A stretch of 64,000 nt of DNA from Leucocoprinus leucothites (taxonomy: Eukaryota > Basidiomycota > Agaricomycetes > Agaricales > Agaricaceae). The stretch is from the NCBI GenBank assembly GCA_013368445.1, contig JAACJO010000015.1, positions 310,001 through 374,000 of the forward strand. The letters are read 5' to 3'. Positions within the stretch are counted from its first letter, which is position 1. Each line of letters opens with the position of its first letter. The notes under the pieces were generated by a model, which saw only the letters and a program-made list of their open reading frames with translations, was not told where the DNA came from and did no database searches. Below are positions 1-64,000 of the stretch, piece by piece. The position numbers and the translations under genes were made by a program.

Positions 1-663
1 GGTTTGTAAGTTACCTCTGACTTAGGCAATTGTGAGATTACCGCTTGATTTGACATACAGCTACTCACATTAGCAATCGCATGAATCAATGCAATCGTTC
101 CACAGGCATTGCCGACCTAGGATGACAGAAATATCAGTGATTGGCAATTACAGATGGATGCGAACATACATATTGTTTAACATACATCAGGGTCTCATCA
201 ATCGGGTGTTGACCTTTTGCTGCTATCTTCTCGTCATGCTCCGCTTGTTTTGCTTTAATCGGAGAATTGGACGGGAATAGGAGGATGACTGCTTTAGTTG
301 GTTTGGGAATTATGCTCAGAAGCTAATGAACTGTTGGAGTTTTCATGAGCAAAGAAAATTTGATACTCACATCTTCGTCAAGGCCATAAATGTCGACAAA
401 TTGATTTTGTGAGATAATCACACCGGCTTGATCTGCCCACTAGCAAAGAGGATACTTGAACATGCATACCCGTTTTCTTCGGGCAAACTCTCACCCACCG
501 AATTGAATACCTAGGCCAACGGTGTCGGTCTTTGCTTAATCAAACACAATCAGCGAAAATAAAGTACCTCTGGGTTGCCTTCCAAAGGGATCCAGCGATT
601 AGCCGTGGTATTCTTCTTAGAGTCAGCAGTTCCAGGCGCGATGTTTTCAGAAGTCGATGTCAT
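1..663 (-). CDS. Ubiquitin carboxyl-terminal hydrolase, UCH family (UCHL3/YUH1-like), 5' part only
   Basis: Cysteine protease of peptidase family C12 that cleaves ubiquitin from small C-terminal adducts. Five exons can be assembled on the minus strand: 568-663, 499-510, 371-439, 170-322 and 69-116, all joined in phase 0. They read through RWIPLEGNPE, VFNS, WADQAGVIISQNQFVDIYGL and LLSIIPKPTKAVILLFP to KQYVGNACGTIALIHAIAN. The last contains the oxyanion Gln and the nucleophile Cys (codon 102-104). This is the N-terminal half of a UCH domain. The catalytic His and Asp lie beyond base 1. Exon 2 is only 12 bases long, and without it the family sequence NPEVFN is broken, so I regard it as real. 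The start at 663 gives a 22-residue lead before RWIPLE. Family assignment is firm; the exact orthologue name is not. Confidence 0.9.
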
Positions 664-1468
664 GAGTGGCAGGCAAAAGACAACACTCGTCCGAGGGGCG
701 ATTGATGCAATCCAGGTAGTCTGACGTCATCGCATTCACTGAGAATGTGGCTGTGTAATGTGCTTTGCCACGATTCAAGTACCCAGCCGTATAACTTCAA
801 ACAAAGCCCTTCAGTTGCTGTCTAGCGCAATAGTGCTCCAGAAGTCAGCACAGCCGACGGTCTTTGTATCTTGAAGTTGCAATGCGGCGGCGGTCTAGCC
901 AATCTGGAACAAAAAGAGAGTGGTATTACTAATCAGTGCAATGGGATGAATGTGGCTGTGCCATCATTTCATCAGCAACCGGCACACAACTTGGCCGGCA
1001 GCCACCCGAAGTCTTTGTTCGACACCCAAGCCTCCTTAGCCCCTCTCGGCCATCGCCTTGTCCATTAAGTTTGAGGAAGAAGACAGGAGCTCGAGTTCAT
1101 AACCTTGCCATCCCATCCACCTATGTAACTCAGTTACTGGTATCTCTGTGGGTAGCCTCTGGCATAAAAAAAACACTGCCATCCTCGGCGTGGCATTTGC
1201 TGTCTCCACTGGCGCTTGGGAAATTGCTCCGAGAGCATCATTCCATGCTCCGAATAACTTACGGAACTACGTTCATGTCGGCGTGGTCGGCATTAGGCCG
1301 TACTTGGCAGTTGGACTTGCATTGCCCCACAGCTATATAACAGGTGTATTCTCCTGAGCATCTGCTAGTCATCTCCACTCAAGACCTAGGCACCTAAACG
1401 CATCCCGCCTTCTTGAGCAAAGCTTGCTCATCGCAACGGTTTCTTCCAATCTTATAATCATCTCGACG
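664..1468. promoter_or_regulatory. Divergent intergenic region with TATA box for the cyclin gene
   Basis: About 800 bases between the divergently transcribed UCH and cyclin genes, without a convincing gene. A TATA-like TATATAA sits at 1334-1340, about 130 bases before the cyclin ATG at 1469, which fits a transcription start near 1365. Short open frames here show no family resemblance. Confidence 0.45.
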
Positions 1469-2368
1469 ATGACTTCCCCGTCTAAAATTATTTCATCTCC
1501 CCTAACATACACCAGCGCAACCACCCACCCAAAGCGCCTCTCAGACTACGAGCCTTTGGCCAAGATATGCTCCTCATTCGTCCTGGAGCTCTTTGCTCCT
1601 GATTCCTTCTCCGACCCTCACAATCCCTTCGGCTCATTGCCATACTTCATTGCAATGGCATTTTCGCAATCACAGCTCCCTGAAGCCAATGCTCTTGCTG
1701 CGTTAACTTTGCTGCACCGCATGAAAACTCATAATCCCACGCAATGCCTTTCAGCCACTGCAAAATGCCGCGAAGCTGAACGTCTCTTCCTTTCCTCATA
1801 CATAGCCGCCACCAAAGTCCTCAGCGATGATCGCTACCGCCTACAGTTCTGGGCTGTGGTGGGACAGAATAAATTTACTACCGACGAGCTCACTCAGATG
1901 GAGAAGGAGTTCTTCGAAGGTCTAGAGTGGGACATGCGGATAGACGATGCCACGTTAGCAATCTACCAGTTGCTTGTGGAAAGACGGAAACAGGTGGACG
2001 AAAGAAAGGATCAGGACAATCAGAAGTCGCGGGGCAGCTCCACGGAGTCGGGTTCGAGTGTTGGATCTTCAGGTTCAACAGGTTCCTCGAACTGGAGTTC
2101 AGACAGCACGGGCTCGTCACTCTCATCCTCCTTGCCAAGTACTCCAGCAGACCCTGCGATCTCTGATCCTGTTATATCTGCTGGTCTGCTTAGGCTGAGG
2201 GAATCCGAACAGAACATGGCATGCCTTGATCAGCGTATTGAAGAGCTCCAGCAAAAGTTCGATTCGCTAGTCGCTAGTACACCTTGCCGCAGTCAAGCCC
2301 ACAGCCCGAAACCTCATGGGGCACGGCATGCGATCAAAGAGAAAATCTGGAACGTCTTTCACCACTAG
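1469..2368 (+). CDS. Cyclin (PCL/PHO80-like cyclin-box protein)
   Basis: A 299-residue single-exon protein. The open frame extends upstream to a TTG at 1424, but the first ATG is at 1469. A cyclin box fills roughly residues 30-165. The diagnostic stretch is LFLSSYIAATKVLSDDRYR followed by FTTDELTQMEKEFFEGLEW, typical of helices 3-5 of the cyclin N-terminal fold in Pcl/Pho80-type CDK partners. The C-terminal third is low-complexity (Ser/Gly/Thr-rich) and then forms a short charged helix. The protein should bind a Pho85/Cdk5-class kinase. Whether its role is cell cycle or phosphate and glycogen control cannot be told from the sequence. No intron is needed. Confidence 0.75.
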   Translation: MTSPSKIISSPLTYTSATTHPKRLSDYEPLAKICSSFVLELFAPDSFSDPHNPFGSLPYFIAMAFSQSQLPEANALAALTLLHRMKTHNPTQCLSATAKCREAERLFLSSYIAATKVLSDDRYRLQFWAVVGQNKFTTDELTQMEKEFFEGLEWDMRIDDATLAIYQLLVERRKQVDERKDQDNQKSRGSSTESGSSVGSSGSTGSSNWSSDSTGSSLSSSLPSTPADPAISDPVISAGLLRLRESEQNMACLDQRIEELQQKFDSLVASTPCRSQAHSPKPHGARHAIKEKIWNVFHH

Positions 2369-2668
2369 TTTTGAAACTAGTACATCATTCTTGTATTGGA
2401 TTCTTGTATTCACCTTTGGTTTTTTTTTTTCTGGACTTTATTATTCTTACTGTTATTTAGTGTACAACAGTTACTGCTACCTATTTGCGGCATTTCAGGT
2501 AAATACCCTTGTTGTAATTGTAAAATACCCTATCCATTGTTTGGGTCATATGGTTACACGGAAATATCTCACATTCCCATCAGTTGTCTAATACATTTGT
2601 TGCCCAGCTACCAGCTTGTGCGTAACGCTTACCTGAAGCCTTCTTTCTGTCGGAAGAATAACGCTATC

Positions 2669-4638
2669 ATGCCTTCACACATTTTGGAAAACGCTCAGAA
2701 CGTTTTGATCACCAACTCATACTTCATTGATAATTCGCAAGGTGGTCCGATCGTGACCGGCAAAGGTGAGTCCAGAAATAACACCAACTACTATTTTCGT
2801 CCAGCTACTGCTCACTGACTAGTAACACGCGACTACTAGGCCTTCAAGTCCTCTTCGAAGCTTCAGTTCCAGAGGCTGCTCACGATTCATTTGCGCGCTA
2901 CCCCCCCTCTCGTTGCCATCCCGAAACCCGCAAAGTGTATATCGAAGAGATTATCACATGGGGACAGAGCGACCAGCCAGATCTTCCGTGTATCCTGTGG
3001 CTAAAGGGGCCGGCCGGAGTCGGGAAATCCGCCATAGCGCAGACTTGCGCTGAGGCCCTCGGAGAGAGACTTGCTGCTGCATTCTTTTTCTCTCGACCCA
3101 ATGCTCGAGATGACCCGAACCGGCTTTTTACCACGATTGCTTATCAGTTGGCAACAAATAACAAGCCTTACCGCGACATTCTCGATAGCCTGCTCCACGA
3201 TGACCCATCGCTGGTGACCAAATCCATCCCCCAACAGTTCCAATACCTCATCGTCGGCCCCCTTCATCAACTAGTAGCACGAGGACACGCTTTTGGGAAG
3301 AAAGTTATCATCATCGACGGGCTGGACGAATGTCACGGAATTGATTTCCAGCGGGACATTGTAAACATCATCGCAGCTTCAGCGCAATACAAAACAACCC
3401 CATTCCTTTGGGCTTTCATGAGCCGACCAGAACCTCATCTTACTGCTACTTTCACTTCCTCCGTAATACGACATCTCTGCCATAACGTAGAGGTGGCTGT
3501 AACCCGTGACGACGATCAGGAACTGAGACAATATCTCAGGGATGGTCTAGAGGAAATTCAGCGGGAGAGGGGTCTTCCATCGTCTTGGTTTTCCGAGGAG
3601 GATCTACAGCAGCTCGTCGAGCTTGCAGCCGGCCTCTTCATATATGCTGCTACTGTTCTTCGATTTATCGGTCAACCCAGCGCTTTGGGCCCAGAGGGAC
3701 AGCTGCGCTCTGTCCTTGCCCTGTATCAGCAGCAGCTTGTCGGTATACGTACTCGCTCTGACTTGAAGCATCCCCTGTCCGAGCTGGATTTGTTCTATAC
3801 CCTGATTATCCAACAAATACCCCAGGAAATCCTTCCTGTCGCGATGAAAATCCTTCTCGCAACCGCATATTTCCCTCGATACCGTGACATACCACCAGCT
3901 CTTAAAATTGCCGAGATTCTTGGACTTTCAGAATCTCAGCTCCAAAACGCCCTCTGTCAGAACCTTCAGTCAGTTCTGACGTTCGCGACTATCAAGCCTC
4001 GGGATGGTACCCCCGAACTTGTCATCCGCTTTTATCATACTTCTTTCATGGAGTTTCTGCACGACGAATCAAGATCTGGGAGATTTAGTTTGTCCCATGC
4101 TGCTGTGTCGTTGCGAAAGGATATCTTTCAGTGGCTAAACCGGAGCAACCGGAGCGACCAGGCCTTTCAATGTACGTTTGCTTCTTTCCTGTTTACTCAG
4201 AGACTCGGATGTTCATGTTCAGTAGCAAAGGGCGGTTTGAACGAGCGCTCAATTGATTCCGAGATATACAGAGGAGCTTTTCGATGTCTTTTACGACTAT
4301 GCATCTCGTATCCCCTTGAAAACGATCCTGCAACCTTGCAAAACCTTCGTGATTTCGATTATCTCGCATCGTGTTCTCGGGGACAACGGTACGGCATCGA
4401 CTTGACCAACTTCAGTAACAATGTAAACATATCCTCCATTTTCTTAGATCATAGGATTTTTCTAATGACGCGGCGATTTAGATACCAAGAGCATATCGGA
4501 GAGCGATCATACGCCCCTATTGGTCCATATCACAACTCAAGCGGAGGTTGGTCAAAGGGACCGACCAGCTATATGTACTTGGAAACGGGAAAGGAAGAGT
4601 TCTGGTCAAAGTTCAGAGTGATAGGAATGGTTCGGTGA
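2669..4638 (+). CDS. NACHT-domain NTPase (fungal NLR-like protein)
   Basis: STAND-class signalling NTPase of the kind expanded in mushroom genomes and linked to non-self recognition. Exon 1 is 2669-2765, the intron runs GTGAGT to TAG, and exon 2 begins at 2840; the product is about 631 residues. The N-terminus (MPSHILENAQNVLITNSYF) is the short leader common to basidiomycete NACHT proteins. It is followed by FARYPPSRCHPETR, Walker A GPAGVGKS (about residue 89), FFFSRPNARDDPNRLF, and Walker B KVIIIDGLDEC (about residue 190). The C-terminus has no WD40, ankyrin or TPR repeats, so this is a short-form member. A 51-base GTACGT...CAG stretch near 4173 is an in-phase optional intron, so the frame is open either way. 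The ligand is unknown. Confidence 0.85.
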
Positions 4639-5092
4639 TGGAACCATTCCCTAGTGGTCCCATTACGAGGTGCATGTACTTCTTCCGTCGGTAACATTTC
4701 TCATAGTCCGGTATAACCGACTTCAAGAAATTCTATTGGCAACTACATACGACATATGTAGAGTTCAAGGGTCGGTGAACAGTCATGCGATTGTGTGGTC
4801 ATGAACAACTTCCCTGACAAATCGCCCTCCCCGATGACTCTCCTCTCAATTTAATGGCCAAAGTAAAGCACCCAGAGTTCATAGTGCACTTCCACCATAA
4901 AAGACATTGTTATTAGGCCATCCGGGATGTACACCCCATCGTCTGACCAACTTTTGGAACGCTCGTCATAGTGACAGAATTCAGACTGAAAAAAAAACTT
5001 CAGAAAATCAACCGTAGTCGAGAACCCTATCGGATAGGTTCTCAGTTTCCAGCAAGCTATATATCACCGAATCTATATAAGATATGTAATTA
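4639..5092. other. Intergenic, no gene seen
   Basis: Region between the convergent NACHT and ZPR1 genes. It holds both 3' flanks. No open frame resembles a known family and I see no repeat or RNA gene. Confidence 0.5.
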
Positions 5093-6873
5093 TTACGAAG
5101 CCATGCCTGGAGCCGGCTCCTCCTTCTCTGCATTCTCGTCCTCGTATCCCTCAACCTTGATGTCGTTCAACCCAAGTTCTTCATTCTGTTGCCAGGTCCT
5201 CTCGTAACTTTCGATCGTCAAGTTTGGATCCGGATCTGGAGCATAAAGGTTTTGTACGTAAGAATTCGCAAGAGGATCGTCGAGGATGACGGTAAATGGT
5301 CGTTCAGCGGCCTTGATCTGAATGAGAAAAGCATTTAGACGCTAATTGGAAGCTATATTCCGAAACGAACACAGACCTGTCTCAGGCTTTCGAGAAACGC
5401 TGTAAAGGAGGCTTTATCCTCTGCCTTTGATGAGTCTCCGCTCATGAAGACCTTCTCTGCAAGTTCTTCGTATACTTGTTCAAGAATTCCTTCCAGAGTG
5501 GTGAAACGGCCTCCAAGTGTACCGTGTGTGAGGACGAGATCGATCTCAGGAATAGTGAGCCCTGCTGTCTCGCTCTATTATAGTATCGCGGAGTCAGAAT
5601 TCCTGTTATGTTTACCAGATAGAGGTACTCACTTTCAAGATATCACGACTCAAGTCTTCGCGATCCTCAACCTTAACCGTGATGCGCTTTCCTTTATCCG
5701 AAATCGCACCGCCAGATTTAACCTCATTATCCCGATAACCGCATCTATCGCAGTTAGTCGACATGATTAAAATATCCTGAACTCGAGATTAGACAACAAA
5801 ATAATACCTCCTAATAAGTCCGGCGTACCTTGAAATATGGTATATTAACTCTTTTCATGTTTGTTTCTATCGGGTGTCCACAGCTCGAGCATACTCCTGG
5901 GAATACGAAGATTTCATCCTCGCCGACTTCGTCAGTGTCAAGATTGATTGCTTCAGGGTTCGCGACCTTGGGAGCGGACATGGGTTGGCTTTCTTCAGCA
6001 CTAACAAGTCCTAGTGCAATATTCTGTTCGAGCGTGCGATGGTAGGTCTTCTTATTCCACTTGGGATCCGACATGCTTCCAACGAACTCGATGAAACTGT
6101 TACCTGCTGGATCGTCGAGTTTTATGGTGAATGAGGGCATCGGGGCATCTTTATCAGAGGCTTTTTTGGAAATCACGGCTCCGGAAGTCTCGTCGCCTTC
6201 ATCTTCATCTTCGTCGCCTAGAATGTCTTTCAGCTTGTCTACAATTTTCTGGATCTTTTGGTAGTTGTCTGGGTCCTGGATCCTTCGGAGGGGCTGATCC
6301 ATGCTCAGATCAGAGACAATATCACGGATGAGCCCTTCTACGGTGGTCAACTGTCCGCGAGACGTTGAAGGAAGCGTAAGCTCGAGTTCGGTGATCGTGA
6401 TTTCGCATGTAGCAGACCGAACAATTTGGCGATCTAGGTCTGACCGTTCAAGGATATGAGCGGTGTATGATGCCCCTTCGGCTGTTCAGTCTAACGTTAC
6501 TATCTGAAGGGAACATAGGTCAAGAATATACGAACGTTGTATAACTGCAGCTGCTTGGATTTCGTTATTCTGTGTACCGCAGTGTTCGCATCTGAATGAC
6601 ATCACGACAATTTCCTTAAAGAATGGGATAGATGTCAACAGCAATCTCGTAGTTCCCTACTGGCGATCTCGTCAATACGTATTTTCGAACGCTTCTAATT
6701 GAACCACTGACCTCTTCATGACATTTCATGCACAGCGAAGGTATCTCCGTTACTACTTTCTCGTCGTCGTCCGTCGCATCGACTGTTGTTGTCTTCTCTT
6801 CTACCTGGTCCGCCTGGTCGGCGACTTTGCCAATGGCTGGGAAAAGTTCATCCCTCTCTTCTGTGGTTGACAT
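5093..6873 (-). CDS. ZPR1: ZPR1 zinc-finger protein
   Basis: Conserved eukaryotic zinc-ribbon protein, a folding partner of elongation factor eEF1A. Six exons: 6712-6873, 6536-6656, 5829-6481, 5633-5776, 5377-5574 and 5093-5317. Phases agree throughout and give 500 residues, the family's usual size. Both ZPR1 modules are present. The first zinc ribbon is [21 protein letters not shown] with [12 protein letters not shown], followed by its alpha/beta domain. The second is [20 protein letters not shown] with [17 protein letters not shown], then its beta domain with [14 protein letters not shown]. An acidic linker ([10 protein letters not shown]) separates segments. Intron 2 uses a GTTCGT donor. 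The gene diverges from the HNH gene over a 363-base shared upstream region. Confidence 0.95.
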
Positions 6874-7236
6874 AGTGGGGGGAATTAGTGGTGAATGACG
6901 TTTACCAGGGAGATTAAATCAGAAAAGCTATGAATTGAGTCATCAGGAGCAAAATCTAATCAGTGTATTATTTGCTCATGCTTGGTCACAAAAACCACAT
7001 CTGAGTTAATGGAACCGGGTTCTGCCCCACCGCTTCTTGCCGAATGGGTTGCGTCGGGAAATTTACAGAGATACCAATCTTTCGGTCTCCTTAGACGCGC
7101 TTCTCACCTGATTCCAATGAACTCACGTTAAAGACTCACCTGACAGCATTCTGGAACCGAAGACCCTGTCGAACCATTTAACTTGCTTTCTGTGTCGCTG
7201 TTGTGCTTGTGCTCTATAACCCAGAAATTACTTTCC
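6874..7236. promoter_or_regulatory. Shared upstream region of ZPR1 and the HNH gene
   Basis: 363 bases separate the two divergent start codons, so the promoters must overlap or sit back to back. I see no clear TATA box. Co-regulation is possible but not shown. Confidence 0.4.
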
Positions 7237-7973
7237 ATGACTCTACCAGCTCCCTCCTCAACACAGTTTTCCATATTTCGCGGCTGCATCGCTCAGCAAC
7301 TTATTCTCAAACAAAAGACCGGCGCAACAGACGCAGAGTCAGAGCTCGACGACTTTGTCGACTTTCTCGCCGAGGAATCCTGGTCTCCTCTTCCACTAGC
7401 TCTACAATCCGCGACATACCAGTCGCGTGAAACGGCCCCAGAGATCGAATCTCTAGATTTCGAAACACTCACGTCTCCAACATTCATCGAGACTCTGATA
7501 TCTTATAGAATCACGGAAGACGCTGATGACGCTGTGAAATTCTTGCGTAAGGTTGCAGAAACATATCGTGAGGAAGCTTGTGCACCTCCTCCTGTGTGGT
7601 CTAGTACTCGCACGGATGAATGTGAAATCTGCGAGAGGGACATTCCGTTGACGTATCATCACCTTATACCTCGGAGTACGCATGACAAGGTTTTGAAGAA
7701 AGGATGGCATGATGCTAGTATGCTGAACTCTGTGGCTTGGTTGTGCAGGTGTGTTAATCTGTTGTTTTTTTGGGGTGTACTGTATAGACATGTGTTTTGG
7801 TTAGAGAGTGTCATTCGATGGTTCACAAGGTTGAACGAACGGAGGTGCTGGCGAAGGAATACTATACGGTAGAGCTGTTATTAGCGAGGGAGGATATTCA
7901 GAAGTGGAGAAGTTATGCTTCTAAGCAGAGGTGGAGACCTCGACCAAAGAAGGTTCAAAGGACGCCGGTATAG
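7237..7973 (+). CDS. HNH-type zinc-binding domain protein
   Basis: A 226-residue protein from two exons, 7237-7748 and 7805-7973, with a 56-base intron. The ATG at 7237 is preferred because the upstream in-frame extension resembles 5' leader sequence. The first half is helical and unassigned. The second half holds CEICERDIPLTYHHLIPRST, then WLCR across the splice into ECHSMVHKVE. This arrangement (CxxC, HH, CH, H) is that of HNH/McrA-like folds found in uncharacterised fungal and plant proteins. The basic tail is WRSYASKQRWRPRPKK. The HH pair and paired Cys suggest metal binding; nuclease activity is inferred only from the fold. Confidence 0.8.
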
Positions 7974-8275
7974 TAGTATCCTGAGTCAAACGTCTTGTAC
8001 TTCGATCTAGGGAATAGTCGGTGATATACATGTTCTTTGAACAAGAGTGAAATTGAACCCTCATTTCGTCTAATTGTAGTCATCTCTCAAGTACAACCCT
8101 CGGTGAAAATGGTACTCTATCATTAAATGTACAATGGAATGACCCTTAACCTCCCAAAACAAAAAGCAAACAACGATCTCGAGGCAGTTGGTGAACCCCA
8201 AATGAACAGCTCGAGATAGCACCATGTCAACTCATCCGGAATTGGCAGAGTTGAAATTTCTGCACTCGGAGAACT
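7974..8275. other. Intergenic, convergent 3' flanks
   Basis: Short AT-rich stretch between the stop of the HNH gene and the stop of the minus-strand DUF6533 gene. Nothing else is seen. Confidence 0.4.
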
Positions 8276-10295
8276 CTAACGGTGCCCCTGCGGTGTACCC
8301 CCGAGGCTTCTTAGTTCCAACTCGAAGCTAACCGCGCGCACTCGGATATCGTTCCTATTATTCTGCGCCGATCCATGAGTTTTCATCATGAGATACAGTC
8401 GTGAGGCCTGCCACAAAAGAAGGAAAAAAACGATGAGCTCGGTGATCCAACAGAATACATCAATCTCACCAGTAATGAATTCGACATTGTCCAAAACCTA
8501 TCAAGCCCAATTAGTGACCGGGTATATTTAGATGGGAGAGATTTACACCACAGCGGGTATCCAGAGATGTTTACTGGGATGAACAAGATCGAGTATCAAG
8601 ACAACGCCGTAAATGACTGTATAGCATTGAGCCGAAAGCTGCTTTAGACTTAGCGAATAAGGAGAGAGGATTAAACGAACGATTATTCCTATTTCATGCA
8701 GTGATATCAGTTCCGGTTTCGATCATCAACTTACATCAAAGTACGTACCCGAGAAAGTATAATGCTCCTTGACGGAATAAGATAAAATACGTTGGGAGGC
8801 TATTTCTCGTGGAGATTACAGCACGAGTGAAGGTATCCTCTGTGTCCGTTCTGACTTCCTTGACGCTCTTAAGGAATTGCGCGAGAGTGAGGATAAAGTA
8901 ATAGACTATAGCAAGCCGTTGTGGTTTTCGGGTCAACTGATAGTGAACACGGGAGTGGGATTTATGTTTGAACTGACTTTGAGCCATGATTGGGACAATA
9001 CTAGTATTCGTGCGTTTGTTTAGGCAATGCGAGGGCACGCGGAGGGAGTCGGGTTTATTGAGAATAAACTCACGTTAGTAGGTCCTGTGTCCTTGATTTT
9101 CGATTGAACATGGACATGTTACAGCCTTTAGGTAGGGTTTTTGCAAGGTACATTCGGGGTTTGAATGTATCATCGATGATTGCTAGAATGACAAGTGCCT
9201 TGTCACCTCTTTTGTTAACTTTTTGGAGCTTGATTGAGGATGGATAAAGGGACTGTTACTACTCACGATGATTTGGACTGAGGAGTAGGAATGATGTAAT
9301 CGTTTCGGGTTTTATCGTTGAAGTGTTAGGAGGCGGACGTACTTATGAAGATTACCCTTGTGAGGTATCGAACTTGGAGGGGGTTGTGGATGAGAAACGG
9401 CGAATAATATGGGATAAGCGTGCTTACTTTTTGGTTTTGTTACATATAGCGCGTCGAGTCGGATTAGGATTAAAGCATCTGGGATAATGGATGCAAGGAC
9501 ACCTGCGCTAAGGAGGTTTGGGGACATCGCTTTAGCTCTTTATACGAATGTAATACATGTTCTGTTCTCTTACGAGCTGAAGCAAATGACCTGCCATAAG
9601 TAACACCTTGATCGTGACTTAGTAAATCCACTAAAAATAAACATTGATAGAGGTGGTTGACGTACAGCTGATCAACAACCGGGGGTGATTTCAAAAGTCA
9701 GTTTTGGGGCAGAACCTCGATATGAAGATGAACTTGCATGTCCTTCTGGGTCCACCGTGGAATTGTAAACTATCAGCGAAGCGGAGAGGGGTCATGTCAG
9801 GTTTTTGTATGCTAATGCTGTGAGCGCCCTCTTACCACACATGTTAATGCTTAAATGTCACGGTGAATGAGCCTTCAAATACACATGCTAGGTTAGGGGG
9901 TACTCACAAAAAGACGAGGGCGAACATGTAACGACATAGAGAGTATAACAGCTTGCTTATAGTCCATCTCTGGCTTGGTGAATGTCGTATCACTCTAGTG
10001 TAAAAAAAAAACTTCGAGGCTTGCTCACCGCCAGACGAGTCTGACCTAATTAACACGGGTAAGTGACTACTGATGCTGAAATGTTATTGAATGTTTTTAG
10101 AATTCACCTCAAGGTCGAGAGTGAGGAGGGCATCATAAACCATGATAGACGCGCAAGCCGCTAGGTGTATTTCACTCGATGTTATTCCACGTTTTATGGT
10201 GCATATACGACAGCAGTAGTCGCTGGAGTACAAAGCTCACCTGATACCGGTCCAATATACAACAAGCCTGAAGGAGTTGCTGGTGTCAATGACAT
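8276..10295 (-). CDS. DUF6533 seven-helix membrane protein, copy A
   Basis: Member of a large basidiomycete family of multi-pass membrane proteins of unknown function. The first four exons are 10241-10295, 10108-10160, 10029-10045 (17 bases) and 9908-9973. They give GPVS-AACASIMVYDALLTLDLE-VRLVWR-QRWTISKLLYSLCRYMF, which is the DUF6533 signature. Further exons encode ALILIRLDALY, the FILTLAQFLKSVKEVRTD segment with LPTYFILFRQGALYFLG, and the last exon with ASRLYLMM and RAVSFELEL ending at 8276. The first four exon lengths (55, 53, 17, 66) equal those of copy B at 23,332, and both ends align. The two genes are therefore paralogues in opposite orientation. Exons between about 9,500 and 9,900 were not fully resolved. 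Confidence 0.75.
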
Positions 10296-10719
10296 TGAAA
10301 AAGTCAAGGACAGAGAATGATGAGGGTAGTAGGTGAAAGCGTGAAGGGAGGGGCAGACCCGAATGCCTGCACTTTGCCCATACGAGCTCGGAGCCAACTA
10401 TTGGGTGTCAAGTCAGTGTCGAACCGAACTTGACTGTGTATGGATAGGTAGTAACGAAGCCAGAACTCAAACCACACTTGACGGCATCAGGGACCAATCG
10501 GATTCAATACGAGCTTGGGAGTGTAGAATGTGTCGTTCTCCCGAATTCAAGTATTTACATACATACATATCGGTGTGAGCGTCGACCTTCGCTAGTTCCC
10601 GAACGGATTTGAATTATGCAGGATTTCATATAAATCGCAGACCTGAACGGGAGCGAAAGAGGTTGCGTGCATACTCTGAACGTGAGACTGCTACCACTGC
10701 CAGATACATAGAGATGATA

Positions 10720-11304
10720 CAGTCGTGTCCGTAATAACCCATATCTGTAATAACCCATACCCTGCGATAGCCCATAGGATGTGGGGTCCCCCGAGTTGGT
10801 TGCGGGTGTTTTGATGTCAAAACCCATAGCGCCGGGAGCTAAGTATATAATAAGACACATTTGTAGTACCACATTTGGGTGCTTGTCCTCCGCCGGAGTT
10901 CGGACAGCTGGAATTTGAGTAGATATAATTTTACAAACAGTTTCTACATTCAGTATGCCTCTCACCAAAGTACTCAAAATTCCTGAGAAAGGTCTCGGAG
11001 ACTCAAAAAACAACCTCATCCTCGCCAAACCCTCCTTTAGAACAGGCTCTGAGTCAAAGGGTCAACCGGTATGGCCATTACTGTACCGTAACAAGTTGCT
11101 ATCCCTCGACAAGGGCTAAAAGGCTTAATTGGGGAAAAAGGATTTTACTGATGACAGATTGCCCATGAGGACACCGAACAGCTCTTGGGAGCATGTTCGC
11201 TCTAAACGAGGCACCTAGCAGCACTTCCGGATCCTTTTTCTCGCAAGATGGAGCAGATTCTTCAGAGCTTTTTAAACTGCTATGGGTTATTATAGAGACG
11301 ACTG
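10720..11304. mobile_element. Non-autonomous TIR element, pogo/Tc1-mariner-like (MITE-like)
   Basis: A 585-bp segment with terminal inverted repeats. The left arm starts CAGTCGTGTCCGTAATAACC at 10720. The right arm is its reverse complement ending at 11304, starting CAGTCGTCTCTATAATAACC when read inward. Counting the flanking bases, 24 of 27 positions match. TA lies directly outside each end (10718-10719 and 11305-11306), as expected for a TA target duplication. CAGT termini with TA duplication point to the Tc1/mariner-pogo superfamily. GTAATAACCCAT is repeated in tandem just inside the left arm. No transposase is encoded; a 54-codon frame from 10954 resembles nothing I know. The right end lies 245 bases before the WDR48 start codon. 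Confidence 0.7.
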
Positions 11305-11549
11305 TATTTTTATTGAAATAGGCGACTTTCACAACCTGCGTTATGCGTTATGCTGCCACACAGTCTGGTACAGTACCCTGAGAGCAGTCGTGATATTAGT
11401 AGTGACGAGTCGAATTGTTTTCCAAGTTTTCCTTTTATGTGTGCCCGGTGAAATCGGGCCGGGATAGCCGGACAGGCACGGGTTGGGAAGAATATGATCA
11501 CGAATATGATCCACGACTTTAATCTGTACTCGTATGTGGACGGTGTACG

Positions 11550-14500
11550 ATGGGTCAAGCTAAACGACGGGTGTCGTATGTAATTCCTCCTCCACAGGAC
11601 CCACAGTCTGTTCCACGGCTCAGACTTCCACCACACGGAACTCCTCGTCTAGGCGCCATAGGACCGCTTCTCGTCCCCCTCGGTAACCAGAATGATTCTT
11701 CTTCTTCTGAACCCAGTCATCATCATCACCACCATGGACATTCGCGGAGACCACGCCATCGTCTAGGTGTAGCGTGCTTAGCTCTCGACACGTCTACTCA
11801 ACTCGTTGGTCGATCGTGTCCAGAGGGAATATTGTATACCGGGGGACGCGATGGACTTGTGATTTCATGGGACCTTGGGATACCAACTAGACGGCGTGGA
11901 CAGTTGAGCACAAAGTCGGAGCGAGGAAAGTGGGAGTTGTTGACGGGTTGGGCGGATGATATGATGGACGATGAGGGTGAGGAAGAGGACCCACGGTTTG
12001 TGACGGGTGGAGACGGCGATGTGCTTGGAGACGTTGGACATCCACGACGAAGGCGGTCTGAACTTGGAACTGGAGAGATACCATATGAGCAGCAGTGGGA
12101 GATGGACAGTGTGGCGGTTAAACCGGGTTTCGTGCGTTGTCTACCTTGTTTTTTTTGGCTATCAGTGTATATGCTCAAAGTGTTTGACATAGCGCAGCCA
12201 TTTTCGACAGTGCTCTGAAGCACATTCGGACTGGGTGAACGATGTCGTGCTGTGTAATTACAACCAGACCCTTGTTTCTGCATCGTCAGATGGAACAATC
12301 AAGGCTTGGAATCCACACTCTGACAGCGAGAGTGGATTTGCCGAGCCTTCGCAAGTCGGCTCACACAATGACTATGTTCGTTGTTTATCAAACTGGTATG
12401 TCTTCGTACATTTCCGTAGTCTGGTAATTAACTTATTTCGTTAGTCGCGAGCAGAGCTGGGTCGCCTCGGGCTCATTCGATCGAACTATCAAACTCTGGG
12501 ACCTTTCTGTTACCTCCTCTTCGGCTGACAAGAGCAAGAGCAGCCCCGTAGTCACATTGGCTCCACCAGACGTCAGCTCACCGAAATCATCCGTGTATGC
12601 ACTCGCATGTGACCCTTTTGGGCGAACGGTCGCGTCCGGATCCCCCGAACGCGTCGTAAGACTCTGGGATCCCAGAAGCGGGAAACGTACAGGTAAGTTG
12701 TCGTGATGCTCCTAGGTTATAGGTGCTGATATTTTATTGATGAATTGTTAGGAAAATTGGTCGGTCATACGGATAATATACGCGCTATCCTTATCTCCGA
12801 AGACGCGAAATACGTGAGCCAGCTAATCTGCTTGAGTGTGCCTAGCAACTGCTGACATTACTCCCTGGTCTTAGCTCCTGACAGGCTCAGCAGACGGTTC
12901 GTTCCCTCTATCCAAAAATGCCTATACAAAAAACTAACGCCGGCTTTCATTTTTCCTACCTAGCCTCAATCAAACTCTGGTCTCTATCTTCCCAGCGCTG
13001 CCTACACACATTCACACACCACACCGATTCCGTCTGGTCCCTCTTTTCCACTCATCCTTCCCTCGAAGTCTTTTACTCTGGCGATCGATCCGGTTTGGTC
13101 TGTCGAGTTGACGTAGAGGGATGCGTTGATGTTGGAGATGGAGAATGTATTGTTCTCTGCCAAGACTCCGAATCTGCCAATGTTTCATTGGAATCTGGGT
13201 CATTGTCAAGTGGTAGCGGTGACAGCGGCGGCGGTCCCAGAGGGGACGGCAATGCTAGTGGTAGTGGTGGTAGTGGTTATGCCACCCCGCACGGACGTGT
13301 CGTCAAGGGTTCAGCAACATCGGAAGGCGTGAACAAAATTGTTGTCATGGATGATCAGCTCTTGTGGACGGCAAGCGGGACATCAAGTGTTCGGAGGTGG
13401 AGAGTCCCAACGAAACGCGCTACGAGGCAGGTTGTTCCTATTTCGCATGATGCGGATGGGGAGAGGATACCCTTTGTTCCGGATTCGCCGACGATACAGA
13501 GGAGGGTTGAGAGAAGGTCACCTTCCCCGCCTGTGCATCAGCAGTACCAGCAACGGAGGTTGGATGTGCATGATCTGCATACACTGAGTCCTAAGACGTC
13601 GTTTTCGCCTTCGTTAGCGGCGTCTATGACATCTTTATCTTCCGATGTGGCCGATGCCACCAATTCCTCTCCTCCTCCCCCACCTTATCAGTCATCACCT
13701 CACCACTCGCATTTTCACCCGCACTCTAGTTTCGCCGGCGGCGGTGTTGTAGGAGTTGAAGAAGGTGGAAAGCTGAATGGTATACCGATGGACAGTCTCG
13801 TGAAACTCGTTTCTGCCAATGATCCGTTTTCGACGTCGTATTCTTCGTATTCGTATCCGATGGCACTGTCGGGGTCGGCGAGAGCGAGGGATCCGGAGGT
13901 GGCGACGTTGTATAGTGCTGCGAGCGTGATGAGTGTTCCGAGGATGAGTATTAGTGTTGGTCACCCCCCTCACCACTACCAGCAACAATATCAGGGACAG
14001 GGGAGATCGTCTATGCAGGGTGGTTTTGCTGCTCAACAGCAGCAGGCTCATGGGATGGGGAGTTTGAAGACGGAGGAGACGCTGACGTCCCATCACACTT
14101 CATCCCTTTCCCCTCCTCCCCCTACAAGTCCTACTGCCACTACTCATACCTCAATAACAGCTACTTCCCCGCATCACCCTCACCACCCTCATCACCCCCA
14201 CCTACACCATCACAGCTCCAATATCAACAACAACCTATCAGCGTCCACAGCAGCAAGAGCAACCTACGAAGAACGAGATCTCGCAGCTGACGCTGTACCA
14301 CTCCTTTCCTCGCCTGATGAAGTGATTAAGGGTGATCATGGGTTAGTGAGGAGTGTGATTTTGAATGATAGGATGCATGTGTTGACTGTTGATACGGCTG
14401 GGGAGGTGAAAGTCTGGGATGTGGTTAGGGGTGTGTGTAAGGGACGGTTTGGGAGGGAGGAGGTGTGGGACGCTGTTGGCGGAGGTGCGAGTGCGAGTAA

Positions 14501-16872
14501 TGCAGTTCCTGATGGTGCTGGTGCTGGTGCCGGTGCCGGAGGGGAGGTGGAGAAAAGCCCGCGTGAGGCACTTGAAGTTGTTAGAGAGAGGATTGAAGGA
14601 GAGGCTGTTATTCAGTCTTGGTGTTCGACGGATACGAAAGCGGGTGTGTTGGTTGTACATGTTGGAGAGAGGTGTTTTGAGGCGGAGGTTTATGCGGATG
14701 AAGTTGGGTTTGCTGGTGATAAGCGGTTGGGTGAGGAGGCTAAATGTAAGTTTCTTTTTTACCATGCATTTCTTTGATGTGTTTGACTGATGTTTCTTTT
14801 GGGTGAAGTGAATATTGGGAAGTGGGTGTTGAGGAATTTGTTCATTGGGTTTATAAGGGAGGAACAGAGGATGAGAAAGAGGAATTCGGGGTTGAGTGTG
14901 AATGATAGTGAAGGTGGTGGAGTGGGGATGTTGGCGCCTTCGATTGGGAGGTCGCCTGTACTTGCGCCGAATGCGAGTACAGGTACGACATCGTCTATTG
15001 CTGCGCGTACCTCGATGGATAGCGCGCAGTATTCGTATCATTCTCATCATTCGCATTCCCACTCTCACTCTCATTCTCACTCGCACTCGTATTCTCATAA
15101 CAACAATCACAGTCGACGAACATCCGTCTCATCTTCACCCGATCGCACGAGAAAATCAGCCTCTACGCCAACGAGATCCACACACCGACACTCGGGAAGT
15201 CAAATTGTCATTCAGTCATCTAAAATGATACCAGCTATCTTACCTAACGTATCTGGGTATACGTCAAGAAACTCGCCTTTTATCGCTCCACTTATTCCAC
15301 TTAATATCAAAGATGGGTTGGGTGTTATACCACAGAGTCCTGCTGCTATTGACGGTAATGGAGGAGGGCAGAGGAAGACATCTGTTGATGGAGGTGGTGG
15401 TTTGAGTAGTCCGAGTGCGACGACGCCGATGCCGATTCAGGGGGATTATTTTACGCCGAGGGTAAGGCAGGGGTCGATACAAGGGCAGGCTGGGATTGAG
15501 GAAGCTTCTGCTGCGAATGCGAATGCGGTTACTACACCGACGGCGGGGACTACGGTGACGACACCCAAGCCTGAGTCGCAGAATGCGTTGTCGGCGAGTG
15601 GGTTGATGGGGAGGTTGAGGAATTTTGGAAGGTCTGCGGCGAGGAGACCTACGAGTGATGGGAGTGGTGTTGGTGCGAGTGCGTTGGCGAGTGCGTCACC
15701 GGTGCTTGGTGCTGGGGGTCCGGGTGGTGGATCTACTGGCGGGGAGGGTGCTGCTGCTTCTGAGGTATGTTGAGATAGGTTCCTTCTGTGCTCTGAACCC
15801 AAGGAGCTGACATCGATTGTGTGCTATTATAGCCTACGAACAGCGCGCTCGAAAGCACGAAGACTGCAGCTCAGCTTTTACTTTCTGGACCACTCTCTCC
15901 ACCTACGTCAACGGATGCACCGATCCACCATATGCCTCCGAACACGACAATACTTATCTCTGAAGAGGGTACGCCGAGCTTTAATGTTGTATGGAGAGGG
16001 AGTGCAGGGATGACGCAATTGGATGTACAAGCGCTGGAAGAGTCGATGCCGATGTGGTTGATGGATTATTTGTTGATTAATAAGGTTCCAGCGGGGGCAA
16101 GTGCGAGTGGGGGTGGTGGTGCCAGTAGTAGCGGTGCTGGTGCTGGTGGTGGGAGTGGTGCGGGACAGTTGCCCAAGATAAGTTTTGTACTTGTGCCGTG
16201 GAATAAGGATCCGGATGTTGAGCCGTTACCGGAGTTGTTGAATACGTGAGTGATCTGTTGGTTTGTTGGGTGTTGGCTTTGGGTTGATGGTGGTGATTTT
16301 TTGTAGGCAGCAAAGTAAGTTGACTGCGAATAGGAACTTGAGGGTTAAGAAGATCGTTGTACATGTGCGTTGGTGTTGGTTTGCTTTTTTTGTTTTGTTC
16401 AAGCTAATGTTCTTCTGTTTTTTTACGGTACTAGGTTCATGAGAAACTCGAGAGAATGACGCACGGTTCTCGTGCGGCATCTATCAGGTCCTCTGTTGAC
16501 GATAATGGAAGCGGCAAGCACTCGCGCAATAATTCTGCGAAAGGACCTGGCGCTAGTCCCAATATCAACGGGGGTGGAAACACAAGTATAAGTGTCACTA
16601 GCACAGCAGCCGCCACCACCCAGACGGCCACGACGACAACATTGATAGGGAGCACTCACAGTGGTGCGAGCCTTCATCATCACCATCATCATGGGAAACC
16701 AGAGGAGGAGTATGAGATTTTGTGTAACGATACGTTGTTGCCGTTGACGATGACGTTGGCGGCTGTGAGACAGTATGTGTGGAAGCAGAGTTCGGAGTTG
16801 GTGATGCATTATAGGAGAAAGGTGCCTGTGCCTGTTGGTGGTGCGCCTAGTGGGAAGTCCCTGCGGTCGTGA
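11550..16872 (+). CDS. WDR48/Bun107 (UAF1) homologue: WD40 propeller plus DUF3337
   Basis: Activating scaffold for USP-family deubiquitinases (USP1/12/46; Ubp9 in fission yeast). Ten exons: 11550-12131, 12193-12395, 12445-12692, 12752-12813, 12875-12896 (22 bases), 12964-14745, 14809-15764, 15833-16245, 16307-16364 and 16435-16872. All phases agree and give 1,587 residues, over twice the human length of about 680. WD repeats are clear: [65 protein letters not shown]. The DUF3337 region is marked by [19 protein letters not shown] and the C-terminal [20 protein letters not shown]. The extra length is low-complexity: Gly/Ser, Pro, and two His-rich tracts around 14,170-14,220 and 15,040-15,100. 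The exon 1/2 junction is the least certain. Confidence 0.9.
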
Positions 16873-18162
16873 GTGTATTGTAGTTTTTGGTTGTTGTTGT
16901 ACATAAGGACTTTTTGGAAAAATCCCTGGATGGATGCATTGTGGACTGTGTATGTCTGTGTGACCTTGGTAGTGGTGTATTGGGTGTGTAGGAGGTAGTG
17001 TTTGTTGTGTAGCGAAACCTGGGTTTGATACCTTTACTTTTGGTGTTTATATTTTTATGTATTGAATGTATTGAGCGTGTGCAGGCAGGCAGTTCTGTGG
17101 GCATCAAAGGGGCTGGGGTGGCGTTCAAGGAACGTTTGAGAAAATATATCTCAGGCTCAGTGAGAGTGAGATACAGAGTGTGCTTGTGTGATTCTTAGCC
17201 CATAGAGTTTCTTGTTGAATGTAGAGGAGCCCAAACATGTCGATGAATGTATATATGATCTGGGTATTTGGTGAAAGAAGACGGGAAAGAGCAGACTATA
17301 TAATTGATGCCCACAAGGATATGGCAAGCTCACGGCAATCAGGGATGCAAATCTGGGGGAAATTGATCCGGCAGCCAATCTTGTAAGTTGTAACCATGTG
17401 CACTGTCAGAATCTGTCCTGTTTACATTCAGCGATCCGTTCGTTTTGGGATGACCTGCGGCTGCAGTTGGATGGAATACACACGGTCGAGCAGGGCCCAG
17501 CACCGATCATCGGCTTGAGCTCTGGTGGGTCTTAATGAGGAGTGGGGCGAGCATTGTTTTGAACTTTTGATGATGTAGAATTAATTAAGGTTCTCTGGGG
17601 ATAATCTGGCCAATATATTGAGTACTTTCTTCGCGGAAGGGACGAAGGTTTGTGTGTCCAGGTTAGCGACTACATTAATAAGTCTGTTCTGTTTTTCCGG
17701 GTTTTCTCGGCAAGGTTTTGCTGCATCTCGGCAAGCCGCGGAATGTGAACAATGTGACAGCTGTCGGCGATCGCGGTGGACAGGATGTAAATCGCCGACA
17801 TGCGTAGCCAATCCTCATCACACAAGTGTGCTGTGGCTCGTTTTGAACAGCGAGGGTCTTCATGAAAGGCCAGAATATCACACGGCCGAGAGTGAAGCAG
17901 CGTTACAGTAGAGGTACCAAGTGCTTTGCGTAACTTAATTTAAGTCAGTGTCTTCCTTTCAGGGTCATCATGCACCCAGGCACGATTGTCGTAAATTTCC
18001 AAATCTCGGAAAGGCTTACGGCCTCTCACGACCAATATGTATATCAACCGATTTGTGGACCTTTGAGCACGTTGGTGACTCTTTTTTCCAGCTTTCTTCC
18101 ATCATCTCTAACACCCGCTTCAGCACTTGTCCTCTTTGTGGCCTCTGTCTGGCCTTAGAAAT
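16873..18162. other. Intergenic; weak unassigned minus-strand frames at 17,581-17,930
   Basis: 1.3 kb between WDR48 and the amidohydrolase. On the minus strand, overlapping frames near 17,581-17,930 have protein-like composition (for example VANLDTQTFVPSAKKVLNIL), but they carry no family signature and I could not join them by splicing. The rest shows no gene or repeat. Confidence 0.3.
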
Positions 18163-19782
18163 ATGAAGACATCCACTCTCTTTTCGCTCTTTGCAGTCAC
18201 TCTTTCAAATCTCTACTTAACTCTCGCCCAAGATGATAGCAATGTCACGCAGGAGATTGTGAACAATGCTGCCGCAGGTGTGTTATTTCACGGCTCATTA
18301 CGTGTTATTTTCATCTTAACGCTTCGTTTTTTACTAGACAACATTGATTTCAGCTCCATCGGTGATATTGGAGGCGCGTTAACCGAAATATCTGGTCTGT
18401 GGAACCAAATCACGCAGAACACGACGACGACCTACTCTGAGTACACATCGTCTAATACCGATAGTTCTGTGAAACGCCGAAAACGACGATTTGGACACTC
18501 CACACGGGGTAGTTCGGCTCTTCTTGGCAATAGGCCCTCGCTCTCCCAATTCCTTTCTGGCGGGACGAGGATTGACGTGCATTGTTCGTACCTATCTCGT
18601 CTTCGGCCAGATGAAAACCGCATCTAACGCGATTCCCAGCGCATGTTGTACCGGATTGGTATCGTCTTTTGGTTCCTGTTACCGGTGGTAATCCTACTCC
18701 TACATGGGATATGACGAGCTACATGAGCTTCATGGACTCGGAGGATATCGACAGGGCCGTTTTCTCCTTTTCCGCTCCTGGTGCCAACGTCTTCCAAGGG
18801 CAGAGACTCGCCACAGTTGCTCTTGCTCGCCTCATGAACGAACAAGCTGCCGCTTATTGTGCGGCATTTCCGAATAGGCTTAAGTTTTACGCTGTGGTTC
18901 CTCTTCCATACGTTCAAGAGGCGATTACCGAGGCTCAGTATGCTCTCACTAGGTTGGGTGCTGCTGGTATTTTCCTCACCTCTAACTTTGAGGGCACCTA
19001 CCTTGGTGATGCGTCGTTCAGGCCTTTCTTCCAGGCTATCGATAAGATGAGCGGGAAGAAAGTGCTTTACATTCATCCTGGGACGCCATATGTAAAATAC
19101 AACAATCATCTTATTGAGGCGAACCCCACCCCTTATCCCACTGGCAACATCGAGTTCTAGTGCGTAGAAAATTCGGATTCGTTTTGTACTTGAACTAATC
19201 CCTCTATAGCTTCGAAACCGCCCGTACCTTGATGGATCTTAGCCTGACTCAAACCATCCACAACTTCACTTCTATCAATTACATTATTCCTCACGGTGCG
19301 TCACCTTTCTACTCTTGGTATTATAAGATTGATTGAGAGGTTTTTTCTAGTCGGAGGTGCTTTCCCAGCCGCTATTGATCGTATCCTCAAATCTGCACCA
19401 ACCATCTACGATTCATCTTTAAAGATCTATCAAACTCGGTAAGCGAACGCCTTACTCACAATTTTCCTCATCTCACGAGCTCGTTTGTACAGCTTCTGGT
19501 GGGACTCTGCTGGCCCTACATACTACCATCAGGTATCGGGTCTTCTCGGTTACGAAGTACCGAAAACCCAACTTGTCTTCGGTACCGTACGTAAACTATC
19601 TGTTTAAAGTCTCGAAAAGAGCTGATCGTGTATTGTCCTTCTAGGACTTCCCCTATGCCCCGGGTTTCACACAGCCTGGTTCACTGAATGCCGTTCTTTC
19701 TTCAACTCTCCTCACGGATGCTGAGCGGAAAGCACTTTTCGCCACTAACACTCAAAATGCCTTTGCTGATGTCGACAAGTAG
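18163..19782 (+). CDS. Secreted amidohydrolase, ACMSD/amidohydrolase-2 type decarboxylase or hydrolase
   Basis: Metal-dependent TIM-barrel enzyme of the aminocarboxymuconate-semialdehyde decarboxylase clan. Seven exons: 18163-18277, 18338-18583, 18640-19159, 19210-19295, 19351-19438, 19493-19586 and 19645-19782, giving 428 residues. A signal peptide is evident (MKTSTLFSLFAVTLSNLYLT, cleaved near ALAQ-type site LAQ). Active-site motifs are present. HxH is formed across intron 2 as IDVHSHVVPDW, using a GTTCGT donor. Other motifs are LYIHPGTP (metal His), IPHVGGAFP, and FGTDFPYAPG (metal Asp). The insert of about 60 residues between the signal peptide and HxH is basic (KRRKRR) and non-conserved. 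Related fungal enzymes decarboxylate aromatic or amino-muconate acids. The substrate here is unknown, and secretion suggests an extracellular aromatic acid. Confidence 0.85.
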
Positions 19783-20469
19783 ATGCTTCTGCATGAGGGA
19801 AATCTAATGTATTAGGATGATACCACTGTTGATATGTCCATTTCCTAGTGTACTTGATTTATTGGGATGTTCTATACTTGTTCTTCGTCGATCGGAATCT
19901 AGCGTACACTTAACGCTGTGCAGAAAGGCGATCAATGCCATCAGGTTGATTGTGACCATGAACTAAAAATATGAAGTTGGATAGGCGCCTAGTACTACTT
20001 AGGACAATTACACGCTTACCCTGAAACCACGAACAGCTGGGCCCCACAATTCTTTGCACCGGGTAGCCATGATTCTAGTGCTCGAACATCACCCCAACAG
20101 CGTGTCTTGTGGACATCAAACGAATTTCTCCTATTACGCAATTCCTGCGAGCTCCTCGAGTCGAAAGCCCCGTGAACATGGTGAGGCGAGCACGAGTATT
20201 CAAAACGGCAAAATCGAACGATGTTTGACGGCAGGAACTCAATCCATCCACGTTTTTTGCCCTGGTACTCGTCGTGTGGGTCGACTCTTGTCTGCCGCAA
20301 CATTTCGCCGCATTGCAAATTCCTTTTTCCGTCAGTAATCGCTACAGCCGACCTGGCGCGGCAACTCCCTTGAGGCTTGTGCCCACACGAGCACTACGAC
20401 GAATCAATCGAACGGAGCTTTTGTCCATTAACCAAATCCTTCAGCCAGATACTCTCCAAGTTTGTGGTC
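19783..20469. other. Intergenic, upstream of RNase H-like copy 1
   Basis: About 690 bases holding the amidohydrolase 3' flank and the presumed promoter of copy 1. The copy 1 frame stays open upstream to 20377 but without an earlier ATG. No other gene is seen. Confidence 0.4.
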
Positions 20470-22062
20470 ATGCTAAACGATACTGACGACTTCCTCGGCC
20501 CAGTCTCTCAACACTCGGCTACCCAGCATAAAACCTCTGGCGCTACTCCCTTAATATCCAAGGAGCCCGCCCCTGCACCATGGGTTTACGACGACACCTT
20601 TGGCATTGTTCACCATGAAGGATGCCGCACATGCCGCCATTACATGATGCACATCTCCGACACAGTACTAGACGACTCCGACACAGAGTCCTATAACTTA
20701 GCCTTACATCTGCGAGACAAGGAACTACGGCGCCGCTTCGTAGAGGGCTTTCGCAGTGGCCGCAGCATCCAACAAGAACATGACACCGAGCGCCTGAAAA
20801 CGTATCGTGCGCAGCGCGACGAAGCACGTGCTTCAGAGGCCGTCTACAAGACCAGAGTTGAAGAGACTGAAGCGGTAGTTCGTCGGCTGGAAGACGAGCT
20901 TTTGGACCTACAGATCGCATATGACACATTCCGCTCTCAGAGCCCTTGCGACTGGGACTCTGTCTCTGATTGGTCGGACAGTCCCATAGCTCTAGATGCA
21001 TCCTCGCTGCCCGCTGCACCTCAAGTTGACTCTGGTGAGTCTTCGGACTCACAATCTCCTGAGCTTTTGGATCAGGAAGATACCGATGACTATGAAGAAG
21101 ACGAGGGCGATTATGAAAGTGCCTCTATATCCTCAGATGAAGAGGGATCTGAGGCCGAGGTAGAGTCGGAAGAGGAGGAGGAGACCGTCGGCCTGGCTCA
21201 CCCATCCGATGATGAAGGGGCTGATGACGTTGCCGCTCTGGACGATACGGGTCCAGTTTTACAGCTCAACCCCCTCTCGTTTTCTACTCATCAAGACACT
21301 TCAGAAGAGTCGGACACATACCTGAACGATAATCACTCCACTCCTTCACCTGATTTCCCCAATGGTCAACAATCCTCCGCTTTTTTCCCGGCACCTCGTC
21401 CCTCGGCCCCCAAGCTGGGAAGCTATTCCTTGGTTGCCATTAGGGAACAAATGCAACTTGCGCATCGCCCGGACAGGCAAGATGTTCTGACACACATTAA
21501 ATCACTCGTTGCGCAGGCACACCGGACTTCCCCAGCATTGCGCACAGAGGTTCAGAAGGTTCTCCTAGCAGAATGGAGGCGGCCATCTCCAGTCCCTTCC
21601 ATTTCCGTGGATGAAGTTGTATATGTCGATGCCTCTGGGACGGGAATCGGGTTTGTGTTCGGTGAACACTGGCAGGCCTGGCGATTCAAAAAAGTATGGA
21701 CGAAAGACTGTCGTCAGGTACAGTGGGCTGAGGCCGTCGCTGTCGAGCTCGGGATTAGACTAATGATCGAGGCTGGCTTTTCTGGGAAAGCATTATCCTT
21801 ACGCTCTGACAACCAACAAGTCGTCCAGGCTATTTCAGGGGAGCGCGTGATTGGTGAAATTCATGCCACGCAGATTGTACAAAACGTTCATCGTCTCTGC
21901 AAGAAATATTGTATTAATCTCAGTGTTTCGTGGATCCCAGGGGTGTTTAATCCCGCAGATGCGCCTTCACGGTTACTTCCCGTCGGTGGTAAAAGAACGC
22001 GGTTTCCGTATCATATTGGTATACCCCAACATTTGCAAGAGTTCGTTGCTCCGTATCATTAG
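20470..22062 (+). CDS. RNase H-like tandem-family protein, copy 1 (dispersed member)
   Basis: A 530-residue single-exon protein and the outlier of a seven-member family. Layout: VHHEGCRTCRHYMMH (H-x3-C-x2-C-x5-H) near residue 45; FVEGFRSGR; a coiled coil (about 95-155, RLEDELLDLQIAYDTF); a long Asp/Glu-rich linker; a conserved helix block ending LRTEVQKVLLAEWRRP; and a C-terminal RNase H fold. The four acidic positions are present: YVDASGTGIGFVF, QWAEAVAVELG, LRSDNQQVV and NPADAPSR. The WIPG-x4-NPADAPSR ending is that of DIRS/caulimovirus-type RNase H. No reverse transcriptase or other retroelement gene is adjacent. It lies 20 kb from the main cluster and is as close to copies 5-7 as to copies 2-3. 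Nuclease activity is inferred. Confidence 0.8.
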   Translation: MLNDTDDFLGPVSQHSATQHKTSGATPLISKEPAPAPWVYDDTFGIVHHEGCRTCRHYMMHISDTVLDDSDTESYNLALHLRDKELRRRFVEGFRSGRSIQQEHDTERLKTYRAQRDEARASEAVYKTRVEETEAVVRRLEDELLDLQIAYDTFRSQSPCDWDSVSDWSDSPIALDASSLPAAPQVDSGESSDSQSPELLDQEDTDDYEEDEGDYESASISSDEEGSEAEVESEEEEETVGLAHPSDDEGADDVAALDDTGPVLQLNPLSFSTHQDTSEESDTYLNDNHSTPSPDFPNGQQSSAFFPAPRPSAPKLGSYSLVAIREQMQLAHRPDRQDVLTHIKSLVAQAHRTSPALRTEVQKVLLAEWRRPSPVPSISVDEVVYVDASGTGIGFVFGEHWQAWRFKKVWTKDCRQVQWAEAVAVELGIRLMIEAGFSGKALSLRSDNQQVVQAISGERVIGEIHATQIVQNVHRLCKKYCINLSVSWIPGVFNPADAPSRLLPVGGKRTRFPYHIGIPQHLQEFVAPYH

Positions 22063-23331
22063 AAAGGCAGGTTCATTATAGCTCTGCGAGTCTTCGTATG
22101 TTATTGGATGGGATATAGGCAAATTTTTCTCGGGCGTGTGAAACGTGTACCCAGGTCTCGTCGAGTATTTCGGTATTTCAACGACCTTAGTGTTTCAACG
22201 ACCAATTGATCAACTCGGCGCCTCTAGTTAGTTCTTTGCTACTTTCCTGATTATATTGTTTGGAGGTAGTCAGCCCTATTTAGCCAACTATGTACGGTAG
22301 GCAGTAGTATATCAGTATTGCTGGGTAACCGTCGTCCTCGGTCGGTTTGAATGGCTAACGCTTCGTTCATGTCTTGCCCTTGGTAACCAAAAAGATCCCT
22401 ACCACTACAGAATGAGTATATTTCCAGGGGTCAAAGAACTCACTCAGCAAGTTGAGGTATTTGCCTCCTTTCGCTGTTATATCAGTTGGCAACACACAAC
22501 CTGGGCCAGGTTCAAGAGGAAATTGGTGCATAGAGCTTGGAGAACCACGGTATTTGTTCAGTCACCCGTGCACTATTGTGCGAATATTCCTAACGGCGGC
22601 ATCCTAGTCCAACTTGTGGCCCAGGCTCACAGGCACACTCGTTCAGTTATTCCGCGTTTCGTGAAAGTCCGAATGCTATACTACTCTCAGGCCCTAGGCA
22701 CTAGATAGGCGGTAAGTGCATTTTCAAAATATGCACCTCTGTGGATTCCACTGGAGACCTGTGTTGAAGGGACTCAGTGGTGGGCGAACACGATGGTATT
22801 GGAGGACAAACGAGCGGGGTACAGGAAATGTATACTATGGGTGTATATACCATAGAAACAATAGATAAATAAGCTCAAACTCAGAATAATTCACGAGGAT
22901 AATCCTCGGATTGCTATTCTAACTACCTGGTCTCAGTGGGTCGTTCATCAATCGATTCCTTGCTGTAATGACGATAATGGACGTCAAAATATAATATTAA
23001 CGCCGAGAATTTAAGGTTTTGAGTTTGGTCGGAATAGTCCAGGTTTGGCAATCATTTATCAAACCAGGGTCTTGAACTAGCGGGAATTAAATTAAGACTC
23101 AACAACAACATGCAACCTTCGTCGGACCATGTTTGGCCATGGTCAGAACCAAGTAAGAGCGGTACATTCACTCAAATTGCTCTCACCTGAGCCTTGGCGC
23201 ATTTTGAGAAGACATACATAATGGTTAAGTCATCTAGATTTGGCGAAGTCTTCCAAGACCAACGGCTTAGGGCGTCTGTGTCCTCTGTTCCCTACTTTCA
23301 CCTCCTACCATCCTTCTACTTGGTCGACCCA
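22063..23331. other. Intergenic between RNase H copy 1 and DUF6533 copy B
   Basis: 1.27 kb with no supported gene. A short palindrome (TATGG...CCATA) occurs near 22,836-22,856. An open frame at 22,412-22,708 has no recognisable features and is likely chance. Confidence 0.35.
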
Positions 23332-25306
23332 ATGTCAATCACGTCAATGACACCCGCAGGCTTTCTGTACATAGGCCCAATCTCAGGTTTATCCACTGGC
23401 ATCACGCCTTCTCTTCGTGCACTGATAACGAGCAAAATAGCGGCTTGTGCATCTATCATGGCCTATGACGCTGCTCTGACGCTCGACCTTGAGGTGAGTT
23501 GTTAGATTCGGCCCACCTTTCACCTTGGTATCATTTCTATTCAACAATCTAGATTAAACTCGTTTGGAGGTAAGCGAGCCTTCGAGATCTTTATGATGTC
23601 CGCTGACATTCATAAAGGCAGTCGTGGACCATAAGCAAAATTTTATACTCGTTATCCCGTTATATGGTTCCAGTCATATTATTGTAAGTTTTTCAATCCA
23701 TCGCACCTCCCTTGGAGTTGACATGGAGCTCTGGTCGTGGAGCATCAACGCCCATAGTGAGCATTGGCGCCCTTGTCAGTCTACACGTGTGCTCAGCCTG
23801 ACCCTTCATAGTTTATACTTTTACGGTAAATCCATCAGAGCAGGCAAGAATGAATTTTTATAACGCTCGATATTGAGTTAACCCTGGCTCTTTGAATCAC
23901 CCTCGACCACCAGTTGTAAGTGGCCTGTCTCGTTGCTTATTTTGGTGAATTGAACCATTTTCAAAAAGGTGCCGTTTGTGGCAGGGCGTTTGGTTGACCT
24001 GGTAAGAGCTCTTCCGTAAACACCAAGAACTCAGAATTGACTGGTCCCTCTACCTGACAGGGCGCCTTTTCTTGCAGCGGCTATTCCAGATGCTTTAATT
24101 CTGATACGACTCGATGCACTATATCTCACGAAACCAAGAAGTGAGCTTGTTCCGTGCTTCGTTTTCGTGCAATCCCTCATCCAGCTTCTAAGTTCGGCGT
24201 CTAACGCGGATAATATTTGCCAGTATGTCCGCCTAGGTTTACCTATCAAAATAAGGTGAACTCAACTATTGTCGGTACTTCACCACTTAGCGCACCTCTT
24301 AGTGAGACCACATTTTCCACAATCTGGTCATGGGACTCTCAAACTGATGGAAGAATTGATGAGACACTCGTTGTCCTTACAGTCGTCAATAATAACTTCA
24401 AGCCACAAGTTCTTCTAGCAAAAATAGTTCCCAAGGGTTGCAACATATCCATGTTCAACCGAGAATCAAGAGCACAGGATATACTTATGTGAGTTCATCC
24501 TCATGGGTCGTTCCTGCATCCTATTTCCTAAGGCTAATGCTTGCTGCAGTCTTATTCCAATGTTATCCCAAAGTCAGTTGTCAATCCACTCCTAGGCCCA
24601 CGTCTCGGACTAAAGAAAAGCTCTGATTAAAATCGCCGAGCCTAGCTTATTACTTTGGTATAACTCTTGTCCAGTTTCTCAACAGTGTCAAGGAGATTCG
24701 AAGAGAGACGAACAATTCATTCACTCGTTCTATCTTTTCCATGGACAGTGATCTCCCAACGTATTTTATCCTATTCCGTCAGGGGGCTTGTTATTTTCTT
24801 GGGTGAGTAATGACGCCGTAAACCTGTCATAAAGCCAACATTTTCTGACGCCAAATGGACGATAGAACCTTATGTTCGTTCCTTTCTTTGTCGCGCGGCG
24901 GTGGCTTCATGTTATTGACTTGGCCACTCACTGTTGTTACAGTTGCCTATGTGGTTGTTGGCGTGCTTGATCTCGTGCATCCCAGCGAATTTCTCTGGCT
25001 ACCGGGAGTTGCGCAAGTCCTAATTATCTTTTTTTTTCCTTGGTTGCTGACAGAACCGTACAGCATTTGGATGACGATCAATACACTATTGGTGGGTAGA
25101 CCAACCGATCATCGAGTATATTACCTGTTATCTAACTAATATACGTTATCTCTGGCTGAATATTTCCTTCGTAGGGCTCACGTCTCTATCTCTTGATGAG
25201 GCGCCGTGGTTTGGCACAGAATAACGGGAACAGTACTCGTATGCGCGCTATTACTTTCGACTTGGAACTAGGAAACCTAGGATCCGCGGTACGACAGGAA
25301 TTCTAG
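23332..25306 (+). CDS. DUF6533 seven-helix membrane protein, copy B
   Basis: Inverted paralogue of the gene at 8,276-10,295. Exons 1-4 are 23332-23386, 23441-23493, 23553-23569 (17 bases) and 23618-23683. They encode GPIS-AACASIMAYDAALTLDLE-IKLVWR-QSWTISKILYSLSRYMV and match copy A in length exactly. Later exons include IPDALILIRLDALYLTKPRS near 24,090 and DLPTYFILFRQGACYFLG near 24,760. A hydrophobic exon runs through about 24,870-25,100, and the final exon GSRLYLLM...RAITFDLELGNLG stops at 25306. No frame breaks are evident in the exons I could align with copy A, so the gene is probably functional. The role is unknown; the family is predicted to be plasma-membrane and receptor-like only by topology. 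Confidence 0.75.
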
Positions 25307-26341
25307 AGATACACATAGGAGCTGGCATAATGCAGCATTCGATACAAGGGGCCATTTTGCCAGAAAATTTATCTTCTGAGAATATTGTCAGGTGTTGAGA
25401 TGAACTACGAGGGGAGTATTGGTCTTACTCCCTTACAGATGCTTCATACACCAATGTCTCATCGTACCTAGCACTAGTCTCATGCATCTCAAGCTCAACT
25501 GATTTAAAAAATTTGCGGGGGAGAAATATCGTCAGCTAGCTGGCAATTGAGATCAATCTCTTTCACAAATTTATACAAGATATATATCAGGAGACGATTT
25601 GAATCACCTTTCGTCGAGGCGGAGAAAAAGAAGATAGCCCCAGACAGACCTTAGCCAGGGCTTGGAATGGCAGATTTGCCCACCCCGGCTGATCCATGGA
25701 TGGGCTCACCGATGCTTAGTCTACATGTTCCCCATCTTATGACTTGGCCATCCACCTCGTCATGCGTTAAGTACGTATGATGAAGATCAGAATAAATTTC
25801 GATTTTAAAATAAGTACTTATAAAGAAAAGAAAGGGGACATCTCACCACATGACTGAAGGCGTACCTATTACCCAGTCGAATTCTTTGGCGCCCCGCTGC
25901 CCCTCAAATCTCTGACAATACTCAACGTTCTACTACCACTAACTCCTCGAATGCTGCACGCACGAGTCCCAACTTCCGACCCGACACAAACACTCGCGTG
26001 GCATATTTTGTGACTAGGTCACTGAGTGTGAAGATACACCCACCCATCGACTCCGCGCCCAACAGCGTATCCATGCGTTTCACTTCCCTGTGCTCAGTGG
26101 TTCTTTGATTTCATAAATGAGGCTCTTAGTTCTATCATGAGTCCTTATTTCCATCATTAAACCACTCTTTGGGCAGGATGCTCATGAAAAATCATGTGGT
26201 CTATCAGCGTCTCGGAGACATCTCAATTCAACCGCACGTCTACGAATTGGTATGAAACAAGCGCCGTTTCGAATCCGAGGGTACTTTATTATTTAAGTGC
26301 TGCCCAGTTCCAACAGATCTCTGGTTTTGCTTCCTTACAGT
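25307..26341. other. Intergenic region holding the NACHT relic
   Basis: Apart from the relic at 25,550-25,770, about 800 bases show no gene, repeat or RNA gene. Confidence 0.4.
25550..25770 (-). pseudogene. Relic of a NACHT NTPase gene
   Basis: On the minus strand one frame reads GEPIHGSAGVGKSAIPSPG, a stop, then LSGAIFFFSASTKGDSNRLL and YILYKFV. This matches the order Walker A (GxxGVGKSAI), then the gap, then GAAFFFSRPNxRxDPNRLFxTIAYQLA of the intact NACHT genes at 2,669 and 29,494. The segment between Walker A and the FFFS block is shortened and contains an in-frame TAA. No Walker B follows. A decayed fragment is the best explanation; chance is unlikely because two motifs fall in the right order, frame and spacing. 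Confidence 0.65.
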
Positions 26342-27950
26342 ATGGATACGTCCCTTCTATCTCTTCTCGGGCAGTTTCAGCGATTTGAGGTACTTGTCGC
26401 ATTCTAAAACTCTTCATCCGAGTACTGATGAATATATGTATCACACTCACAGTACATACAAGGTAATGATCAGCCCTGTTCCTCGCTGCAGATTGAATAC
26501 AGCGATGAATAGTTGCAATGCATATGTGGTTCATATGTGACTACTTTGAGCTTTTCCCCCTCGAGGTAAGTTTCGTCCCATTTGTTCGATATGTTCTCGG
26601 TTTAACTCACCTTGGGATGAGGGAAGTTTGATACTATCTGGCGTGGACGATGGGGTTGGCAATGCGCTGGTCACCTTCTCTATCTTTTATGTCGGTACAC
26701 AACGTTCTTCACTCTCGGAACCGTAATATACAGTGAGTATTGTGACCGTGTCTCTCAAGGAAAGTGAAGCGATTGATTCTTGGTTTCATGAAAGGTATGC
26801 TTGGTACCCAGAATGTATTTGGAGAAAATTCCATTGAATCTAAATTATTTGCTAAACCGCAAGTTTGATAGGATGAGTTATGTCTCAAGCTTGGAATAAG
26901 TTCCTCGTGTGCGTACATGCAAAGGACTCTCATCCAGCGCACTTATTTCTCTGTGGAACTAGGGATGACCTTTGTCGGAATTGCTTGTGCTCAGTGTGAG
27001 CCCTATAAACTGCATCGAACCCGCATGAACTTATCGATAGTTCCCGACAGTGGCGTTCTTCCTGCGCGCATATGCGCTCTGGCATGGTCACTCCGCTGTT
27101 GGGGTATTTCTTGTTATTTTAGCAATCGTAGGCGGTGAACTATGATCGCATTTACTATCAGATGCTAATGCACACACCCCTCAGGGCATGATTGGTGCAG
27201 GAATTACTATCAATGTTTTGGTAATGCGCTCAACCCAGCGTTCGTCTGTCACCCGATGAACAGTGCCAGTCTACTAATCCTGCTCGGGTCTAGTCTTACG
27301 GCCTCCGATTGATAATCCAGCCATTATTCCTCGCTGCTACCTTGTCGTCGATGGTCAACCAGAACTCGCAATGTGGGGTGCCGTGAGTGTGACTATTGTT
27401 GACTCTGGTGGGGTTGCACTTCAGTTCCCGACGATTGTCTCACTAACCATGCCGCACTTTCATAATAGTGTTGATGGTAATGGCAGTCGCTGCGAAGTTT
27501 AAGGCGAACTACTCTGTGGACCTTGATTCGCTTGCGTACAAGGTGTATCGAGATGCCATCTACTACTTCGTTGTTAACTTCGGTAAGTGGTCACCTTTTC
27601 GAACGGAGCATGATTGAACTAAGATGTGAATCACTGTACGTCTAGCTATATCAATTACATCCATTCTCTTGTTCCACTTTCCGCCAGGACCGTTCAAACA
27701 GTTGTCTGGAATGTCAGTATCCCCTGGCGCAAATGATCATATGTCAACCTTTCGATGGCTAACCCTAACACCTAGTTTCCCCTCAATCATGACTCGCTGC
27801 TTGGCATGTCACATCATCCTCCGCCTACGAGTGTACTCAAGAGGTGGATCACTGACGTTCACAACAACCGATGGGCGTTCACTCGGTCCGTTGGAGTTTT
27901 ATCACTCTGATAGTCAGGAGACAAGTGACGCCAACCCTCAGGGGTCCTGA
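26342..27950 (+). CDS. DUF6533-family membrane protein, copy C (divergent)
   Basis: A third, more distant DUF6533 gene. Exons 26342-26389, 26453-26462 (10 bases), 26513-26565 and 26627-26732 give FE-YIQ-VAMHMWFICDYFELFPLE-FDTIWRGRWGWQCAGHLL-YLLCRY, the N-terminal DUF6533 block. Later exons encode FFLRAYALWHGHSAVGVFLV (about 27,050), MIGAGITINVL, the Cys-containing IIPRCYLVVDGQPELAMWGA (about 27,340), VLMVMAVAAKFKANYSV (27,470-27,590) and a last exon with FHFPPGPFKQL and SFPSIMTRCLACHIILRLR. The tail is hydrophilic. The 10-base exon is inferred from the conserved YIxVA join. The exon near 26,800 is not resolved. The protein is not a recent duplicate of A or B. Confidence 0.65.
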
Positions 27951-28667
27951 TATTATTAGCTCCTAGTATTGAGAAGTCTATTCAAAATCGTAACACATCT
28001 ACATCGTTGCATGACTTACTGACCCCTATTTGCAGTGCAAGTAGTGACACAGTGCTCCACCGATCCGATTGTTATCTCTTTTCTACAGGGCTTAGGGCGG
28101 TAACAGTCGGGTGTATGTCTTGTAATAGCTCCAGTCGATAGCTCCTGGAATATTTCTCTCCGACTACGTTTAATTGCCGCGTTGGTACCTGGTCAGTTGA
28201 TAAATGTAGATGAAGTCAAGAAAATTCCGCAGTCAGAGTCAGCCTGACGGCATTATTGTACAGTTCCAACCCCAGACGCATGAGTACGAAAGTGTGACTG
28301 TGCCATTGTGGACAAGGCAGGCTTGAGAGCACAGCATTACTAACATTTATATACTTGATCTCCGCTCTGCAAGCCACGACGCTGCCATGCTGCCACAGAG
28401 ATGGAGAGACAAGTGTTTCATGAGGCGGCATAAACTGCCCTTTTTCTCCCTTATTCAAGGGGTTACATTAGAAAGATGGTTATCGTCCCCGTAATGGGCT
28501 TGGTTCATCTTCATTTGTAGTCTCGGCCGAGATTATGGCTGTATGTTTGTTATCCTCTATCGAAAACATATTCTACGGTGACTTGATCTCTACCGCTCAT
28601 GTAAAATCCTCACCACTCAAAAGCGCCTGTTCCCAATTTCGGCGGAGGAACTGAGGTCGAAAATTCG
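27951..28667. other. Intergenic, no gene supported
   Basis: 720 bases between DUF6533 copy C and the promoter of the small secreted protein gene. Short frames on both strands lack any family or domain feature. Confidence 0.35.
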
Positions 28668-28906
28668 TATAAAAGGCCTCTGTGAGCTTCCAATGCAACA
28701 CAACAAGATCTCTTCGACACTTTTCAGAGTCAGTCTTCACTTCATACAACGGGCTAGCCTTTCGCTCATCTTCTCCCAGAGAATTCACGCTTAGCGACCC
28801 ATCGTCAAAGTCCTCAAACTCAAGTAAACTCTTCGCTTCTTCAGTCGTACGGAACCGTCGTCAACGTCCTTCTTTCCTGCAAAACTAATGTATCTGATTA
28901 CAGATC
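28668..28906 (+). promoter_or_regulatory. TATA box and 5'-UTR intron of the secreted protein gene
   Basis: TATAAAAGG at 28668-28676 is a strong TATA box, 230 bases before the ATG at 28907. A consistent 5'-UTR intron runs from GTACGG at 28847 to TTACAG at 28903, with a CTAAT branch-like site near 28885. The acceptor ends four bases before the ATG. A TATA box with a 5'-UTR intron would suit a strongly induced gene. Confidence 0.55.
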
Positions 28907-29122
28907 ATGAAATTCAACTTCGCCACTACTGCTATTGTCGCTGCCCTCACTTTGGCCATTGGAGGCAATGCCATCTCCTGCCAGGATCAGGCTAATGGCA
29001 ATCACCCCGCCAAATGTGTTTACGGGGACTGCCCAACCGGCTACCGTAGCGTTTTCTGGGACAGCGGATGCTCCTCGAGGGGCTGGCTCTGGTGGAAGGA
29101 GACCCAGAAGTGCTGCATCTGA
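28907..29122 (+). CDS. Small secreted cysteine-rich protein
   Basis: A 71-residue single-exon protein. A signal peptide spans residues 1-22 (MKFNFATTAIVAALTLAIGG, then NA). The mature part of about 49 residues has six Cys in a C-x10-C-x4-C-x14-C-x12-CC pattern, allowing three disulfides, and several Trp (FWDSGC, GWLWWKE). It resembles fungal small secreted proteins such as effectors, antimicrobial peptides or developmental peptides, but no named family is recognised. It lies tail-to-tail with a NACHT gene, which proves no link. Confidence 0.75.
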   Translation: MKFNFATTAIVAALTLAIGGNAISCQDQANGNHPAKCVYGDCPTGYRSVFWDSGCSSRGWLWWKETQKCCI

Positions 29123-29493
29123 GTACATATCTTCAGAGTAGTACGCTCAATTGCCTGGACGATGTCTATATGACCTAGTGACTGTTTTGTAAATAACTGT
29201 AATACGTTGTACTGTTTCGTGCTATGATTGTTCTTCTTCTTGTCCGCGTGCTCAGGGGAAATAAATTGACAGAATCCTTCTATAAGGGAACGAGGACAGC
29301 GAGCGGTAACATGGACCGGTATCGACCTGGGATAGATCGAACGTTCCAGCGTTGAGAGACTAAAGCAATGCAAACGCAGAAGGGTGTGGGGCGATCACCC
29401 ATCCAGACCATGATGCGGCTTTCCAGCAAACAACCTTTCCCTTCCCGTTCCCCAGCGTATACGGTCGAGGTGCGAATAGACTCCCTGGCTTCC
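29123..29493. other. Convergent 3' flanks
   Basis: 371 bases between the stop of the secreted protein gene and the stop of the minus-strand NACHT gene. No gene is seen. Confidence 0.4.
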
Positions 29494-31568
29494 CTATCCC
29501 GATGAATAATAGCGGGTGTAAACTTCGTCGAACAAGCTTGTTTCGTATCTCGCGTGGCGTCTGACAATACCCAGCGTTAGCAACAGAACGTTCAGCTGTG
29601 CGAGGCAAAAAGACATTACTCGTTTTCGCATCTCGCGAGGGGAGAATTCATACTGGAAGAAAGCAGGGTACATCTGTAACTCGGGGATTTTATCAAACTG
29701 GAAGTCCGTCAAGGTCTGAGCCAAGCGTGTGTCAATGCCGAACATTAGCCACAAGCGGAGGAATGTTTGAAGGAGTCTCTGATAGAGCTCATGTTCGTCG
29801 ATGCCGGTAGCATTAGCAGGCCACGTGAGGGCGAGATTTATAGAATCACCTGTGAAAATGGACCAGTCAATACTTAATCGCAACCAATATGTCGCGTTCA
29901 TGGGTAACAAACCTGGATGGTTCATATGTACTTTGTTTAGCCTTTCCAACAGCTCCCATTGGAGAGTCTCTCGACAGTTGAGAATGCAGAAATCCTTTGA
30001 CCGATTCTTGTCGGTCATATATTCCATGAATGAACTATGAAAGAGCTTCATCGTGACAGTTGACCGAACGCAATGAAGTTCTATCAAAGGGTGGAGAGAA
30101 ACACACGCGTCTATGTACTCTCCTTCGGAGAGTTCGAGAATATTGGCGTAACCTGCTGCACCAACGCTTGGTCGGGACTGGTCACAAGAGGCTGCCTGGT
30201 CATCCAGGAAACGGAGTAGCAAAATCTTCTGGACGAGGGAAAGTGTGTTTTGGGGGACAGATGTCAGGATGAAATCATAAAAGAAATCGAGAGGGTCCAA
30301 GGAATGTTGATCAGCGACGCTTTGAGCACGATTATCGAGAGACAGAACAACGCGTAGTTTACCCTCTGGATTTCCAGTGCCGACAAAGCGAGCAATAACA
30401 AGGGCACAGATAAAGAAACCTGCACAGAGTTTAAGGAGAATCTGGTATTCTTGCTCCGAGGGCCAAGATGACGACAGGCCATATTTTCGCCGAATGTTCT
30501 CGAATTCGTAGACCAGAATTCGTCGGATATCGTCATTGCTTCCCAACGACACTGGCACTTCGAGGAGTGGAGAGGAAGAGAGCAACTTGCTAGTGCCGAA
30601 AGCATTTTGGATGTGCCTTTCAGGCCGCGTGATAATGAGCCAACGTAAAGGCGTAGTCTGTTTTCGAGTAGAAGTGGTGATAAGGTCAATGATAGTACGC
30701 TGGACGTCAGGTCCGCCGCACTCGTCAAGACCATCAATAAGAATGACCCATCCATTTGCACTGGAAGGTCCTCTTTTGTTCGCTTTCAAGAATGGCCGCT
30801 CGATGAGCCCTTGAAATTGCTTCGATATTGTTTGTGTGACAAGTGAAGGCGTCTTTGTAATGATGCCACCGATGTTTTGGCAATAAGAGTCGGATCTAGT
30901 TGCAAGTTGGTATGCAATCGAGGTAAAAATGCGTTCCGTCTTGTCTCGTCGTTGGAGAAACAGAGAAGCACCGAGTTTTCCCTTGAGTGCCAACTCTTCA
31001 GCACAACTCCGTGCAATGATCGACTTGCCAATCCCTGGGGATCCACACATCCAGAGAACGGGTTCACCTTCAGGTGCGCTGCTCCATTCCACGACCCTTC
31101 GGGTGTCTTCCTTGCATGTGCCAGAGTGACGTCTAGGTGAACTTCCAAGAGATGCGTCACGAAATGTATCTTGCAAAGACACCTTTAGCAATGCCTCCAA
31201 AACTGCAAATTTGGCTATTGAGACATTGTGAGCCGATGTATGATAAAGTGCTTACCCGCATGCTTCGTTGTCCCTGCGATATCGGCTGGTGCGGTCCTCA
31301 GAAATGGGAAGCTGGCGGACAAACAATGGCTGCTGGCAACAGAGGCCTGCATTTCTTGGCGAGATTCAGCGTTGTTGTCGAGCACGATGGTAGACACTAG
31401 AAGGCGGAGGGCGAGGCCTCGTGTGAGCCGAAAACTTAGCACGACTTGACGTGCCAGATTGATGGGTGTCCATATGGGCGTCAGACTCGGTTCTCGTCTA
31501 ACACGAGTTCGAAAGTAAAGTGAAACCACGGAGGGAAACTGAGCATATCCCTGAGCCAGGAGCTTCAA
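29494..31568 (-). CDS. NACHT-domain NTPase 2 (fungal NLR-like), 5' end unresolved
   Basis: Main exon 29494-31202 (about 569 codons) holds Walker A GSPGIGKS, LFLQRRDKTERIFTSIAYQL, Walker B WVILIDGLDEC and the sensor-like WLIITRPERHI, followed by an all-helical C-terminus. The first ATG of this exon is at 31200, but an upstream exon fits better. Exon 31256-31568 or longer (VSLYFRTRVRREPSLTPIW, LALRLLVSTIVLDNN, FLRTAPADIAGTTKHA) joins across a 53-base GTAAGC...CAG intron in the right phase. That exon has a beta-rich, C2-like look (VxxxxRREPxLxPxW) seen before NACHT domains in mushroom proteins. Its own start was not found, because 31568 begins with TTG. The true start may be near the retrotransposon inserted at 31,799. 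Confidence 0.8.
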
Positions 31569-31798
31569 GAAGTGTTGTTGTAAATTGGTGCACTAAGTCC
31601 ATGAGCTCTGACATGGAGTGAAACGAGTGGGCGGTCTTGAAATTGTTGAGGACAAATCATTGATGGCATCATCATCACAGCTTTGTGGTTTTCCGGTATT
31701 GCCGGCTGAAGCGTAACCCGTCAGGTTCACACAACCTGTAGCGCCCTCATGCACTTCTTGGTTTCGGCCAGCTTCTGTCGATCTCAGGACGGTCATTC

Positions 31799-32171
31799 TG
31801 TCGAAGCAGCAACGGGGAGCGTAGCGGTGAAGGTAGACGACGAGGTCAGTACTCACTTTACTAGGCAGTTAGTCTGTTATGGGATAGTGTTCGAGGTAGT
31901 AGTTGCGACTGAGAGTATAGAATTGACTGTAGGATAACGAAGAAAATACAAGGTATTTATACTAAAGAGTTCAAATAATTCTACTATAAAGAGGGTATTA
32001 CACCATCGTTTCGAGGTGGTAAAGGGTACAGGTAAAACATATAGTAAAACATGTATTGTCCGCATGAAGTATCGGTGCGTAAACATAGTGGTATCTAATA
32101 ATAGAATGCATATGTCATAATTGAGAGTGAACACGAACATAGCAGCGTGTAAACGCGCACGTGATTCAACA
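31799..32171 (-). repeat. 3' LTR of the copia element
   Basis: 373 bp, bounded by TG...CA (as TGTTGAATC...CTTCGACA on the element's strand). It differs from the other LTR at four positions, all transitions (369/373 identical). Confidence 0.95.
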
Positions 32172-32183
32172 CTCCTCCTCACT
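32172..32183 (-). other. Polypurine tract of the copia element
   Basis: On the element's strand GTGAGGAGGAG abuts the 3' LTR. This is the usual position and composition of the plus-strand primer. Confidence 0.65.
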
Positions 32184-32250
32184 CGAAATGGCGGGAGATG
32201 CATAATTAAGCGGCTATGAGAGCGCTTCGTTTAAGCGACTTATAAAAGCG

Positions 32251-35200
32251 CTAAAGAAATTCGATACCCAAAGAATAAACAAATTTATTGAAGAGAATTG
32301 AACCGAGGTTTTTCGTTAAAATATCGGCAGGGTTGTTTGAGCCCTCGATAAATTCCAACTCAACGGAACCTTCTTCAACGATATCTCGGATATAGTGATA
32401 TCGTATATCAATATGCTTCAAGCATTTCTCTTGAACAGGGTTCTCGCTCCAGAAGATAGATCCGATATTATCACCATAGAGAATCGGAGCAGGAATTTTA
32501 AAACCTATCTCTTCGAGAAGTTGTTGAATCCACATCAGCTGGCGGCTGCAATCAGATAGCGCCATATACTCAGCTTCAGTAGATGACAAAGCGACAGTTT
32601 TCTGCTTGCGGCTAAGCCAGCTTACAGGTCCATGCGCTATTGTGACAAAGTTACCTGTGACAGATCGTCGAGACTGTCCGTCTTGCGCCCAATCACTATC
32701 GGAACAAGCAACGATGGCCTGGTTAGAAGCTCCATCAAAGACGAGTCGATAATTGCGCGTTGATCGCAAATATTGCAGCACATGGAGTCCAGCCCGGAAG
32801 TGCGCATTGGAAGGGGCAGCAGATTGCTGGAAGAGTTTGACAACCGCAAAGGATATGTCAGGTCTCGATCCGATCATAAGATACATCAGCGATCCGACTA
32901 ACTGTTGGTAACGAGTCCTAAACTTAGGATCTACCTTATCGACATAGGGTTCGAATACAAATCCTGATGGCAGCGGTGTGAATTTCGCGCCTTTAGGGAT
33001 ATCAAACTTCTCAAGAACCTTATCGAGGTATTTCACTTGATCTATATAGAGTTTTCTCTCTTTTCGATCTCGTGATATGTTCATGCCTAGGAACTCAGAA
33101 AGTTCACCTTGGTCACGACATTCCCAAGTAGTCATGAATTTTTGCTTCAACTCGGAGAGGAGCAGGGAATTCTTTTTACCCATAAAGAAGACATCATCCA
33201 CATAAACGACCGCAAAGACACGCTCGCCGGTCTTGGGATGTGTAAAATGATAAACGCCAGCGTCGGACTTACAGCGCTTGAATCCAAGTTTCAGCATTGA
33301 TGAAGTGAGTGCTTTCCACCAAGATAAGCTGGCTTGTTTTAGACTGTAGATCGCTTTGCGTAATCTCCAGACTTTCTTCTCATGGCCAGGAAGTCGGAAT
33401 CCTTCTGGCTGCTCCATATAGATCTCTTCATCCAGATCGCCATATAAATAGGCTGTTTTGACGTCAACAGAGTGAAGGTCAAAGTCCTCAAGCGCTGCAA
33501 TGCCAAGAAGTAGGCGCGCGGTCTCATATCGGACAACTGGAGAAAAGAGTTCATCGAAGTCGATTCCCTCGATCTGGGAGAACCCTTTCGCAACAAGGCG
33601 AGAGCGATAGCGATTATTGGACTTGATGTTATATACCCATCTATTTTTAATAGCTCTCCTTCCTTTTGGGAGATCAATGAGCTCGTATACACCACGCTTG
33701 TGAAGCGCGTCTAATTCCTCAAGCATCGCTTTTTGCCATTTGGTTTGAGTATCAGTGTCTAAATTCGCGATATCTTGAAACTGTTCGGGAACTGGCCCGT
33801 TGGCGCGTTGTGCGAGAAGGAAATCAACTAATTTTACCCCCCCTTCCTTCACGAACTTCGCAAAATCGGTAGATGACGGTTTATTGTCGATACTACTATC
33901 CGGGTGAGGGATATTCCAATTTCGTAATCTGTTCCGAGCTTCCTCATCGGAAATTGCTCCAGGAATAGGTCGATATTGGGCACGATTGCGTGGTAGGTTA
34001 GGATTGAGTTCCCTATATCGTCGGATGACATCAAGAGGGTCGCTCCTATCACCATACACATTTCCTGGTCTGTTCGGAGGTTGAACATTTCGCTTAGGAT
34101 GGCGATTTTCACGTTCGGTGACCCATTGATCGAGCCGTTCTAGTGCATCAAGATCATCCTGGACCGAAGGTCGCGGTGGCGATACCTCGGGTGGAGATGG
34201 AGACCGAGCACGTTTTCGTGGACCAGGTTCCTTTCGCGAAGGTCTGTGAGAAGGAGGTAACTCGACTTCTTCTTCCTCTTCTTTTAGATCGCGATCTTCC
34301 GGATCAGCGTAAGAAAGAGGTGGACTTGGCGATCTAGGAGGTGAAGGTGTTTTAGGGCGTGGAGGAGCACGAGGTGAAGGCGCATGAGGCGGCTCTCCTC
34401 CTCGAGGTGTAGACAGATGGTCTATATTTGGAACATTCGGAATAGTCGAGATTGGAGGAATCTCAGCGCGAGGTGGCTCGGGGTAAACCACGGGTTTTTG
34501 ATCTGGACATTTTGGGAACATCTTTTCATCAAAGATGACAGTCGGTGAGATAAACTCGGCATTCCCTCGAGTATGGCGGAGAAAGATGTAATTCTTCTCC
34601 CGATCATATCCAACGAAGATCATCAATTCAGATTTCGCAGATAATTTATTCGGGCGCATTTCGTCCGGAAGGAACACATATGCAGCACAACCGAATACTC
34701 GTAGGTGACTGATGTCAGGTTTATGTCCATGTACTAGCTCAAACGGAGTTTTCCATTGGATGCGGTTCATCGATGTGCGATTGTAGATATGGGTTGCGGT
34801 GTTAATCGTGAAATCCCACCATGAATCTGGAAGACACGCGTGAAGTCGCATGGCTTGCGCCTTCTCATGCAGTGTTCGATTCAATCTTTCTGCTCGCCTG
34901 TTCTGTTGATGGACGCGGGGCGCACTCGGTGTGAACTCAATCCCTTTCACCCTAAGATAATCTTGCAGTGTACCTGCTACGAATTCTCCTCCTCGATCGG
35001 ATGTAAATAGACGAATCGATTTGCCAAATTGGTTCTGAACATAGGTTAGAAGCTCAACCATGCGGGGAGCTGCTTCAGCTTTTGATCGCAGAAGCACCAC
35101 GTGGGCAAATGAGGAGTAATCGTCCAATAAGGTCATGACCCATTTGTACTTATGATAAGATACGATGGGGAGCTCAAAGAGATCACTGTGAACGTGCTCA

Positions 35201-37566
35201 AAGGCTTCTTTAGCCCGAGCTGGGTTATCGTTAAAGGGTTTCTGGTGCATCTTCCCTTTCATGCAGCCTGGACAAGGGCGCGAGTGATTGGGAATTGAAA
35301 CCTGAGGTCCATTTAGCGTGGAGTCGGTAGTTTTGCTCAACACGCGATTAGACGGATGTCCTAAACGTTGATGCCAGGTATTATAGTCAGGATGCTGAGC
35401 AACGTGGCTCGAAGCATTCGAATGTACAATTCGACATCTTACTGTTTGTAGCGTAGGCTGCGACTCAGAACGAGGAGCCACTGACAAAACGGCATTGCCT
35501 GACTCATCCCGAAAGATAGTACCATGTTTATCAGCCTCGCTGCGCAACCCGGATTCCAGGAGTTGTCCGGCAGACATGAGGCGATCGTGCATACCCTTTA
35601 CATAGAACACAGGAGACAATGAAGTCGTCGCAGTGATCGTTTTTCCGTTATCATGGATCTCGTGTTCGATCAAGACAGTGCCTCGACCCGAAATGAATAG
35701 GGGAGCGTTCTTGTTAGCTGTCTGAATTTCACCAAATTTCCCCATTTCGATTGTGGAAAAATCGTCCAAATAGGGTGTGAAATGTGCGGAAGCACCCGAA
35801 TCAAGAATCCAAGAAGCAGCCCGTGAAGGCGCTTTCTTTCCCTTACAGTGGCAACATAGAACTTTCTCACACTTAGACAGATTCACACAGCGCGGCACGG
35901 AGGTCAAATCACAGTTTAATAACAGCCCCACAGGGGCGACCGAAATAGTGCGCAATACAAGAGAAGTATATACAGGAGCCGGAGACGACGTAACTAGTCC
36001 GCGAAAATGTTCAGCGTGGCCAGGAGCGCTCACATGGGAGTGGGCTCGAGTGGGGCGACAGGCCCTTTCTCGGTCGTGCTGTGGCATCACCATATCAGTG
36101 TTAATCCAATCAGAAATAGAAGAAAAGACTTGCGTTGTCCACAACCCAGAAGTCCACCCGTCAGAATCCTCCCCCTCAGAGTCGGATTCGAGCATCGGAT
36201 CAGCCGGAGGTGTCATCCTCAGCGACGGTGGGCATTCGTCCATATCTCCTCCATAATAAGGGATTTCCTCGATAATGGAGCCCGTCGTTTCGGCTTCGAC
36301 CGCGAGGTCGGCGAGCCTTTCATCCCAAATTTTTAGCACTTTATCCTTGGTAGCTTTCGAGCTTCTGCGACGATATCCCTCGGACTGAGGAGATTCGGAG
36401 ATTCGCTCCTGAAGCCGCGGTGTATTCTTTTGCGCTTCTGCAACAAGGTGGCGTGTGGATGACAAAGGGCTTGCGTTAGCCGGTTCTGCCAGCGAGGCGA
36501 TCCGGTTCGCGAGGAGAGGACGGTTAGCGATAGCGGGGGCAGCGAAACCGATGGCACTGGAAGCGCCATATTGAGGAGCGACGTTGGTGACTCCGGAGGA
36601 GTTGGTGGCATCGGCATCGGTCGCAGCTTCATTAGCAGCGCCCTTACCCTTTTTGCCTCCTCTCTTACCGCGTTTTCCTTTCTTGCCATCTCCGCCGGGA
36701 TTGCCAGTCTGGGGGTTACCAGGCTTCTGGCCAGCGCCCTGATTAGGAGGCTGCTGCTGCTGTGGCTGCTGCTGGGGCTGTGATCGAAACGGCCCTTGTT
36801 GTTGTCCTTGCCCCTGGCGTTGTTGATTGCCGGGGTTCCGGTTCTGCTGCCATTGACTGTTGGAGCGGCCGGCGCGAGAAGCGGAAGCAGTCATCTTCTG
36901 GGACCAAGCAGCCTGGATGGCGCTACGGACCAGATCCCATGTGAGCTGGGACATTTGCATTTGGTTCGCAAGGATTGACTGCGCTAAGGTTTCCATCCCT
37001 TGCGGGACAGCGCGTAGCAGGATCATGGCACGGATCACCTCGGGAAGTCGCGCGGTCGCGCCTTTGATCCGAGTGAATAGAGATTCGAGCTCAGCGATGG
37101 ACTGAGCCGGATCCATGTTTCCGGGGAGAGACCAGGAGATGGCGTGGACGAAGTCGCCATAAACAGATGCAGGACCTTGGACGCCGTAAAGGCGTTGGAG
37201 ACCATCCCAGGTGGTGGCTGGATCTCCTTGGACGATCAGGTGGAGCATAGAATCTGGGACCGCTTGGATAAGCAGGCCAATCGCAGATTGCTCAAGGAAG
37301 TTCCTTTGACGCTCTTCCTCTGTTCGAAGCGCATGGGAAGCAGAAGCTTCAGCAGCATTCGTGACGTTTCCATCAGTGTCCATTTCTGGAGCAACAAGAG
37401 GTGGGAGCGCGGGCGTTAAGCCTGTTGTGACAGTCCAACCCATAAGAGGGGTTCCAGGGGTCGTGATCATAGAAAGATATCCCTGCATCCTCATGGACCA
37501 AAACTGGTAGTTCTGGGGACCTTGAAGGACGGGAATGCGAGAAGCTCCATTGTTGATAGAAGACAT
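32251..37566 (-). CDS. Copia gag-pol polyprotein
   Basis: 1,771 uninterrupted codons. Domains in order: gag (about 1-300, QFWSMRMQGYL, UBN2-like, then a Gln/Gly/Lys-rich basic tract); aspartic protease WILDSGASAHF; integrase with HQRLGHPSNRV, CPGCMKGK and the DDE core starting HSDLFELPI and LFTSDRGGEF; reverse transcriptase with DVKTAYLYGDLDEEIYMEQP and VYVDDVFFMG; and RNase H with ACSDSDWAQD and SSTEAEYMALSD. This protease-integrase-RT-RNase H order is that of Ty1/copia. No classical CCHC zinc knuckle is visible in gag; a lysine/glycine-rich segment (GGDGKKGKRGKRGGKKGKG) takes its place. There is no frameshift between gag and pol, so both are made as one polyprotein. Confidence 0.95.
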   Translation of the reverse strand: MSSINNGASRIPVLQGPQNYQFWSMRMQGYLSMITTPGTPLMGWTVTTGLTPALPPLVAPEMDTDGNVTNAAEASASHALRTEEERQRNFLEQSAIGLLIQAVPDSMLHLIVQGDPATTWDGLQRLYGVQGPASVYGDFVHAISWSLPGNMDPAQSIAELESLFTRIKGATARLPEVIRAMILLRAVPQGMETLAQSILANQMQMSQLTWDLVRSAIQAAWSQKMTASASRAGRSNSQWQQNRNPGNQQRQGQGQQQGPFRSQPQQQPQQQQPPNQGAGQKPGNPQTGNPGGDGKKGKRGKRGGKKGKGAANEAATDADATNSSGVTNVAPQYGASSAIGFAAPAIANRPLLANRIASLAEPANASPLSSTRHLVAEAQKNTPRLQERISESPQSEGYRRRSSKATKDKVLKIWDERLADLAVEAETTGSIIEEIPYYGGDMDECPPSLRMTPPADPMLESDSEGEDSDGWTSGLWTTQVFSSISDWINTDMVMPQHDRERACRPTRAHSHVSAPGHAEHFRGLVTSSPAPVYTSLVLRTISVAPVGLLLNCDLTSVPRCVNLSKCEKVLCCHCKGKKAPSRAASWILDSGASAHFTPYLDDFSTIEMGKFGEIQTANKNAPLFISGRGTVLIEHEIHDNGKTITATTSLSPVFYVKGMHDRLMSAGQLLESGLRSEADKHGTIFRDESGNAVLSVAPRSESQPTLQTVRCRIVHSNASSHVAQHPDYNTWHQRLGHPSNRVLSKTTDSTLNGPQVSIPNHSRPCPGCMKGKMHQKPFNDNPARAKEAFEHVHSDLFELPIVSYHKYKWVMTLLDDYSSFAHVVLLRSKAEAAPRMVELLTYVQNQFGKSIRLFTSDRGGEFVAGTLQDYLRVKGIEFTPSAPRVHQQNRRAERLNRTLHEKAQAMRLHACLPDSWWDFTINTATHIYNRTSMNRIQWKTPFELVHGHKPDISHLRVFGCAAYVFLPDEMRPNKLSAKSELMIFVGYDREKNYIFLRHTRGNAEFISPTVIFDEKMFPKCPDQKPVVYPEPPRAEIPPISTIPNVPNIDHLSTPRGGEPPHAPSPRAPPRPKTPSPPRSPSPPLSYADPEDRDLKEEEEEVELPPSHRPSRKEPGPRKRARSPSPPEVSPPRPSVQDDLDALERLDQWVTERENRHPKRNVQPPNRPGNVYGDRSDPLDVIRRYRELNPNLPRNRAQYRPIPGAISDEEARNRLRNWNIPHPDSSIDNKPSSTDFAKFVKEGGVKLVDFLLAQRANGPVPEQFQDIANLDTDTQTKWQKAMLEELDALHKRGVYELIDLPKGRRAIKNRWVYNIKSNNRYRSRLVAKGFSQIEGIDFDELFSPVVRYETARLLLGIAALEDFDLHSVDVKTAYLYGDLDEEIYMEQPEGFRLPGHEKKVWRLRKAIYSLKQASLSWWKALTSSMLKLGFKRCKSDAGVYHFTHPKTGERVFAVVYVDDVFFMGKKNSLLLSELKQKFMTTWECRDQGELSEFLGMNISRDRKERKLYIDQVKYLDKVLEKFDIPKGAKFTPLPSGFVFEPYVDKVDPKFRTRYQQLVGSLMYLMIGSRPDISFAVVKLFQQSAAPSNAHFRAGLHVLQYLRSTRNYRLVFDGASNQAIVACSDSDWAQDGQSRRSVTGNFVTIAHGPVSWLSRKQKTVALSSTEAEYMALSDCSRQLMWIQQLLEEIGFKIPAPILYGDNIGSIFWSENPVQEKCLKHIDIRYHYIRDIVEEGSVELEFIEGSNNPADILTKNLGSILFNKFVYSLGIEFL

Positions 37567-37813
37567 TCTGAAAAGAAGTCGTCAGTCAACGTTGTTCGTT
37601 AGAAGCAGCAGTGATGCGCTAATCGAGCAAGGTTTCGAACCCAAATCGCCTAAGGGCTAGGGTAAGACACAGAAATGAGAAGGGATGCTGGGCCCTTCAC
37701 AAGGTACAGCGGTGGCGCTTGGAAAGCGGCCTTCCCATAACAGGTCGATCTAGTCCTTCTCAGACATCAAGCACAGCGAGCTAGTCAGCTAGTGCAATAT
37801 CGAGCTGGCGATC

Positions 37814-37826
37814 GGGGCCCATAACC
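37814..37826 (-). promoter_or_regulatory. Primer-binding site complementary to initiator tRNA-Met anticodon arm
   Basis: Directly inside the 5' LTR the element reads GGTTATGGGCCCC. Its complement GGGCCCATAACC is the conserved anticodon arm (CAU) of eukaryotic initiator tRNA-Met. Copia-type elements prime from a cleaved 5' half of this tRNA rather than from its 3' end, and this site fits that mode. Confidence 0.8.
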
Positions 37827-38199
37827 TGTCGAAGCAGCAACGGGGAGCGTAGCAGTGAAGGTAGACGACGAGGTCAGTACTCACTTTACTAGGCAGTTAG
37901 TCTGTTATGGGATAGTATTCGAGGTAGTAGTTGCGACTGAGAGTATAGAATTGACTGTAGGATAACGAAGAAAATACAAGGTATTTATACTAAAGAGTTC
38001 AAATAATTCTACTATAAAGAGGGTATTACACCATCGTTTCGAGGTGGTAAAGGGTACAGGTAAAACGTATAGTAAAACATGTATTGTCCGCACGAAGTAT
38101 CGGTGCGTAAACATAGTGGTATCTAATAATAGAATGCATATGTCATAATTGAGAGTGAACACGAACATAGCAGCGTGTAAACGCGCACGTGATTCAACA
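37827..38199 (-). repeat. 5' LTR of the copia element
   Basis: 373 bp with the same termini as the 3' LTR; element transcription should start here on the minus strand. Three of the four differences between the LTRs are at CpG dinucleotides. Confidence 0.95.
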
Positions 38200-38646
38200 C
38201 GTTCATCCGCTTCGGAGGGGACCGGGATCATGAATCCTGTTTGCACACTCCCCATGATGTTCAGATGATTTCCCTAGTCCTTCAATGCCCACGAGACCAA
38301 ATTTTGATATTGTTCGCCTGGGACTTACCCCGCATGCGAGGACTTATAGTGCACACCATCTACATAGAAAAACAGAAATGCAACAGCTACAGCCCAAGAT
38401 CGTGTGAGGTCAATCCTATCAACTCCTTGTCCCGTGAACCTCGTACACCTGGGCCCATCAAAAGATAAGGTCGGTTTCGCCCTCCGTGGACAAGGGAAAA
38501 CATAGAGTCCGTGGAGGAGCTGTATTGGGTGACCTGGTGGCTGGAAACCGCTTCATTGAAGCTTGCAGTCAGGACGATTAATGAACTAATGTGGAAGCTG
38601 GACTCCCAGAAATCCTTCCCTAGCGGTACAAGCCGAACAAGGAAAG
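38200..38646. other. Intergenic flank of the retrotransposon
   Basis: About 450 bases from the LTR to the stop of the AIM6-like gene. A minus-strand frame (38,387-38,650) might be decayed AIM6 C-terminal sequence, but I could not align it. Confidence 0.35.
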
Positions 38647-39673
38647 TCAATTAAAGTCAATTTGACCTTTCTTAAGTGTTTCCTCCCAAGCTGCTTTGAG
38701 CTGCCGAACCTCGTATTGTATCCTTGTTTTATCCCCCGCTGTGTAATCGCCGCTTATGATTGGTGCCATTTTCGGTGACCAGGTCGCGTTTGCTGGATTC
38801 GTCCCAAACCCAGTGAGAGGTGCATCAAAGAAATAATCCCTCGGTTCGAGGACTAGGATGCTATCGAAAGGCGTATTTCCCGTTCCAACAACGGTAACCG
38901 CAGAAGGTTTGAGAACACCATTTTCAAAGGTAGTCAGATAACCCTTGGATCTGAGTGGTTCTAGAGCGCGAAGAATAAACGGCATGGTTCTTATGACAAG
39001 GGATCAGCTGTGTTAGCAGGTACAGATGTGTTCTGGGCTTACGTTTTACCATCCGTTTTGATATTCACCAACAGCTGCAGCGGTGTATCGAAAAATCTAC
39101 TATTTGTTGTGAAATGAGTTTGAAAGCACTGGCTGGTTGGTGAGAACACTTTACTTCGATAAGGTTATATTTGCTGCTCTACCGAGTGGACTCTTGGTGT
39201 TCCGGGGACGTAGGATATTGATAAGAGGCTGAATGTATAGAGAATCGAATGTCCTTTGCTTCTCCAAGGCCGCTTCGCGACTCCCTACCTAGAACCAGTC
39301 GATCAATTATTGGTTGATAACACTGTACCACTATCGGAGCGACTGACGAATAGCTGCTCATCAACGAGCCAGACGTCAACTTCTACACTCGTTACACCCA
39401 GACTCATGGCTGTCAAGACGGGCGCATCCCTCCAGTCTTTTGAATATAATGACCCGTGAGTATATCAGTTATCTCAAGTCAACTAAGGGAAGGCTCACGA
39501 TAGTTGTGACAATGTATTGTTTTGGGTACAATTTCTTGAGTGAGGGGCGTTGGATATTGCAGGAGGATCGGTGACTCTGGGGACACAGCATAGGATATAT
39601 TCTGTGTAATGGTTAACTGGGAAAACGTAATGCCTGCACCAAGAATTAATAAGGTCAGAAAGAGGATTGCCAT
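38647..39673 (-). CDS. AIM6-like PLC-type phosphodiesterase, secreted or membrane-linked, short C-terminus
   Basis: Relative of yeast 'altered inheritance of mitochondria' protein 6, a PI-PLC/GDPD-like TIM-barrel protein. Five exons: 39499-39673, 39348-39436, 39155-39288, 39043-39096 and 38647-38989. Phases are consistent and give 264 residues. A signal peptide spans residues 1-18 (MAILFLTLLILGAGITFS). Matching blocks are WRDAPVLTAMSLGVTSVEVD, RTFDSLYIQPLINIL, LQLLVNIKTDGKT, and LRALEPLRSKGYLTTFENG with FDSILVLEPRDYFFDAPL. Two changes stand out. The usual HSHNDYWR reads HCHNYHWR, and the usual VGH after the VDVWL strand reads VGS, removing a likely catalytic His. The protein also ends about 60-80 residues early relative to the family. 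It may be inactive or altered. Confidence 0.75.
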
Positions 39674-40433
39674 TGAGTACTGCCTTCCTCACCGTTCATG
39701 TCGTCAAGATTATGTATCCCATGGTGCGAGAGAGAACAGACTGATAGAAGCCAACGATGAAAATAGATCTAGTTTCTCATAGAAGGAACAGACAGGCAGG
39801 CCGACAGACAGACAGACAGACAGACAGACATAGTTTCACGTGAACTAGATGCAAGGCCTCCTTTCATAGTATCATGAGAAAAGAAAAGGCCCGGAAGGAT
39901 GCTGAGAAACCGATGTCAGCGTTATCGCTACATCGCGCGTCAGCTAGAACAGAAGGTTTGTGACAGTCCTTTTGTCGCACGCCAGCCTAGAATAGCTTCA
40001 CTTCTTGGGATACCTAAAGGCGCAACATTCCGTAAGTTCTTGAATTGATCCTTCGAGGATCCTTATTGGTCACTGTCGCAAGATCGAGACACGTTCGAGG
40101 TGAGCACGGGAACCACGATTTATTGTGTTGAAGTCTATTATAAGTGAGAACTGATGCTAGAGTTAGCTATGCGGGGGTCCAGATGCAAAGTCACTTACCA
40201 GAACTAATACTACTTATACCAAAGGCATACCCTGGCGTACTATCATGTCGGACTTATCCCATGATGATCAGCGAAGCTTGAAAGAGCCAATCAACGTCAT
40301 AGTTTACCTGGCGGCGAGCAGGCTCCAGAGGTTGGGGCTTACCTCTACATTTAACATTATGTGAGGCGAATGTGACTGAGTTGAAAAGGCTCAAATCCGC
40401 TTGAACTCTGGTTTGTTGATGTATTACTGACCA
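39674..40433. other. Intergenic, left border of the RNase H-like gene cluster
   Basis: Contains the microsatellite and the AIM6 promoter. No gene is seen. Similarity to the duplicated promoter module starts only at about 40,430. Confidence 0.4.
39803..39830. repeat. (GACA)7 microsatellite
   Basis: Seven perfect GACA units preceded by degenerate GACAGGCAGGCC. The tract lies in the AIM6 upstream region and is likely length-variable between strains. Confidence 0.9.
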
Positions 40434-42810
40434 AATAGCTGATGCCATCATGCGAGTGCCAGCCTGAGCAAATCTTGGATCTCGGATGACTCCGAGTCAC
40501 TGACTCTGTCGTCGGGACCACCACAAAAGCTAAACGGATGCGCCGTTCACCCTAGTCTTTTGTATTTACTACAATCCGAACTTCTGCTTGTTGCTTCCAT
40601 CTTTCGGTGGCATGCCAGCAAATTTCTTTCAACCCCCTGCAACTCAAATGACAGGTGATATATTCATGCCTGCTAGGGCCCTAGCCATCTTCTCTTCTCT
40701 GACTGCCGGGGAAACAAACTGGACAACCTCAGTTCACGGCCCCAATCTAGGACACACAGCCCACCGAGCCTCTTACGCTATCTTAACCAGACGAGCTTCT
40801 CTCTTCCAAAACGGTTTTTTCTGAGACGACCTCAACAACAGTGCGATCCTGTTGACTGACCAGAATTCGAGTAAATGCTATGACTCGCCATGAGTAGTTG
40901 ATACAGCGTTCTAGAACTCCGTCTTATGATTACTTATGAGTCATTCATTCCTACCTGCAAGATAGATGAGGGAGGCGACTTCGATGTACTGTGGACCTAT
41001 CTCGGACAATTTGGCTGTTCCTCGGAGCCGAGTATTTATATCTTGGAATGTGGGGATTCTAGCTGCGTTTGAAGCGCTGACTGGTTGGCAAATATATAAA
41101 ACTCGTGCAATCCGCGAGGTGTTCCAGCCGCACAATTTTCCCCCTTCCTTGCACCTCCACCTATTGCCCACTACCTTCCCCGCACCTCCACCTATCACTC
41201 ACCACTAGCTGCATTCTGACGTGCTTTAACCGATATGCAAGCCCCTTCTTCTACTGATCATGACGGCTTTCTGTCGCATCGGAGTACACATGGACGAGAA
41301 AGCTTTCACACCTCCATGCATAACCCCGAATGGTCCGATTCCAGCAGCAACTGGGTCTACAAGCCTGAACTTGGCGTGATAGCTCACCAAGAGCACTGTT
41401 CGACATGTTACTGCTACATAGCACATATTAACGATGCCAAACGCGATCCCGTTGACGGTTCTGAATACCATTCTCTAGTCTTGGCTGAAGAGAATAGAGA
41501 TGCAGAGTTGCAGTTTGAGTTTGACAGAGGTTGGAATGCAGGACTTGAGGAGGGTGAAAGGCATTTGACGAGATCACGCATAAGGCTTGACCACGCACAT
41601 GCTTCTGTCTCTGAATATCAACGCAAATTTGACGAGGTGCAAGAACAGCTTAGAAAAAAGTGCAGCGAGCTCAACAGGCTACAAGCCGCCTATGAAAACC
41701 TACAACAACGGAAATTGTCAACCAATTTAATGCCAATTTTTCAAGAGGTTACCCAGGTTGGGATAAGAGCAGAAGCCAGTCAGCCCACTCCATCGGTCGC
41801 CGACCCCATACCCCCTGTGCCCCGACATCCCCCCACAGATGCCAGCGACAATGCGCACATCACCCCTTCGGCATTACCGACCTCACCACAGCATTTTCCA
41901 GCCACCCGTTCGCTCACCTCGTCGACCTTATCCCCACCTGAGGCGGCAGGTCAATCCAAGGCTGTCATAGATATGATTATCGCGCTGGTCACTGAGCTCG
42001 ACAAGGATCGTGATATAGTCGAATCTGTAGCAGAGGAATTGGCTGGCCTCTCTACCTCGCGACCCCGACAGCCTCTATCCTCCTACATCATTCAAGTCAA
42101 ATCTGCAGGTCAAGTTGTATCACGACTTGTTCAGATGTACTGGATAAAGATACGCAAAGCAAATCCAAGCTCCCGTACCCCAGTTCAAAAATTCCTACTC
42201 TCCAGCTTAAAAACGTCCTGGGCAGAATCCCTGGGCATCAAGGCCCTCTCTGTACCTCCACTACCAGTCGGTCCAGTGTACGTTGATGCATCCAGTACGG
42301 GCATTGGTTTTGTCTTTGAAGACCAATGGCAAATGTGGAGATTTGTTCAGGAGTGGAAAGAGCCCGAATACCGGGATATTCAATGGGCAGAAGCTGTTGC
42401 CGTAGAACTGGGCCTCAGGCTAATGATCAAGGCAGGATATTCGAGACGGGAAATAGTCATGTACTCGGACAACCAACAAGTTGTTGATGCGATTGCGAAA
42501 GGCTCGTCCATTGGCCAATCTGAAGCAGTTGAGATCATATACCAGATCGGAAAGCTGTGCCGAGTACATGATATCACCCTGATAATTGAATGGATTCCTG
42601 GGAAGAAAAATCCAGCAGACGCCCCATCCCGCTTTGACGCACAGGATCCTGACCAGCGATTTCCATACGATATCAAGATCCCTCCTTATCTGCGGGAATG
42701 GGTTGCTCCCGTCTACTTTGATAGATGAGAGGGGCAATTGAAAGAGAGATGGATACCCAACCCATCACGGTCACCACACCCAATGCCTGCAATGGTCTCT
42801 CTTTGTTTCC
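40434..42810 (+). repeat. Tandem segmental duplication unit 1 (promoter module plus RNase H-like copy 2)
   Basis: Aligns along its length with 43,238-45,610. The duplication covers about 800 bases of non-coding upstream DNA as well as the gene. Shared landmarks include GGATGCGCCGTTCAC, TGACAGGTGATAT, TCTGACTGCCGGGGAAAC, GAGTATTTATATCTTGG and TGGCAAATATATA. The last two are TATA-like and lie about 140-200 bases before each ATG. Confidence 0.8.
41235..42728 (+). CDS. RNase H-like tandem-family protein, copy 2
   Basis: 497 residues, single exon, ATG at 41235. The N-terminal module is NWVYKPELGVIAHQEHCSTC with YCYIAHI. Its putative metal ligands are H51, C55, C58 and H64. FDRGWNAGLEEGE follows (about 96-108), then a coiled coil (about 125-165, LRKKCSELNRLQAAYENLQQ), a Pro/Ser-rich linker and a helical block. 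The RNase H domain starts near 345: first Asp D351 in YVDASSTGIGFVF, Glu E386 in QWAEAVAVELG, then YSDNQQVVDAI and WIPGKKNPADAPSRF. All four acidic positions are kept. Closest relative is copy 3, with long identical stretches such as TDASDNAHITPSALPTSPQH. Confidence 0.85.
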   Translation: MQAPSSTDHDGFLSHRSTHGRESFHTSMHNPEWSDSSSNWVYKPELGVIAHQEHCSTCYCYIAHINDAKRDPVDGSEYHSLVLAEENRDAELQFEFDRGWNAGLEEGERHLTRSRIRLDHAHASVSEYQRKFDEVQEQLRKKCSELNRLQAAYENLQQRKLSTNLMPIFQEVTQVGIRAEASQPTPSVADPIPPVPRHPPTDASDNAHITPSALPTSPQHFPATRSLTSSTLSPPEAAGQSKAVIDMIIALVTELDKDRDIVESVAEELAGLSTSRPRQPLSSYIIQVKSAGQVVSRLVQMYWIKIRKANPSSRTPVQKFLLSSLKTSWAESLGIKALSVPPLPVGPVYVDASSTGIGFVFEDQWQMWRFVQEWKEPEYRDIQWAEAVAVELGLRLMIKAGYSRREIVMYSDNQQVVDAIAKGSSIGQSEAVEIIYQIGKLCRVHDITLIIEWIPGKKNPADAPSRFDAQDPDQRFPYDIKIPPYLREWVAPVYFDR

Positions 42811-42877
42811 TTAATTATTCATTCCATATTGCTTTCAAGCCTGCATACCCATTTTTTTCCTTTTTAAAAACTCATAA

Positions 42878-43243
42878 GTTGATCTAGCCGAATGCTGGCC
42901 GTGGTCCAGGCCGATCCACCAGCATTCCAAAGTGATGCTCCTCCCTTTCCACTGGATGATTGGCCACAGTGGTCGAATGATTTCATAGGAAGATTCTCCA
43001 CCTTATCTTATCTTGCCTTTTTGTCTTGCCTGTATGGCTGGCCGCTATACGTCCTCCGATACCTTCTATGTTTTCCTCTACGAGACAAAGTAAATAGTAT
43101 CTTAACGCCATCCACACAAACTCCAACTTCCCAAGTCAGTATGTCCAATTCCCCGTCATCCAGGATGCAGAATTGCGTTGCGATTATCAGTAAGGCACAA
43201 ACGTCCTGCATCCAAGTATACCTGTTGAAATTGTCTGACCAAA
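42878..43243. repeat. Duplicated spacer A1, homologous to 46,062-46,400
   Basis: The spacer between copies 2 and 3 resembles the sequence just before copy 4. Both begin AGTTGATCTAGCCGAATGC, both contain CTCCTCCCTTT and ACGAGACRAAGT, and both end near AGTAAGGCACAAA. On the minus strand both also read as an open frame with related peptides (for example QDVCALLIIATQFCIL against QDICALLVIVPRFSIL). It could be a relic or an unrecognised exon. Confidence 0.6.
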
Positions 43244-45610
43244 TAACTAATGTCATCATGCCAAGAGTGCAGCAAATCTTGGTTCTCACTGATGAGTCGG
43301 AGCCAGACGTGTCATCTGGACCACCACAAAAACTGAACGGATGCGCCGTTCACTCCAGTCTTTCGTATTTACTATAATCCGACCTTCCGCTTTTACTTGC
43401 CGCTTTCATCTTTCGGCGGCATACTGGCCAAATTTCTTCCAACCCCTGCCGCTCTAATGACAGGTGATATGTTCATGCCTGCTAGTGCCCTAGCTATCTA
43501 CTCCTTTCTGACTGCCGGGGAAACGGGGTAATGAACTGGACAACCTCAGCGCGCGGTTCGTTTCCGGACACACAGCCCACTATGACTCTTGCGCTATCTT
43601 AATCAGACGAACTTCTCTCTTCCGGTGCGGTTTTTCTGAGACGACCTCAACAACAGTGCGATCCTGCTGACTACATGACTCGTCACGAGTACTTGGTACA
43701 GAGTTCTGGAATTCGATCTTCGCTCATGATTACCTGTATGATGAGTCACTCACTCCTACCTGCAAGATAGAGGAGGAAAGTGACTTCAATGCACTGAGGA
43801 TCTGTCTCGGACAGTTCGGCTGTCCTGAGTCGGGAGCCGAGTATTTATATCTTGGAATAGGATTTTAGCTGTGCTTTAAGCGCTGACAGGCTGGCAAATA
43901 TATACTCATGCAGTCCACGAGGTGTTCCATGCCGCGTGATTTTCCCTTCCCCGCACTCCCACCTATTGTCCACCACCTCCCCACGCCCCCACCCATCACT
44001 CACCACTAACTGGCTTATAGTGTACTATGCCGACTCCTTCTATTTTCCATGACGACTTTCTGTCGCGTTGGAATACACTTGGACGAGAAAGCTTTCGCAC
44101 CGAGTCTATGAATAACTCCGAAAGGCCTGATTCTAGCAGCAATTGGGTCTACAAGCCTGAACTTGGCGCGATAGTTCACCAAGAGCATTGTTCGACATGT
44201 TACCGTTACATAGCGCATATGAGCAATGCCATGCGTGATCCCATCGACTGTCCTGAATACCATTCTCTAGTCTTGGCTGAAGGGGATAGAGATGTAGAGT
44301 TCCAGCTTGAGTTTGACAGAGGTTGGGACGCAGGGCTTCAGGAGGGTGAAATACGTTTGACAAGCTGCCATACCAAGCTTGACCATGCACTAGCCTCTGT
44401 CTCCGAATATCAGCGCAAATACAACGAGACGCTGGATCAGCTTAAACGAAAGACCAGCGAGCTCGACAGGCTGCAAGCCGCCTATGAAAACCTACAACAA
44501 CAGACATCATTCAATTCAATGCCAACTCGTCAAGGGAACATCGAGGTTGGGATAAGAGCAGGAGCCAATCAGCCCCCTCCATCGGTCGCCGACCCCATAC
44601 CCCCTGTACCCCGACATCCCCCCACAGATGCCAGCGACAATGCGCACATCACACCTTCGGCATTGCCGACCTCACCACAGCATTTTCTAGCCACCTGTTC
44701 GCTCACCTCGTCGACCTTATCCCTACCTGAGGCAGCGGGTCAATCCAAAGCTGTCATAGATATGATTATCGCGCTGGTCACAGAGCTCAACAAGCATCGT
44801 GATATAGTCGAATCGGTAGCAGAAAATTTGGATGGTCTGTCGACCTCACGACCCGAACAGCCTCTATCTTCCCGCATCATTCAAGTTGAATCTGCAGCAG
44901 GAGTTGTCTTGCGACTTGTTCAGATGTACTGGACAAAGATACGCAAAGTAAATCCAAGCTCCCATACCCCAGTTCAGGAATTCCTACTCTCCAGCTTGAC
45001 GATGCCCCAGGCCGAATCCCCGAGCATCAATATACTCCCTGCACCTCTACTACCAGTTGGTCCAGTGTACGTTGATGCATCCGGTATGGGCATTGGTTTT
45101 GTCTTTAAAAACCAATGGCAAATGTGGAGACTCGTTCAGGGATGGATGGAGCCTCAGTACCGGGATATTCAATGGGCAGAAGCCGTTGCCGTAGAACTGG
45201 GCCTCAGACTGATGATACAGGCAGGATATGCGAGACGAGAAATATCCATGCGCTCGGACAACCAAGCGGTTGTTGATGCACTTGCGAAAGGTTCGCCCAT
45301 TGGCGAGTCTGAAGTAACTGAAATCGTATACCAAATCAAAAAGCTATGCCAAGTACACGATATCACCCTCGCGATTAAGTGGATTCCTGGGAAGGAAAAT
45401 CCAGCAGATGCCCCATCTCGCTTTGAAAAACAGAATCCGAATCAGCGATTTCCACACGATATCAGGATCCCCGCTTACCTGCAGGAGTTTGTTGCCCCAG
45501 CCCGCTGTGACGGTGACAGCGGGAGCAGCAGTTGAGGGGAAGATGTATACCCAACTCGTCGCCCAATGCCTGCATCCCTCCCTATCTCCTCCATTCCTTG
45601 TTACTCCCAA
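43238..45610 (+). repeat. Tandem segmental duplication unit 2 (promoter module plus RNase H-like copy 3)
   Basis: Partner of 40,434-42,810, offset by about 2.8 kb. Non-coding sequence is conserved almost as clearly as coding sequence, which shows a recent en-bloc duplication rather than retroposition. Confidence 0.8.
44027..45535 (+). CDS. RNase H-like tandem-family protein, copy 3
   Basis: 502 residues, single exon. Same layout as copy 2: VYKPELGAIVHQEHCSTCYR with YIAHM; FDRGWDAGLQEGE; coiled coil with DQLKRKTSELDRLQAAYENL; linker; RNase H. Catalytic positions are intact: YVDASGMGIGFVF, QWAEAVAVELG, MRSDNQAVVDAL and WIPGKENPADAPSRF. It differs from copy 2 mainly in the linker and the helical block. 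The C-terminus extends about nine residues further (GDSGSSS). Confidence 0.85.
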   Translation: MPTPSIFHDDFLSRWNTLGRESFRTESMNNSERPDSSSNWVYKPELGAIVHQEHCSTCYRYIAHMSNAMRDPIDCPEYHSLVLAEGDRDVEFQLEFDRGWDAGLQEGEIRLTSCHTKLDHALASVSEYQRKYNETLDQLKRKTSELDRLQAAYENLQQQTSFNSMPTRQGNIEVGIRAGANQPPPSVADPIPPVPRHPPTDASDNAHITPSALPTSPQHFLATCSLTSSTLSLPEAAGQSKAVIDMIIALVTELNKHRDIVESVAENLDGLSTSRPEQPLSSRIIQVESAAGVVLRLVQMYWTKIRKVNPSSHTPVQEFLLSSLTMPQAESPSINILPAPLLPVGPVYVDASGMGIGFVFKNQWQMWRLVQGWMEPQYRDIQWAEAVAVELGLRLMIQAGYARREISMRSDNQAVVDALAKGSPIGESEVTEIVYQIKKLCQVHDITLAIKWIPGKENPADAPSRFEKQNPNQRFPHDIRIPAYLQEFVAPARCDGDSGSSS

Positions 45611-46061
45611 ACTCGCGAGTACCCAGTTTGCTCCTTTTCAAAAACCTCGCTGAAGATCACAGTGGAAGACTTGCCGAGGAACGAGGCAAGTGTGATTTCT
45701 TGTGACATGAGTGTCGCATCACGGGGGCTGGCTGTGAGCGCCTGAGCGCCAGCACACTCCTCTCCATTTATCTACTTGCTCGATTATACTCCTGCATTAT
45801 AGCGTCGAGACCTCTGTATTTTAAATTTCCCGCCCTCCTGTATCCTTAAGCACTGAACCCATCTACCTAGGCATCAATAACGCAGACTCAGTCAGCCACA
45901 CATAGTGAGCCGAAGGCAGACCCGGTTTGGGGTGACCCGCCCGCACTCTCCTTCGGCCTCGCAAACAAGGACATCGGCCGCTTATAGCTGCCAATTCCCT
46001 TTCCCTCGCACTCCGTGTGTGGTTGTCTGGGTTACCCTACCCGAAATGAATAGTCACAAGT
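45611..46061. other. Spacer unique to the copy 3-copy 4 junction
   Basis: About 450 bases not found between the other copies. It contains a short stem (GCCGAAGG near 45,908 with CCTTCGGC near 45,951). No gene, tRNA or known element is recognised. It may be an insertion. Confidence 0.35.
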
Positions 46062-46400
46062 AGTTGATCTAGCCGAATGCCGGCCGTTCTCCGAGTCTAG
46101 GCCAACCCATCAAAACATTCTGCTCCTCCCTTTTTATCAGACCGGCCACAATGACTGAATGTTTTCATGTGAACACTCTCCACCTTGTCTCACCTTCTCG
46201 TCTCATCTGTATGACAAGTCGATATAAGTCATAAGACGTCTTCTACGTTCCCCTTCACGAGACGAAGTGAATAACTTAATATCTCACACAGACCCTGACT
46301 TCGGAAGTCAGTAGCATCCAATTTCCGGTCATGCAGAATAGAGAATCGAGGTACAATTACCAGTAAGGCACAAATGTCTTGTATCAAAACATACCTTTTA
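46062..46400. repeat. Duplicated spacer A2, homologous to 42,878-43,243
   Basis: Second copy of spacer A. Here it runs straight into the linker region of RNase H-like copy 4. The roughly 800-bp promoter module and the N-terminal coding module that follow A1 are missing. Confidence 0.6.
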
Positions 46401-47209
46401 AAATCATCGACAGCAAGAACGAAGAAAAGGAGGACAGCAATGCACACACCCTGGCGGAATCCGACGACAATTCGGAGGGTAAAGTGGATTTCGCAGATGA
46501 GGACGCTCATGGTGACCTATTGTCATTGACTGAGGATTCACTCGCCAATGCAATGGACCACCATAGCTCAGCGCCTTCCTCTCCGAATTTAGTTCCGCAA
46601 TTTAACGGTGCCGCTTCATTTATTCCAAATCCAAGTGGCCGATCCAAAAACACGTCTTCGCATACCTCACCTTCGCCGAATGATTCCCAGGCGTCTTTAT
46701 TTTCCTCTGGAATCCAAGACGGCGACTCCTCGACTGCGTCATCGACCGACCACGTTTACGTTGACGCGTCTGACGCAGGGATAGGCTTCTTCTTCGCCAA
46801 TCAATGGGAGGCCTGGAGGTTAAAACCCGGGTGGAAAGTTTTAAAAATCCGTGACATCCAGTGGGCTGAGGCTGCCGCTGTTGACCTGGGTGTTCGGCTT
46901 ATGATCGAAGCTGGTTATGCAGGGAAGGAAATCATCCTTCACTCGGATAACCAACAGGTCGTCAATGCCGTCTGCCAGGTGCATCGTATTGGGCCACAAA
47001 ACGGTCTCGCAGCAGAGGTCGTTCGGAATGTTATTGAACTTTGTCAGGAATTGGATATCCAGTTGAAGGTTGGGTGGATCAATGGGCCGTCCAATCCTGC
47101 AGATCACGCTTCAAGGCTGGAAGTTGGTCTGAAGGAGGAGGCTAGAGTTCCGTATCGTGTGGAGATACCGTCGTATCTGCAGGAGTTTGTTGTTGCTTAT
47201 GAGATGTGA
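46379..47209 (+). pseudogene. RNase H-like tandem-family copy 4, 5'-truncated
   Basis: An open frame of 276 codons containing only the acidic/Ser-rich linker and the RNase H domain. The His/Cys module and coiled coil are absent. The frame opens without an ATG (TTG at 46379); the first ATG is at 46550, giving 219 residues. The RNase H domain itself looks intact: YVDASDAGIGFFF, QWAEAAAVDLG, HSDNQQVV and NPADHASRL. The upstream end is fused to spacer A2, so a deletion removed the promoter and N-terminus. It could be a pseudogene or a stand-alone RNase H with a new start. The RNase H domain most resembles copies 5-7. Confidence 0.65.
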
Positions 47210-47630
47210 AGGACCTATGCACCGGAGTACATTCGGAGAGTGTTGGCTTGCACTTTCCAAAGGTACCCGATGCATGAGGCTATCACCGATTCTTTCTTCT
47301 CAACTTTCTCTGGCCTTTCACGATTTCAAACCCTTAATGTATTCTTAGAATCCGTAGCAAATGTGACATGTCGTTAAACTGATTCGCAATCAGCTCGAAA
47401 CATAGTGCGACTTATTTGGTGATATCGGACTATGTACCACAATCATAAATCCGGATCAGCCACTATCCAGGGAGATACGTCATTACGGACCGCCAGCATG
47501 TAACCGTAAGGCGCCAATCATATCAGGTGTGAACAAGACGAGAATGAGAGTGGGCCGGGCCTTGAGATTTCCCATGACCATAATCAACGACCACTTCACC
47601 TCTCGTTCCCTTGCATAAGTAATCGATACA

Positions 47631-49229
47631 ATGGCTGGATACTATCCCAACACGCATCCGCCATACATAATCCCCCAACATTTCCCATCCCCTCAGGCCG
47701 TACCCTGGCATACAGGGTGGATGTACAATAGCCAAACGTTCAGTACCATCCATAACCCCAAAGACTGTGACGTCTGTAGGACCTACTACATGTGCCACGT
47801 CCTAAATCCACATCCACTATTTCAATCCCCGTCGATATCAAACTCGCTAGGCGCAACGAATGCCTTCCTAGTTACACAACAACCATGGAATTTCGGATTC
47901 CAGCATGGCTTTCAAGAAGGATTCAATGCTGGAATACAGACACTATCCGGTACCGACAATAACCAAGGGAACAATATGCAAGGAAAGAATAAAGAGGGGA
48001 AAGGTGGCGATAGTAAAGCTCCGGTTGAGTTGGTAGAGAAAACTCAAGCAGAGATCGATCGTCTGCGAGATCAGCTCATCGTATTACAACAAACATATGA
48101 TAAGCTGGTACCGCGAGTCTCTCACGCTGCCACTCGAGGTCGAGGGAAGAAGGGCTCTGCGGGGAAAAAATCTAACCTCCGGATTACCTTACCCGAGGTG
48201 GCTGAGCATATAAGGCCGTCGTCTTCGAAGGGTGCCAACAACGACAGTTCCACTGGCATTAGCAACTTGGATCTTGATGAGTCGTTTCATTATATCTATC
48301 AGACCACAACGGCAGACAGCAATAAAATAGACGATCAGGAAATAGATGAAGGATTTAAGGAGGAGGCTGAAAGAGAGGAAACGAGCAACGGATCCGAAGA
48401 ACTTGTGGTTGACAGCAAACCCGCTCGAGTGTCGGACAAGGTGTCTCCCTCCACTTCCAGGTCACGTCGAAAGACTGCACAACTGGACAAAAGGAAAGAT
48501 CCCCCGTTACCTCCTTCCTCTCCACCACAGCCGCAGTCGGAAGTGTTAGGCAGTTCCGTGGGAGAGATTCGAGAGTCGATGGATAGCGCCCATCGTGCTG
48601 AGGAGGAGGCTTTAGCATGGCTCGAGCCGTTACTTTCCGAAGTGGACACGACGCCTCCGGCAGCCCAGACAGAAGTGCAAACCGTTTTTAGCGAGCAGCG
48701 TTCAGAGAGTCAAACTCTCGACATCATTGAGGGCCCAAGTGTTGCTCCATCGGCTTCGCTAGAACATGTCTACGTCAGTGCCTCTGACATTGGTATCGGG
48801 TTCGTGTTCAACGAACAATGGGAAGCATGGAGGTTGAGAAAGGGCTGGCAAAAAGGAGGCTGGAAACAGGGAAAATTTCGTGATTTCCAGTGGACGGAAG
48901 CCGTAGCTGTGGAACTCGGTGTACGAGTGATGATTAAGGCTGGGTATGCGGGGAAGGAGATAACGATATGTTCGGATAATTTGCAAGTCGCTCAAGCATT
49001 TTCAGAAGGAAGAGAGATCGAGGAACCGCCAGCGCAGGAGGTGTTGGATAATACTAAGAGATTGTGTCGTCAACTGAAGATTTCGCTGAAGGTGTTGTGG
49101 AATCAGGGGACGGAAAATCCGGCGGATCAGGTTTCGGTATTGGATGTTGGAAGCGCGACAGCTAGGTTTCCGTGTCATGTAGAGATACCACCGTTTCTTC
49201 AGGACGTGGTCGTGCCGTTTTACCAGTGA
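47631..49229 (+). CDS. RNase H-like tandem-family protein, copy 5, first catalytic Asp lost
   Basis: 532 residues, single exon. N-terminus IHNPKDCDVCRTYYMCHV (H-x4-C-x2-C-x6-H), then HGFQEGFNAGI, a coiled coil ending LIVLQQTYDKL, a basic patch (RGRGKKGSAGKK) unlike its neighbours, an acidic linker and RNase H. The first catalytic position reads VYVSASDIGIGFVF, with Ser (codon AGT, 48777-48779, residue 383) where every other copy has Asp. The last motif reads NPADQVSVL, losing the Arg of DxxSR. QWTEAVAVELG and CSDNLQVA remain. Nuclease activity is probably lost while the frame stays open, so a binding or structural role, or early decay, is possible. Confidence 0.85.
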   Translation: MAGYYPNTHPPYIIPQHFPSPQAVPWHTGWMYNSQTFSTIHNPKDCDVCRTYYMCHVLNPHPLFQSPSISNSLGATNAFLVTQQPWNFGFQHGFQEGFNAGIQTLSGTDNNQGNNMQGKNKEGKGGDSKAPVELVEKTQAEIDRLRDQLIVLQQTYDKLVPRVSHAATRGRGKKGSAGKKSNLRITLPEVAEHIRPSSSKGANNDSSTGISNLDLDESFHYIYQTTTADSNKIDDQEIDEGFKEEAEREETSNGSEELVVDSKPARVSDKVSPSTSRSRRKTAQLDKRKDPPLPPSSPPQPQSEVLGSSVGEIRESMDSAHRAEEEALAWLEPLLSEVDTTPPAAQTEVQTVFSEQRSESQTLDIIEGPSVAPSASLEHVYVSASDIGIGFVFNEQWEAWRLRKGWQKGGWKQGKFRDFQWTEAVAVELGVRVMIKAGYAGKEITICSDNLQVAQAFSEGREIEEPPAQEVLDNTKRLCRQLKISLKVLWNQGTENPADQVSVLDVGSATARFPCHVEIPPFLQDVVVPFYQ

Positions 49230-49876
49230 GCACTGTTTAGCCATTTTGGTGAGATTGCTGTTGTATTTTTGGAAATAATAAATTTAGTGTATGTACCCGT
49301 GTTTTCTCATTTCCTGTTCACATTATCGATATGTGTGCGCACTTGCGTAAAATCTACTTTTTTTCAGGTTACTGTTTGTTAAAAGTGTAGAACTAAAGGC
49401 ACCGCAAAAGAAATGTCGATGGAGTTCGAAATTTCTGGAATTAAAGTTATACTGAAAAGTCTGGAGAGCCAATATATAAACGATGGCCGTCCTTTGTAAA
49501 AGCAACAGTACCCGTAAATTGCTGCCTCAGTATGGAATTAACAAGGGAAACCCAAGCTTATTATAGAGTGCATGAGGCCCATCCATTCCGACGAATACCT
49601 TCAAAAAGCGCGAGAGGCTCTTTTTTCCCAACTTGTCTGTAGGCGATCTCAGGACCGTAATGTCGGTGATATCGGACCTCCGCAATCATGATTTCCGGAT
49701 CAGCCACCGGCCAAGAAGATACGACATTCAGGACAATCAGCATGCAAGGCAGCAATCGTACCTGGTGCGAAGCATGTGAGGGTCGGAGCGAGTGCGGCCT
49801 TGAATATTTTCCATGATCACAATAAGCGATCACCCTCTCGTCCCCCCGCATAAGTAATCAATCGTTAATCAGCCTC

Positions 49877-51448
49877 ATGGCTGGCTACTATTTCAACGCA
49901 TATCCGGCATATACCCCGCCTCTACCTTGGCATGCAGCTTGGATACACAATAACTATACGTTCGGTACCATCCATAACCACCACAATTGTGACATCTGCG
50001 GGACTTACCTGGCTCACGTCCTAAATGAACCACGTCCACAATTGCAATATCCATCGATATCACCCTCGCTAGCGGCAACAAATGTTTTCCCAGCTGCACA
50101 GCAGGGGGACTTCGAACACCAGCATGGCTTTCAAGAAGGTTTCAATGCTGGAGGACGAACCCTATCCTGCGCCGACAGCAATGAAGAGGACCGTTTGAAA
50201 GAAGAGGAGAAAGAGGAGAGAGACTGCGGCACTAAAGTTCAGTCTGAGTTGCTAGAAAAAGCTCAAGCGGAGATCGACCATCTGCGGAATCAGCTCGTTG
50301 CACAAGAAGACGCGTACGATGAGCTGATACAGCGGGTCGCTCTCGCTGCCACTCAGAAGCCAGGGGGGATCGTCTCTGCACTGCCCGCACCTGACCCTCG
50401 CCCGACTGCCTTGCTCGAGGCGGGTGGGTATGCAGTGATGTTGTCATCCGACGACGATAGTACCACTGAAGACTCAGATTCTAATGAGTCGTTTCATTAT
50501 GTCGGTCATTCTAGAATGATGGATAACAACACCAATGATAGTGATCAGAATACGGACGGGGGACTCAAGGAAGAGGCAGAAAGGGAGGCTAGTAACGACT
50601 CAACGCTTATGATTGGCAACCAACTCACTCGAGCTTCGGACGAGGTGTTTCCCTCTACCCCCGGGTCCCGTCCAATTACTCCGCGGCTGGACAAAGAGGA
50701 AGATTCTCCGTCGCCCCCTTCCTCTCCACCACGACCACAGCCGGAAGCACTGGCCAGCTCCGTAGGGGAAGTCCGGGAGTTGATGGATCGTGCGCACCGT
50801 AATGGTGAGGAGGCTTTAGCACAGGTCAAGCTACTGGTTTCCCAAGCACATGCGACACCTCCGGCAGTGCGGACAGAGGTGCATACCGTTCTCCTCACTG
50901 AATGGCGGCGACCTCAAGGTCAAACTTCGAGCTCGTTGTTCGACATCAATATCCAAAGTCTTGTTCCATTACCTCCTCTAGAACATGTATACGTCGATGC
51001 CTCTGACGTTGGTGTTGGGTTCATCTTCAACAAGCAATGGGAAGCATGGAGGTTAAGAAATGGCTGGCGACAAGGAGGTTGGAAACAAGGAAAAATTCGT
51101 GATATCCAGTGGGCGGAAGCTGTAGCAGTGGAACTCGGTGTGCGAGTGATGATTAAGGCTGGGTATGTGGGAAGGGAGATAACTATATGTTCGGACAATA
51201 TGCAAGTCGTTCAAGCATTTTCAGAAGGAAGGTATATTGGAGAGCCTTTAGCACAAGAGGTGTTGGATAATACCGAGAGGTTGTGTCGTCAACCAAAGAT
51301 TCGGTTGAAGGTGTTATGGATTCGGGGCACGAAAAATCCGGCGGATCAGATTTCGAGGTTGAATGTTGGAGATGCCGCGGATAGGTTCCCGTGTCATGCA
51401 GAAATACCTCCTTTTCTTCAGGACGTGGTTGTGCCGTTTTACCAGTGA
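49877..51448 (+). CDS. RNase H-like tandem-family protein, copy 6
   Basis: 523 residues, single exon. Layout: PWHAAWIHNNYTFGTIHNHH, then NCDICGTYLAHV as the His/Cys motif; HGFQEGFNAGG; coiled coil (about 115-150); acidic linker with a single QNTDGGLKEEAERE block; a helical block with VKLLVSQAHATPPAVRTEVH and LLTEWRRP; and RNase H with YVDASDVGVGFIF, QWAEAVAVELG, CSDNMQVVQAF and NPADQISRL. All four acidic positions are kept. The WIPG of other copies is WIRG here. The helical block aligns well with copy 1, tying the dispersed member to this subgroup. Confidence 0.85.
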   Translation: MAGYYFNAYPAYTPPLPWHAAWIHNNYTFGTIHNHHNCDICGTYLAHVLNEPRPQLQYPSISPSLAATNVFPAAQQGDFEHQHGFQEGFNAGGRTLSCADSNEEDRLKEEEKEERDCGTKVQSELLEKAQAEIDHLRNQLVAQEDAYDELIQRVALAATQKPGGIVSALPAPDPRPTALLEAGGYAVMLSSDDDSTTEDSDSNESFHYVGHSRMMDNNTNDSDQNTDGGLKEEAEREASNDSTLMIGNQLTRASDEVFPSTPGSRPITPRLDKEEDSPSPPSSPPRPQPEALASSVGEVRELMDRAHRNGEEALAQVKLLVSQAHATPPAVRTEVHTVLLTEWRRPQGQTSSSLFDINIQSLVPLPPLEHVYVDASDVGVGFIFNKQWEAWRLRNGWRQGGWKQGKIRDIQWAEAVAVELGVRVMIKAGYVGREITICSDNMQVVQAFSEGRYIGEPLAQEVLDNTERLCRQPKIRLKVLWIRGTKNPADQISRLNVGDAADRFPCHAEIPPFLQDVVVPFYQ

Positions 51449-52151
51449 ACCCTGTTTAACCTTTTTTGGTGGGACAGTTGTTATATTTTGGAAATAATAA
51501 ATTGGACATGTCTGTTGTTTTTTTTATTTGCTGTTCGCACGATTAATCTGTATATGTGCTTGTGTAAAGTCTATTTTTTTCCGGTCGCTGTCTTGTTGAA
51601 AGTGTAGAACCAAAGGTGCCGTGAAAGGAATGTTGATGGGATTCGAAATCCTGGAATGAAAGTGTTATTGAAACATCCGTGGAGAGCCGATATACAAACG
51701 ATGACCGGCCAGTGCGAAGTAGCTCTACCTCGTCTCCCGTAAAATAGCGCATCAGTAAGAAATCAATAAGAGAAGCTCGAGCTTACCATCAAATCTCAAA
51801 GGTTCATCCACTCTGATCAAGGCATTCAGAAACGCAAGCCAACACTTTCTGAGGATGAGGCTGGAAATGTTTTCTATTTCAATACGTCTCTAACCTTATT
51901 CTGTTTCAGGGCTGTAATGTCGGTGATATCGGACTTCCGCAATCATGATTGGCGGATCAGTCACCGGCCAAGTAGAAGTGGCGTCGACTCGTTACAAACC
52001 ACCACCAGCGTTGCAAGGCGGCAATCATACCAGGTGCAAACATGTGGGGGGTCGGAGTGAATGCGGCCTTAGTTGTTTTCCAAGATCACAGTCAACGACT
52101 GCTTCAGTGACTTCACCTCTCGTCCCAGGCCTCGTATAAGGAATCAACATC

Positions 52152-53945
52152 ATGGCTGGCTACTATTCCAACACAGTTCCGGCGTACACCCATCCCCGTA
52201 TACCATGGCATGCAGCTTGGGTGTGCAATAACTATGCCTTCGGTACCGTCCATAACCACCATGATTGTGGCGTCTGTGGGGTTTACATGGCCCACGCCCT
52301 AACGCAATTTCAATACCCGTCGATATCACCCTCAGTAGCCACAACGAGCGCCTTCCCAAATGCACGGCAACAGGGGGGCTTCGAATACCAGCATGGCTTC
52401 CAAGAAGGTTTCAATGCTGGAAGAGCTACCCTATCCTGCGCCGACGACAACAAAGAAGACAATTCGGAAGAGGGGGAGAAAGAGAAAGGCTGCGGTGCTA
52501 AAGCTCAGGCTGAGCTGCTAGAAAATGCTCAAGCGGAGATCGACCATCTGCGGAATCAGCTCGTTGTATTACAGCAAACGTACGACGAGCTGATGCAGAG
52601 GGTCTCTCTCACTGTCACTCAGAGTCCAGGGGCAGTGGACTCTGCGCTGTCCGGACCTGACCCTAGGATTGCCTTGTCTGAGGTGGGTGAGTATACAACG
52701 TCGTCATCCAACGACGATAGTACCACTGAAGACTCGCATTATGATGAGTCGTTTCATCATGTCTGTCAGTCCAGAACGATGGATAACGACGACGATAATG
52801 GTGATCAGAATATTGACTGGGGATCTAAGGAAGAGGTAGAAAGAGAGGAGGCTAGCAACAAATTAATGTTTGTGATTAACAATAGACTTGCCCGAGCTTC
52901 GGATAACGACGACGACGACGACGATCAGAATACGGGTGGGGGATTCAAGGAAGAGGTCGAAAGAGAAGAGGCTACCAACAGATTAATGTTTGTGATTGGA
53001 AACAGACTTTCCCGAGCTTCGGATAACGACGACAACAATAATGATCAGAATACGGACGGGGGACTCAAGGAAGAGGTAGAAAGAGAGGAGGCCAGCAACA
53101 AATTAATGTTTGTGATCGGCAACAGACTTGCTCGACCTTCAGACAAGGTGTCTCCCTCTACCTCCACATCCCGTCCAACGACCCCACACCCGGACAAAAA
53201 GGAAGGTTCTCCATCACCGCCTTCCTGCCCGCCACGACCGCAGTCGGAAGTGCTGACCATTTCCGTGGGGCAGATTCGAGAGTTGATGGATCGCGCGCAC
53301 TGTATCGATGAGGAGGCTTTAGCACAGGTCAAGCTGCTAGTTTCCCAAGCGCGTGCGACACCTCCGTCAGAGCGGACAGAGGTGCATACCGTTCTCCTCA
53401 CCGAATGGCGGCGTCCTCTGGGTCAAAGCTTGATACTTAACCTCAGTGTCCCAAGTCTCGGTCTATTACCTTCGGTAGGACCTGTCTACGTCGATGCCTC
53501 CACCGTTGGTATCGGGTTCATCTTCAACAACCAATGGGAAGCATGGAGGTTAAGAAACGGCTGGCAACAAGAGGGCTGGAGACAGGGAAATTTCCGTGGT
53601 ACCCAATGGGCGGAAGCTGTAGCAGTGGAACTCGGTGTACGGGTGATGATTAAGGCTAGATATGTGGGAAGGGAGATAACGATATGTTCGGATAATATGC
53701 AGGTCGTTCGAGCGTTTTCGGAAGGAAAGTATGTCGGAGAGCGGCTAGCACATGAGGTGGTGAGTAATACTGAGAGGTTGTGCCAACAACTGAAGATCCA
53801 GTTGAAGGTGTTATGGATTCCGGGGGTGAACAATCCGGCGGATCAGATTTCGAGGTTGAATGTTGGAAGTGCCGCGGATAGGTTCCCATGTCGTGTAGGG
53901 ATACCGCCGATTCTTCAGGACGTGGTCGCGCCGTTTTACCAGTAA
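52152..53945 (+). CDS. RNase H-like tandem-family protein, copy 7, with internal repeat expansion
   Basis: 597 residues, single exon, the longest member. N-terminus VHNHHDCGVCGVYMAHA, HGFQEGFNAGR, coiled coil ending LVVLQQTYDELM, an expanded acidic linker, then the RNase H domain YVDASTVGIGFIF, QWAEAVAVELG, CSDNMQVVRAF and WIPGVNNPADQISRL. All four acidic positions are present. The extra length comes from three 40-residue repeats in the linker, each starting DNDDD/N and holding KEEVEREEA and LMFVIxNRL. Confidence 0.85.
   Translation: MAGYYSNTVPAYTHPRIPWHAAWVCNNYAFGTVHNHHDCGVCGVYMAHALTQFQYPSISPSVATTSAFPNARQQGGFEYQHGFQEGFNAGRATLSCADDNKEDNSEEGEKEKGCGAKAQAELLENAQAEIDHLRNQLVVLQQTYDELMQRVSLTVTQSPGAVDSALSGPDPRIALSEVGEYTTSSSNDDSTTEDSHYDESFHHVCQSRTMDNDDDNGDQNIDWGSKEEVEREEASNKLMFVINNRLARASDNDDDDDDQNTGGGFKEEVEREEATNRLMFVIGNRLSRASDNDDNNNDQNTDGGLKEEVEREEASNKLMFVIGNRLARPSDKVSPSTSTSRPTTPHPDKKEGSPSPPSCPPRPQSEVLTISVGQIRELMDRAHCIDEEALAQVKLLVSQARATPPSERTEVHTVLLTEWRRPLGQSLILNLSVPSLGLLPSVGPVYVDASTVGIGFIFNNQWEAWRLRNGWQQEGWRQGNFRGTQWAEAVAVELGVRVMIKARYVGREITICSDNMQVVRAFSEGKYVGERLAHEVVSNTERLCQQLKIQLKVLWIPGVNNPADQISRLNVGSAADRFPCRVGIPPILQDVVAPFYQ
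52782..53141 (+). repeat. Three tandem 120-bp in-frame repeats inside copy 7
   Basis: Repeats begin at 52782, 52902 and 53022, each with GATAACGACGAC. The period is exactly 120 bases, or 40 codons. Copy 6 has one such block, so the array arose after the gene duplication. Confidence 0.9.
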
Positions 53946-54277
53946 ATACTATTGCCTGTTTTGCGAGACTACTGTTTAATTTCGAGAATAATAAGTTTGG
54001 TATATCTGTGTTTTTTTGTCCACTGTAATCCGTCTGCGTACTTGTGTAAAATCCGTTTTTCTCGGCCGTTGCCTTGTTGAAAGTGTGGAACCGAAGGCAT
54101 CGAGAAAGAATGCCGACGAGGATTGAAAATTCCCGGAATTAGAGTATTATTGGCACATCCGTAGTCCGTGGAGAGCTAATATACAAACGATGTCTGTCCA
54201 TTGCGAAAGTAACTACCTGTAAATTACCGTCTCAGTAAGAAATTAAAAAAGAGAAACTCGGGCTTACCATAAAGTAC

Positions 54278-54832
54278 CTAAGGTTCGTCCATCCCGACAA
54301 AACTCTCCACACCTTCAAATACTCCGCCAACAATATTGGTCGCACTAGGTGTGTTAGAAAGCGTTTGGTCCTGACTAGGAGGCTCCTTCAGGAGAGCCTG
54401 GACGGCGGGCCCCGTCTCCTTCGCAGCAACGGAAGACAAGCTGGCTGGAGGTACGTAATTTCTAACCGCAACTGCTATCGCAGATGCCAGTTCCTTGGAT
54501 GGCATTCCAAGTGCTTTGGCAAGGTCGTTGATTTTATCTTCGACGGAGGTTTGACGATGATGGGAGTGATCGGAGGGTATATTATCCGCCTGCGGGCGAC
54601 GACCGAGAGCAACATCCCACCAGCCGCCTACCTGCTGTTTATATTGTACAACACGATAGGAATAGTATGATCCCAGTAAAGCAGTAAGAAGGATGAGGAT
54701 ATAAATGAGGCGGCTGAGGCGCGTAGTCTGCATAGGAGGGGAAACTGGCCGAAGGCCGTGTTTTACGCCCTCAGAAGGAGCATCCTCAGAAGAGTACTCT
54801 TGTTGTTGTGACTTTTTGCTTCGACGGGTCAT
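54278..54832 (-). CDS. Single-pass membrane protein of unknown function
   Basis: 184 residues from the ATG at 54832 (MTRRSKKSQQQEYSS). The frame is open further up to 54922, but the leader there looks like UTR. Charged N-terminus, one hydrophobic helix (LIYILILLTALLGSYYSYRV, about residues 37-56), then a soluble C-terminal part with DKINDLAKALGMPSKELASA and a tail ending in GVFEGVESFVGMDEP. I do not recognise the family; a small fungal ER or mitochondrial membrane protein is plausible. It diverges from SDH4 with only about 250 bases between the starts. Confidence 0.65.
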   Translation of the reverse strand: MTRRSKKSQQQEYSSEDAPSEGVKHGLRPVSPPMQTTRLSRLIYILILLTALLGSYYSYRVVQYKQQVGGWWDVALGRRPQADNIPSDHSHHRQTSVEDKINDLAKALGMPSKELASAIAVAVRNYVPPASLSSVAAKETGPAVQALLKEPPSQDQTLSNTPSATNIVGGVFEGVESFVGMDEP

Positions 54833-55084
54833 GGTAGATGAGATGGAGGTGGAAAGAAAACGACAGGTGTGGAGAAGGTATAAAAGCAAGCTCGAATGAT
54901 ATGACATCATTGCTTTATGCACACGTGATATGATACTCTGAGAGCACGTGCTCCGGAGACTACCGGCAAGCCGGGTGTAAGACCAAGCTCGTGATTGGGC
55001 GGACGGAGCCCGTCGTTCTACTCCGAGCCTGCCGTGAATTTATCCTTTCTACCTCTAGTTCTACTCTCCCCGCCGTCACCGACG

Positions 55085-55825
55085 ATGTCCTCGAGCATTC
55101 TTCTCCGCTCAACCCTCCCGAGGGCTCTTGCTCGCCGCGCAGCGCTTAGGACGGCTCTACAGGGTGAGCAGATCACTTCATGGCCATATGGATATCCAAC
55201 TAATATCTTGATCTCGTACAGTTCGTTCTGCCAGCGACGCTGCCGAGTTCAAATATGTCCCAGGAGGACGTGAGTGCTGATATATACTTGACCCGATACT
55301 GTGGTGACGAATACCCTGCGCAGCAATCTACAAGGGCACAGTAAACGACCCAACAACATTCCCTCCACCTTCTCGCGTCCACGGCTCCTATCACTGGGCA
55401 TTTGAGCGCCTACTCTCTGCGGGCCTTGTGCCTCTAACTGTCGCCGCATTCGTTACAAGCACCACCGCACACCCAATCCTTGATGGTCTTCTTGGTGTCA
55501 GCCTTCTCGTTCACTCACACATCGGCGTAAGTCCGCACTTTGACCATACACCCCGCGTCGCTTCGGAACTGAATGTGACGCTGCTGGTGTTGTAGTTTGA
55601 CGGCCTCATTGTCGATTATCTCCACCCTCGTAAGTTCCCTGTCCTTGGCAAGGTCTGCACATGGGCACTGCGGGCGACGACTGTCGCCACCCTCGTTGGG
55701 ATCTACCAGTTCAATACTAATGACATTGGTGCGTTTGATATGTTCATTCTTGCAACGTGGACCTCCTGACGTGCGGTATTGTCTCAGGTATTACTGAGCT
55801 TATCGCGAAGGTGTGGACTGCCTAA
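55085..55825 (+). CDS. SDH4: Succinate dehydrogenase membrane anchor subunit (CybS)
   Basis: Anchors complex II in the inner mitochondrial membrane and helps bind heme b and ubiquinone. Five exons: 55085-55163, 55222-55269, 55324-55526, 55596-55728 and 55788-55825, giving 166 residues. An Arg-rich presequence (LLRSTLPRALARRAALRTAL) is followed by HGSYHWAFERLLSAGLVPLT, HPILDGLLGVSLLVHSHIGF (containing the conserved heme-ligand His region), DGLIVDYLHPRKFPVLGK, WALRATTVATLVGIY and NTNDIGITELIAKVWTA. Length and all three helices fit the family. Confidence 0.95.
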
Positions 55826-56430
55826 AAGCGGCCCGTCCATTATTAGAGTCTCCTCCTTGTATCACGCACGGTCTTTCTTCAATGAGAAATGCATTTCCTA
55901 TTCATCTGGGTTCAACTTTCCCTTTCGTGCCGCCATTTGAGCTCAGTTCTCATCCGCCATTCTTCTGAGATAACCAGCAGACCCGGCATACCGAGCGTGA
56001 TTAAGCGCCACACAAACTGTGGCTTTTGGCTCCAATCTTGATGTTGCAGGCCATTTGAACAGGGTCTCTGGATTAAGTGAATCAAATCCGTGCGGCTAGC
56101 GCCAATACCCCTGCCTCTGGCTCTCGGTATTGACTTGTGGCGAAGAATTCCAGGTTGCTTGCCCTACCGAGCATTGATAATTCTTGTGCAAGCAGAACTG
56201 GTCCTGTATCCAATTTCTTAAATTATGCCCGAGAACCAGTATAAGAATAATCCGGCCTTTATGGTCAAAAACTGCTAGATAGATGGGTAGGAGAGTGACA
56301 CATGTGAAAGCTAAGGTCGCGCAGAAATGATGAGCACTTGAAATGTGAATAGCATCGAAAATCTAGATGTCAATGAATCCCTAGCTAAGAGAAGTGCAGC
56401 GTCCCGACAGGATGCTTATCGATAAATACT
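55826..56430. other. Intergenic, convergent 3' flanks
   Basis: About 600 bases between the SDH4 stop and the ferredoxin reductase stop. No gene or repeat is recognised. Confidence 0.4.
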
Positions 56431-57935
56431 CTACTGTGGCCTCAATGTACCTAGAAATGCTTTTGCTTCCTCCCAGCTCATTCTCTCCCTCTCCTTCCCA
56501 ATCTCTTGCCCACGTCTAATTTCCTCCTCGTCAACCTTCTTCCAATCCATGTACTGGGTGACCTTCCCATCCTTTATCCCCTCCTCCACTTCTATCGGCA
56601 CAGCATCCAAATCAGGATCTGGGTTCAAAACAACATCTTCTACCAATTCCTTCGGCTCCTCGGGTTCCCTATCGGGCAACACATCGCCCAAGACCGTGTT
56701 CGCCGTTGCATACGCGTTAATCATCGTAGATGCTAATACACCCTTTGCACCCGTTGCTGCCCAACCTGACGCGTAAACATTTCTCAAACCGTGTCCTTCA
56801 TTCGTAATGACTCGAGCACCTAGAGTCCGGAGATGTCCTAGACCTGGGTCGTAGAATGATGCTGTGGGTTCACCGTGGAACCCAAGAGAGGTGACGACGA
56901 GAGAGGTGGGTAGGGTGGATGATTCACCTGTGGGTACGGCACGTTGGGTTTTGGGATCGACCATGGTATGTGCGAGGGATAGATGTGCGGTGGATGGGTC
57001 ATCTGGGGATATTGTTATCCCGGTAGGCGAGCGGTAGAAGTCTAACGACCAGGTCTTGGGTGTGCTGCCGAAGGCGTTCTTCGAGCCTTTACCTAGGAGT
57101 TGGAGGGTGCGCGATTGTTGACGGGTGAGTGGGAGATCGGGTGGTGGTGTGAGGATGGATGGGTCGATGGGAACCATTGAAGAGTCCGGGAGGTTTATGA
57201 GCTCTCGGAGCTCCTTCATTGTAAACGCGGCTTCTAATGGGCCACGTCTAGCAATAATGGAGACGTGCTTGACGGTGGAGCGAGAGAGGGCTTCAAGCAC
57301 AGGATGAGGGACGTCATACTTTGCGAGAGTCGAGACTGGGGTGAGGAGCATGCGAGCAACATCAAGAGAGACGTTCCCGTTTCCGATGATAGAGACATGA
57401 GTAAGTTTGTCTAGTGCGGGTGGTGGTGGTCGATTTGGATGCTGGGTATACCAATGTACGAGGGAAAGAGCGGGTATACAGTGATTCGACGGTGGAAGAG
57501 CTGAGTGGAGGGTAGGAAGGGTGCAGCCTGTTGCGAACAGGACATGCGAGTAAGTTTTAAACAGAGAGGTTAACGGTAAGTGTTGGATATGAGAGATTGG
57601 ATTTATGGCTTCCCCGACATTAACGTTTCCAAAGAAACGAAAGCGGGAATCACTCGCGGTAGCGTCGAATTTATGTGTACAGTTCTAAAGTAAAGACAAT
57701 GAGAATGACAGTTGCTGCTTTACACAGAATGGCGAACACTCACCTTGACTTCGGGGTGATCTGGTGCAACACCATATCGTACTAGTCCATGGGGTGCCCA
57801 TAATCTATCAAAAAGATGGACGCGAACTGGCGGAGAGGTCGCTGTATTCGGGACCAAGGAGAGGATTCTCGAGGCAACATAGAATGCCGACGGACCCGCA
57901 CCAATGACTGCCAATTTGAGAGGTTTCAATGCCAT
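56431..57935 (-). CDS. ARH1: Mitochondrial NADPH:ferredoxin (adrenodoxin) reductase, Arh1-type
   Basis: FAD enzyme that passes electrons from NADPH to mitochondrial ferredoxin for Fe-S cluster and heme A synthesis. Two exons, 57744-57935 and 56431-57684, give 481 residues. FAD motif LAVIGAGPSAFYVAS (residues 8-22), then HGLVRYGVAPDHPEVKN, FRFFGNVNVGE, FATGC, and the NADPH-side SIIGNGNVSLDVARMLL. The family ending includes GWAATGAKGVLASTM and YMDWKKVDEEE. The start at 57935 leaves only about eight residues before the FAD strand, so a typical presequence is missing. An overlapping upstream ATG lies at 57946. Confidence 0.93.
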
Positions 57936-57946
57936 TCGGTTTGCAT
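57926..57946 (-). promoter_or_regulatory. Short upstream ORF overlapping the ferredoxin reductase start
   Basis: On the minus strand ATG at 57946 opens a six-codon frame (MQTEWH) whose stop lies beyond the main ATG at 57935, out of frame. If it lies in the mRNA it would compete with the main start. Confidence 0.45.
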
Positions 57947-58172
57947 GTTATTTTCCTGAGAAAGAGAAGCCAAGCTGAGTGTTTTTTTCACCGGATTGTG
58001 AAGGTCGTAATTCAACGAAAGGACGACTTGATCCGGGATAGAAATCCGTTGATTGAGTCAGAGTTTTATTCGGAGGGTGTAGCCAAATAATTCGTCATGC
58101 GTCGGCCATCAAAAACACCCTACAAACCACAGCCGACAAGTTTCTGCCTTTGTCACATTCGTCGCGATCCTT

Positions 58173-59704
58173 ATGTTTAGGACACTCTTTACTCGCCCAA
58201 CTTTTTCACGATGCCTGAAGCAGACTCCGAAACTGCAAACAAGAGGTCTTAGAACGACAATGCGAAGACCCAATCAGTATAAGCGGTTCTCTGACCAAGG
58301 CAGCGGCGGAGCGCCTTCAAATCGTCTCTTGAACTGGAGACAATGGGATCCTCCAAAGAAGTTTGGAGCCCTGATGATTGTGGGCGGTGGTATCTACTAT
58401 GTAGCACAGTACGTGACTTTCTGCCTCTTATCTAAAAGCTCCTATCAATTTATACAAAAGCTTGGAACAGGTGCCGGAAACTGGTCGCTGGAGGTTCATG
58501 AACACAAGTATGCAGAGAGAAGCTCAGGCGAGTGAATTATATGCAATTTCAGTCCGCATTTCTCTGACATGTCACATCACCATTAGATAGGCAAGATGAT
58601 GAACTCCCAAATGAAACAAGACTTCCATGATCGAATTCTACCACCAAACCATCCACTGTCTCGACACGTTCGGAAAGTAACCTCGCGCATCCTATTACAC
58701 TCCAATCTTGGTCATATAAAAGGAGAATCGCCATCGCCAAATGTGATTGAGCGCCTTTTCAGTGGCGTTTGGACTCCAGAAGACGACTACGCGGTTAATG
58801 CACGAGATACGTATGGATCTGATAAAGAATGGGACGTGATTGTTGTGAATGACAAGAGAATCATCAATGCTGCAGCTGTACCCGGTATACACTTCTTTTA
58901 CCTGTTCCTCTGTTATTACTAACTGGAGCTTCAAGGTCTCATCACGGTGTTCACTGGGATCCTTCCTGTGTGTCGAGATGAACAAGGCCTCGCTGCCGTA
59001 CTGTCACACGGTAACCCTTTTTTTGTTTCGCTCGATACACCTTCACTAAACATGTTACGTCTTCCAGAGATTGGTCACGTCGTCGCCCGTCATTCTGCCG
59101 AAAGAATGTCCTCTCAAACTGTCACATTTGCCTTACTCTTCGTTCTGCATTTCTTCGGCTTAGATTATTTCTTTACGAATGCTTTCCAAACGATTTTCTT
59201 CCAACTTCCAAACTCTCGTGCGCAAGAGCTCGAAGGTGATTAGTGCCATCAAGCCGTTCGTGCCATTCTCTGCTAATAACTAGTCATGTTTTTCCCCTAG
59301 CGGACCTTATCGGCCTCCGACTCATGGCTCGTGCCTGTTATGACCCTAAAGCTGCACCCGAGTGCGTCTTCTTTGTCCGCATACGACATGTCATCTTGCT
59401 TACCATGGAGTACTCTCCACATAGGATGTTTGAACGAATGAGTAAATTGGGCGATAGGAAAATTGATTTCTTCGATACTCATCCTTCCTCGGAACGTCGC
59501 ATCAAGGTCCGTAGGTTTCTTATCATACTGACATCTCGGATGCTTATGATTTTTCGTACGTTTGTAAAAAAGAAACTGGAAGAAGCATTGCCAGAAGCGT
59601 ATACGATACTTGCGAGAAATCCTCAATGCGAAACCATGAGGGAACAGTTGGAAAGATTCAGAGAAGTTTCCATCAAGGACGATGCCAGCCTAGAGTTTTC
59701 ATGA
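58173..59704 (+). CDS. OMA1: OMA1 mitochondrial metalloendopeptidase (M48)
   Basis: Stress-activated inner-membrane zinc protease. Eight exons: 58173-58408, 58461-58527, 58587-58884, 58936-59010, 59068-59235, 59301-59361, 59425-59506 and 59573-59704. All phases agree and give 372 residues. An Arg-rich presequence (LQTRGLRTTMRRPNQYKRF) is followed by a helix, LMIVGGGIYYVAQ. Next come FTGILPVCRDEQGLAAVLSH and, across the splice, EIGHVVARHSAER, which makes HEIGH. The third ligand region is ELEADLIGLRLMARACYDP, then FFDTHPSSERRIK. Intron 2 starts with GC (GCGAGT) rather than GT. The 3' end is convergent with the GTPase gene, and exons 4-8 are duplicated downstream. Confidence 0.93.
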
Positions 59705-59799
59705 TGTCCACAGCAGCTAATTATACATTATCGCTGGAGCTAGACAACCATATCCCAAGTTCGTATGACCTGTGTCTAGCCGAAGAATTGAGACTACGA

Positions 59800-60606
59800 C
59801 TACATACCCCTCATCTTTTCTGCCAACTCATGGGCCTCCTTTTCCGACATACCACATGCGCTCACCATTTTATTCAGCGCTTCTCCGGCCACCTCCTTGA
59901 TGCCCTCTTGCCGTACCTTCCTAGTTTTACCACATCCGATATCTTGATTAGTAAAGGTGACTTCAACAATATTTTTGAACCACTCTGCCGCTGGAACGCG
60001 CCATGGATCAGCCAGACAAGTGGATCGTATCAATCGCTGGACTTTTTCTCGAGAATCCTCGTATTCGTCATCGAACCTATACCCATCCCCTCTCCTTCTC
60101 TTCTTCCCCCTGAACGCCGTGACACATGCATATCCCGCAGGATAAATCCCATACCTCTGGAAGGTAGATTTGTTATCCCACCACCATTGGTCCATATTAT
60201 CCTCATTCTCTAGCCCAGTGATAACAATGACGATAGGGATCTTCTTCTGGCAAATGACCTCGTGAAATATTTTCCAATTCTTGGGAACGGAGTCTCTGAC
60301 TCGAGGGGCACGCATGACGAACACCAAGAGGCTGACGCCGTCGGAAAGCTTACGGAGAAGCGAGTATAGTTGGGCGATTGCATCCGCTTTAACAACTCGC
60401 CCGGCATCGCCTTCGTTGAGACCGGCGGTATCCCAGAGCGTTACGGGTTGGCCGAGGACGTTGACTTCGAAGCTGCGACTTTCGAACGTGCAGCCTCTTG
60501 CGCTGCTTGATATGTCGGCGGCGTGTTCGTTGCTCGAGAGCATGTTGACGATGCTGCTCTTTCCAGCACCGCATTCTCCAAAAAGGACTATGTTAGTTCG
60601 AGGCAT
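59800..60606 (-). CDS. Small GTPase-like protein (AIG1/MMR_HSR1 type), copy 1
   Basis: 268 residues, single exon. P-loop GECGAGKSS at residues 10-18, G3 DTAG at 59-62 (LWDTAGLNEGDAGRVVKAD) and a G4-position TGLEN (about 130) instead of N/TKxD. The C-terminus is charged. It resembles the fungal single-domain GTPases related to AIG1/IRG and septin-like G domains that are expanded in mushrooms; cellular role unknown. The non-standard G4 motif leaves guanine specificity open. Nearly identical in layout to the copy at 62,278. Confidence 0.8.
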   Translation of the reverse strand: MPRTNIVLFGECGAGKSSIVNMLSSNEHAADISSSARGCTFESRSFEVNVLGQPVTLWDTAGLNEGDAGRVVKADAIAQLYSLLRKLSDGVSLLVFVMRAPRVRDSVPKNWKIFHEVICQKKIPIVIVITGLENEDNMDQWWWDNKSTFQRYGIYPAGYACVTAFRGKKRRRGDGYRFDDEYEDSREKVQRLIRSTCLADPWRVPAAEWFKNIVEVTFTNQDIGCGKTRKVRQEGIKEVAGEALNKMVSACGMSEKEAHELAEKMRGM

Positions 60607-61334
60607 TAGATCAGGAATTAATATCTCGAGAATTATCGGGATGATGAGGACGTTTGTTGGCTTTTTGTGTTTGGAGTTGAGAGCCTATATAACTTGGGTG
60701 GACCTTGAGCCGCCTAAGGGGAAATCGAACGGAGACAATCTGACGTAGTTTCTCAACTTCAGGAACGGAACTTGAAAGTCTGAACGTATTCAACTGCAGT
60801 AATGACTACGCTGGAAGCCGCCCATCGATCTGCTAGTGGAGTAAAGGTGAGTTATGAAACGAGCTGTATCGTAGCACCTTCACCTTATCGCCCAATTACC
60901 TCTCTGTGCACCGCGTAGAAGTGGATATGTGCATTCGAGAAGACTAGCGGTGTGCGCTCGCCGCGGTATATTCCTCAGACACGGGGCTTTTACTTAAGCA
61001 AATATGGACTATTTAAAAGGAGGAAGGATCGGAAGGATGGCCCAAGACTTCAATGTGCTGTGGTGTGGGCTCGAGTTAGAGCCGTCTCTCCACTGACTTG
61101 GGTATCGTGATGGAATGTTCAATCCTTTCCTTGATACACTCCCTGCGCCATCATATCGAAGACCTTCGCGTTCGCAGCATTACTTTTCATCATCAGCTCC
61201 CTCAAACTCAAAATTATATGAAGACGCTTCTTATACACAGCACCTCGTTGGAACCAGGAGTCTGACGAGAAGTATATCGATGTACAGGGCTTGTCCGTTG
61301 GTTGGAAGAAGACCACTTCGGCGCCACATTCCAG
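60607..61334. other. GTPase upstream region
   Basis: Presumed promoter and flank of GTPase copy 1, duplicated at 63,085-63,840. A minus-strand frame at 61,119-61,349 is not maintained in the second copy, so I do not call it a gene. Confidence 0.4.
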
Positions 61335-61373
61335 CTTCTCTAATAGCAATACTGCGCATTGCTATTAGAGAAG
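61335..61373. repeat. Perfect inverted repeat at the duplication junction
   Basis: CTTCTCTAATAGCAAT, a 7-base loop, then its exact reverse complement: a 16-bp perfect stem. The matching site in unit 2 (about 63,834) lacks the second arm. Confidence 0.9.
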
Positions 61374-61433
61374 CGACTCATCACCCGTCAGTTGAATGCA
61401 CCAATCCGAGGTGCTACTAATCAGGACTTCAAG

Positions 61434-62199
61434 GCCTCATCGCGGTGTTCACTGGGATCCTCCCTGTGTGTCGAGATGAACAAGGCCTCGCCGCTGTACT
61501 GTCACAAGGTAACCCTTTTTCTCTCGCTTGTACACGTACACTAACCAGATTACGTCTTCCAGAGATCGGTCACGTCGTCGCCCGTCATTCCGCCGAAAGA
61601 ATGCCCTCACAATCAGTCACATTTGCCTTACTTTCGTTCTGCATTTCTTCGGCCTAGATTATTTCTTTACGAATGCCTTCCAAACGATTTTCTTCCAACT
61701 TCCAAACTCCCGTGCGCAAGGGCTTGAAGGTGATTTGTGTCATCAAGTTGTTTGTGCCATTCTCTGCAAACAATTAGCACGTTTTCCCCTAGTGGACCTC
61801 ATCGACCTCCGACTCATGGCTCGTGCTTGCTATGACCCTAAAGCTGCACCCGAGTGCGTTTTATCTGTCCCCATTTGACATGATATCTTGCTTACCACGG
61901 AGTACTCTCCACGTAGGAGGTTTGAGCGAATGAGTAAATTGGGCGATAGGAGATTTGATTTCTTCGATATTCATCTTTCTTCGGAACGTCGCGTCAAGGT
62001 CTGTAAATTTCTTGTCGTACCGATATTCCAGACGCTAATGATTTTTGTCTGGTATGTTTGTAAACAGAAACTGGAAGAAGCATTGCCAGCGTCGTATACG
62101 ATACTTGCGAGAAATCCCCAATGCGAAATCATGAGTGAACAACTAGAAAGATTCAGAGAAGTTTCCATCAAGGACGATGTCGGTATAGAATTTTCGTGA
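61434..62199 (+). pseudogene. OMA1 partial duplicate, pseudogene
   Basis: Copy of OMA1 from the start of exon 4 to the stop. The first zinc-ligand codon is changed (CAC to CAA at 61505-61507), turning HEIGH into QEIGH. A one-base deletion near 61,630 breaks the frame soon after. Exons 1-3 are absent. Parts of the later exons remain readable (LVDLIDLRLMARACYDPKAA, EQLERFREVSIKDD). It cannot make an active protease. Confidence 0.9.
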
Positions 62200-62277
62200 T
62201 GTTTGTGGTAACTAATTATACATTATCACCGGAGGGAGACAATCACATCCCAAGTTCGTATGACATTAATACTACAA

Positions 62278-63084
62278 TTACAGACCCCTCACCTTTTCTG
62301 CTATCTCGCGGGCCTCCGTTTCCGACATACCGCAAGCGTTCACCATTCTATTCAACGCTTCTCCAGCTACCTCCTTGACGTCCTCGTGCCGCACCTTCCT
62401 AGTTCTGCCGCATCCGATATCTTGATTTGTAAAGGTGACTTCAACAATATTCCTGAACCACTCTGCGGCTGGAACGCGCCACGGATCAGCCAGACAAGTG
62501 GATCGTATCAATCGTTGGACTTTTTCTCGAGAATCCTCATATTCATCGTCGAACTTATGTCCATCCCCCCTTCTGTTCTTCTTCCCTCTGAACGCCGTGA
62601 CACACGCGAATCCCGCGGGATGAATCCCATACCTCTGAAAAGTCGATTTGTTATCCCACCACCACCGATCCATGTTATCCTCGTTCTCCAGCCCAGTGAT
62701 GACAACGACGCTAGGGACCTTTGACTGACAAATGACCTCCTGGAATAATTTCCAGTTTTTGGGAGCGGAGTCTTTGATTCGAGGGGCACGCATGACGAAC
62801 ATCAGGAGGCTGACGCCGTCGGAAAGTTTACGGAGAAGCGAGTATAGTTGGGCAATAGCATCCGCTTTGGGAACTTTCCCGGCGTCACCTTCATCGAGGC
62901 CGGCGGTATCCCAGAGCGTTGCGGGCTGGCCGACAACGTTGACTTCGAAGCTGCGACTTTCGAATGTGCAGCCTCTTGCACCGCTTGATATGTCGGCGGC
63001 GTGTTCGTTGCTCGAGAGCATGTTGACGACGCTGCTCTTTCCGGCGCCGGATTCCCCGAAAATGATTATGTTGGATCGAGGCAT
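62278..63084 (-). CDS. Small GTPase-like protein (AIG1/MMR_HSR1 type), copy 2
   Basis: 268 residues, same length as copy 1 and uninterrupted. P-loop GESGAGKSS (Ser replaces the Cys of copy 1), DTAGLDEGDAGK, TGLENEDNMDRWWWDNKS. Changes between the copies are spread through the protein and include conservative ones (for example VLFGECG against IIFGESG), so this copy seems to be kept under selection, unlike the OMA1 fragment beside it. Confidence 0.8.
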   Translation of the reverse strand: MPRSNIIIFGESGAGKSSVVNMLSSNEHAADISSGARGCTFESRSFEVNVVGQPATLWDTAGLDEGDAGKVPKADAIAQLYSLLRKLSDGVSLLMFVMRAPRIKDSAPKNWKLFQEVICQSKVPSVVVITGLENEDNMDRWWWDNKSTFQRYGIHPAGFACVTAFRGKKNRRGDGHKFDDEYEDSREKVQRLIRSTCLADPWRVPAAEWFRNIVEVTFTNQDIGCGRTRKVRHEDVKEVAGEALNRMVNACGMSETEAREIAEKVRGL

Positions 63085-64000
63085 TGGATCAAGAGCTGAT
63101 ACGAGAGAGAGAGAATTATCGAGATGATGAGGACGTTTGGTGATTTCGTGCTCGGAGTTGGGAGGCTATATAGCTTAGGTGGACTTTGAGCCACTGGGGA
63201 GACATCGAGTGGAGATGGTTTTACACTTTTTTACGGCATCAAGAACAGAAATTGAATGTATGAACGCATTCAACTACTGTTCGCTTCAATGACTACAACA
63301 GAAGTCGAGTGTCAATCTGCTTGTGGGTGCGTGTGAGCCATGAAAAAAGCTGTGTCGTAGCACCTTCACCTTATCGCCCAATTACCTCTCTGCGGCAGTG
63401 CGTAGAAATGGATATGTGCATTCGAGAAGACTAGTAGTGCGCGCTCGCTACGGCATATTCCTCGGACTCTGGGCTTTTACTTAAGCAAATATGGACTATT
63501 CAAGAGGAGGGAGGATCGGGAGGATGGCGCAAGACCTCAATGTGCTGTGCTTTGGGCTCGAGTTAGGCCGGTTTCTCCACTGGCCTGGGTATTGTAATGG
63601 AATGTTCAATCCTTTCCTTGATACACTCCTTGCGCTATCACATTGAGGACCTTCGCGAAGTTCGCAGCATTGCTTTTCATCATCAGCTCCCTCAAAGCTT
63701 AAAACTACTGTATACGAAAATGCTTCTTATACACAGCACCTCGTTGGAACCGGGAGTCTGAAGAGAAGTAGATTGATGTACAGGGCTTGTCTGTTGGTTG
63801 GAAGAAGACCACTTCGGCACCACATTTCAGCTTCTCTACTGCGTATTGCTGTTCTCCAATTGACCGATCACCCGTCCGGTTGAACGCGCCAGTTCGAAGT
63901 CCATACAGATGACGAGTCTAGTCAAGAACCTTCAACGCTGGCACTTCTGTCAGGAAAAATGCAACCCTTCACCATCCGCACCACCTGCTGTCCTTGACAT
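63085..64000. other. GTPase copy 2 upstream region and window end
   Basis: Repeats the upstream region of copy 1 up to about 63,900. No gene is supported in the last 100 bases. Confidence 0.4.

Follow-up and report, generated by a model that had tools for sequence, protein, structure and literature searches.

Probable host genes in tandem array in Leucocoprinus leucothites carry an RNase H domain akin to that of tyrosine-recombinase retroelements

Results

Organization of the gene cluster

The 64,000-nucleotide window analysed here contains seven related open reading frames on the same strand within 34 kb (20470-53945), each with an RNase H (RH) domain at its C-terminal end, in agreement with the original prediction (Table 1). 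That prediction also described single-exon genes, six of them with the same N-terminus. A His/Cys and coiled-coil N-terminus is indeed present in six of the seven and absent from copy 4 (46331-47209), which probably bears an intron, judging from GT..AG borders and the reading frame. Copy 4 likewise lacks the helical segment that precedes the RH domain, and in copies 2 and 3 this segment has plainly degenerated. The linker of copy 7 holds three copies of its 120-nt repeat (52770-53146). A search of Rfam revealed no match at the gathering threshold.

Table 1 Coordinates of the genes, domains and neighbouring elements
Feature	Position	Strand	Description
Copy 1	20470..22062	+	530 aa, first ATG at 20470; RVT_3 above cut-off; structure model
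Copy 1, HCCH motif	H48-C52-C55-H61	+	N-terminal module
Copy 1, coiled coil	residues 69-156	+	followed by acidic linker
Copy 1, helices	residues 321-368 (21430..21573)	+	three-helix segment before RH (model; profile)
Copy 1, RH	residues 383-528 (21616..22053)	+	catalytic D387/E421/D447/D497
Copia retrotransposon	31798..38200	-	LTRs 98.9% identical; not a family member
First unit of 2.8-kb tandem duplication	40427..42761	+	upstream flank, copy 2 and 33 nt of 3' flank
Copy 2	41235..42728	+	497 aa
Relic of copy-4-type gene	42877..43231	+	5' region, no RH body; 69.6% identical to 46062-46404
Copy 3	44027..45535	+	502 aa
Copy 4, short form	46331-46362 and 46414-47209 (predicted exons)	+	275 aa, 51-nt intron; no N-terminal module
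Copy 5	47631..49229	+	532 aa; Ser for first catalytic Asp (YVSAS)
Copy 6	49877..51448	+	523 aa
Copy 7	52152..53945	+	597 aa; linker extended by 120-nt repeat
Single-copy C4 gene	G000:C4:1621216-1622700; L027:3717-5201		494 aa

The copies were also predicted to have been duplicated jointly with their flanks, and this is borne out by the first unit of the tandem duplication, which aligns to 43235-45555 with 81% identity over 2379 columns. The relic that follows it retains ATG..CAGTAAGG. A recent Copia element sits between copy 1 and the array, 2.2 kb from the latter, so that the predicted absence of reverse transcriptase (RT), integrase, protease and LTRs from the surroundings holds only in part: RT and recombinase queries revealed no match on the contig of the array (C15) outside the RH domains, but the Copia element is close by. 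The same queries gave no sign that the copies are fragments of a transposon with its RT elsewhere, the outcome that had been named as counting against host genes.

Fold and catalytic residues of the RH domain

A structure model of copy 1 places the family RH domain in the type 1 RNase H fold, and the structure-similarity matches listed (Foldseek, VIA) name RNase HI and retroviral RT. A PDB sequence search with copy 7 and a search with the RH profile returned nothing informative. All four DEDD residues are present in every window copy except copy 5. Across an alignment of 26 rows, E421 and D497 are conserved throughout, D447 in 25 (P0005 has a gap) and D387 in 24, leaving a complete DEDD set in all rows except copy 5, P0002 and P0005. 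P0002 differs from copy 5 at only 8 of 479 amino acids, and the catalytic Asp is lost in both. The family proteins may cleave RNA in RNA:DNA hybrids.

The RH domain belongs with DIRS-order retroelements

A profile built from 21 family RH domains scored 47-80 bits on all 11 DIRS-type sources (seven genomic loci and four metagenomic proteins) but less than 6 bits on the window Copia (2.9 bits) and on the 12 examined loci of this genome with PF00075-type RNase H (RNase H1; L029-L040). On these scores, both were rejected as the kind of donor. At all seven RH loci found outside C15, the recombinase region of P0024 lies directly behind the RH domain. On C15 itself that region has no match, and among the matches listed four of the seven copies appear, through RH only. 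Similarly, matches to the RT part of P0012 lie on contigs C24, C35, C13, C18 and C28, with fragments on C20, C9 and C6, but there are none on C15, where all seven copies are matched via RH only.

The donor recombinase resembles a PHROG integrase (E = 5.8e-4) and weakly PF00589 (E = 0.033). Pfam and PDB profile searches gave no confirmation of the donor RT, which we take to be a reverse transcriptase from its motifs; P0014 scored 22.5 bits against PF00336 (cut-off, 22.4). Among viral contigs, 72 pattern matches included no relative.

In an RH tree from which P0002, P0005, P0007, P0008 and P0016 were omitted as near-duplicates or on account of a gap, the 21 family rows were split from the 11 DIRS rows with support of 99/99, although the stem between them is long and carries a long-branch warning. 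The tree is compatible with one capture. Together, RH sequence and motifs support placing the family RH with that of tyrosine-recombinase (YR) retroelements of the DIRS order (DIRS/Ngaro/PAT/VIPER), the nearest RH relatives found outside the family. Unlike these elements, the window copies have no RT or recombinase match, possess another N-terminus and are not dispersed.

The remainder of the protein is collinear with a single-copy gene

Pfam searches of the N-terminus revealed no known family, with weak or coiled-coil matches only, and N-terminal queries across the genome matched only the C15 copies, a gene on contig C4 and one weak place on C1 (E = 0.37). The C4 protein matches both the N-terminal profile (17 rows; E = 5.7e-10, 35.6 bits) and the helical profile (21 rows; E = 3.7e-8, 29.2 bits), in the order seen in the family: HCCH motif and coiled coil, then the helical segment, both of which are found in six of the seven copies. 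By comparison, 2,000 shuffled controls reached at best 6.6 and 8.9 bits for the two profiles, respectively, and the next-best non-family sequences had E values of 1.9 and 0.70. Identity between the C4 protein and the family is only 25-32%. Where the family has RH, the C4 protein ends in a different C-terminus of ~135 aa with neither RH nor a Pfam match. Conservation of both segments in order, joined to another C-terminus, points to a C-terminal swap. Its direction is only inferred, since the C4 gene was seen in this genome alone and a protein search with the copy 1 N-terminus gave six proteins, each a member of the RH family rather than of C4 type. The gag of DIRS loci was rejected as the identity of the N-terminus, as the N-terminal profile had no match to the DIRS loci examined.

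Distribution and selection

The full architecture, which the original prediction had proposed to look for, occurs in proteins of Leucoagaricus, Leucocoprinus and Agaricus bisporus. These came from protein searches yielding 14, 17 and 6 proteins; two of the searches scored only the best 7998 and 7994 candidates. A short form lacking the N-terminal module is found elsewhere too (P0009).

Several measures support purifying selection on the family. Four pairs of paralogues within this one genome gave dN/dS of 0.50, 0.45, 0.48 and 0.56 (bootstrap upper limits, 0.57-0.71), well below the value near 1 that had been named as evidence against functional genes; pairs with copy 1 were set aside for saturation of synonymous sites. 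Constraint on the N-terminus and linker is only moderate (dN/dS 0.47-0.67); for the linker, two of the four intervals extend beyond 1. Gap lengths are divisible by three in 34 of 36 cases within coding sequence versus 10 of 48 in flanks, and in neutral simulations limited to substitutions the frame stayed open in 1, 0 and 0 of 2,000 runs.

Discussion

We consider it likely that these are host genes rather than transposons, in which a DIRS-order RH replaced the C-terminus of a C4-type gene in an ancestor within the Agaricaceae, followed by tandem duplication. The computation supports the RH fold, the DIRS kinship, collinearity of the remainder with the C4 gene, tandem duplication and purifying selection. 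Capture, fusion and local amplification had all been proposed and find support here, with the donor narrowed to the DIRS order; the fused domains are not strictly new, however, as the N-terminal module and the helical segment also occur in the single-copy C4 gene.

A non-autonomous DIRS-derived element, with a gag-like N-terminus and a retained RH but RT and recombinase supplied in trans, would account for the RH type, and gag proteins can contain coiled-coil and Cys/His modules. We regard it as quite improbable, given that all seven copies were found in 34 kb of one contig, that elsewhere only C4 gives an N-terminal match at E < 0.3 and that the DIRS loci examined are unmatched by the N-terminal profile; nor were repeats of at least 18 nt found around the isolated copy 1 (19300-23200), or inverted repeats of at least 60 nt in 38000-56500 (0 pairs). 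Decay in the absence of selection might be read from the 5' relic at 42877-43231 and from the short copy 4, but the frame-preserving gaps, dN/dS below 1 and the recurrence of the module-less form in P0009 make it very improbable indeed.

Two further readings concern function. Loss of the catalytic Asp from copy 5 and P0002, while the copy 5 RH remains constrained (dN/dS of 0.24 versus copy 6), could mean that the domain now binds hybrids or proteins non-enzymatically, although the DEDD residues retained in the other six copies and nearly all aligned rows make this unlikely for the family. Less probable still is an active defence in which RH enzymes destroy the RNA:DNA intermediates of DIRS or LTR elements, with tandem expansion driven by an arms race. 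An RNA:DNA hybrid is the obligate retroelement intermediate on which RH acts, the copies group by lineage in the RH tree with tandem expansion in this genome, and 14 of 18 non-C15 matches to P0012 contain in-frame stops, although introns or age may explain these. Decayed DIRS copies are, however, common even without such a defence, dN/dS indicates constraint rather than positive selection, and Copia was not stopped by the family, as its recent insertion next to the array shows.

Under the swap that we favour, a DIRS-order RH would have taken the place of the C-terminus in a C4-type gene with an HCCH motif, coiled coil and three-helix segment, putatively in an ancestor within the Agaricaceae, and the fusion gene would then have duplicated in tandem together with its flanks. 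The HCCH module may bind zinc and the coiled coil may form homo- or heterodimers, while the flexible linker would free RH to cut RNA in RNA:DNA hybrids where the N-terminus directs it; copy 5, missing one catalytic Asp, could serve as a non-catalytic partner. A bolder and rather doubtful extension is an Agaricaceae-specific effector family, in which a retroelement RH aimed by the HCCH and coiled-coil region degrades retroelement hybrids and catalytic and dead paralogues act as dimers.

Hosts are well known to have domesticated transposases as well as gag and env genes. Our literature search, which covered few subscription journals, returned no description of this RH family. In trypanosomatids, a domesticated VIPER-derived host gene likewise owes its C-terminal part to the RT/RH protein encoded by a YR retroelement and has an unrelated N-terminal part; it is one syntenic gene, with RT and RH reported as not conserved (PMC5146736). 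By contrast, the present family has RH alone, keeps DEDD, has a traceable host frame and occurs as tandem copies. Within the literature searched, a lone YR-retroelement RH as the swapped C-terminus of an identifiable resident gene, with catalytic residues kept and in tandem copies, seems unreported. If expressed and active, these genes would show, in a tractable system, how a host comes to possess a nuclease from a retroelement, and would allow the question of whether it restrains retroelements or R-loops to be put directly to the test.

Composition and duplication of the gene family

The forward strand of the window (C15:310001-374000 of a 47-Mb genome) carries seven related ORFs, all of which share the C-terminal RNase H (RH) domain of the original prediction. 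As also predicted, the N-terminal module is found in six copies, where H-x3/4-C-x2-C-x5/6-H (HCCH) comes first, with conserved F..G...G residues and a coiled coil after it. Copy 4 is probably not single-exon: a short first exon, followed by a putative 51-nt intron with GT..AG ends, accounts best for its frame.

Features of the window and loci on other contigs
Feature	Position	Strand	Remarks
Copy 1	20470-22062	+	ORF
Copy 2	41235-42728	+	ORF
Copy 3	44027-45535	+	ORF
Copy 4	46331-47209	+	ORF; lacks N-terminal module
Copy 5	47631-49229	+	ORF
Copy 6	49877-51448	+	ORF
Copy 7	52152-53945	+	ORF
5' relic	42877-43231		from a copy-4-type gene; lies between copies 2 and 3
NLR-like ORF	29494-31200	-	NPHP3_N/NACHT domain; adjoins Copia element
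Copia retrotransposon	31798-38200	-	one open 1771-aa frame
Small GTPase-like ORF	59800-60606	-	MMR_HSR1, weak AIG1
C4 gene	L027:3717-5201 (G000:C4:1621216-1622700)		494 aa
Second array (L041)	G000:C6:1347000-1356900		PF00075 (RNase H1-type)

Copies 2 and 3 are a tandem duplication (81%), and copies 5, 6 and 7 belong together in a second tandem group (68-79% identity), with copy 1 set apart (31-35% over the alignable N-terminal part). The duplicated flanks comprise upstream sequence (800 nt in copies 2/3, some in copies 5-7) and a downstream part that amounts to only 33 nt after the stop in copies 2/3 and ~350 nt in copies 5-7. The copy 7 linker, an acidic stretch, is extended by a 120-nt repeat.

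Constraint and spread

Nei-Gojobori dN/dS lay well below 1 in four paralogue pairs: 0.50 (0.37-0.65) for copies 2/3, 0.45 (0.34-0.57) for 6/7, 0.48 (0.37-0.62) for 5/6 and 0.56 (0.44-0.71) for 5/7. The RH domain alone gave 0.24-0.47, and constraint was weakest in the linker, where intervals extend past 1 for pairs 6/7 and 5/6. Of 36 internal gaps in four coding comparisons, 34 had lengths divisible by three (the exceptions, 16 and 5, total 21), versus 10 of 48 gaps in five flank comparisons, counts that are non-independent because pairs have copies in common.

Three protein searches revealed family proteins in Leucoagaricus sp. SymC.cos, Leucocoprinus birnbaumii and Agaricus bisporus var. burnettii, with others from environmental samples. 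Leucoagaricus and Leucocoprinus belong to the Agaricaceae (taxonomy look-up), as does Agaricus. Since two A. bisporus genes have locus tags 10296 and 10298, and the contigs of P0004 and P0009 are equally long (5986), clusters are suggested in these relatives too. P0009 is a short form resembling copy 4, and in P0011 (A. bisporus) the last HCCH His is Tyr.

Origin of the RNase H domain

We built a profile from 21 RH domains of the family and compared it with 11 RH sources of DIRS type (tyrosine-recombinase retroelements), 12 of the 16 PF00075 matches in the genome (L029-L040) and the window Copia. The DIRS-type sources scored 47-80 bits, whereas the PF00075 loci and Copia scored <6 bits or were unlisted, which supports the predicted retroelement type and narrows it to the DIRS order. 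Separately, the L041 array holds seven PF00075 matches in 8.4 kb (open frames ~200-360 aa), with two additional matches on C6 at 1620896 and 1641170.

Each of the seven RH loci found on other contigs has the recombinase region of query P0024 directly behind RH; on C15 this region had no match, the query matching only RH (four of seven copies among the matches listed). Library matches for the recombinase were a PHROG integrase (E 5.8e-4) and PF00589 (E 0.033). The RT part of query P0012 matched at five of these loci (C24, C35, C13, C18 and C28); judged by its motifs, this part is probably RT, and Pfam and PDB profile searches gave no confirmation. In an RH tree, a branch supported at 99/99 divides the 21 family rows and the 11 DIRS rows; the tool warned of long branches. 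One paper describes DIRS1-like elements as carrying gag, YR and RT-RH-MT, with MT absent from Ngaro and VIPER, and reports no well-conserved DIRS1-like copies in 16 basidiomycetes (PMC3266345), and another records one DIRS family in Laccaria bicolor (PMC3411680); our guess is therefore a Ngaro-like donor.

A host gene sharing the N-terminal frame

The N-terminus had been considered novel, but both its HCCH module and the helical segment preceding RH recur in a host protein on contig C4, where a genome query with the copy 1 N-terminus gave one hit beyond the C15 copies (E 5.8e-4). The helical segment aligns 200 residues past the module, and by BLASTP copy 1 aligns to the C4 protein in two collinear stretches (E 3e-7 and 4e-5). 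Among 1285 sequences, profiles built without the C4 protein recovered it at E 5.7e-10 (N-terminal; next best non-family sequence, 1.9) and 3.7e-8 (helical; next best, 0.70), and its 35.6 and 29.2 bits compare with 6.6 and 8.9 for the best of 2000 shuffles. Its C-terminal ~135 aa (WFDYL..HPHSWPKGVR..) are not RH and matched no Pfam family, and no second copy of the gene was found in this genome, making it single copy as far as found.

Most simply read, these alignments point to a C4-type gene whose C-terminus was exchanged for an RH domain. The RH-bearing form may instead have come first, with the C4 type derived from it: the C4 protein is known from one genome, and the N-terminal protein search returned six RH-family proteins and no C4-type protein.

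Possible function

The closest precedent we met for such a gene is the VIPER-derived gene of trypanosomatids, whose RT and RH are described as not conserved (PMC5146736). Structure class, kinship and constraint of the present family are supported. HCCH-bearing members are predicted to bind zinc, and the proteins may also dimerise and have targeted RNase H activity. A strong general defence is disfavoured by dN/dS values indicating constraint, not positive selection, and by the Copia element between copy 1 and the array, a recent insertion (LTRs 98.9% identical) 2.2 kb from the array, but the family may possibly serve in defence.
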